Shown piece after piece: positions 1 through 33,235 of a DNA stretch of 33,235 nt. The stretch is taken from the IMG/VR virus record IMGVR_UViG_3300007734_000593, positions 1 through 33,235 of that record; one strand, given 5' to 3'. The translations under genes and the position numbers were made by a program. Position 1 is the first letter of the stretch. Every line of letters starts with the position of its first letter. Origin of the DNA: a virus. Under the pieces are notes generated by a model. It did no database searches, had not been told where the DNA came from, and was given only the letters and a program-made list of their open reading frames with translations.

Positions 1-127
1 TCAAACTAAAGATAAGGAGAGTGAAATATAGTGAAAGAAGCTGAGAGGCAGCTAATGATGACTATTTATATTGATAGGCAAAAACAACTAATTGAAGGAT
101 ACAAACAAATTGAACTTTTAACTGAAA
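1..127. repeat. Left copy of the 127-bp direct terminal repeat
   Basis: Bases 1-127 are identical to 33109-33235. Gene order runs smoothly across the join: the gene at 32864-33139 ends (TAG) one base into the GTG start of the gene at 31, and bases 1-31 are the 3' end of that last gene. The window is therefore a circular map of 33,108 bp written with a 127-base overlap. An odd length of 127 is also a common assembler k-mer, so the repeat is more likely an assembly overlap than a biological terminal repeat. Confidence 0.97.
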
Positions 128-276
128 TCCTCAAAGTAAAGCCAGAAGGAGTTATAAACAGAAGCTATAAAGGTAATATTCACTATGATAAACAAGTCTT
201 AACAGCTATGAAAGGTGCAGTATTTGGAGTAATAACTGAATTAAAAGAATTGAAAGATATATTTTCTAGAGAATGA
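31..276 (+). CDS. Small protein of unknown function (81 aa)
   Basis: I do not recognise this family. It is an 81-residue soluble protein without membrane segments or cysteines, rich in Lys, Glu and Ile, and probably mostly helical. It starts with GTG. An AAGGAG ribosome binding site at 15-20 lies 10 bases upstream, which supports the start. The TAG stop of the preceding gene on the circle shares one base with this GTG (TAGTG), so the two should be translationally coupled. Its own stop overlaps the next start as ATGA. The position, at the end of a run of tiny early genes, suggests an early accessory function; nothing more can be said. Confidence 0.8.
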   Translation: MKEAERQLMMTIYIDRQKQLIEGYKQIELLTEILKVKPEGVINRSYKGNIHYDKQVLTAMKGAVFGVITELKELKDIFSRE

Positions 277-629
277 AAGAAAAAAAAGGATTTACTAATC
301 AATTAAAAGAAGAAGTAAGAATAGAACAAAAAGGCAAATGTGGTTGTGGGTGTGGTAGGAAAGAGCATTTAGACATACATCATATAGTTCCACTATCATT
401 AGGTGGTTCTGATGCTCGTAGTAATGCAGTAGGACTAATAGTTCCCTGCCATAAGCATTTTGATTTAATGGCTATTAAATATGACCTTGTGCCGATATTT
501 GATATACAGGTAGGTATGAAAAAAAGAAATTGGTACAAGATAGCAGATTATATATTAAAAAATCCTGAAGCTATAATTGCATTGCCAGCAAAAGAGGAAA
601 TTATTATTCAATCTAAATTAGATATATAG
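273..629 (+). CDS. HNH endonuclease family protein
   Basis: This 118-residue protein has an HNH (beta-beta-alpha metal) nuclease core. A CGCGCG stretch (Cys23, 25, 27) is followed by the motif DIHHIVPLSLGG (His36-His37), then Asn51 and a final PCHKHFD (Cys59, His60, His62). These are the metal-binding and catalytic positions of the family. HNH proteins in phages often cut or nick DNA during packaging, act as homing nucleases, or act on host DNA. Here it is not beside the terminase (which starts at 5224), so a packaging role is less obvious. It overlaps the gene before it by four bases (ATGA) and begins an early operon. The C-terminal half (about 70-118) has no features I recognise. Confidence 0.82.
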   Translation: MKEKKGFTNQLKEEVRIEQKGKCGCGCGRKEHLDIHHIVPLSLGGSDARSNAVGLIVPCHKHFDLMAIKYDLVPIFDIQVGMKKRNWYKIADYILKNPEAIIALPAKEEIIIQSKLDI

Positions 630-682
630 TTACTAACAAACAACTAACAAATGAATACTAAAAACGTATGATCTATTTATAA

Positions 683-1141
683 ATGAAAATATTATCTATT
701 ATTAGTATTATCATTATTTCTATTTTCTTACTTTCATTTATAAGTAAAACGAAAAAACCCATAATCTCACCGTTGCCAGTTGATCGGCATACTATACCGA
801 TTAAATTAAACATAAAGCCTACATTAATCCCGCCGGCGATTGGCTTAAAAGGCAAAGCCAGCTATTATTCAAGGGCTGGGTGCTTAGGTTGTAGCGATAC
901 CCTTACTATGGCAAATGGCGATATATTAGATGATAACGCATTAACAGTAGCATACAATCGGGCGCCTCTAAATTCTATGGTTAAGATTACAAATATAAAT
1001 AATGGAAAAACGATCTATGCTAAAGTAACAGATACAGGCGGATTTGAAAGACACGGGCGCATTATTGATTTAACAATAGGCACTAAGGAAGCATTAGCGT
1101 GTAGTGATATTTGTAATATAGAAGTAGAAGCAGAAAAATAA
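683..1141 (+). CDS. RlpA-like double-psi beta-barrel protein with N-terminal membrane anchor
   Basis: Residues 1-20 are a hydrophobic segment with one Lys at the start, consistent with a signal anchor or signal peptide, so most of the protein should lie outside the membrane. Residues about 56-148 look like an RlpA/expansin double-psi barrel: GKASYYSRAG at 57-66, VTDTGGF at 115-121 (Asp117) and GRIIDLT at 125-131 (Asp129). RlpA enzymes cleave naked peptidoglycan glycans. The catalytic-site His normally found in an AHxxLP motif appears here as AYNRAPL, so it may bind rather than cut the wall. Four cysteines (67, 70, 140, 144) could form disulfides. A TATGAT box at 668-673 lies 9 bases upstream of the ATG. 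The gene sits in the early region, far from the lysis genes. Confidence 0.72.
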   Translation: MKILSIISIIIISIFLLSFISKTKKPIISPLPVDRHTIPIKLNIKPTLIPPAIGLKGKASYYSRAGCLGCSDTLTMANGDILDDNALTVAYNRAPLNSMVKITNINNGKTIYAKVTDTGGFERHGRIIDLTIGTKEALACSDICNIEVEAEK

Positions 1142-1159
1142 TACATATAAAATTACCTA

Positions 1160-1188
1160 TTGACATTATATTACAAATGTATTACGAT
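1160..1188 (+). promoter_or_regulatory. Promoter of the ATTAC family, driving a leaderless gene at 1195
   Basis: A -35 box TTGACA (1160-1165), a 17-bp spacer and a -10 box TACGAT (1183-1188) are followed six bases later by ATG 1195. The spacer plus -10 hold two ATTAC repeats 11 bases apart, the shared mark of four early promoters. The flank TTACCTATTGACATT recurs at 32092. Because transcription normally begins about 7 bases after the -10, the mRNA should start at the ATG. Confidence 0.8.
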
Positions 1189-1194
1189 AGATTT

Positions 1195-1395
1195 ATGACA
1201 GATAAAAAATATAAAGGAAGTTACCGAAAACGCAAAGCAACTATGGATTTTTGGTTGAAGGTTGCAACTGACTTAAATGCTGGATTAACGCCACGAGAAA
1301 TAAGCACAAGATATATTAACCCACACACAGATAAAAACTATACAAGAGAGCATATTTATTATGTGATTAGAGAAATAAAAACACGCATAGCATAA
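1195..1395 (+). CDS. Small basic protein, possibly helix-turn-helix (66 aa)
   Basis: A 66-residue basic protein beginning MTDKKYKGSYRKRK. The middle (about 15-60) has a helical pattern with DLNAGLTPREISTRYIN, resembling the turn-and-recognition part of a helix-turn-helix, and ends YYVIREIKTRIA. DNA binding is a guess. I place the start at ATG 1195 and not at the in-frame ATG 1177, because 1177-1188 overlaps the -10 box of the promoter that ends six bases before 1195. The Bet recombinase gene follows 8 bases after its stop, so they probably share one transcript. A small DNA-binding protein at the head of the recombination operon could be a regulator of the operon or a recombination cofactor. 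Confidence 0.7.
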   Translation: MTDKKYKGSYRKRKATMDFWLKVATDLNAGLTPREISTRYINPHTDKNYTREHIYYVIREIKTRIA

Positions 1396-1403
1396 AACAA
1401 AAC

Positions 1404-2339
1404 ATGACTAATACATTGCCAAAAACAGATCAAGAAGCTAAAAATACCGTAAATTTAATATACGAAGGTAAACAACTTTTGAAATATATCCCAAAAGGTC
1501 AAAGCCCTAAATTATATATTGATTTAATTAAGTCACAAGTAATGAAGCCGGACAAGTTTGGAAACACCAGAAGCGATAGCGACTTACTTTTATTTTTATA
1601 TGTTGCAAAACGTACCGGACTTGATCCACTAACAAAACAAATTTATGCAGTATTTAGGTGGGATAGTAGGCAGGCCAAAGAAATAATGAGTATACAGGCA
1701 GGTATTGACGGCATGCGCCTAGTAGCACAGCGCACAGGGCAATATGCAGGCCAAGATGATGCAATAGTGACACCAGAAGATGAAAGCACTAAATATCCTA
1801 CGAAAGCCACAGTAACCGTTTATAAATCAATAAATGGCGAACGTGTAGCATTTACAGCGAGCGCAAGGTGGGGTGAATATGCACCAGTTACTAAAGACGG
1901 TAATGTTGAATTTATGTGGGCTAAAATGCCATATACAATGCTTGCTAAATGCGCAGAGGCGCTATCGCTTCGTAAAGGTTTTCCGAATGAGCTAAGTGGA
2001 ATATACTCACAAGAGGAAATGAAACAGACAACGCCAGAGCAGGAAATAGATAAATTACCTACACCAGATAAATTTATAGATAAAACTATTATAGTAGATC
2101 ATGGCGCGCCAGATGATAATAGTTTAATAGTAAATACGCCACCAGAATACGAAGCCAAAAGTAACTTATTAGCAGGTACGCCATTAACGCCACCAGAGAA
2201 GCCAGCAGAAATATTAAAAGATATAGCGCCCGATTTTGCAAATATGCGTAATGCACTCAAACCAGAGCTTGGACGATCAAAGCTTACCATAGAGGAAATG
2301 CAAAAAAGATTAAAAAAAATGCACAATTCTAGTGATTGA
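1404..2339 (+). CDS. bet: Phage recombination protein Bet / RecT-type single-strand annealing protein
   Basis: The protein (311 aa) matches the Bet/Red-beta family in its core, about residues 40-210. Recognisable parts are LFLYVAKRTGLDPLTKQIYA, SIQAGIDGMRLVAQRTGQY, TASARWGEYAP, MWAKMPYTMLAKCAEALSLR and LSGIYSQEEM. Such proteins bind single-stranded DNA and anneal complementary strands during phage replication and recombination. The C-terminal third (about 220-311) is proline- and acid-rich, then ends in a Lys-rich helix; this part is usually variable and may contact host single-strand binding protein. It lies just upstream of two nucleases (3177 and 3739), the usual annealase-exonuclease pairing. 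The stop codon lies inside the -35 box of the next promoter. Confidence 0.93.
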   Translation: MTNTLPKTDQEAKNTVNLIYEGKQLLKYIPKGQSPKLYIDLIKSQVMKPDKFGNTRSDSDLLLFLYVAKRTGLDPLTKQIYAVFRWDSRQAKEIMSIQAGIDGMRLVAQRTGQYAGQDDAIVTPEDESTKYPTKATVTVYKSINGERVAFTASARWGEYAPVTKDGNVEFMWAKMPYTMLAKCAEALSLRKGFPNELSGIYSQEEMKQTTPEQEIDKLPTPDKFIDKTIIVDHGAPDDNSLIVNTPPEYEAKSNLLAGTPLTPPEKPAEILKDIAPDFANMRNALKPELGRSKLTIEEMQKRLKKMHNSSD

Positions 2340-2364
2340 TAATATAATACAAATATATTACAAT
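2336..2364 (+). promoter_or_regulatory. Promoter of the ATTAC family before the gene at 2373
   Basis: TTGATA (2336-2341), a 17-bp spacer and TACAAT (2359-2364), then eight bases to ATG 2373. The spacer (ATATAATACAAATATAT) is identical to that of the promoter at 4896 and near-identical to those at 1160 and 32092. The -35 overlaps the bet stop codon, so the promoter would boost genes downstream of bet. Confidence 0.72.
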
Positions 2365-2372
2365 ATATAAAT

Positions 2373-2540
2373 ATGACAACTATTAAAGATTATATACGTG
2401 ACGCAATAAATACTGCATTTGATTTGCATATTGAATATATTGAAACTGAAATGTCAGAGGACGAATTAGGCAAAAGATTAGAGGAGATATTAAACGAATA
2501 TACTGATATTATAGCAAAAAATATAGTTGGTTCAAATTAA
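2373..2540 (+). CDS. Small acidic protein of unknown function (55 aa)
   Basis: A 55-residue acidic helical protein beginning MTTIKDYIRDAINTAF and ending in KNIVGSN. No cysteines, membrane segment or recognised motif. It starts eight bases after a -10 box and so is probably leaderless or nearly so. The next gene begins four bases after its stop. It lies inside the recombination operon between the annealase and the nucleases; I infer only that it is an early accessory protein. Residues 24-45 look like one long amphipathic helix. Confidence 0.72.
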   Translation: MTTIKDYIRDAINTAFDLHIEYIETEMSEDELGKRLEEILNEYTDIIAKNIVGSN

Positions 2541-2544
2541 AAAT

Positions 2545-2970
2545 ATGCAGATAGACATAGAAGATTTAGAAAATATAAAAATAGACGCTGATAAAATCTT
2601 TTTGCACGCAGAAGGCGAAAAAGTTTTATTAAAATTACTTGAAATTCAAAAGCAGATAGAGGACGCAATAATTGCCGCCAAAGCAAAACTAGAAGATACC
2701 GCACTAAAACTAGATCCAAATTTCAAAAGCATACAAGCCGACAAAATCAAAGTATATTATAGAACTTTTGGTAGCAAATATCATATTGATGAAAATAAAA
2801 TTGATCTAGCACCAAAGGAATTATACGAAATGGAAACAAAAATAAATTATAAAATTGATAGCGAGGCAGTTGATAAATGGATAAATGAATATAAGATTAT
2901 GCCAAATGGAATAATTGAGTTAGAACGTAAAAAGATTTTGACAATATCGCTTAAAAACAAAATAGAATAA
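2545..2970 (+). CDS. Unknown early protein with N-terminal helical segment (141 aa)
   Basis: Not recognised. The first half (about 1-65) is a long charged helix, probably coiled coil, with repeated Ile/Leu and Lys/Glu. The second half is mixed, with KVYYRTFGSKYHI and a C-terminal ELERKKILTISLKNKIE. I chose ATG 2545, four bases after the preceding stop; an in-frame TTG at 2527 would overlap that gene and adds only six residues. Proteins of this size with such a layout sit next to phage annealase genes, which suggests a DNA metabolism role, but I see no catalytic motif. Confidence 0.75.
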   Translation: MQIDIEDLENIKIDADKIFLHAEGEKVLLKLLEIQKQIEDAIIAAKAKLEDTALKLDPNFKSIQADKIKVYYRTFGSKYHIDENKIDLAPKELYEMETKINYKIDSEAVDKWINEYKIMPNGIIELERKKILTISLKNKIE

Positions 2971-2974
2971 ATAC

Positions 2975-3184
2975 ATGAATAAAGACATATCAAAAAATAT
3001 AGTTATAAAAATGATTATTAATCCATTTTATGCCATAGACATAGATCCTACATTTACAGAAAAACACGAAAAAATAATTGATAGGCAGACATGGATAGAG
3101 GCAAATACAAATCTTATAAAAGAAATAGGATCAAAAAATTACTTAACAACCCTATTAAGCGTGCTTGAAGGTGAATATGTATAA
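2975..3184 (+). CDS. Small protein of unknown function (69 aa)
   Basis: A 69-residue protein with the segment NPFYAIDIDPTFTEKHEKII in its first half and a helical C-terminus. No cysteines or membrane segment. It starts four bases after the previous stop. Its last eight bases overlap the start of the PD-(D/E)XK nuclease gene (ATG 3177), so the two are probably coupled in translation. The link with the nuclease is positional only. Confidence 0.75.
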   Translation: MNKDISKNIVIKMIINPFYAIDIDPTFTEKHEKIIDRQTWIEANTNLIKEIGSKNYLTTLLSVLEGEYV

Positions 3185-3746
3185 AGACAAACAAAAATTT
3201 AGAGCAAGTTATAGCATTCTAAGCAAATGGGCAGGCGGTCAATGGGAAGAGGCAATTAAAATGTATTTCAAGCTAGAAACATATACAAGCCCACAAATGG
3301 CTGAGGGTAAAAAGTGGCACGAAAAATGGGATATATATATAACTACTAATAAAGCATTGCCCCTAGAATTAGGCGGTAAAATTCTTATTTCGCCAATAAC
3401 AGAACTTAAAAAAGTTGTAAATTTGCAACATTGGCTGGATCTAGTGGGTGTTATTGATTGCTACGATAATAACACAGTATATGAGTTTAAAACGGGTAAA
3501 CAATCAAGCGATGCCTACGCATCAAGTAAACAACTTTCTATTTACGGATTACTTTGTACTTATGCCGGTCTATATGTAGAAAAAGCCGAAATTTATCACT
3601 TTGACCAATATATAGGAAAATATGATATGTCAGTTATATGGATAACTGATAATATGCTAAAAGATGCTTATAATTGGATCGAAACATTATCAAGCGAAAT
3701 GCACAGCTATTTTATAGAAAACGATTTATATAATAAATATGCCTAA
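3177..3746 (+). CDS. PD-(D/E)XK nuclease (Cas4/RecB-like exonuclease)
   Basis: The protein (189 aa) carries the nuclease signature of the PD-(D/E)XK superfamily: an upstream MAEGKKWHEKW (His48), then GVID (Asp94), EFKTGK (Glu103, Lys105) and a later QLSIYG (Gln119, Tyr123). This order matches the RecB/Cas4-like exonucleases of phage recombination systems, which resect ends to give single strands for the annealase (bet at 1404). ATG 3177 is preferred over the in-frame TTG 3165 since the latter adds only four residues deeper in the neighbouring gene. It overlaps the genes on both sides by eight bases. No Fe-S cysteine cluster like that of true Cas4 is visible. Confidence 0.85.
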   Translation: MYKDKQKFRASYSILSKWAGGQWEEAIKMYFKLETYTSPQMAEGKKWHEKWDIYITTNKALPLELGGKILISPITELKKVVNLQHWLDLVGVIDCYDNNTVYEFKTGKQSSDAYASSKQLSIYGLLCTYAGLYVEKAEIYHFDQYIGKYDMSVIWITDNMLKDAYNWIETLSSEMHSYFIENDLYNKYA

Positions 3747-4089
3747 TTTATCAGAATTTGCATTAAAAGAAACACAGCTAGTAGCACTTATTATAAATTA
3801 TTTGCTTATTAAAGGTCATTATGTATGGCGTAATAATAGCGGTTTTTTCAAGCATGACTACACAACTAAAGCAGGCATTAACAAAACAAGCGCTATACGG
3901 GCAGGTATTAAAGGTGGCAGTGATATAATCGGGGTAAGTAAATACGGCAAATTCATAGCCATAGAGTGCAAGACTGGCAAAAATAAGCCAACGGAATTAC
4001 AAAACATATTTTTACAAGAGATTGAAAAACGAGGCGGCCACGCAATAGTCGCATATTCACTAGAAGATGTAAGCAAATTTTTATTTTAA
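3739..4089 (+). CDS. VRR-NUC domain nuclease
   Basis: The whole 116-residue protein fits a stand-alone VRR-NUC domain: an early Glu11, WRNNSG at 30-35, IKGGSDIIG (Asp62), FIAIECKTGKN (Glu76, Lys78) and TELQNIFLQEIEKRGG with Gln88. Small phage VRR-NUC proteins act on branched or flapped DNA, probably resolving recombination or replication intermediates before packaging. It overlaps the PD-(D/E)XK nuclease gene by eight bases, completing an annealase-exonuclease-resolvase set. All expected catalytic residues are present. Confidence 0.9.
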   Translation: MPNLSEFALKETQLVALIINYLLIKGHYVWRNNSGFFKHDYTTKAGINKTSAIRAGIKGGSDIIGVSKYGKFIAIECKTGKNKPTELQNIFLQEIEKRGGHAIVAYSLEDVSKFLF

Positions 4090-4106
4090 TTAAAAAATAA
4101 ATCAAT

Positions 4107-4850
4107 ATGATGCCAGTATGGGAAATCTTAAGCAATATTTTAATAGAAACAAAGAGTATAGCAAAAGAAGGAATAACAACCGCTAAAATTGATCAATATA
4201 TTGAAAAACGTATATTAGATTTTAATACCACATCATGCAATAAGGGATACAAACCATATGGTAAAAAACCATATCCGGCAGTATCTTGTATATCGCCAAA
4301 TGATGTAATTGCACACGGTATACCAGATAACTATAAACTTAAAAATGGCGATATTGTTACAATTGATGTAGGAATTAAGAAAGACGGGCTTTGTGCAGAC
4401 GGCGCATTCACTGCCATTATAGGAAATGTGCCAGAACGAACAAGGCAATTGGTAAATTGTAGCAAACTTGTTATATTTGAAGCTTTAAAATATGTTAAAG
4501 CGGGTGCAGATACAATGGATATTACTAAGGCAATTAATAGTTACGTATCATTAAATAGATTTGTTGCTAATAGGCGATTATGTGGGCATGGTATTGGTGA
4601 GCAAATGCACCAATTGCCTAAAATTTATAATGCATTTGGAAAAGACAATAAATATTCAATTCTTGAAGAGGGAATGATGATTTGTATAGAAGTGCCGATG
4701 AGTATTTATGATAATGAAGGTATGTCACTTAGTGACGGGTGGGCATTAACAACCAGAGATGGGCGGCCTGCAAGTATGTTTGAGCTTATGGTAAGGGTAG
4801 AAAAGAACGGCGCAACAATATTAACCACCCACTTTAATGAAAAAGATTGA
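4107..4850 (+). CDS. map: Methionine aminopeptidase, type I-like
   Basis: The protein (247 aa) has the length and all key residues of a type I methionine aminopeptidase, the enzyme that removes the initiator Met from new proteins. I see His70 (IAHGIP), metal ligands Asp87 (TIDVG), Asp98 (CADGA), His161 (GHGIG), Glu195 (ICIEVP) and Glu226 (MFELMV), and a second His168 (EQMHQLP). It is therefore probably active. No N-terminal SH3-binding or zinc extension is present. It follows the recombination genes and precedes a palindrome and an early promoter. Such enzymes are rare in phages of this size; it may help process abundant phage proteins, or substitute for a host enzyme that is limiting or targeted. 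Residue identity is certain; the role is inferred. Confidence 0.93.
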   Translation: MMPVWEILSNILIETKSIAKEGITTAKIDQYIEKRILDFNTTSCNKGYKPYGKKPYPAVSCISPNDVIAHGIPDNYKLKNGDIVTIDVGIKKDGLCADGAFTAIIGNVPERTRQLVNCSKLVIFEALKYVKAGADTMDITKAINSYVSLNRFVANRRLCGHGIGEQMHQLPKIYNAFGKDNKYSILEEGMMICIEVPMSIYDNEGMSLSDGWALTTRDGRPASMFELMVRVEKNGATILTTHFNEKD

Positions 4851-4870
4851 TATATTAAATTAGTAGTTAC

Positions 4871-4883
4871 CCACATTATGTGG
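4871..4883. promoter_or_regulatory. Perfect short palindrome, possible operator
   Basis: CCACAT-T-ATGTGG is a perfect 6-bp inverted repeat about one base, 13 bases upstream of the TTGACG promoter at 4896. With a one-base centre it cannot form a useful hairpin, so a dimeric DNA-binding protein is the likelier reader. There is no T-run after it. Confidence 0.4.
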
Positions 4884-4895
4884 ATAAAATGATAA

Positions 4896-4924
4896 TTGAC
4901 GATATAATACAAATATATTACACT
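4896..4924 (+). promoter_or_regulatory. Promoter of the ATTAC family before the gene at 4933
   Basis: TTGACG (4896-4901), a 17-bp spacer ATATAATACAAATATAT and TACACT (4919-4924), followed eight bases later by ATG 4933. Spacer is identical to the promoter at 2336. It probably drives 4933, 5103 and the terminase genes. Confidence 0.78.
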
Positions 4925-4932
4925 AAATTAGT

Positions 4933-5100
4933 ATGATTATTCAGGAAGATAAAACAATTACAATACCAATAGATGTAACAGCAAAAGGTGTTAAAACACT
5001 TACGTTGGATTTAAAAGATTATCAATTAATTGAAAGTACAAATACTAGCATGATGTTTAAAATTATCAAAGTAGAAGAAGACCCATTGACACTTTATTAA
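4933..5100 (+). CDS. Small beta-rich protein of unknown function (55 aa)
   Basis: A 55-residue protein starting MIIQEDKTITIPIDV, with alternating hydrophobic residues that suggest beta strands, and ending EEDPLTLY. No known motif. Its ATG lies eight bases after the -10 box of the promoter at 4896, so it should be the first cistron of a nearly leaderless message. The next small gene starts two bases after its stop. No function is assigned. Confidence 0.7.
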   Translation: MIIQEDKTITIPIDVTAKGVKTLTLDLKDYQLIESTNTSMMFKIIKVEEDPLTLY

Positions 5101-5102
5101 AT

Positions 5103-5222
5103 ATGGATAGGGTACTTTGTTTTATATTCGGACACCAAGAAGTACGATACCCAAGCACAACGGGCAAGTGGGTTATATGCAAAAGGTGTAAAATAAATCT
5201 ATACTTCATTAAGAAGTTTTAA
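5103..5222 (+). CDS. Tiny zinc-knuckle-like protein (39 aa), DUF1660-like
   Basis: A 39-residue protein with Cys6, GH at 10-11 and CKRC at 26-29. The pattern LCxxFGH ... CxRC resembles the small DUF1660 phage proteins, which probably hold one zinc ion. Function is unknown in that family. It begins two bases after the preceding stop and ends one base before the terminase small-subunit ATG, so all three are probably one transcript. Confidence 0.6.
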   Translation: MDRVLCFIFGHQEVRYPSTTGKWVICKRCKINLYFIKKF

Positions 5223-5223
5223 T

Positions 5224-5745
5224 ATGAGCGAACCAATTATAACAACACCAAACCCCGCAGGAACGGGGCGACCAATAATAAGCGAAGACCAATACAAATT
5301 ATGGCTAGAAGAATTACGGCCGCATTTAGAGTTAGCATGCTCTTTATACAGGGCTTGCACCAAGGCTGGGCTAGAAGAAAAGTACAAAAGAATATCCGAA
5401 AAGTACGCCTTAAATGATTGGTTTTCGGAAAAAGTTGACGCTTACCGCAGAGTGCTAGGCGAGAACATAAACGAGGTATTGGCTAGAATTACAAACAAAG
5501 CACTTGATAGAGCAAAGCGTGACGAAACATTAACCAAAGAAGACGTAGACGTAGTAAAGTATATGGGTGAAAAGCACAGGACAGCGCAACCCTTCTTTGT
5601 TAATAGAACCGAAACCGCACAGGCAAAAGAAGGCGAAGTAGGCAAGATACTTGATACAATAGAGCAAAGCGATTATGACAAACTTGGAACCGAGGCTAAA
5701 GGACAAATGGTGGCGAATGACACACCTATACAAAGTCAAGAATAA
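5224..5745 (+). CDS. terS: Terminase small subunit (probable)
   Basis: This 173-residue protein precedes and overlaps the large terminase by 71 bases, the usual place for the small subunit that recognises the packaging site and feeds DNA to the motor. The N-terminus (about 1-20) is Pro/Thr-rich; residues 30-75 hold a helical LACSLYRACTKAGLEEKYK segment that could be the DNA-binding helix-turn-helix; residues 80-130 look like the oligomerisation helices. Similarity is by layout rather than by a motif I can name. The 71-base overlap is large but both frames look coding. Confidence 0.72.
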   Translation: MSEPIITTPNPAGTGRPIISEDQYKLWLEELRPHLELACSLYRACTKAGLEEKYKRISEKYALNDWFSEKVDAYRRVLGENINEVLARITNKALDRAKRDETLTKEDVDVVKYMGEKHRTAQPFFVNRTETAQAKEGEVGKILDTIEQSDYDKLGTEAKGQMVANDTPIQSQE

Positions 5746-7300
5746 ACAAGGGAAAATAATAACTTTTAAACCAAACTATATACAATTAGCGCACCTAGCA
5801 GAACGAGGATCACATCGTTATAATTTAATCATTAAATATCGACAGGGTGGTATAACTACACTATATGCAATTGATTTACTCGATGAGGCATTATGGGTAA
5901 AGGGTATGAGTTGTGCTATAACTGCACATGAGGCCAAAAGATTACCTGAATATTTTAATATCGTCAAGCGTGCATTTACAAATCTACCAGAGCAATTAAA
6001 GCCAATTACCAAGACCGATACAAAATATATGTATGAATTTTTGACACGGTTTGACGGTGTGCCACTTGATAGCTCTATATATGTTGCAACAAGCATAAGG
6101 GGTGGCACAGTGCAAAAATTACATATAACGGAAAGTGCTTTTGTTAAAAATCGCACTGAACTTACAGCAGGTACTAAGCAAGCAGTACCATTGACGGGAT
6201 CTATTTCAGAAGAAACAACGGGCAACGGATTTAATGATTTTTACGATACATATATGAATTTTCACAATAAGCCCGTTACTGGCGACATGGACTACAAAAC
6301 ATATTTTTACCCTTGGATTATTGACCCAGATTACACTTTGTCTGGCACAATTGACGATATTACACCAGACGAACAAAAAATAATTGACACTGCACGCAAT
6401 TTATACGGCAAAGAAGTGACACACGGCCAATTGTTATGGCGTAGGTGGAAAATGGACGAACTCAAGAAAGAACAGCGCGGAATGGGACTATCGGGTGGCC
6501 AATTATTTAAACAAGAGTACCCGCTGACCTTACAAGAGGCATTTCAAAGCGGTGTAGGGTCGGTATTTGACCCTGAAATGGTAGACGGATTGGAAGCAGT
6601 CACCCCGCTTAATAAACTTGAAGTTGAGCAAATGTATAAAAAAGATTGGGAAGCAAAGAGCCAAATAGAAAAAGACGAAACCACAAAACTACTTGACGAG
6701 TTTTACAGGTTGTGGCAATTGGGCGTTTGGTTTTGGGAATTGCCAAAGAAAAACGCGCACTATGTTATTGGTATAGACCCTTCGGACGGCGGCGGTGCTG
6801 ATTTCTCGGTAATTGATGTATGGGATAAGGATAGTTGTAATCAAGTAGCGCAATTATATGTAAAAATGCGCCCAGATGAAGTAGCAGAGATAGCTGCACA
6901 AATTGGGACATATTATAATAAGGCATTTATAGGGGTAGAGAATAATATGCTTTCGACAATATTATTCTTGAGCAAAATATATGATAATTATTATTATACT
7001 GTAACAATAGATGAAAAAACGGCAAAACGCACTAAGAAAATCGGATATAACACTAACAGCAAAACACGGGATTTAATGATTGATGATTTTTTAATGTTAT
7101 TTGAGGAAGGTAGCTTAACTATACGTAGCCACATTACAATATCGGAAATGCGTACTTTTATTACAAAAGATAATGGAAAAAGAGAGCATGCAGACGGAAA
7201 ACATGACGACGCATTATTTGGTGGATTTATTGCAATGCAAATGCGGCGTTTCTATCCAAAATTAGCAAGAACATTTGCACAAAAACCTTATGGCTTATAG
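5675..7300 (+). CDS. terL: Terminase large subunit (ATPase and nuclease)
   Basis: The protein (541 aa) has both terminase domains. ATPase: an adapted Walker A KYRQGGITT (54-62) and a Walker B-like LHITESAF (149-156) with Glu153. Nuclease (RNase H fold): YVIGIDPSDGGGADFSVIDV about 365-385 with the first catalytic Asp, GVENN near 418, and HADGKHDDALFGG near 510-522 with the last acidic pair. Length is normal for an HK97/SPP1-type enzyme. It cuts concatemers and pumps DNA into the prohead through the portal (7379). Its ATG lies inside the small-subunit gene; a second ATG 14 codons in is possible but the upstream one keeps the expected N-terminal Trp-rich segment. Confidence 0.95.
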   Translation: MTNLEPRLKDKWWRMTHLYKVKNKQGKIITFKPNYIQLAHLAERGSHRYNLIIKYRQGGITTLYAIDLLDEALWVKGMSCAITAHEAKRLPEYFNIVKRAFTNLPEQLKPITKTDTKYMYEFLTRFDGVPLDSSIYVATSIRGGTVQKLHITESAFVKNRTELTAGTKQAVPLTGSISEETTGNGFNDFYDTYMNFHNKPVTGDMDYKTYFYPWIIDPDYTLSGTIDDITPDEQKIIDTARNLYGKEVTHGQLLWRRWKMDELKKEQRGMGLSGGQLFKQEYPLTLQEAFQSGVGSVFDPEMVDGLEAVTPLNKLEVEQMYKKDWEAKSQIEKDETTKLLDEFYRLWQLGVWFWELPKKNAHYVIGIDPSDGGGADFSVIDVWDKDSCNQVAQLYVKMRPDEVAEIAAQIGTYYNKAFIGVENNMLSTILFLSKIYDNYYYTVTIDEKTAKRTKKIGYNTNSKTRDLMIDDFLMLFEEGSLTIRSHITISEMRTFITKDNGKREHADGKHDDALFGGFIAMQMRRFYPKLARTFAQKPYGL

Positions 7301-7360
7301 TTGAATTGATGTAATTATTGTTATACTCTTTAAGTAGACTAATAATAGAAAATTAAAAAG

Positions 7361-7369
7361 TGATATAAT
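7361..7369 (+). promoter_or_regulatory. Extended -10 promoter before the portal gene
   Basis: TGATATAAT is an extended -10 box (TG-N-TATAAT, -10 at 7364-7369) nine bases before ATG 7379. No good -35 is seen, as expected for extended -10 promoters. The string from GTGATATAATT to the ATG is close to that before 15391. The message should be nearly leaderless. Confidence 0.68.
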
Positions 7370-7378
7370 TATTTTAAT

Positions 7379-8890
7379 ATGGCTGAAATAATACAAGACG
7401 CTTATCCATTGCCTACTCAACAAGCCGGAACAAAAAGCGTATATACGCCGCCGAATACAGCAGGCGATCATAGTATTGGCACATTTCCTACTGCACATCA
7501 ACAAAATCGTTTGAATGATTATGAGTATTTTACTCGTCTTTTTATTGGTAATCATTTTGAGGCATTTAATGTAAGAATAAATGATATACGATTTACAAAA
7601 GCATATCAAAAATTACGCTATGTAATGGTAAATTATGCAGGGCTTATCAGCAAAGTTATTGCAGACTTTTTATTTTCAGAAGCACCGACTTTTAAAGCAA
7701 ATAAAAACAATGACCAAAAATTCTTGGACGCATTAATACATGAAAATAATTTACACGCACAAAATTATGAAAGTGCGCTTAGTAATTCATATCTTGGCGA
7801 TGCAGTATATAAAATAAGAGTTGGAAAACGTAATATAAACGATGACGAGAGGACTGTTATTATTGAGGATATATCACCAACGATTTACTTTCCTATTATA
7901 GACGGTTTTAATGTACGATCAGAGCCAGAAGTAAAAGAATTAGCATGGACTTTTACGAAAGATGAAAAAACATATTTACGAAAAGAGATACATCATGCAG
8001 GATTTATAGACAATAAAGTCTTTTTAATGGAAAAAGATAAAATAATGGGCGAAGTAGAGCTTAGTATACTTGGCATACCAGATTTATTGCCTAGAATAGA
8101 TACCGGCATAAATCGTAGTTTATTAGTGCATGTACCAAATTGGAAAACAGGCAACCGCTATTTTGGAATATCAGACTACCACGACTTAGATAAGTTATTT
8201 TATGCGATCAATTCACGTATGACCGCAGTTGACAATATACTTGATAAGCATAGTGATCCAATTCTTATGGTTCCGACTGGCGTAATTAAAGAGGACGGAA
8301 CGGTAAATAAAAAAGCATTAGGTGTTATTGAAATATCAGAGGGTGAAAATTCAAAGCCAGAATATATTGTATGGGACGCTTCACTTGAAAATGCTTTTAG
8401 GGAACTTGAAAAATTAACTGAAAACTTACTCATGGTAGCCGAAATCAGCCCAGATGTATTTGGTATGGGTAAAGGGCAAAATGATAGTGGCCGCGCATTA
8501 AAGCTTAAAATAATGCGTACAATAGCAAAAGCCGCCAGAAAAAAATTATATTATGATCACGCACTTAAAGAGGTGTTATATACTGCAATGCTTATGGCCA
8601 AGACATGGAAACTTAAAGTAGGCGGTTTAGAATTAGAAGGTCAGCCATATGTGCCAGATATTGAGTGGCAAGACGGTATCCCGATTGATAACAGTGAGCA
8701 GGTTGACGTTGAAGCAAAACGCTTAGATAGTGGCACAACGACAATAGTTGATAGTATTATGAGGCTTGATAGTATAGACGAGGATCAAGCCAGATTAAAA
8801 GTCATTGAGATTAAAGACGAAAACGCAATCATATTACCAACAAACACGCCGAAGCCCTTTATCCCACCAGCAGGAAATAATACGCAATAA
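7379..8890 (+). CDS. Portal protein (SPP1 gp6-like)
   Basis: A 503-residue protein directly after the terminase, with the pattern of SPP1-type portals. Useful marks are YVMVNYAGLISKVIADFLFSE near 80-100, a run of beta segments to about 260, FGISDYHDLDKLFYAINSRM near 261-280, DKHSDPILMVPTG near 288-300, and DVFGMGKGQNDSGRALKLKIM near 358-378. The last is the conserved GxxxSGxALK segment of the family. The dodecameric portal sits at one capsid vertex and is the channel for DNA. The C-terminal ~30 residues are Pro/Thr-rich. It starts a head gene operon (portal, minor head protein, scaffold). Confidence 0.93.
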   Translation: MAEIIQDAYPLPTQQAGTKSVYTPPNTAGDHSIGTFPTAHQQNRLNDYEYFTRLFIGNHFEAFNVRINDIRFTKAYQKLRYVMVNYAGLISKVIADFLFSEAPTFKANKNNDQKFLDALIHENNLHAQNYESALSNSYLGDAVYKIRVGKRNINDDERTVIIEDISPTIYFPIIDGFNVRSEPEVKELAWTFTKDEKTYLRKEIHHAGFIDNKVFLMEKDKIMGEVELSILGIPDLLPRIDTGINRSLLVHVPNWKTGNRYFGISDYHDLDKLFYAINSRMTAVDNILDKHSDPILMVPTGVIKEDGTVNKKALGVIEISEGENSKPEYIVWDASLENAFRELEKLTENLLMVAEISPDVFGMGKGQNDSGRALKLKIMRTIAKAARKKLYYDHALKEVLYTAMLMAKTWKLKVGGLELEGQPYVPDIEWQDGIPIDNSEQVDVEAKRLDSGTTTIVDSIMRLDSIDEDQARLKVIEIKDENAIILPTNTPKPFIPPAGNNTQ

Positions 8891-8895
8891 TATGT

Positions 8896-9768
8896 ATGGC
8901 ACTTTATCCAAAATCAATAAACATAGACGAACAACAACTTGCTAGGCTCACTAAAACCTATGAGCAAGCATATAAAGATATTTATAGTACAATCGCCGGC
9001 GCAACTAAATTTAATCAAATTCGCAGAAAACAAATACTGGGTAATATTCAAGCAATATTGACTAATCTTGGATCTAATACAAAAGGATTTATAGAAAAAA
9101 CGATACCTGCCTATTATAAAGAAGGTGCAGACATAAGCATTAAGCAACTTATATCAATTAAAGCACCGATTGATATAAAGACCGGATTTAATAAAATACA
9201 TAAAGAGGCAATAGCTGCATTAGTTGATGACACAGCTAAGGCATTTGCTGGAAGCATTAGCGGTGTAAATAGATCAGCTCAGGCACTTATGAGCCAAGTC
9301 ACTAAAGAAACACTTACCCAACAGCTCGCAACTGGACAAATTTCGGGCGAAGCAACAAAAACAATACAAAAAAGCCTTATCGGAACATTACAGCAAGAGG
9401 GATTAGATGCTTTAATCGATAAAGGCGGTCATAAATGGACGCTTGATAGATACACTGAAATGCTGATACGCACTAAAGCAGTCGAAGCCAGAAATACGGG
9501 ACTTACCAATAGATTAGTTGAGAATGGATATGATTTAGTGCAAGTATCCTCACATGGCGCAATTGATGAGTGCGCTGACTGGGAAGGCGAAATATTATCT
9601 CTCACTGGCGAAACTAGCGGATATGATACCGTTGCAGACGCAGAAGAAGGGGGACTTTTTCACCCAAATTGTAGGCATGCTATTAATGCGTTGACGCTAG
9701 ATTTAGCAAGGGAGACTATGTCGTGGAATGCAGACACAAAAAGTTATGAGAAGGGCTTAATAGAATAG
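8896..9768 (+). CDS. Minor head / head morphogenesis protein (SPP1 gp7-like)
   Basis: A 290-residue protein right after the portal. The N-terminal two thirds are helical. The C-terminus contains the mark of the SPP1 gp7 / Mu gpF group: a first Cys in DECADWEGEILSLTG (about 227-241) and FHPNCRHAINALT (about 257-269), where His and Cys residues probably bind a metal. These proteins bind the portal and enter the head, and can affect DNA ejection. It begins five bases after the portal stop with only a weak ribosome site, so it is likely coupled to the portal. Confidence 0.88.
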   Translation: MALYPKSINIDEQQLARLTKTYEQAYKDIYSTIAGATKFNQIRRKQILGNIQAILTNLGSNTKGFIEKTIPAYYKEGADISIKQLISIKAPIDIKTGFNKIHKEAIAALVDDTAKAFAGSISGVNRSAQALMSQVTKETLTQQLATGQISGEATKTIQKSLIGTLQQEGLDALIDKGGHKWTLDRYTEMLIRTKAVEARNTGLTNRLVENGYDLVQVSSHGAIDECADWEGEILSLTGETSGYDTVADAEEGGLFHPNCRHAINALTLDLARETMSWNADTKSYEKGLIE

Positions 9769-9772
9769 CCCC

Positions 9773-9804
9773 TTGACAAATGTATTACGATTTGCAAATA
9801 TAAG
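9773..9804 (+). promoter_or_regulatory. Possible promoter with a half ATTAC element, before scaffold gene
   Basis: TTGACA (9773-9778) is a perfect -35, and AAATGTATTACGAT just after it repeats 14 bases of the promoter at 1160. A -10 is less clear: AAATAT at 17-bp spacing with TG upstream, or TATAAG (9799-9804) at 20 bp. ATG 9858 lies more than 50 bases downstream, so this message would have a leader, unlike the early promoters. Confidence 0.45.
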
Positions 9805-9857
9805 TATACAAGTCATTTCTTGGGTGGGCGTACCACTTAAAAAAACGACAAAGATAT

Positions 9858-10517
9858 ATGACAGACGAAACAGACGATAAAAGTACAAGTGGCACTGGCG
9901 CAGACCAGAAGGGCGACCAAACAAAAACTGAAACCACAAGTACAAGCTTTGACCCCTCGAAGATAAGCGACGAGGATTTTGCAAAAGTCTTTGATGATGC
10001 AAGGACTTTTCAGCACTCAAGGTTTAAGGAGTTGACCACCGCGCATAAGGAACTTAAAATGCTGCGTGAGCAAGAGCAAAGAGATAAAGAAAAAGCGCTT
10101 GCGGAACAGGGCAAATTTAAGGAACTATCAGAAGCGAAGGAAGTCGAACTTGCAAAACTAAGAGAGCAAAATCAAACGCAAGTCGCCAACCTCGATATAT
10201 TAGCTTTTGCAAGTAAGCTCGGTGCAATTGATCCTAAGATAATTCTAAAATTGATAGATAGAGCAAATATAGTAGTTGCAGAGGACGGAACGGTAACAGG
10301 TGCAGAGGAAGCGGTTAAAAAATTATTAGAGGCTTCGCCATACCTTAAAGGCACACAAAAAGCAGGCGACATGGGCGCAGGTGCAAGAGGGGAAAGCGAG
10401 CAGGGGAAGTTAGTACGATTTAAACATAGTCAATTGCTAGATCCAAAATTTTACAAGGAACATGAAGCAGAGATATTGACAGCAATGACTAAGGGACAAA
10501 TCGAAAACGACCTCTAA
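9858..10517 (+). CDS. Capsid scaffold protein (probable)
   Basis: A 219-residue, highly charged protein just before the major capsid gene. The first 45 residues are Asp/Thr/Ser/Lys-rich and disordered. Residues about 55-115 form a strong predicted coiled coil (repeated Glu, Lys, Leu, Gln). The rest contains LDILAFASKLGAIDPKIILKLID and a C-terminal basic helix with FKHSQLLDPKFYKEHEAEI. This acidic start, central coiled coil and basic end is typical of GP20/DUF4355-type scaffolds, which guide capsid assembly and then leave. I see no protease gene nearby, so it probably leaves without cleavage. Confidence 0.82.
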   Translation: MTDETDDKSTSGTGADQKGDQTKTETTSTSFDPSKISDEDFAKVFDDARTFQHSRFKELTTAHKELKMLREQEQRDKEKALAEQGKFKELSEAKEVELAKLREQNQTQVANLDILAFASKLGAIDPKIILKLIDRANIVVAEDGTVTGAEEAVKKLLEASPYLKGTQKAGDMGAGARGESEQGKLVRFKHSQLLDPKFYKEHEAEILTAMTKGQIENDL

Positions 10518-10589
10518 CAGCCTCGATGTTATTCTTAAATAGAAACCAATGATTTGGCGATAAACAAAAACGAGAGGAGGTGAAAATAA

Positions 10590-11507
10590 ATGACAGAAAA
10601 TGTACTAAATGATACAACAAATGCGGTATTTATACCGACAATTATTGCACAAAAATGTTTACAGCGTTTTCCTTCTTACTTAAACCTTGCTAAAACAATT
10701 GCAAAAGACAGTGATTTTGAAACGGCGACATTTGGTAAAGTTATTCAAGTAGCAAAAACCGGTGCAGTTGTTGCCAATGATAAGACCGCTGGCAATGTGT
10801 TCACTTTGCAAAATCCTACTGGAACAAATATTTCAGTAACACTTAATCAGCATAAAGAGGTAACTCTAGTAATTGATGATGTGACTAAGGTTTTGGAAAA
10901 TCAAGATACACAGATGAAGTATGCCAACGACGGTGCAATCGCACTAGCCGAAGCAGTAGAAACAACTATTGCGGCACTCCACCCTTCTGTAACAAGTACC
11001 GTTACTTGGAATAGATCAAGTGCAGCAACAATTGATGCTTCTATGCTTTCTATCCGAAAATATTTTACTGATCAAAAAGTACCAAAGTTAGAGCAGAGGT
11101 ATTTTTATTGCGATGCAACCGTTTACAACGATTTGCTCGGTACAGATAAATTTTCAAGATATGATGCTAGAGGAACTGGCGAACAAATTACCACAGGTTC
11201 GGTAATACGAGCTTATGGAATGGAAGTTTGGGAGAGTCAGATGATACCGGTAACTGGGTCACCAGTTGCTTATCATAACTTAGCTTACACTAAGGACGCT
11301 TTCATAATGGCTTCGCGGCCATTACCACGACCAATAACAGGCACAGGGACTTTATCGGCAGTTATCAATGATCCAACGTCGAGCGTGTCCCTTAGGACGC
11401 TCTTTTCATACGACGCGGCTCTTGGTGCGCATAAATTAACCCTTGATTTACTCTATGGTGTTTCAGTACTTGATCAACGCAGAGTAGTTGAAGTTGAAAG
11501 CTTCTAA
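10590..11507 (+). CDS. Major capsid protein (HK97 fold)
   Basis: A 305-residue protein between the scaffold gene and a strong terminator. Segments typical of HK97-fold coat proteins are: the N-arm to about 30; the E-loop area about 45-90; the spine helix DGAIALAEAVETTIAALH near 110-127; SVIRAYGMEVWESQMIP near 204-220; and the C-terminal FIMASRPLPRPI ... LGAHKLTLDLLYGVSVLD of the A domain. It has one of the best ribosome sites in the genome (AGGAGG at 10575-10580, nine bases before ATG), and its own terminator at 11525. Both fit a very abundant product. No capsid protease or delta domain is seen, so the scaffold appears to be separate. Confidence 0.93.
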   Translation: MTENVLNDTTNAVFIPTIIAQKCLQRFPSYLNLAKTIAKDSDFETATFGKVIQVAKTGAVVANDKTAGNVFTLQNPTGTNISVTLNQHKEVTLVIDDVTKVLENQDTQMKYANDGAIALAEAVETTIAALHPSVTSTVTWNRSSAATIDASMLSIRKYFTDQKVPKLEQRYFYCDATVYNDLLGTDKFSRYDARGTGEQITTGSVIRAYGMEVWESQMIPVTGSPVAYHNLAYTKDAFIMASRPLPRPITGTGTLSAVINDPTSSVSLRTLFSYDAALGAHKLTLDLLYGVSVLDQRRVVEVESF

Positions 11508-11524
11508 CTTTCATCTTAACCAAT

Positions 11525-11552
11525 AAGCCGTTCTTAAAAAAGCGGCTTTTTT
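11525..11552 (+). terminator. Intrinsic terminator after the major capsid gene
   Basis: AAGCCG (11525-11530) pairs with CGGCTT (11543-11548), and the outer CCAA/TTGG can extend the stem; six T follow from 11547 to 11552. It separates the head operon from the glycosyltransferase block, whose first gene has its own promoter at 11558. Confidence 0.88.
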
Positions 11553-11557
11553 GGTAC

Positions 11558-11587
11558 TTGAAAATATGCCACGAAATGTAATATTAT
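11558..11587 (+). promoter_or_regulatory. Promoter of the glycosyltransferase block, with inverted ATTAC pair
   Basis: TTGAAA (11558-11563), 18-bp spacer, TATTAT (11582-11587), then six bases to ATG 11594. Two GTAAT elements (11578-11582 and 11589-11593) lie 11 bases apart: the reverse complement of the ATTAC pair found in the early promoters. The message should be leaderless. Confidence 0.6.
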
Positions 11588-11593
11588 TGTAAT

Positions 11594-12796
11594 ATGCCCT
11601 ATTTAATAAGTCCTACGGGGAAATACGTCGCAATTGATGATCAAAAAGAATACCAACGGTGGATAAACGAAGGCTTTAAGATAGCAACATTACAAGAGCA
11701 AAATATATATATTAAAACCAAGACACAGCTTGCCGCACAAAGTAATCAAGGCATAGATAATATTTCAAATAGTGTATATATGGCAACTGTATCACAAGGT
11801 GGCAAAGACGGTTATTCAATTGCTAGTGGTATTATTCTTGAGGAATTGCAAGCAAAAGGAATTAATATATCAACAAGCAATTTGGGACAAAAAATTGCTT
11901 TGCTTTTTCATAATCCATATAGCATTACCCGACTTGAAGCGCCATATCGCATACTTTATACTATGTTTGAAAGCGATAAAATACCGAATGATTGGAAAAG
12001 TTATTTGAAGGAAGCGGATAAAATACTTGTGCCTTCAAAATGGTGCGCGCAAGTATTTGCAAAAGCAGGAATTATGGCAGAAGTAGTGCCACTGGGATAT
12101 AATGATAAAATATTCAAGTATAAACCACGTATAAATAAACGCAAAATGCGCCAAGATTTTATATTTTTACATTACAACGCTTTTAATATACGCAAGGGAT
12201 TTACAGAAGTATTTAAAGCATTTGTTAAAGCTTTTAATAAAGATGAGCCAGTTAAAATGATCTTCAAGACTACGCTTGATTATATCCCATTACCAATCAC
12301 TAAAAGTGAATATCCTAATATCGAAATTGTAAGAGGCAAAATTAGCGAAACTGAATTATTAAATATTTGTTATCAAAGCGATTGTTTCGTGTATCCCAGC
12401 AGGGGTGAAGGCTTTGGATTGACTCCCCTTGAAGCAATGGCAACAGGTATGCCGGCAATTGTCCCGAATGCGCACGGTATTAGTGAATATTTTAATGATA
12501 AATATATGTATGAGGCAAAAGTTAAGGAAACATGCCCAGCTATTTATTCAAGATATAAAGGCCAAGATGTGGGTAAAATGGTAGTGTGTGACGTGGATCA
12601 ATTAGCTAAACAAATGCGGTATGTTTATGAACATCAAGATCAAGCAATAGAAATTGGCCGTCAAGCTTCGGAGTATGTTAAAAACTGGACAGGAACAAAA
12701 ACAGCAGAAAATTTATATATGATATTTAAGAAAATTCAAAGTATAGATTTAAATAACAAACCTCTCAAGAATAGTTTATTATTAGAATTAATATAA
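11594..12796 (+). CDS. Glycosyltransferase, GT-B fold, family 4-like
   Basis: The protein (400 aa) ends in a clear GT4-type nucleotide-sugar domain: VYPSRGEGFGLTPLEAM (267-282) with the E-x7-E pair Glu272/Glu280, then GMPAIVPNAHGISEYF. Upstream is LVPSKWCAQVFAKAG (145-159) and the HYNAFNIRKGF hinge (193-203). Such enzymes transfer a sugar from a nucleotide donor. The first ~35 residues (MPYLISPTGKYVAIDDQKEY) are not part of the enzyme fold and could be a docking tag. It is the first gene after the capsid terminator. Acceptor unknown: capsid, tail or host wall are all possible. Confidence 0.9.
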   Translation: MPYLISPTGKYVAIDDQKEYQRWINEGFKIATLQEQNIYIKTKTQLAAQSNQGIDNISNSVYMATVSQGGKDGYSIASGIILEELQAKGINISTSNLGQKIALLFHNPYSITRLEAPYRILYTMFESDKIPNDWKSYLKEADKILVPSKWCAQVFAKAGIMAEVVPLGYNDKIFKYKPRINKRKMRQDFIFLHYNAFNIRKGFTEVFKAFVKAFNKDEPVKMIFKTTLDYIPLPITKSEYPNIEIVRGKISETELLNICYQSDCFVYPSRGEGFGLTPLEAMATGMPAIVPNAHGISEYFNDKYMYEAKVKETCPAIYSRYKGQDVGKMVVCDVDQLAKQMRYVYEHQDQAIEIGRQASEYVKNWTGTKTAENLYMIFKKIQSIDLNNKPLKNSLLLELI

Positions 12797-12816
12797 ATAA
12801 GAGGTGGTGATAAGTT

Positions 12817-12993
12817 ATGGGGATAACAACAAATATTCAAGAAAAAAAAGAAATATTAAAATATAGATATGTTTGTTACGGTTGCACTGATATTGCTTTC
12901 AAAAGCTTTAACAACATAATAGGCAATATGATTGTTTGTGATCGTTGCGGAAAAGAACAAATTACAGTATTAGAAAATTATATAGCCTTATAA
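12817..12993 (+). CDS. Small zinc-ribbon protein (58 aa)
   Basis: A 58-residue protein with CYGC (20-23) and CDRC (42-45), a four-cysteine zinc ribbon. A strong GAGGTGG ribosome site lies seven bases before ATG 12817. Its spacing and sequence resemble the Com-like protein at 20832. Function unknown; a nucleic-acid or protein-binding role is plausible. It lies between two glycosyltransferases. Confidence 0.75.
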   Translation: MGITTNIQEKKEILKYRYVCYGCTDIAFKSFNNIIGNMIVCDRCGKEQITVLENYIAL

Positions 12994-13013
12994 TAGAGTG
13001 TTGTCACAAAATT

Positions 13014-13055
13014 ATGGATTTTATAGACGAAATAAGGGGGGGATTTTCATATTAA
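13014..13055 (+). CDS. 13-codon open frame ending at a seven-G tract; leader peptide or real start of the next gene
   Basis: ATG 13014 opens a frame for MDFIDEIRGGFSY and a TAA at 13053-13055. The frame contains a seven-G tract (13036-13042). If the tract were six G, the same ATG would read straight into the glycosyltransferase at 13051. As sequenced it stops, overlapping ATT 13051 by one base. It may be a leader peptide, or the start of a gene that switches by tract length. A TATAAT at 12989-12994 lies upstream. Confidence 0.4.
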   Translation: MDFIDEIRGGFSY

Positions 13056-14172
13056 AATAAAATATTGTGGCACAGCGCTTGATTATTCGGGGTATGGTGA
13101 GGCCAATCGCCATGATATAGCGGCTCTTATTATGGCCAACATTGAAGTTACTACACAAATACCAAAATATACGCTAGAGATTAGTGATTTCGGCGAATTG
13201 GGCGAATTAGTGCAAAGACTTGAAAATCGCATATTAGATTATAAGATAAAAATATTACATACTACACCAAATGTTTACCCTCAATTTTTTGAGGACGGCA
13301 AATATCATATTGCGCGCGTTTTTTGGGAAACAAACAAGATCCCCCTAGATTTTGCTAAAAATATAGAGTTGTGTGATGAGATTTGGACAGGAAGCCAATA
13401 TAACGCAGACGCAATACGTAATGCAGGTGTTACAAAGCCAATCTATATAATACCAGAAGCAATAGATATTAAGATACCTGATGATTTACAGGCATATGAG
13501 GAATTACCAAATAATAAAACCTATAAATTTTACTCAATATTTGAGTGGACAAAGCGAAAAAACCCAGAAGCATTACTTGAGGCATACTGGCGTGAATTTG
13601 AAGGGCAAACAGATGTATCTATGACTATTAAAACTTATGTGGATAATTTCACACCAGAAAAAAAAACAGAGATAAATCAATATATTAGATTAATTAAAAA
13701 AAAGCTTAATTTGAGGCATTATGCGCCAGCGTATTTATGCCGCAACTTAATGGATAGATACCAGATATATCGTTTCCATAGATCATTTGATTGTTTTGTT
13801 TCAACGCATCGAGGCGAAGGCTGGGGAATACCACAAATGGAAGCATTGCTAGTTGGCAATCCGATTATATCAACTAATTGTGGCGGCATACACGAATACT
13901 TAAAAGACGGGGATATAGCTAAATTACTGCCTTATAAATTAGTGCCTCTTATTGACAACAACCGCAATAAGCAATGGTATACAACTGATCAAATGTGGGC
14001 AGAGGTTGATATTGACGAAGTGCGCAAAGCATTACGTTTTATATATAATAATCAAAAGAAAGTAAAAGAAATGGGGGAAAATGGAAGTAATTTTATTAAG
14101 GAAAATTTTGGTCTTAAAGTAGTAGGCGAAAAAATGCGTAGACGATTGCAGGAAATCTTAAATAAAATATAA
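13051..14172 (+). CDS. Glycosyltransferase, GT-B fold, family 4-like; start in doubt (AUU or upstream ATG)
   Basis: The catalytic half is clear: STHRGEGWGIPQMEAL with an E-x7-E pair, followed by NPIISTNCGGIHEYL. The first ATG is 13132, but the frame upstream encodes IKIKYCGTALDYSGYGEANR, which is the expected first strand and glycine loop of such an enzyme and is open back to 13036. So the real start is upstream. Options are ATT 13051, eight bases after an AAGGGGGGG ribosome site, giving 373 aa; or ATG 13014 if the seven-G tract is six in the active form. The gene follows the zinc-ribbon gene 12817 and is part of the sugar-modification block. The function call is firm; the start is not. Confidence 0.85.
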   Translation: MKIKYCGTALDYSGYGEANRHDIAALIMANIEVTTQIPKYTLEISDFGELGELVQRLENRILDYKIKILHTTPNVYPQFFEDGKYHIARVFWETNKIPLDFAKNIELCDEIWTGSQYNADAIRNAGVTKPIYIIPEAIDIKIPDDLQAYEELPNNKTYKFYSIFEWTKRKNPEALLEAYWREFEGQTDVSMTIKTYVDNFTPEKKTEINQYIRLIKKKLNLRHYAPAYLCRNLMDRYQIYRFHRSFDCFVSTHRGEGWGIPQMEALLVGNPIISTNCGGIHEYLKDGDIAKLLPYKLVPLIDNNRNKQWYTTDQMWAEVDIDEVRKALRFIYNNQKKVKEMGENGSNFIKENFGLKVVGEKMRRRLQEILNKI

Positions 14173-14180
14173 AAAATATT

Positions 14181-14372
14181 ATGAGCAATCACAATTTCGA
14201 GTTATTTATAAATACAGATAATAAATCATACAAGGTTAAAGTCGGTTATCGTTTATGGAATTGCGCTGGGTGCGATACGATAATAATGTATCCAAATCAT
14301 TATTCACAAAGATTAGTTAATCAACTTGTAGATAAATCAAATTTAATACATATACCAACAGAAAAAAATTAA
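14181..14372 (+). CDS. Small protein of unknown function with one CxxC (63 aa)
   Basis: A 63-residue protein with a beta-type start (NFELFINTDNKSYKVKVGYR) and one CAGC at about 28-31. One CxxC cannot hold zinc alone, so it might bind metal as a dimer or with His residues (His39, His57). It starts eight bases after the glycosyltransferase stop and ends one base before the next gene, so it is co-transcribed with both. Confidence 0.7.
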   Translation: MSNHNFELFINTDNKSYKVKVGYRLWNCAGCDTIIMYPNHYSQRLVNQLVDKSNLIHIPTEKN

Positions 14373-14373
14373 A

Positions 14374-15381
14374 ATGAAAATATTATATATATCGTGTCAT
14401 TCTGTACTTGAATATGACGAACTTAAATTATTTGAAGAATTAAATATTGACTATTTCAGTTTAGGATCATATATTGATCCGCTTAATCCGGCTGATCCTA
14501 TTAGGCCTGCTCTCACTCATATACCAAATGAATGGTGTTATGCAAATGCACCAGATCGCAACAATATACCAAAAGAGTTTTTTGATAGATTTGATGTAAT
14601 TATTATTATGCACATAAAAGAATGGATAATTGATAATTGGGACAAAATTAAAAATAAAATAGTAATATGGCGCACAATCGGACAATCTACTCCGGCATAT
14701 GAAAGAGCTTTATTGCCTTATCGTAAAGAAGGATTAAAAATTGTGCGTTATTCGCAGCGTGAAGCATATATACAGGATCAGATAGGTTGCGACGCAGTAA
14801 TTGAATTTTACAAAGATGAAAATGAATTTAATATGTGGAATGGCCTAGAAAAACAGATAATGGTACTTAACCAAGATATGAGTAATAGGTTAAGAGAATG
14901 TAATTATGAAGCTTTTTTGAAATTTGCCGAAAATTTACCAGTCAAGCTTTATGGAACAAAAAATGAGGGTAGTGGGAATATATCTGGTGGCTATTTATCT
15001 TATGAGGCAATGAAACAAAAAATGCGAGATTGCAGAGTATATTTTTATGCTGGCACACAGCCTGCGAGTTATACCTTGAATTTTATCGAGGCATTAATGA
15101 CAGGTATACCAATTCTTGCGCTCGGTAGTGACCATGCAACATCTATGGAATTAGCAGGGAAAGACACATATCAAATACCAGATATTATACAAAATGGCGT
15201 TAATGGCTTTTATAGTGATGATATATCGCAATTGCGGGACTGGGCGCATGTTTTATTAAAAGATGAGAAAACGGCGGCAAGGATTGGCGCAATGGGAAGG
15301 CAAACCGCTATTCAAAATTTCGGGAAGAATAATATAAAATTAAAATGGGAAAAGTTGTTAAAAAAATACAATGTGATATAA
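14374..15381 (+). CDS. Glycosyltransferase-like protein, GT-B fold (probable)
   Basis: The protein (335 aa) begins MKILYISCHSVLEYDELKLF, the first strand of a GT-B Rossmann domain. The C-terminal half has VYFYAGTQPASYTLNFIEALMTGIPILALG (about 222-251), where a Glu follows the donor-binding loop as in GT1/GT4 enzymes, then NGVNGFYSDD and a final helical segment. The classic EGxG is changed to TQPAS, so catalysis is not assured. It follows a small CxxC gene by one base and precedes the methyltransferase. Role is presumably in the same modification pathway. Confidence 0.78.
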   Translation: MKILYISCHSVLEYDELKLFEELNIDYFSLGSYIDPLNPADPIRPALTHIPNEWCYANAPDRNNIPKEFFDRFDVIIIMHIKEWIIDNWDKIKNKIVIWRTIGQSTPAYERALLPYRKEGLKIVRYSQREAYIQDQIGCDAVIEFYKDENEFNMWNGLEKQIMVLNQDMSNRLRECNYEAFLKFAENLPVKLYGTKNEGSGNISGGYLSYEAMKQKMRDCRVYFYAGTQPASYTLNFIEALMTGIPILALGSDHATSMELAGKDTYQIPDIIQNGVNGFYSDDISQLRDWAHVLLKDEKTAARIGAMGRQTAIQNFGKNNIKLKWEKLLKKYNVI

Positions 15382-15382
15382 T
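15374..15382 (+). promoter_or_regulatory. Extended -10 promoter before the methyltransferase gene
   Basis: TGATATAAT (-10 TATAAT at 15377-15382) eight bases before ATG 15391; a possible TTGTTA -35 lies at 15355-15360 (16-bp spacer). It overlaps the 3' end of the previous gene. The context is very like the portal promoter at 7361. Confidence 0.65.
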
Positions 15383-15390
15383 TGTAATAT

Positions 15391-16095
15391 ATGGACATAA
15401 CAAAAAGACTACTTGAACTTGATCCAACATTACAACGCCACAATGAGGGATTTTGGCAAGTACCATACAATCCAAGCGCAGGCAGTTATTCATCTTTTAA
15501 CGACGCAGGCGTTGAAATTGAAACAGGCGAATTTTTATATGCTATTACACGCCTATTAAAACCGAAAAGAGTACTAGAAACTGGCACGCATATTGGAGTT
15601 GGCGCCGCATATATGGGAATGGCGCTAAAAGATAATCTTAATGGTCATTTGGATACCATAGAATTTTTGCCGGAAATTCACCAAAGAGCAAAAGAGCGCA
15701 TGATTGCGCTTGGCCTTGAGGATCAAGTTACATGCCATTTTGGGGACGCGGCAAATTTTGATATATTACCCAAAAATCAAATCGGAAAGTATGAGGGGTA
15801 TATTGAGCCACTTTATAAACTAATTTTGCTTGATACCGAACCTCAAACAAGGTACGCCGAGCTTGTTAAATTTTATCCATATTTACAGGAAGGCGGATTT
15901 ATATTTATACACGATTTGCACCAACACATGCACCAAATACCAAATGAGGAACACGGCTTTGCATGGCCATTTGGAAAAATACCAAAGGCAATGAGCGATT
16001 TAATTACAAGCGGAAAATTGCGACCATTTCATTTTGCAACACCAAGAGGCTTAACAGGATTTTACCGTGTTGCAGAACAAGATTACAAATGGTAA
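15391..16095 (+). CDS. Class I SAM-dependent methyltransferase
   Basis: The protein (234 aa) has the Rossmann SAM-binding pattern: motif I VLETGTHIGVGAAYM (61-75), an acidic Glu91 after the second strand (DTIEF) to bind ribose, GDAANF (118-123) and LILLDTEPQTRY (144-155) as motif III/IV, with FIHD at 172-175. This resembles the Methyltransf_24/O-methyltransferase group found in glycan gene clusters. It lies within the glycosyltransferase block, so methylation of a sugar is the likely job, but a protein or DNA target cannot be excluded. DNA methylase motifs (DPPY, NPPY) are absent. Confidence 0.88.
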   Translation: MDITKRLLELDPTLQRHNEGFWQVPYNPSAGSYSSFNDAGVEIETGEFLYAITRLLKPKRVLETGTHIGVGAAYMGMALKDNLNGHLDTIEFLPEIHQRAKERMIALGLEDQVTCHFGDAANFDILPKNQIGKYEGYIEPLYKLILLDTEPQTRYAELVKFYPYLQEGGFIFIHDLHQHMHQIPNEEHGFAWPFGKIPKAMSDLITSGKLRPFHFATPRGLTGFYRVAEQDYKW

Positions 16096-16134
16096 TTAAA
16101 TTAAATATAACAAGTTAATTATTATAAAAAATAT

Positions 16135-17205
16135 ATGAGAAGCCGTGCAGCAATACTGCCATACCCAGCAGATCCATTTTTACTTAATTATTGGTTGCAT
16201 TTTTACGATACCGTATGGGGTGACGAAATAGACAAGCTCTATATCCATATTAATAGTCCAATTGAAGAACCAGTTATTGACTATATCAAAGCGCTTTGTG
16301 ATAGTCGCCCGAAAATTGTTTATAAATATACTAATAATCAAATAGAGCATGGCGACGCAATAAATGAAATACTTGATATAGTAAGAGAAAAATACGTTAT
16401 GCTTATTGAAGATGACGGATTTATCTTTAAAAAAAATCATGTTGATTGGTGTTTTTCACAGCTTGAAAGCGGTATATATGATATTGTTGGCAGTAAGCGC
16501 GGAAGCTGCGCTACTGAAATAATACAAGCAGCGCAAGTAAAATGGGGTATAACAATCGAGGGGGACGGGGATCAAGGCTGCAATTTTTGGCCTAATTATT
16601 TTTTTTCTGAAACAGAACTTTTAAAGAAAACGGATCGCAATTTTAAAGCAAAAGCATGGAATAAGGGCGAAACAATCGAAGCATTAGGGTATGTTGTAGA
16701 GCCTGACGTTGTTTATGGTGACACTTTTGTAAACACAAGCCTACAACTACGCGCAATGATACCAATAGAGCGCATTTTTATAGTACCCCAATATCACGGA
16801 CACCCAAGTGACTTACAGCATTATCAAGAAAGTAAATATTTATTTGACGGTAAGGCATCATGGACACATGTTGGCAGCTTATCAAGTGGAGTGGGCGGCA
16901 TTTTACGTGATGATCATGATAGAGCGCTTGCAAGGCGTCTTATTGATCCAGCAAAGGCACAAACAGAACTACCCCTTGCATGGTGTCAAAGCGAGCAAGA
17001 ACATGAGGAATGGGAAAGGCGCGCGCAATGGTGGCTTACATTTATTGAGTATTTTAATATCAATAATCAAGAGGGCATATCAGAGGACTTTTATAATTTC
17101 GCAAAGTTATATGGTAGAGCCGTAAATCAACTTATATCACAATATGGCCTACGCAGAAAATCAATACAACAGCGCCAAGAGGTATACAAATCAATAGGAC
17201 TATGA
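16135..17205 (+). CDS. Glycosyltransferase-like protein, GT-A fold
   Basis: The protein (356 aa) has an N-terminal GT-A-like domain: LYIHINSPIEEPVIDYI strand-helix (about 35-51), YVMLIEDDGFIFKK (87-100) with the acidic EDDG that would bind metal and sugar nucleotide, and later DTFVNTSLQLRAMIP. The C-terminal part (about 220-356) has a Trp-rich helical segment WCQSEQEHEEWERRAQWW. It follows the methyltransferase; the next gene overlaps by four bases (ATGA). Acceptor unknown. Family assignment rests on the EDDG strand and context, so is moderately firm. Confidence 0.78.
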   Translation: MRSRAAILPYPADPFLLNYWLHFYDTVWGDEIDKLYIHINSPIEEPVIDYIKALCDSRPKIVYKYTNNQIEHGDAINEILDIVREKYVMLIEDDGFIFKKNHVDWCFSQLESGIYDIVGSKRGSCATEIIQAAQVKWGITIEGDGDQGCNFWPNYFFSETELLKKTDRNFKAKAWNKGETIEALGYVVEPDVVYGDTFVNTSLQLRAMIPIERIFIVPQYHGHPSDLQHYQESKYLFDGKASWTHVGSLSSGVGGILRDDHDRALARRLIDPAKAQTELPLAWCQSEQEHEEWERRAQWWLTFIEYFNINNQEGISEDFYNFAKLYGRAVNQLISQYGLRRKSIQQRQEVYKSIGL

Positions 17206-17927
17206 ATATAAAGCCCGACGTAGTGGTGTGTTGGCCACGTAATTGTGATTATCCATTATGGCGGCAATTTATCCGTGATAATCGTAGTGGATTTAATTTA
17301 GTGATTGTTGTATTTACGGAAACAAATCAAGGGCAAAATTATCGTGAATTTATACGCAATGCAATGCAAAAAGATTATGTATTATTTATAGAAAATAGAC
17401 AAATTACAGGTGATCAAGATTGGCGCAATATAGCGGTAAATTCTTCATTGTTGCAAAGTTATAACGCAGAATGGGTATGGTTTACTGAACAAGATTTCAT
17501 TATTACTGATCCAGTATATTTTTGGGGATTTGTAGAAAAAGCCGCAAATGCTGGAAATGAAGTAATCGCAGTTAAAGACGCAGAACGTATGCACCCATGT
17601 TGTATTTTTATTAAAAGAGGCGCGCTTAATAGGACAAGTAAGAATTTTGCTGCAAATCCACCCTCACATGATCATTTTGGACAAATTCAAAAAGACATCG
17701 AAGCATTAAAACTTAAGATCAAGATAATTGATAAAGGATTTTTGCACTTAAACGGTTTAAGTCACAATATGACACTTCTTGAAAGTGGACAAGTACCAAA
17801 TTACTACCCCGATATATTTTGGTCATGGCTACAAGAAAGTTCACACGTACCCACAGTCGATTTAGATAGTAGATTTATGCAACAAGTAGAAAAAATGAGG
17901 GTATTACTTGGCAAACCTAGCGTGTGA
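17202..17927 (+). CDS. GT-A-like glycosyltransferase (probable)
   Basis: The protein (241 aa) starts KPDVVVCWPRNCDYPLWRQF and has VWFTEQDFII at 92-101, where EQDF takes the place of the DxD metal motif, with a following FIKR and a late LHLNGLSHN (His759 region not catalytic by itself). This is the pattern of a small GT-A glycosyltransferase. It overlaps the previous gene by four bases. After its stop comes the inverted-repeat element at 17949. I am sure it is coding; the enzyme class is likely but not proven. Confidence 0.68.
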   Translation: MNIKPDVVVCWPRNCDYPLWRQFIRDNRSGFNLVIVVFTETNQGQNYREFIRNAMQKDYVLFIENRQITGDQDWRNIAVNSSLLQSYNAEWVWFTEQDFIITDPVYFWGFVEKAANAGNEVIAVKDAERMHPCCIFIKRGALNRTSKNFAANPPSHDHFGQIQKDIEALKLKIKIIDKGFLHLNGLSHNMTLLESGQVPNYYPDIFWSWLQESSHVPTVDLDSRFMQQVEKMRVLLGKPSV

Positions 17928-17948
17928 AAAATAGCCCGTATTTTCGTG

Positions 17949-18034
17949 AAAAGTAGGCAAAAGACCCCTACTCCCCTACTTTTTGAGGCTAAATTGCATT
18001 TTTTGCAATAGGTGGTAGTAGGGTAGGGGAGTGG
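17949..18034 (+). promoter_or_regulatory. Attenuator-like element with two mutually exclusive stems
   Basis: AAAAGTAGG (17949-17957) can pair with CCTACTTTT (17975-17983), giving a nine-pair stem whose 3' arm runs into T: terminator-like. CTCCCCTAC (17971-17979) can instead pair with GTAGGGGAG (18023-18031), a perfect nine pairs that extends to 17968/18034 with one G-U. The two cannot form together. The inner loop holds TTGCA...TGCAA. It lies in the 123 bases between 17927 and the gene at 18051, so it may control read-through into that gene. Confidence 0.6.
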
Positions 18035-18050
18035 CACTATTGCCGCAGAT

Positions 18051-19109
18051 ATGAAAACTTACAATGTAATGGTAGACTTTCATCACGCTGGGCTTTTAAA
18101 CAGCCTTATTTTATTATTTGAAAAGCGTCTTGGTGGCAATGTGTATAGGCCAATTGGTGAAGAATGGTTTGAGCAAGGCTTTTGGAAAGTATACGACCAC
18201 CCAGCAACAGTAAAGCAATTTCTTGGTATTGGTGGATCTACTCCAGACGGATCAGAAAGACTTAATGAAGTTGTCGATGAGCCACTAGAAGGACTGTATC
18301 ATTGTAAAGATATTGAAAGCCACAGTACTAATAAGGCAATTACTTTTGATTTATTTATGAAGTTACAGATAGATATTGTCATTGCTTCAATACCTGCACA
18401 CATAAAGCCCTTTAAATATCTTTGTGAGATACACCCTAATAGGCCTAAGTTTATTTATCAGATTGGCAATAGTTGGAATATAGAAGCAGGGCTATCATCA
18501 AACATAATGGCAAGTGCAAATATAAACGACGTGCCAGAAAATATACATTTTATAAAATACCACCAAGAATTTAATACAAATATATTCTGTCCCTCTGTGG
18601 GGATACCAGATAAAAAAATCTATTCTTTTGTCAATGTATTTAACGGACAAAATCATTTCGCTTCTGACTGGAATTTATTTACACAGTTAGAACGGCAATT
18701 ATTGGATTGGGAATTTAAAAGCTTTGGCGGGCAATGTCGTGACGGATCATGTAACGGAAGCCATGAGCTTGCAATCAAAATGCAACAAGCACGTTTTATA
18801 TGGCATACAAAAGCAGGCGGTGACGGATACGGACATATTATTCATAATGCCGCCGCAGTGGGTAGGCCATTGATAGTTAAAAAAAATTATTATTGGGGTA
18901 AATTAGCAGAAGCCTTATTAATTGACGGAATTACTTGCATAAATATAGATAATTTAGGATATGAGGAAATAATAAATAAAATTAATTATTTTAACGACGC
19001 ACAAAGATATAATGAAATGTGTGTGGCGACATATCAAAACTTTATCAAAGTATGTAATTTTGATAAAGAATTTAGGGGCTTGCAAAATTTCTTAGAAAAA
19101 CTGATATAA
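18051..19109 (+). CDS. Glycosyltransferase-like protein, GT-B fold (probable)
   Basis: The protein (352 aa) begins KTYNVMVDFHHAGLLNSLI, a Rossmann-like strand and loop, and its second half has MQQARFIWHTKAGGDGYGHIIHNAAAVGRPLIVKK, a donor-site pattern of GT-B glycosyltransferases (Lys/Gly-rich loop followed by His and a small-residue helix). An E-x7-E pair is not visible. It is the last gene of the sugar block, separated from it by the attenuator-like element at 17949. The connector gene that follows has its own promoter overlapping this gene's 3' end. Confidence 0.72.
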   Translation: MKTYNVMVDFHHAGLLNSLILLFEKRLGGNVYRPIGEEWFEQGFWKVYDHPATVKQFLGIGGSTPDGSERLNEVVDEPLEGLYHCKDIESHSTNKAITFDLFMKLQIDIVIASIPAHIKPFKYLCEIHPNRPKFIYQIGNSWNIEAGLSSNIMASANINDVPENIHFIKYHQEFNTNIFCPSVGIPDKKIYSFVNVFNGQNHFASDWNLFTQLERQLLDWEFKSFGGQCRDGSCNGSHELAIKMQQARFIWHTKAGGDGYGHIIHNAAAVGRPLIVKKNYYWGKLAEALLIDGITCINIDNLGYEEIINKINYFNDAQRYNEMCVATYQNFIKVCNFDKEFRGLQNFLEKLI

Positions 19110-19110
19110 T
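19102..19110 (+). promoter_or_regulatory. Extended -10 promoter of the neck operon
   Basis: TGATATAAT (-10 at 19105-19110), then AAAATT and ATG 19117: six bases. TTGCAA at 19080 with 19-bp spacing is a weak -35. It overlaps the stop of the glycosyltransferase-like gene and restarts transcription for the neck and tail genes. Confidence 0.68.
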
Positions 19111-19116
19111 AAAATT

Positions 19117-19782
19117 ATGACTGATACAAGTAGACGTGATTATGTAACAGCCGCAGAAGTATATGAAATGGCAGGAATTACACCAACAGCCGTTGATATT
19201 TCAGAGGCAGAAGAGATCATTGATGATTACGTCGGTTTTCAAGATAAATTCATGCAGATTGAATTTAGAGGACTAATATCAGAGGGTGGTGCAAATAATG
19301 TCCGTCTTGATCCAAGAAATCAATCAAATTTACAAGCAAATTTTTTGAAGAGGTGCTGGATTGAGATTATTGGCGGAACCGGTGAAGGACAAAAAATGAA
19401 AATAATCACACAAACATTATCTGGGTATATTACTCTTGAGAGCAATTTTACCACACCCCTTGATACTACTAGCTATTATTTTATCTGGCAATTAGGCAAA
19501 TTCCCAAGAACGCAAGACGTAGAATATGACGGACTTTATACAAATAAATATTATAAAAATATACCAGAGGCAGTAAAACGTGCAACGGCGGCACAGGTGC
19601 AATATATGTCATTAATGGGTGATAATTTTTTTGGCAATGATAAGCCAGATATGGAAAATGAAAGCATAGGGGATTATTCATATACAAATCGTGGAAGCTC
19701 TACCGGTACAAGTAAACTAATAGCACCAAAGGCTCGCTTGTTGCTTCTTGGAATTGCAAATAAAACAGGTATTATACTTTAA
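19117..19782 (+). CDS. Head-tail connector protein (probable)
   Basis: A 221-residue protein after the cargo block and before a series of small neck proteins. The N-terminal portion has TAAEVYEMAGITP ... ISEAEEIIDDYVGF (about 11-41), and the C-terminal portion has a helical IPEAVKRATAAQVQYMSLMG (about 149-168) as in HK97 gp6 / SPP1 gp15-type connectors, which form a ring under the portal. A beta-rich middle, about 45-130, is longer than in the minimal family members. Role is inferred mostly from position and the helical ends. Confidence 0.75.
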   Translation: MTDTSRRDYVTAAEVYEMAGITPTAVDISEAEEIIDDYVGFQDKFMQIEFRGLISEGGANNVRLDPRNQSNLQANFLKRCWIEIIGGTGEGQKMKIITQTLSGYITLESNFTTPLDTTSYYFIWQLGKFPRTQDVEYDGLYTNKYYKNIPEAVKRATAAQVQYMSLMGDNFFGNDKPDMENESIGDYSYTNRGSSTGTSKLIAPKARLLLLGIANKTGIIL

Positions 19783-19783
19783 T

Positions 19784-20107
19784 ATGAGCATGCCTACTGG
19801 TTTACTTAATCAGACAATTATAATCTATGGTAAATCTTCTTATAATAGTCAAGGCAGGGAAGTGGTAGGATCTGGTGTTTCAGTAAAAGCACGCTTTCAA
19901 GCAAAACAAAAAAATATTATGTTGCCAACTGGTGCAACTATTACTATTTCAGCAATTGCATACGTCGCTTCTACTATTTCAGCAAATATTGATGACAAGG
20001 TTACGTATGATAGTCAGACATATAAAGTATTTGCAAAATATAAAGTGCCAGATAGTAAAGGAAACACAAATCATATTAAATTAGATCTATTAAAATGGCA
20101 AACGTAA
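19784..20107 (+). CDS. Head closure / head-tail joining protein (probable)
   Basis: A 107-residue beta-rich protein starting MSMPTGLLNQTIIIYGKSSYNSQGREV, typical of small head-closure proteins of the SPP1 gp16 group. YVASTISANIDDKVTYDSQTYKV and a C-terminal HIKLDLLKWQT follow that pattern. ATG 19784 is the natural start, one base after the previous stop; a TTG 12 codons upstream would overlap the connector gene. It overlaps the next gene by 13 bases. It seals the portal after DNA packaging. Confidence 0.75.
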   Translation: MSMPTGLLNQTIIIYGKSSYNSQGREVVGSGVSVKARFQAKQKNIMLPTGATITISAIAYVASTISANIDDKVTYDSQTYKVFAKYKVPDSKGNTNHIKLDLLKWQT

Positions 20108-20454
20108 AATGGGACACAAAAAGTTTTGATAAAGGCATGATAGCATTAAGTGAAGCAATGCAAAAAGCCTCAAGCTCGGCACTGGATAAAATTGGAAATG
20201 AGATACTTCGCTTGTCATCATTTGAAGTGCCACACAATATCGGTGCATTATTAACAAGCGCCAGCATGGAACCTATAAATGAAAATCAAGTTGATGTGGG
20301 ATATAATAAAGTATATGCGGCAAGATTACATGAACACCCAGAATATAATTTTCAAAAAGGACGTAAAGGACGTTATTTAATAGATCCGATATTAAAAAAC
20401 ATGCAAATTTTTTTGAAGTTTTTACAAGATGAAATAAAAGGATCAACAATTTAA
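20095..20454 (+). CDS. Tail completion / HK97 gp10-like neck protein
   Basis: A 119-residue protein: N-terminal helix with a KGMIALSEAMQKASSSALDKIGNEI segment, then FEVPHNIGALLTSAS, VGYNKVYAARLHEHPEY and a C-terminal helix with YLIDPILKNM. This order (helix, P-x-x-x-G-x-L, VGY...YA...HE, helix) is the mark of HK97 gp10-type neck proteins. It starts inside the end of the previous gene and ends one base before the tail terminator gene. Confidence 0.88.
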   Translation: MANVKWDTKSFDKGMIALSEAMQKASSSALDKIGNEILRLSSFEVPHNIGALLTSASMEPINENQVDVGYNKVYAARLHEHPEYNFQKGRKGRYLIDPILKNMQIFLKFLQDEIKGSTI

Positions 20455-20455
20455 T

Positions 20456-20830
20456 ATGAGCTTAATCTCTGATATATCAACATATTTACAATCAAATGGC
20501 ATTGGTACTGTGGGTACGAATATTTTTTATAGTTACATGCCAGCAGATGTGGGCGCCTGTGTTGTAATTTTAGATACTGGCGGAAGTCAGCCGGATACTT
20601 ATTTACCAACAAAAGAGCCAACTTTTCAAATATATTTGCAAAATATTGACTATGACACAGGTAAAATAAAATTAGAGGCAATCAGGGAATTATTGCATCA
20701 AAAAACAAATATAACAATTGGTAGTACATATTTTTATTTTATCCTAGCAGTATCAGAGGGTGGACACTTAGGCAGGAATGCTGATGGCTTAGATGAATTT
20801 AGTATGAATTTTCACTGTCGTATAAGATAA
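20456..20830 (+). CDS. Tail terminator protein (probable)
   Basis: A 124-residue alpha/beta protein in the place of the tail terminator, between a gp10-like protein and the tail tube. MSLISDISTYLQSNGIGTVGTNIFYSYMP is the expected first helix and strand. The middle (PTFQIYLQNIDYDTGKIKLEAIRELL) and final FSMNFHCRIR also fit. The ring-forming protein stops tail tube growth and attaches the tail to the head. It starts one base after the previous stop. Confidence 0.78.
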   Translation: MSLISDISTYLQSNGIGTVGTNIFYSYMPADVGACVVILDTGGSQPDTYLPTKEPTFQIYLQNIDYDTGKIKLEAIRELLHQKTNITIGSTYFYFILAVSEGGHLGRNADGLDEFSMNFHCRIR

Positions 20831-20831
20831 T

Positions 20832-21050
20832 ATGCCAACAATTAATGATAAATTCTATCGTGAAATACGTTGCAATAATTGTAGGAAGCTTTTTGGATAT
20901 GAATATATTTATGCAGGTCGTCAAGCTTTTTTTTGTCCACGTTGTAATGAACTTAACGAGTTTAATTTTAAACATATTCAAACAAAGGAAAATTTATGTA
21001 TAATAAAAAATGAGTTTACAGCATTAAATGCTGAAACTTTGAAAAAATGA
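20832..21050 (+). CDS. Com-like zinc-finger protein (72 aa)
   Basis: A 72-residue protein with CNNCRKLFGYE (14-24) and CPRCNELNEFNF (35-46): four Cys in CxxC pairs, closely like the Mu Com protein and its relatives. Com binds mRNA to switch on translation of the mom DNA-modification gene. No mom-like gene is recognised here, so the target could be a nearby message. It begins one base after the tail terminator stop. Its stop overlaps the next start (ATGA). Confidence 0.82.
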   Translation: MPTINDKFYREIRCNNCRKLFGYEYIYAGRQAFFCPRCNELNEFNFKHIQTKENLCIIKNEFTALNAETLKK

Positions 21051-21175
21051 GAACACACAAACCAAATTTGGGTAAAAAATTTGATGAAAATTGGAGAAAA
21101 AATCTGACGAGAAAACATGCAAAATTTATAGATTATAGAAGTCCTGATAAATTAAACTATCAAATTATGGACTAG
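21047..21175 (+). CDS. Small basic protein of unknown function (42 aa)
   Basis: A 42-residue, strongly basic protein (MRTHKPNLGKKFDENWRKN and so on) overlapping the Com-like gene as ATGA and ending before the major tail ribosome site. Without cysteine or membrane segment. Basic composition suggests contact with RNA or DNA; unproven. It may act with the Com-like protein. Confidence 0.6.
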   Translation: MRTHKPNLGKKFDENWRKNLTRKHAKFIDYRSPDKLNYQIMD

Positions 21176-21193
21176 AAAGGAGAGTGAGAATAA

Positions 21194-21703
21194 ATGAGCG
21201 ATATTACAAATGTTAAAGTTGGAGTTTGTAGCGTAACCTATAACGGCACTGATCTTGGACACACTAAGGGCGGTGTTGAAGTTACCTACGAGCCTATGCA
21301 CAAAGATGTAACCGTCGATAAATACGGTGAGACCGTTGTTGAAAAATACTTGACGGGCGAGAAATTTACAGCCAAAGTGCCACTTGCAGAATTTACAATT
21401 GCGAACTTGCGTAATGCAATCCCACAATCTACTTTTGCAGGCGCTGGCAATACTCGTATTACGTTAGGTCATAGTGCAGGAGTAGCGGCAAAAGCCGTTT
21501 CCTATTCGTTAGTTTTGCACCCAGTTAATGAGGGTACTAGAAAATTTGATATTGTCATGTATAAAGCATATGTTGCTTCCTCAGTCGTTTTAAGTCATAA
21601 AGTTGATGAAGAAAAAATAGTTGAGGTTGTCTTTGAGGCTTTACTTGATGAAACAAAATCAGACGGTAACTATCTCGGTTTAATTGGTGACAGTACACTC
21701 TAA
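21194..21703 (+). CDS. Major tail protein (tail tube)
   Basis: A 169-residue beta-rich protein before the tail chaperone pair, with an AAGGAG ribosome site at 21177-21182 as expected for an abundant protein. VGVCSVTYNGTDLGHTKGGVEVTYEP starts the typical fold, followed by VDKYGETVVEKYLTGEKFTAKVPLAEFTI, a pattern of siphovirus tail-tube proteins. The C-terminal VVEVVFEALLDETKSDGNYLGLIGD also fits. It polymerises around the tape measure protein to form the tail tube. No separate Ig-like domain is seen. Confidence 0.9.
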   Translation: MSDITNVKVGVCSVTYNGTDLGHTKGGVEVTYEPMHKDVTVDKYGETVVEKYLTGEKFTAKVPLAEFTIANLRNAIPQSTFAGAGNTRITLGHSAGVAAKAVSYSLVLHPVNEGTRKFDIVMYKAYVASSVVLSHKVDEEKIVEVVFEALLDETKSDGNYLGLIGDSTL

Positions 21704-21708
21704 CACCA

Positions 21709-21755
21709 ACTTAATGTTTGGCAAGCGTGGTACCAGTTACCCGCCAATATTAAGT
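21709..21755 (+). promoter_or_regulatory. Stem-loop between major tail gene and tail chaperone
   Basis: ACTTAAT (21709-21715) pairs with ATTAAGT (21749-21755), and TTGGC (21718-21722) with GCCAA (21743-21747); the loop contains GGTACC. There is no T-run. It ends four bases before ATG 21760. It may reduce chaperone translation or protect the upstream major tail message at its 3' end. Confidence 0.6.
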
Positions 21756-21759
21756 AAAT

Positions 21760-22122
21760 ATGACAAAACCAATTACAGTTAAATTAGAAAATAAAACAGT
21801 AGAAGTTAAAAAATTACCTCTTGGTAAATATGCAGAGCTTCTAACGGCAGTAAAAGAATTGCCAAAAAGGCTAGGTGGTTTGGATAAAATGACAAACGAC
21901 CAAATCTTTGAACAATTACCTATATTAGTTGCTACAAGCATACCAGATTTAATAGGCATACTTTCAATTGCAACCGAACTAAAACCAGAAGAAATAAACG
22001 AAATGGGATTAGACGAGGCAGTAGAAGTATTAGTAGCAGTAATAGAGGTCAATAATTATCGCGACGTATACGAGAATATAAAAAAAGTAATAGCCCGCCC
22101 GAAGACGGAAATATCGGCTTAA
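21760..22122 (+). CDS. Tail assembly chaperone, short form (gpG-like)
   Basis: A 120-residue helical protein in the gpG place between major tail protein and tape measure. It begins MTKPITVKLENKTVEVKKLPLGKY, a beta start, followed by helices such as LPILVATSIPDLIGILSIA and AVEVLVAVIEVNNYRDVYENI. A seven-A slippery run (22080-22086) lies 33 bases before the stop, and the -1 frame is open beyond it for 119 codons. So a long form (gpGT-like, 228 aa) is made by some ribosomes. Both forms coat the tape measure during assembly. Confidence 0.88.
   Translation: MTKPITVKLENKTVEVKKLPLGKYAELLTAVKELPKRLGGLDKMTNDQIFEQLPILVATSIPDLIGILSIATELKPEEINEMGLDEAVEVLVAVIEVNNYRDVYENIKKVIARPKTEISA
22080..22086 (+). 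promoter_or_regulatory. Programmed -1 ribosomal frameshift site, A AAA AAA G
   Basis: Seven A (22080-22086), read in frame as ata-aaa-aaa-gta, followed by G. A -1 slip on the two Lys codons re-reads A22086 as the first base of AGT and enters a frame open to 22445. Spacing and gene position fit lambda G/GT. The stop of the short form at 22120 is 33 bases downstream. Confidence 0.85.
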
Positions 22123-22445
22123 CTACCGACCAACCAGACTGGTTAGATATTATTGTAGATACGTTAGCGAGCCAATACGGGTGGGCAAAACGCGCTATTT
22201 TAGAAGACGTGTATTTCGATGAAGCCTACCGTTATATGAAGCATATCAAGTCACGTAAAAATATTGAATATAAAATGCAGTTGGCTATTGCACAAAATCC
22301 TCATGCAAAAAACCCACAAGAATTGTGGGACTTACTGAATAAGCAAGACACAAAAGATAATATTGAAAGTGCTACACTAGACGTAGGGGGTATGGAATTG
22401 CTGAAAGCAAGAATGAGCGAGAACCCCAGAATTATTGTAAAATAG
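22086..22445 (+). CDS. Tail assembly chaperone, C-terminal extension made by -1 frameshift (gpT-like)
   Basis: The frame encodes 119 residues after the slip: SNSPPEDGNIGLTTDQPDW as linker, then a helical WLDIIVDTLASQYGWAKRAILEDVYFDEAYRYMKHI core that resembles the T-domain of other siphophages, ending SENPRIIVK. There is no start codon near the front (the first, GTG, is 22209 and would lose the conserved Trp-rich part), and no ribosome site. So expression as a fusion with the protein at 21760 is the best explanation. The T part binds the major tail protein. Confidence 0.85.
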   Translation, partial: SNSPPEDGNIGLTTDQPDWLDIIVDTLASQYGWAKRAILEDVYFDEAYRYMKHIKSRKNIEYKMQLAIAQNPHAKNPQELWDLLNKQDTKDNIESATLDVGGMELLKARMSENPRIIVK

Positions 22446-22449
22446 AAAT

Positions 22450-22482
22450 ATGAACAAATTAATAGAAAGGGTGGTGGCGTAG
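22450..22482 (+). CDS. 10-codon open frame just before the tape measure start
   Basis: ATG 22450 reads MNKLIERVVA and stops at TAG 22480-22482, one base before the TTG start at 22484. The last codons are the tape measure ribosome site (AAAGGGTGGTGG). It may be chance or a coupling leader; the layout is like the frame at 13014. Confidence 0.3.
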   Translation: MNKLIERVVA

Positions 22483-22483
22483 C

Positions 22484-24130
22484 TTGGCTTTTGATGTCGG
22501 TTCGGTAGTTGCACATATTAAAGCAGACCTCACAGGATTTAGGGAAGGTATGGCCGAAGCCAAAAATACCGTAAATGGTGTGGGTGATAGTATTGGCAAA
22601 ATGTCATCTGGGCTTGCAAGCTTTGGAAAGCAAACCGCACTATTCACAACCGTCGTAGGTGCTGGACTTGTATTTTTTGGTAAACAAAGCGTCGACGCTT
22701 CAAATGAAGCAGAAGCAGCACAAGCAAAATTACGGCATGCCGTTATAGGCGTAACTAAAGCAACAGAAGATCAGTTAAAAGAAACCGAAAATTTAGCAAT
22801 TGCAATACAAAATAAAGGTGTCTTGGACGATGATAATATAAAAACCGGACTTGCACAGTTGTCAACATTCGGCTTGTCAAATGAAGCAGTGCAAGGGCTT
22901 GGTCAATCACTAGCGGATTTATCTGTTAATCAATTCGGTGTTAAAGCGTCCGGCGAACAAATGGGTGATGCGGCAAATATGATGGCCAAAGCATTGCGCG
23001 GATCATTTGGCATATTAGAAAAATCAGGTATACGTTTTACAGAAGCCCAAAAAGCAATTATAATGACTGGCACTGAAATGGAAAAAGTAAGTGCGATAAA
23101 CGAGGGATTTCAACAAAATTTGAAATATACAAATGAAGTTGCATTAACTACCACAGAGGGTAAATTAGCGGCAGTATCGGTTCAATGGGGTAATTTTAAA
23201 GAACGTATCGGTGATGTTATAAAAGGACTTATCACATTTGTTGCAACTGGGGATTCAACAGTCGGTTTATTAAAGGGTATTGGTATGGACGAGGACGACC
23301 CAAGACTTCAAGGCCTATTCAAATTGCGTGACGCATTCGTAAAAATTGGTAAATGGATATCTGAAAATAAAGATCTTGTTTTAACATTTTTGACAGGTTT
23401 TGCAATCGGACTATCCGCATTACTTATTATCGGCACAATTACAATGCTTATTACTGCAATGACAAATCCTTTATTTTTGGTTGTTGTTGCTATTACTGCA
23501 TTATATACAGCATTTCAAACAAACTTCATGGGTATACGCGATATATTCAATGCTTTCGTGCCTTATTTGCAGGCAACATGGCAAATAATTATAGGTATTT
23601 TCCAACTTGCTTGGGCAATAATTGCAGGCATTTTTACTACCGCTATTGCTCTATTAAAAGGTGATTGGTCTGGCGCATGGGAAGCAATTAAAAAATCGGC
23701 AAGTGACGGCTGGGACGGAATTGTAAAAATATTTAATGGCGCAATTATATTTATTAAAGGCTGGGGTGGATCAATAATTAATGCATTAGTAAGCCCATTT
23801 GAAAACGCATGGAATAAAATCAGTAGTTTTGTAAATAAAATTAAGAACGCATTAGACTTTACTCAACGGAATAGTCCGTCAGTACTTGATATTGTTAAAA
23901 GCGGCGTACGACAAGTAAACGACGCACTTACTGACATTATGGTAGTGCCTACAATGGGTGCGCCCGCTATTGCTGGTGCAGTTGGCGCAGGTGCTTCGTC
24001 AATAAGCAATTTACAATTAGTTGTAAACATGGACGGTGCAATAATAGCTGATGAGTTTAGCGCAAATTCAATAGCAGAAAAATTGGGAAATCAAATTATA
24101 CGAAAATTGCGAACACAAGTTAGGTTCTAA
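22484..24130 (+). CDS. Tail tape measure protein
   Basis: The protein (548 aa) is the largest in the tail tube module and follows the chaperones. It begins (TTG start, GGTGGTGG ribosome site before it) AFDVGSVVAHIKADLTGFREGM, the usual TMP opening, with a helical N-terminal half. Hydrophobic segments lie at about 300-350 (LVLTFLTGFAIGLSALLIIG ... PLFLVVVAITALYTAF) and 365-395 (WQIIIGIFQLAWAIIAGIF). The C-terminus has an amphipathic stretch. It sets tail length. At about 0.15 nm per residue the tail would be near 80 nm, which is short for a siphovirus. Confidence 0.93.
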   Translation: MAFDVGSVVAHIKADLTGFREGMAEAKNTVNGVGDSIGKMSSGLASFGKQTALFTTVVGAGLVFFGKQSVDASNEAEAAQAKLRHAVIGVTKATEDQLKETENLAIAIQNKGVLDDDNIKTGLAQLSTFGLSNEAVQGLGQSLADLSVNQFGVKASGEQMGDAANMMAKALRGSFGILEKSGIRFTEAQKAIIMTGTEMEKVSAINEGFQQNLKYTNEVALTTTEGKLAAVSVQWGNFKERIGDVIKGLITFVATGDSTVGLLKGIGMDEDDPRLQGLFKLRDAFVKIGKWISENKDLVLTFLTGFAIGLSALLIIGTITMLITAMTNPLFLVVVAITALYTAFQTNFMGIRDIFNAFVPYLQATWQIIIGIFQLAWAIIAGIFTTAIALLKGDWSGAWEAIKKSASDGWDGIVKIFNGAIIFIKGWGGSIINALVSPFENAWNKISSFVNKIKNALDFTQRNSPSVLDIVKSGVRQVNDALTDIMVVPTMGAPAIAGAVGAGASSISNLQLVVNMDGAIIADEFSANSIAEKLGNQIIRKLRTQVRF

Positions 24131-24160
24131 TTGACTTTATTTATATAAAAATAGCATAAT
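24131..24160 (+). promoter_or_regulatory. Promoter of the tail fibre gene at 24167
   Basis: TTGACT (24131-24136), an 18-bp spacer, CATAAT (24155-24160), then six bases (AACAAT) and ATG 24167. The message should be leaderless. It lies right after the tape measure stop and starts the tail-tip operon. Confidence 0.72.
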
Positions 24161-24166
24161 AACAAT

Positions 24167-25102
24167 ATGGCAGATCAAAAAATAACACAATTAACAACGC
24201 TTTCATCTTTAACAACTGATGATATTTTTCCAATTGTTGATGATCCGGCAGGAACACCAGTAACTAAAAAAGTGGCCGTTAGCGTCTTAGACGCACGCTA
24301 TCAAACACTTTCATTAAAGGGTGTTGCAAATGGATATGCCTCGCTTAATAGTAGCGGTCTTATACCAGATGCACAAATGCCACTTATTTCAATTACTAAT
24401 ACTTTTGTTGTTGCTTCGCAAGCGGCTATGCTTGCCTTAACTGCCGAAGTGGGTGACGTTGCGGTAAGAAGTGATCAAAATAAAACATATATATTGCGTC
24501 TTGCAGGTGCTAGTACGCTTGGTAATTGGCAAGAATTATTGACACCAACGGATACAGTAATTTCAGTAAATAGTGAAACTGGCGCGGTTGTGCTAACGAC
24601 TGGGGATTTAACTGAAGATACAAATAAAAAATATGTTACTGACGCACAACTTGTAGTGATTAGTAATACTTCTGGTACAAATACTGGTGATCAAACTGAT
24701 TTAACTATAACAGCGTCACCGGCCTCTAATATAACGGCAAGTGGCATTAAAATAGCGCTTACCGCAGGGCAAGATCTTGTATTTGCTGATGTAGGATATA
24801 TTAAATCAGACGGCAAAGTTGGCAAAGCAGATGCAAGCGTAATAGCAACAGCAACAGCAATTGTTATGGCATTGGCGACAATTTCAAATAATGCTTCTGG
24901 TAGTTTTCTTTTAATTGGTATTGCAAGAAATGACGCATGGACATGGATTGTAGGGGGTATTATCTACCTATCAGAAACGGCGGGCGGACTTACACAAACA
25001 GCACCAACTGCAACGGATACAGTAACTCAAATTATTGGTGTTGCTACACATGCAGATCGTATGTACTTTAATCCGCAATTAGTACAAGTTGAGCATACAT
25101 AA
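24167..25102 (+). CDS. Tail fibre / receptor-binding protein (probable)
   Basis: A 311-residue protein with features of phage fibres: an N-terminal docking-like segment (KITQLTTLSSLTTDDIFPIVDDP), a beta-rich middle with many Thr, Ser, Asn, a NKKYVTDAQLVVI segment and a GTNTGDQ motif frequently seen in fibres with trimeric shafts, and a C-terminal repeated small-residue domain. Such proteins trimerise and recognise the host surface. It is first in its operon, ahead of a LamG-like protein. Whether it is the main receptor binder or a structural stem cannot be told. Confidence 0.78.
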   Translation: MADQKITQLTTLSSLTTDDIFPIVDDPAGTPVTKKVAVSVLDARYQTLSLKGVANGYASLNSSGLIPDAQMPLISITNTFVVASQAAMLALTAEVGDVAVRSDQNKTYILRLAGASTLGNWQELLTPTDTVISVNSETGAVVLTTGDLTEDTNKKYVTDAQLVVISNTSGTNTGDQTDLTITASPASNITASGIKIALTAGQDLVFADVGYIKSDGKVGKADASVIATATAIVMALATISNNASGSFLLIGIARNDAWTWIVGGIIYLSETAGGLTQTAPTATDTVTQIIGVATHADRMYFNPQLVQVEHT

Positions 25103-25113
25103 AAAATTAAATT

Positions 25114-25914
25114 ATGGCATACGACACTAATACAAAGCTACTTTTACACATGGACGGTACTGATACATCAACTACATTTACCGATAGTGAAAGTACTCCA
25201 AAAACTATAACAGCCAATGGTAATGCCCAGATAGATACTGCACAATATAAATTCGGTGATGCTTCGGCTCTCTTTGACGGAACAGGGGACTGGCTATCAT
25301 TAGCAGATACAGCAGATTGGGATTTAGCAGGTAATTTTTTTATTAGTTGCTGGTATAAATCAAATGCTAGGACTAATTATAGTGGCATTATTGGATCATT
25401 AACGAGTAGCATTGGTGTATCTACTTACACAGGCTGGGCGTTGGGTGCGGATTATAATGGTGCATCAAATCAGCCGGCCAATTTTACGCACTATATTGGG
25501 GTATCAACGACAACCGATGTCATAATTATGGGAACAAGTGATATCAACGACGGTAACTGGCACTATCTTGAAGTAAGCAGGAGTAGCAATTCATGGTATT
25601 TATTCGTTGACGGTGTGCAAGAAGGCGGAACACAAACGGCTTCTGGGACACAAGCGGGTGGGGACGGCCTAACAATTGGCAGGAAGTGGACAGACTTAAA
25701 TCAGCAATATATTAATGGTTGGGTTGATGAAGTCATTTATGTTAAGGGAACAGCAGGGCATACAAGTGGTTACACTCCGCCCTCTTCGGCTTGGGATAAT
25801 CCGATAACCTCTTTAATTAAAAAATTTATGGGTATTACACAGGCAGATATAAAAAAAGTAGGAAGTATTGCAATTGCTTCTGTAAAAAAAATTGCAGGCA
25901 TTGATAATGTATAA
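25114..25914 (+). CDS. LamG / concanavalin A-like lectin domain protein
   Basis: A 266-residue protein with a jelly-roll lectin pattern: LLLHMDGTDTSTTFTDSES at the start, YKFGDASALFDGTGDWLSLAD, FFISCWYKSNAR, GNWHYLEVSRSSNSWYLFVDG and EVIYVKGTA. This is the laminin-G/ConA fold used by phage adhesins to bind sugars. The C-terminal 45 residues form a helical tail with ITSLIKKFMGITQADIKKVGSI, likely the attachment to the tail. It begins eleven bases after the fibre stop. Confidence 0.9.
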   Translation: MAYDTNTKLLLHMDGTDTSTTFTDSESTPKTITANGNAQIDTAQYKFGDASALFDGTGDWLSLADTADWDLAGNFFISCWYKSNARTNYSGIIGSLTSSIGVSTYTGWALGADYNGASNQPANFTHYIGVSTTTDVIIMGTSDINDGNWHYLEVSRSSNSWYLFVDGVQEGGTQTASGTQAGGDGLTIGRKWTDLNQQYINGWVDEVIYVKGTAGHTSGYTPPSSAWDNPITSLIKKFMGITQADIKKVGSIAIASVKKIAGIDNV

Positions 25915-25939
25915 AATTTATACTTATTTATAGGCTACA

Positions 25940-25968
25940 TTGATATTAAATCATAAAAATAATAAGAT
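25940..25968 (+). promoter_or_regulatory. Promoter of the tail hub gene
   Basis: TTGATA (25940-25945), a 17-bp spacer, TAAGAT (25963-25968), then six bases (ATAAAT) and ATG 25975. This is one of the clearest -35/-10/ATG sets in the genome and should give a leaderless message. Confidence 0.75.
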
Positions 25969-25974
25969 ATAAAT

Positions 25975-27768
25975 ATGTCATACTTCTTGCTTCTTGAAAC
26001 TGGTGATTTTGTTTTACTTGAAACAGGCGATAAAATAATAATTGCAGGTACTCCAGACGTTACAACCCAACCGGCTACTTCGATTGGTAAAAAAATAGCA
26101 ATCCTCAATGGTCATTCAATCTCTACTACTACTATTACGGAAAATGGCTTTGAATTTGGAACAGTAGAATATGTTGATAAAATTTTCAACGAAACAGGAT
26201 CTTTTACAACAGGTGATTTTGACTATAATGTAACAAATTTAACAGCAAATACAAGATATTATTATCGTGCATACGCAATCAATACTTTTGGCACAGGATA
26301 TGGTGAATGGTTAAATTTTCAAACAGACATACCCACATATAATGTTTCTATAAATGGCGTTGATCGTACAACTGATATAATTAATCAAACAATACAAGTT
26401 AATGATATACTTAACGATCAGCAAAATACTTGTCAATTTTCGCTTATTGATAGAAGTAATAGCGGTATACCCGTAACGGATCAAGAGATTATTATTACTC
26501 TTGATGATGATACCATATTATTTGGTGGGTATATTGTCACGGTAGATATACGTAAAAAAGAGATAGGAAAAATACAGGTTGATATATCTTGCGTTGACTA
26601 TTCAAGACTTCTTGATAGAAACCTAGTAAATAAAACCTATACCAATCAAACAGACAAGGCAATCATTGAAGATATAATTGAAACATATTGTGCAGGCTTC
26701 GGCATTACTACATCAAATGTAATCTTAGGTGTAACAATTGATCAAATTAATTTCGGATATATACAGCCTACCCAAGCATTGCGCCGCATTGCTGATCTTA
26801 CTGGCCGTAACTGGTATATTGATTATTCAAAAGATATACATTATTTTCCATTAATAACTAGCTCTACGCCCTTCAATATAATCAGTACTACACCAGCAAA
26901 AGATTATTCAAATTTAATAATACATAAAGACGCAACACAACTTAAAAATCGGGTATATGTGCGTGGTGGTACAAAGTTATCTGATAGTACAACTTATTCA
27001 ACTAAGGGTGATAGTGCTATCCGTCAATTTATATTGCCAGATAAGCCACACGATTTAACTTTAAAAGTAAATGGGATAACAAAAACAGTTGGAATTAAAA
27101 ATATTAACACTTCTGGTTTTGATTTTTACTTAAATTTTCAAGAAAAATATGTTGAGCAAGATAGTGGCGCAGTAATTTTATCATCAAGTGATACATTACT
27201 TGTTGAATATACATACGATATACCAATTCTAGTTGCAGTTGAGGACACCGCGAGCATATCGAATAATGGCCAGAAAGAATTTGCAATATTTGATAAATCT
27301 ATTACGACACAACAAGCAGCGAGAGATAGGGCTAGTGCAGAACTTACTGATTATGCAAATAATATTATTGAGGGAAGCTTTAAAACTTTTACAACGGGCT
27401 TTCGTTCGGGACAATATATCAATATAAATTTAACGGATTATGACATAAATTCAGATTATATTGTTACATCGGCAAATGCTAGATCTTTTGGTGCAGGTAA
27501 TTATGAGTACGAAATACAATTATCAAGTGCAAAGACTATGGGTATTATACGTTTTCTAATAGAGTTACTTGAAAGCAATAAAAATCTGGCACAAGTAAAC
27601 GATCAAGAGGTCGTGGATAATTTATTAAGTGTAACTGATAGCTTGCTTTCTGATAGCATAACAGAGGTATTAACAATAGATAGTGCCGGCTCTTATAGTA
27701 CATGGGCTAGTGATAGTCTACAATCGTCACCAAGTACTATTGCAAAATGGGATCTGTTTCAATGGTAA
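25975..27768 (+). CDS. Tail hub / baseplate protein with N-terminal fibronectin-like domain
   Basis: The protein (597 aa) has an N-terminal repeat, LLLETGDFVLLETGDKIII (5-23), then a fibronectin type III-like domain (about 28-120, with NTRYYYRAYAINTFGTGYGEW), then the phage hub core (about 125-380): VSINGVDRTT, TCQFSLIDRSN, IFGGYIV-like turn, DYSRLLDRNLVN, and LRRIADLTGRNWYID, the pattern of gp27/gpD-type tail hub proteins. The C-terminal part is beta rich. The hub forms the ring that closes the tube and carries fibres. The FN3-like part may bind the host surface. Confidence 0.85.
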   Translation: MSYFLLLETGDFVLLETGDKIIIAGTPDVTTQPATSIGKKIAILNGHSISTTTITENGFEFGTVEYVDKIFNETGSFTTGDFDYNVTNLTANTRYYYRAYAINTFGTGYGEWLNFQTDIPTYNVSINGVDRTTDIINQTIQVNDILNDQQNTCQFSLIDRSNSGIPVTDQEIIITLDDDTILFGGYIVTVDIRKKEIGKIQVDISCVDYSRLLDRNLVNKTYTNQTDKAIIEDIIETYCAGFGITTSNVILGVTIDQINFGYIQPTQALRRIADLTGRNWYIDYSKDIHYFPLITSSTPFNIISTTPAKDYSNLIIHKDATQLKNRVYVRGGTKLSDSTTYSTKGDSAIRQFILPDKPHDLTLKVNGITKTVGIKNINTSGFDFYLNFQEKYVEQDSGAVILSSSDTLLVEYTYDIPILVAVEDTASISNNGQKEFAIFDKSITTQQAARDRASAELTDYANNIIEGSFKTFTTGFRSGQYININLTDYDINSDYIVTSANARSFGAGNYEYEIQLSSAKTMGIIRFLIELLESNKNLAQVNDQEVVDNLLSVTDSLLSDSITEVLTIDSAGSYSTWASDSLQSSPSTIAKWDLFQW

Positions 27769-27811
27769 TACTGGGGATTTAGTTGAAGCGACAAAGAAAT
27801 TAGTTTTAATT

Positions 27812-27817
27812 TATAAT
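27812..27817 (+). promoter_or_regulatory. TATAAT box six bases before ATG 27824
   Basis: TATAAT (27812-27817), TAAAGT, then ATG 27824. The -35 is not clear (CGACAA at 17 bp, TTGAAG further off). The spacing matches the leaderless set. Confidence 0.5.
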
Positions 27818-27823
27818 TAAAGT

Positions 27824-28333
27824 ATGAAAATAATAAAAAGTAAATATGAAGAGAAAAATGGGATATTCCAATTGCGTGATTGTATAGCAACGCCAATTGG
27901 TAAAATATTAATTACTTTACGCAATGTTAAAACTGGTCATATTGTAGAGCAATTAGTCCCTAATATGTTTGTGACTGCCGGAAAAGTAAGCGTTACCGCA
28001 CATATAAGGGGTGACACATCAAATAATAAAGGTATTATTACATATTGTGCGCTTGGAACTTCAACAGTTGCGCCCGCGCTTGCCGACACACAGCTTGCGG
28101 CAGAGATATTTAGAAAATTAGTAAGTGTCCGAAGTAATACAAGCAATGTGGCCACATTTCAAACATTTTATACAACATCAGAAGGAAACGGGACATTGAG
28201 GGAAGCTGGTCTTTTTGGTGATGATGCAAGCGGAACTGTTAATACAGGTACTTTATATTGTAGATCATCAATTAATCGTGTAAAAACAAGCGCTGAAACT
28301 TTAACGCTTAGTTGGGCAGTTACCATAGCATAG
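27824..28333 (+). CDS. Tail tip / small fibre protein (probable)
   Basis: A 169-residue beta-rich protein beginning KIIKSKYEEKNGIFQLRD, with MFVTAGKVSVTAHIRGD, CALGTSTVAPALADTQLAAEI, TFYTTSEGNGTLREAGLFGDD and RSSINRVKTSAETLTLSWAVTIA. The latter two parts match phage tail proteins that sit at the fibre end. It has its own -10 box. The order hub, then this protein, then small adhesin fits the tail tip. Exact role not known. Confidence 0.72.
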   Translation: MKIIKSKYEEKNGIFQLRDCIATPIGKILITLRNVKTGHIVEQLVPNMFVTAGKVSVTAHIRGDTSNNKGIITYCALGTSTVAPALADTQLAAEIFRKLVSVRSNTSNVATFQTFYTTSEGNGTLREAGLFGDDASGTVNTGTLYCRSSINRVKTSAETLTLSWAVTIA

Positions 28334-28336
28334 ATA

Positions 28337-28345
28337 TGCTAAAAT
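28337..28345 (+). promoter_or_regulatory. Extended -10 promoter before the gene at 28352
   Basis: TGCTAAAAT (-10 TAAAAT at 28340-28345), then AAAAAT, ATG 28352. No -35 is required with the TG-N extension. Leaderless. Confidence 0.62.
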
Positions 28346-28351
28346 AAAAAT

Positions 28352-28753
28352 ATGTCAATAAGCAGTGATACAACGGCTGGAACAAATGCAACGGCCACAC
28401 AATATAATGATTTACGAACTGATACGATAACTCAATTGCGGCGTTTTTTCTTTGAAATAAAAGGCACGCTGGTTACTGGTGACGGCTTACAAGTTATCCC
28501 ATTACCCGTAGATATGACAATTACAAAAATTAAACATAGAGTGGTATCAGGCTCGGCGACACTTCGTATAAGAAACGCCACCACTGGAGATGTTATTAAA
28601 TCAAATATTTCAATAGGTACGTCTTATGGAAACGAAACAACCGGCCTTGCTAATACTACTGCATCAGAGGGTGATGAGATTTCGGTTGATTTAACAGGCG
28701 TATCAAGCGCAGACACGCTTCGAGTATTGGTATATGCTACTGAAATTATATGA
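28352..28753 (+). CDS. Tail tip protein of unknown role (133 aa)
   Basis: A 133-residue protein: an N-terminal DTTAGTNATATQYNDLRTD segment that is often seen at the start of fibre proteins, a short helix, then beta strands with GDGLQVIPLPVDMTITKIKH, SGSATLRIRN, and a final LRVLVYATEII. It overlaps the glycine-rich protein by four bases (ATGA). I infer a small adhesin partner or a chaperone for the next protein. Confidence 0.65.
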   Translation: MSISSDTTAGTNATATQYNDLRTDTITQLRRFFFEIKGTLVTGDGLQVIPLPVDMTITKIKHRVVSGSATLRIRNATTGDVIKSNISIGTSYGNETTGLANTTASEGDEISVDLTGVSSADTLRVLVYATEII

Positions 28754-29856
28754 CACAGTTTATAGGCTTCGGATCTGGTATTGACGGAATAATAGCATTA
28801 AGTGGTACAGATACTCCAGTTGATAGCTCTTGTTCTGGTACAATTGGATCAACTTCATTAACAGCTACAAATGCCAGTTTTGCCGCAAATCAATTGATTT
28901 TAATAATTCAAATGCGAGGCACAGGGGTTGGCGCATGGGAAGTAAATCAAATTACAAGCTATACGGTGGGAACAATTACAACCACTTTACCACTTGCCAA
29001 TACTTATACCGATAGTGGCGCTTCACAAGCACAAGTTATAAAATTGCCTCAATATTCGGGTGTTTCTATTTCAGGCACTTTGACTGCAAAGGCTTGGAAT
29101 GGCAATACAGGTGGCATCATAGCATTTTTTTGTAATGGTAAAGTCGATATTGCCAATAATATAGTTGGTGACGGTAAAGGTTTTGCCGGTGGTGCTTCAT
29201 CAGCTATTATTGGTAATACAGGCGAGGGAACAGTGGGATCAAGTACAACTGGGATTTCGCCAAATGGTAGCGGCGGCGGCGGCGGTGTAAAAGCGCCGGA
29301 CTCTGGTCATGTTGAGGGTGGACATGGTGGTGGTGGTGGCCATGCGGTATCGGGCATAGACGGAATTGATCGCAATGCTTCGAGCGCTGGACAAGGGGGA
29401 AGCCCAAGCGGTGCGGCTAATTTAATAACTATGACTATGGGCGGTGGCGGTGGTGGTGGGGGTGGTAATTTTTCTGGATCGCAATCAGGACAAGACGGTG
29501 GCGCTGGTGGCGGTATTATAATGATATTTTGTAGAGATTTTATATCTACGTCTACAATAAGCGTAAATGGCATAGTTGGTGCCGCTTCTGATAATGAGGG
29601 TGGCGCGGCAGGCGGTGGCGCAGGCGGTAGCATATTTATTAAAGCAGTAAGTGTAAGCGGATTAAACAATATTGTATCAACGGGTGGCGCAGGTGGTGTA
29701 TGTACGGGTGCTTTTAATGGTAATGGTGGTGCTGGTGCAGTTGGAAGAATTAGAATTGAAACATGCAAAGTAACAGATGCAACAGATAGTAATCCTGCAT
29801 CTTCAAAAATTGCAGGTGGATTTTCTTTTTGTGGATCGGCTACGCAAATAATATAA
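28750..29856 (+). CDS. Glycine-rich tail tip adhesin (probable)
   Basis: The protein (368 aa) has an N-terminal beta domain (about 1-130), a glycine-rich middle (about 170-320) with motifs such as SGGGGGVKAP, HGGGGGHAVS, MGGGGGGGGGNFSG and GGAAGGGAGG, and a C-terminal CKVTDATDS segment. Polyglycine helices bundled in a sandwich are known in phage adhesins (gp38 type), where loops between them bind receptors; loops with Asp/His/Ser and the CRDF sit between Gly runs here. Base use in this part is GC-rich compared with neighbours because of GGN codons. It has no start distance from the previous gene (ATGA). Confidence 0.8.
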   Translation: MTQFIGFGSGIDGIIALSGTDTPVDSSCSGTIGSTSLTATNASFAANQLILIIQMRGTGVGAWEVNQITSYTVGTITTTLPLANTYTDSGASQAQVIKLPQYSGVSISGTLTAKAWNGNTGGIIAFFCNGKVDIANNIVGDGKGFAGGASSAIIGNTGEGTVGSSTTGISPNGSGGGGGVKAPDSGHVEGGHGGGGGHAVSGIDGIDRNASSAGQGGSPSGAANLITMTMGGGGGGGGGNFSGSQSGQDGGAGGGIIMIFCRDFISTSTISVNGIVGAASDNEGGAAGGGAGGSIFIKAVSVSGLNNIVSTGGAGGVCTGAFNGNGGAGAVGRIRIETCKVTDATDSNPASSKIAGGFSFCGSATQII

Positions 29857-29859
29857 ATA

Positions 29860-29868
29860 TGTTAAAAT
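29860..29868 (+). promoter_or_regulatory. Extended -10 promoter of the lysis genes
   Basis: TGTTAAAAT (-10 TAAAAT at 29863-29868), then seven bases and ATG 29876. It should give a leaderless message for endolysin, XhlA-like protein and holin. Confidence 0.66.
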
Positions 29869-29875
29869 TTTAATT

Positions 29876-30964
29876 ATGGCAAAAATTAACTTACCGATAG
29901 TGTATAGTCAATCGGATACGAGGTGGGCAAATCTTTTGCTCGGTTTTAATACAGATCCACAATATAATTTTTATAATTATGCTTGCCTTATTACTTGCCT
30001 CACCAACATATGCCGTTATTTTGGCTATGATGATACACCAGTTACTATAAATCAAAAACTTATTAATCTCGGCGTTAATGTAGGATTTTCCGTTGGTAGC
30101 GCACTTTATGTATGGGGTGCGCTTACTAAAATATACCCAGAAATAAAAGAAAAACTTATTAATATAGGCGATACGCCAGTATCAGACGTACAAATGGCAG
30201 AGATCAGAAATGCACTTGATAATGGTATGCCCGTAATGCTTCAATTAGACTATAATCCAAAAACAGTAAATAATGACACTCATTATGTTATTGCAATTGA
30301 TTATAATTCTAATGATCAAAACGATATTACTATTGCAGATCCAATCGGTGGGAAAATACATAGTTTGAAGGATTATTTAGGGTGGATTAGGCCAAGCGCT
30401 AAAAATTCAATTTTTCAATATATTATTTTTACCGGATCAAAGCCGAGTATCAATGCTGATACTATACCAGTAGCTAAAAAGGACTTTGAAAATCTTGTCA
30501 ATAAGAGTACTCAATTTGATAAAATAGTGCATTATGTAATCGGCGATAATGCTAACCCAGTCAATACCTCTTTTGAGGACATACAGAGGGTAATAGCAGG
30601 CTTTAAAAGTGATGCAACTACGGCTAAAAATACACTTATTGCCACACAAATGGAAGTTATAAAAGCTAACTCTGAAATTACAAATAAGAATGATCAATTA
30701 TCAAATATGCAAATTGAGTGCCAAAGAGAGATTAAAATCGAAAAAGACCGATACAGTGGGCTAAAAGGAACTATGCCAAATATTGCAAAAATAGAAGCGT
30801 TGTATATCCCTCAAATAAAAGACTTACAGAGTAAGCTAAGGGATAAGCAAATTGAGGTAGGAAAATTTAATTTACAGCTAAATGCTTGCAGAGCTGGACA
30901 ACAAAAAATAAATATTATCAAAATACTATCATCTATTTTTACAAAAAAAACAACTATAAAATGA
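29876..30964 (+). CDS. Endolysin with C39-like cysteine peptidase domain
   Basis: Residues about 1-190 fit a C39-like (papain-fold) peptidase: VYSQSDTRWA (9-18) with Gln12 for the oxyanion hole, NYACLITCLTNI with Cys37 as nucleophile, DTHYVIAIDY with His136, and TIADPIGG with Asp155. Phage C39-like enzymes cut peptidoglycan crosslinks or peptides. Residues about 210-345 form a long coiled coil, a possible dimerisation or wall-binding part. There is no signal peptide, so release should depend on a holin (31241). The last bases overlap the next start as ATGA. Total 362 aa. Bond specificity cannot be told. Confidence 0.85.
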   Translation: MAKINLPIVYSQSDTRWANLLLGFNTDPQYNFYNYACLITCLTNICRYFGYDDTPVTINQKLINLGVNVGFSVGSALYVWGALTKIYPEIKEKLINIGDTPVSDVQMAEIRNALDNGMPVMLQLDYNPKTVNNDTHYVIAIDYNSNDQNDITIADPIGGKIHSLKDYLGWIRPSAKNSIFQYIIFTGSKPSINADTIPVAKKDFENLVNKSTQFDKIVHYVIGDNANPVNTSFEDIQRVIAGFKSDATTAKNTLIATQMEVIKANSEITNKNDQLSNMQIECQREIKIEKDRYSGLKGTMPNIAKIEALYIPQIKDLQSKLRDKQIEVGKFNLQLNACRAGQQKINIIKILSSIFTKKTTIK

Positions 30965-31236
30965 ATAATACAGAAACAACATTAGCATTATTTCGACAAG
31001 ATTTGCTATGGATTAAACAATCTTTAGAAGAACTTAAATCATGTATGAAAGATATTGCGATTAAGTATTTAACCAAAGAAGATGCAGAGATTAAAATTAA
31101 AGAATTACAAAAGGAAATAGAAACAGAATTTAAAATTATAAAATATAAAGTTGAGGTACTGGAAAAAATATTATATGGAATATGTGTATTTATCATTTAT
31201 CAAGTAGGATTAATTATTATAAAAATGATAAAATAA
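30961..31236 (+). CDS. XhlA-like membrane protein of the lysis cassette
   Basis: A 91-residue protein. Residues 1-65 form a charged, helical/coiled-coil region; residues 70-91 form one membrane helix (ILYGICVFIIYQVGLIIIKMI) at the C-terminus. This is the layout of XhlA/hemolysin-type proteins that work with XhlB-type holins in lysis. I place the start at ATG 30961, overlapping the endolysin stop (ATGA); the in-frame TTG upstream (30886) lies deep inside the endolysin gene. The holin gene follows four bases later. Confidence 0.8.
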   Translation: MNNTETTLALFRQDLLWIKQSLEELKSCMKDIAIKYLTKEDAEIKIKELQKEIETEFKIIKYKVEVLEKILYGICVFIIYQVGLIIIKMIK

Positions 31237-31240
31237 TAAT

Positions 31241-31426
31241 ATGAAAACAGCGCTACAATCAAAAACGATAATTTTTAATCTTTTATCCTTAGTACTTTCA
31301 GTGCTTATGTTTATGACACCAATAGTGCCAGACGGTAATATAAAAGATTTACTTTTTGCAAGTGTAGCAATAATTAATATTTTACTTAGATTTAAATCAA
31401 ATACAAAAATTAATGGGGTAATTTAA
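31241..31426 (+). CDS. Small holin-like protein (61 aa)
   Basis: A 61-residue protein with MKTALQSKTIIFNLLSLVLSVLMFM (helix about 10-28), a turn at TPIVPDGN, and a second hydrophobic helix LLFASVAIINILLRF (37-52), ending in a basic tail. Two helices and a Lys-rich end fit a small holin that opens the membrane for the endolysin. It begins four bases after the XhlA-like gene and ends the late operon. Confidence 0.8.
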   Translation: MKTALQSKTIIFNLLSLVLSVLMFMTPIVPDGNIKDLLFASVAIINILLRFKSNTKINGVI

Positions 31427-31653
31427 TAATAAAATGGGTAAGTTGTAAATTTGCAATACTTTTGCCTTGAAAAAATCCAAAAGTTAGCATAATGCTTATT
31501 GCAATAATCCATTTTATTTGGTAGATTTTTTATAGATACAGTTAAATAACGTAAAAATCAAAGTGTTTTTACCTTGCTTATCGTTTCTAACTTACATAAT
31601 AGTGATGCCCTTAGCCAAGTGGGGTAGTAAAATTGTTATAGCATTGCAAGAGT
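31427..31653. other. Non-coding stretch between holin gene and terminator
   Basis: No frame of note. Some short hairpins can form: CTTTTG (31459-31464) with CAAAAG (31478-31483), and AGCAT-A-ATGCT (31486-31496, single-base centre). GCCAAG at 31614-31619 is a further copy of a terminator arm. I see no promoter that I trust, so this may be the long 3' end of the late transcript or another RNA. Confidence 0.5.
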
Positions 31654-31738
31654 AAACCTATTCTTAGGTTTGCCAAGTGAAAACAGCTTGGCAATGGCGT
31701 GTTATAACGCTTGGCAAACCTGAGTATAGGTTTTTTTT
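31654..31738 (+). terminator. Very strong intrinsic terminator of the late operon
   Basis: Bases 31654-31677 pair with 31710-31733 over 24 positions with one mismatch and one G-U; eight T follow (31731-31738, partly shared with the stem). The 32-base loop contains CTTGGCAA (31687-31694), a second copy of the 3' arm, so TTGCCAAG (31670-31677) can pair in two ways. Confidence 0.93.
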
Positions 31739-31762
31739 GTCAAATTTATGGGAACAATAACA

Positions 31763-31793
31763 TTGATCATATTTTCTAAAATATTAATATAAT
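31763..31793 (+). promoter_or_regulatory. Promoter of the probable ncRNA
   Basis: TATAAT (31788-31793) with TTGATC (31763-31768) at 19 bp. The predicted transcript start is about 31799-31800, exactly the foot of the GCGACG stem. The region 31741-31797 is very AT-rich. Confidence 0.5.
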
Positions 31794-31798
31794 AATCA

Positions 31799-32078
31799 GC
31801 GACGGGGGGGTTAAATTTGCAAGCGTCGCAGCACAGAAAAGTTGCAAAGCTAAAACCTTATGCTATCTCGACAGCACATCGAGATCCCTAAAGGGAATAG
31901 TACTTAACACTTACTAAATGCAGAGATGTGGCATGTAGGTGTATGCTAGACGAAAAATGCTAAGCATCTTACAGACACTTGATCGGTGCGGACAAAAAAA
32001 CCGAAAAACGCCGTTTATAAAACTCTTAAATGGGGGTGGGGGGGACTTTACCCACTAGCCCTTCTGGGAATAGTTTTT
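31799..32078 (+). ncRNA. Probable structured non-coding RNA, about 280 nt
   Basis: No good frame begins here, yet stems are dense: GCGACG/CGTCGC (31799-31804, 31824-31829); ATCTCGA/TCGAGAT (31865-31871, 31879-31885); TCCC-TAAA-GGGA (31885-31896); GCAT/ATGC (31931-31934, 31943-31946); GGTG-CGG with CCG-CGCC (31985-31991 with 32001-32003 and 32009-32012); GTGGG/CCCAC (32036-32040, 32051-32055). A promoter ends just before it and a terminator hairpin ends it. I do not recognise a known family; I looked for tRNA, tmRNA, RNase P and group I intron marks and did not see them. GOLLD- or ROOL-like phage RNAs, or a packaging RNA, are conceivable but not shown. Confidence 0.55.
32054..32078 (+). terminator. 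Weak intrinsic terminator of the probable ncRNA
   Basis: CCC-TTCT-GGG (32059-32068) inside CTA/TAG (32055-32057, 32071-32073), followed by five T (32074-32078). The stem has internal loops, so it is weak; but its position just before the promoter at 32092 is suitable. Confidence 0.5.
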
Positions 32079-32091
32079 AATAACTTACCTA

Positions 32092-32120
32092 TTGACATTG
32101 TATTACAATTATATTACATT
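32092..32120 (+). promoter_or_regulatory. Promoter of the ATTAC family, start of the early operon
   Basis: TTGACA (32092-32097), 17-bp spacer, TACATT (32115-32120), then TTATAT and ATG 32127 (six bases). Shares TTACCTATTGACATT and the paired ATTAC elements with the promoter at 1160. It follows the ncRNA terminator and is likely the main early promoter. Confidence 0.82.
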
Positions 32121-32126
32121 TTATAT

Positions 32127-32285
32127 ATGGATAAAGAGATTGAAGAATTAGACGACAATAAATGTCCGGATTGTGCTACATTATTAGAGATTGAATGGGA
32201 CAACACCGGATTTGATGCACCAGATCCGCAATATTGGGAAGTGGTGTCTGTTTGGTGTAATAACTGCGGATATAAACAAAGCTAA
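32127..32285 (+). CDS. Small zinc-ribbon protein (52 aa)
   Basis: A 52-residue acidic protein with CPDC (13-16) and CNNC (44-47), a four-cysteine zinc ribbon. ATG 32127 lies six bases after a -10 box, which makes it the leaderless start. A longer in-frame reading from GTG 31986 would run through the ncRNA and the promoter and is rejected. As first gene of the early operon it may act early on the host, but no target is visible. Confidence 0.8.
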   Translation: MDKEIEELDDNKCPDCATLLEIEWDNTGFDAPDPQYWEVVSVWCNNCGYKQS

Positions 32286-32310
32286 ACGGCAAATAATTTT
32301 TATATAAAAT

Positions 32311-32610
32311 ATGAGACTTATAAACTCAATACTTTATAACGCAGTTAAGGCTCAACTACAAAATGTATCTATTAAATCAGATCTTCATTTAATTGCTAAA
32401 AGTTTTAATTTACGAATGGATACAATAAATTTTATTTATAAAAGCAAGAATTATACAGATTATAGAGCATTAGTAAGTAATTCAAATAGGCTAATTGATC
32501 AGGAAAGTAAAGACGCTGCCGCATTTTCTTATATTACCCATAAGCAAATAGATGATATATACTCTATATTAGCAAGTATAGAAAATAAGTTAAATAAATT
32601 ATGCAAATGA
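32311..32610 (+). CDS. Unknown helical protein (99 aa)
   Basis: A 99-residue protein, mostly helical, no cysteine except near the end (Cys98). SIKSDLHLIAKSFNLRMDTINFIYKSKNY resembles a helix-turn-helix and a following helix, and the C-terminal IDDIYSILASIENKLNKL is a probable coiled coil. A DNA-binding early regulator is possible but not proven. Its stop overlaps the next start (ATGA, 32607). Confidence 0.7.
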   Translation: MRLINSILYNAVKAQLQNVSIKSDLHLIAKSFNLRMDTINFIYKSKNYTDYRALVSNSNRLIDQESKDAAAFSYITHKQIDDIYSILASIENKLNKLCK

Positions 32611-32705
32611 TTGATTTATTCTTTATTGCAATAGGCTTAATTGGCTTGCTTGCTTTACTGATATTATTTATTGAGTGTCTTTTGTTTTTTTGGGATAATA
32701 AATAA
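32607..32705 (+). CDS. Tiny single-pass membrane protein (32 aa)
   Basis: A 32-residue protein beginning MIDLFFIAIGLIGLLALLIL, hydrophobic almost throughout and ending FFWDNK. One membrane helix. The start at 32607 overlaps the previous stop (ATGA); ATG 32601, two codons earlier, is equally possible. Its stop shares one base with the next ATG (TAATG). Tiny early membrane proteins sometimes block superinfection; that is only a guess here. Confidence 0.6.
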   Translation: MIDLFFIAIGLIGLLALLILFIECLLFFWDNK

Positions 32706-32860
32706 TGAAATTTATAGTTACTGAAGAATTAAATAAGCTAAAAAAGGGAGATATTCTTATAGAAAATAAAGATTATTCAAATATATATTGTTCTCATGGC
32801 TTTTGTGTGCCTATTTCTACAATTAAAAAATTTCCAGAGAAATTTGAAGCTATGAATTAA
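32705..32860 (+). CDS. Small protein of unknown function (51 aa)
   Basis: A 51-residue protein beginning MKFIVTEELNKLKKGDILIE, with a beta-type centre, two cysteines (29, 34) and FPEKFEAMN at the end. It looks like a small SH3-like or KOW-like barrel (KGDILIENKDYSNIY). Coupled to the previous gene by TAATG. No role is assigned. Confidence 0.65.
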   Translation: MKFIVTEELNKLKKGDILIENKDYSNIYCSHGFCVPISTIKKFPEKFEAMN

Positions 32861-32863
32861 AAA

Positions 32864-33139
32864 ATGAAAGAAAATACTCCAAAAATTATATCCGTTAACA
32901 CTCCAAAATCTTACGAAGAAAGACTTTATAGCTTAATACCAATTAGTGTAAAAACTTATTTAATATTTGAAAAACAAATTAGTAATCCACTATTCAATGA
33001 GGAAGCAAAAATAAATGCTGCAAAAATTATTGACTCACTTTATGCTAAATTTGATTATAATGATTTTGCCTCACTTTACGCATGGAGAAACTATGAAAAA
33101 TCAAGATCTCAAACTAAAGATAAGGAGAGTGAAATATAG
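32864..33139 (+). CDS. Unknown helical early protein (91 aa)
   Basis: A 91-residue protein: PKSYEERLYSLIPISVKTYLIFEKQI, then a helical EEAKINAAKIIDSLYAKF and a charged end (YEKSRSQTKDKESEI). No cysteine or membrane segment. It starts three bases after the preceding stop, and its TAG shares one base with the GTG of the gene at 31/33139, which shows that the two ends of the window are joined on the real molecule. Function unknown. Confidence 0.72.
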   Translation: MKENTPKIISVNTPKSYEERLYSLIPISVKTYLIFEKQISNPLFNEEAKINAAKIIDSLYAKFDYNDFASLYAWRNYEKSRSQTKDKESEI

Positions 33140-33235
33140 TGAAAGAAGCTGAGAGGCAGCTAATGATGACTATTTATATTGATAGGCAAAAACAACTAAT
33201 TGAAGGATACAAACAAATTGAACTTTTAACTGAAA
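33109..33235. repeat. Right copy of the 127-bp direct terminal repeat
   Basis: Identical to bases 1-127. It carries the 3' end of the gene 32864-33139 and, from GTG 33139 to the window end, the first 32 codons of the gene at 31-276, which is cut here only because the window ends. Confidence 0.97.

Follow-up and report, generated by a model that had tools for sequence, protein, structure and literature searches.

The P4 (seqA/CI) and Gifsy-1 (IsrK) loci encode, one after the other, a short RNA that is terminated, an mRNA made by read-through, and a stable RNA further downstream; in P4, termination depends on RNA pairing, and CI pairs with seqA and seqC, and in Gifsy-1 IsrK shares complementarity with STnc1160 (PMC4825925). 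A comparable layout of predicted terminator, small ORF, and structured stretch is seen in a module between the lysis and early genes of the phage genome analysed here (the window, i.e., the whole 33,235-nucleotide stretch of viral DNA), with a promoter that is clear in four of the seven genomes compared and weak in the window. Our preferred reading, to which we assign a probability of roughly one half, is that the structured stretch at 31797-32076 forms the second portion, reached by read-through, of a two-part module with conditional termination.

A common layout between the lysis and early genes

The first 127 bases of the window (1-127) are identical to its last 127 (33109-33235), which makes it a complete circular phage genome with a true length of 33,108 bases, and nearly all of its genes are on the plus strand. 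At the lysis end, a peptidase (29876-30964) is accompanied by a pair of small ORFs for membrane proteins; the structured stretch lies between this end and the early genes. Relatives were collected from IMG/VR with large terminase and capsid profiles, which gave about twenty related contigs, and more were obtained via the lysis peptidase, RecT, and a 66-aa protein. The capsid is 69% identical on one contig of a Patescibacteria MAG; when copies in host genomes were sought with capsid and RecT profiles, the capsid gave that MAG contig only and RecT gave two weaker matches. Judging from this one binned contig, the phage clade is probably linked to Patescibacteria, tiny bacteria that it seems to infect. 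One clade member (G009; L063 1-1029) encodes a tyrosine integrase next to its lysis end and is therefore likely to be temperate. Within the structural region, genes resembling glycosyltransferases and methyltransferases form a block (11594-19109 of the window) that is conserved across the clade.

Seven genomes cover the gap together with its two flanks (the window, G001, G002, G018, G004, L095, and L099), and all seven share one order: a long-hairpin terminator with its U tract, a small ORF, a structured noncoding stretch, a TTGA-type promoter, and the early genes. The terminator stems measure 18-25 positions, and the start codon of the small ORF comes 0-2 bases after the U tract in the relatives and nine bases after it in the window. 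The ORF in this slot has 14 codons in the window and 22 in G001 and reaches 114 elsewhere, with sequences that are unrelated between genomes. The 14-codon ORF (MGTITLIIFSKILI; 31748-31792, plus strand), which sits between the terminator and the RNA, is the counterpart by position of the relatives' small ORFs (22-114 aa); it has no sequence similarity to them and is a candidate coding sequence only. The structured stretch begins 0-10 nt past the ORF stop in the window and five relatives. The early promoter of the window (TTGACA-17-TACATT; 32092-32120, plus strand) has TTGA-type counterparts in the relatives, and G018 and G004 carry one extra small ORF between the RNA and this promoter. Two clade members, G009 and L111, are without the structured stretch and have a plain short terminator instead. 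Directly behind the terminator U tract, the ORF slot of L095 (6864-7180), L099 (7100-7379), G002, G018, and G004 encodes unrelated small proteins, several of which show zinc-ribbon-like cysteine pairs, and in G004 an AGGAG lies inside the hairpin arm, immediately before the start codon.

An earlier, sequence-only reading of the window had put the RNA forward as a candidate new phage noncoding RNA with its own promoter at 31788 and its own terminator at 32078, which would make it a free-standing small RNA of ∼280 nt. The signals are there in the window: TTGATC-19-TATAAT (31763-31793, plus strand) is among the top 0.1% of the genome's promoter-like scores (p 0.0055 at that anchor), its TATAAT (31788-31793) ends six bases before the foot of the first stem, the fold that follows is strong, and at its end a weak terminator-like hairpin (-6.9 kcal/mol) is followed by five T (32055-32078, plus strand). 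Neither signal, however, was seen in the relatives. A TATAAT just before the RNA was not found in any of the six, and in five the RNA directly follows the stop of the small ORF, a distance of 0-10 nt that leaves no space for a separate promoter; no clear terminator follows the RNA in the relatives, two of which have another ORF there. In the window itself, the TATAAT lies over the stop codon of the 14-codon ORF and belongs to that slot, the motif alone is common (39 on the plus strand, 1.17 per kb), and the hairpin at 32055-32078, which is specific to the window, was not picked up by a strict terminator scan. The promoter at 31788 and the 3' terminator could either be genuine additions of the window or owe their presence to chance, and we consider a free-standing small RNA possible, albeit unlikely.

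The switch-like terminator upstream of the structured stretch

Of the two halves of the module, the switch-like terminator at 31635-31738, missed by the sequence-only reading, is better conserved. The segment 31657-31738 has the form of an intrinsic terminator, with a stable 21-position stem and U8 at once after it, and counterparts were found in all six relatives. On the plus strand of the window, the 5' arm (b) is at 31657-31677 and the 3' arm (b') at 31710-31730, followed by the U8 tract at 31731-31738, a design common to the six relatives; the fold of 31601-31740 reaches -54.4 kcal/mol. Within the loop lies a' (GCAATGGCGTGTTATAAC; 31691-31708, plus strand), which is complementary to segment a (GTTATAGCATTGC; 31635-31647, plus strand) ahead of the stem. 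In six of the seven genomes, the segment just before the stem can form 8-10 exact pairs with the 3' portion of the terminator loop, of which it is the reverse complement, and the sequence of segment a is different each time (TGCAAACACA in G001, CTGGTTCAGC in G018, TAGGATTAGT in G002, GCTAAACAC in L095, CTGTTTAG in L099, and TGCGAAGC in G004). The shuffle p of a:a' is 0.0005-0.013 in the six relatives; the window carries an interrupted version (GTTATA and CATTGC), with a duplex of -17.0 kcal/mol and p 0.054. Parts that keep pairing while every base changes are a clear and testable sign of RNA-based control between late and early genes.

An H-type pseudoknot made of a:a' and b:b' was considered and is excluded by geometry, since linkers of a few nucleotides cannot span stems of ∼10 and ∼20 bp. 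With linkers this short, a:a' and the terminator stem are mutually exclusive in full, and the element therefore reads as a conditional terminator. A good -10 box abuts segment a in G001, G002, G018, and L099 (Fisher combined p 6e-7 over the seven genomes), which speaks for a promoter at this point, and a promoter abutting a was not found in L095 and G004. The window has a promoter-like site anchored to segment a (31605-31633, plus strand), with a weak -35 (ATGCCC), a spacer of 17 nt, and a -10 of TAAAAT (31628-31633), which is weak by itself (p 0.07). As the -10 box abuts a in these four genomes, a transcript from there would keep only the last few bases of a; most of a being outside the local transcript, the switch would need upstream transcription or pairing in trans. 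The terminator RNA and the structured RNA are no more complementary to each other than expected by chance, except for one marginal value in L099. Upstream of the terminator, a short inverted repeat carries TAGCCAAG in its loop both in the window (31608-31624) and at the equivalent place in G002, and GCCAAG recurs in the terminator stem.

In the preferred reading, a promoter just past the lysis genes, or late transcription arriving from upstream, would read into the hairpin terminator at 31657-31738, and pairing of a with the loop segment a' would exclude the full terminator stem, so that the terminator is either open or shut. By default, transcription would stop at 31738 and a short hairpin RNA would be made. 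Read-through would add the small ORF behind the terminator and the 280-nt structured RNA, so that one transcript covers both parts of the module. In this transcript the structured RNA may be a folded domain with a regulatory or stabilising role, or it may be processed into a small RNA.

The structured stretch and compensatory changes in two relatives

The proposal that some 280 bases lack a credible gene agrees with our analysis of 31797-32076 (plus strand), since the sole long ORF across them (GTG, 31986-32285) shares the frame of an early gene with its ATG at 32129 and extends it upstream. A base-by-base check located every element that had been listed, including at least six stems. On the plus strand, these are a first hairpin (31799-31829) with the foot GCGACG/CGTCGC (31799-31804 and 31824-31829) and a loop holding a G7 tract and TTTGC; two hairpins, CTCGA/TCGAG and CCC/GGG, closed by CTAT/ATAG (31863-31900); the hairpin CACTTAC/GTAGGTG (31908-31941); the hairpin GTATGCT/AGCATCTTAC (31941-31972); the hairpins CAC/GTG (31976-31988) and CGG/CCG (31989-32003); and a G5TG7 tract with the hairpin GTGGG/CCCAC (32032-32055, the hairpin at 32036-32055). 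The genome has only three G7 tracts, and the two that had been pointed out (31804-31810 and 32038-32044) are among them. The minimum free energy (MFE) of 31797-32076 is -81.6 kcal/mol, with a z of -3.4, and none of 200 dinucleotide shuffles was as good. The single-sequence MFE leaves some of the stems out, the G7 tract pairing with CCCUUCU in place of the first hairpin.

When the whole genome was scanned in 330 segments over both strands, a segment overlapping the stretch ranked fifth by z on the plus strand, and the minus strand of 31797-32076 was not among the best folds. The segment 31601-31880 ranked second because of the terminator at 31657-31738. Two coding segments on the plus strand, 11001-11280 at the end of the capsid gene (z -5.4) and 21801-22080 (z -4.7), fold more strongly than 31797-32076. 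A structured DNA site for packaging, recombination, or protein binding, whose hairpins act as DNA and whose RNA fold is a by-product, would also agree with an intergenic gap that contains inverted repeats and G tracts. The excess stability is on the plus strand only, however, the changes between G018 and L099 described below preserve pairs, and TerS and TerL, near which one would sooner look for a cos or pac site, are ∼6 kb away; we hold a DNA site to be improbable.

No family in Rfam 15 matched the window, the stretch included, at or above the gathering score, in line with the expectation that it fits no known family, and the same search gave no match in seven loci of the relatives. With E values up to 10 on 31420-32150, only noise was obtained over 31797-32076, a tRNA/tmRNA search gave none, and nucleotide relatives of the stretch were not found in the phage collection. 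One contig (L080 1-50, of G008) starts with AAATTAAATACTCCTATGGGGGGTAGGGGGGGCAACCCTCC, which resembles 32028-32055 of the window, and judging from this similarity it may carry the 3' end of a nearer relative of the window RNA.

The RNAs of G018 and L099 align with each other (79% identity over 57 nt, E 5e-9). In a hand structural alignment of helices P1, P1b, P1c, P2, P3, P4, and P5, 32 pairs were compared, of which 14 had changed on both sides while keeping the pair, one had changed on one side, and none was broken. An automatic alignment with RNAalifold, in which P1 and P3 were misplaced, still gave five both-sided pairs. The 14 both-sided changes with no broken pair signify, on comparison of these two sequences, that G018 and L099 have an RNA here whose fold is conserved. 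In a MAFFT alignment of the seven RNAs, the other five, the window included, could not be aligned with this pair or with each other. A covariance model built from G018 and L099 (R1) found only its founders among 28 sources including the window, and it gave no further match in 287 Patescibacteria genomes, a search that had no positive control. With the window RNA unmatched by R1, homology of the RNAs is argued by their place alone, and since the window RNA is too diverged to align, the covariation does not extend to its own stems. The case for a functional RNA in the window is made by its own fold and its place, not by covariation.

In five of the seven genomes the fold z is below -2 (the window with -3.2, G001 with -2.2, G002 with -2.5, G018 with -4.4, and G004 with -3.2), and in L099 (z -0.95) and L095 (z -0.3) the MFE is not unusual against shuffles. 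These last two values, and a window RNA that has no alignable relative, would be in keeping with an ordinary intergenic leftover, in which the strong hairpins are those of the late terminator and 31797-32076 has no function. Such a leftover is very improbable in our view, as the fold is among the best of the genome, the layout is conserved, and a covarying RNA lies at the same place in two relatives. The stretch at 31797-32076 is very probably a real folded RNA, and likely a new structured phage RNA. What is well supported in the sequence-only reading is a structured phage RNA that is absent from Rfam, with structured noncoding stretches at the corresponding place in relatives; its description as a self-contained unit with its own promoter and terminator is not supported.

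Replication and comparison with known systems

ColE1 RNA II is structured, has G-rich segments, can pair in alternative ways at its 5' end, and belongs to a replicon in which no initiator is recognised; both it and the origin transcripts of T4 prime replication. A transcript-primed origin could be envisaged at our locus in the same manner: an RNA from an upstream promoter would fold, the G tracts would hold an R-loop, and replication would be primed with no initiator protein brought by the phage. The early proteins (31-5224 in the window, and the early regions of the six relatives) include RecT, PDDEXK, VRR-NUC, HNH, SSB, RusA, and similar proteins, and no helicase, primase, polymerase, or initiator family was recognised among them in the window and the six other genomes. 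In six of the seven genomes, the RNA strand is enriched in runs of at least four G (10 per kb in the window, against 1.4), and the GC skew is positive all round the circle, which fits unidirectional replication. Nevertheless, G002 has no G runs there, the GC skew also tracks gene direction, many phage replication proteins belong to no recognisable family, and G009, which is without the RNA, is also without a recognised initiator family. A test of complementary distribution failed to support the replication role, for the members without the RNA likewise show no known initiators, and the absence of initiators therefore does not single out this spot. Compared with ColE1 RNA II, counterparts of its antisense RNA I, RNase H site, and origin would be hypothetical here, and ORFs break up the transcript in five relatives. 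We consider a transcript-primed origin decidedly unlikely.

As a broader form of the conditionally terminated module, a self-complementary terminator that gates a structured RNA might represent a new class of RNA in Patescibacteria phages, possibly a protein-free replication origin, which we put forward as a speculative and rather unlikely generalisation. To our knowledge, little is known about regulatory RNA in Patescibacteria phages, whose hosts are hard to grow, and these poorly known hosts together with the switch-like terminator add to the interest of 31797-32076. As no replication protein is recognised in these genomes, how they begin to replicate can be tested directly at this locus.

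Phages and prophages are known to carry GOLLD and ROOL, and the window stretch is presumably about half the size of GOLLD, ROOL, and OLE, or less. The stretch resembles these three in being a structured noncoding RNA (PMC12286853), but it differs in having no Rfam match even at E 10. The c4 antisense RNA (RF02944, c4-2) is similar in having a long outer stem with inner hairpins, and it gave a weak match at the terminator (31655-31734; 26.6 bits, E 0.0035). This candidate was rejected, the score being below the curated 41 bits, the match covering the terminator and not 31797-32076, and L095 and L099 being unmatched. Compared with P4 CI and IsrK, the complementary segments here are segment a and the loop of the same hairpin, the downstream RNA of the module is not complementary to the short RNA, and no antirepressor gene was recognised; membership of either system is thus not established. 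In essence, the module resembles P4 CI and IsrK by layout, with a short RNA that would end at an intrinsic terminator, a small ORF that partial read-through would reach, and another RNA downstream, and by this comparison P4 and Gifsy-1 IsrK appear to offer the nearest described logic.
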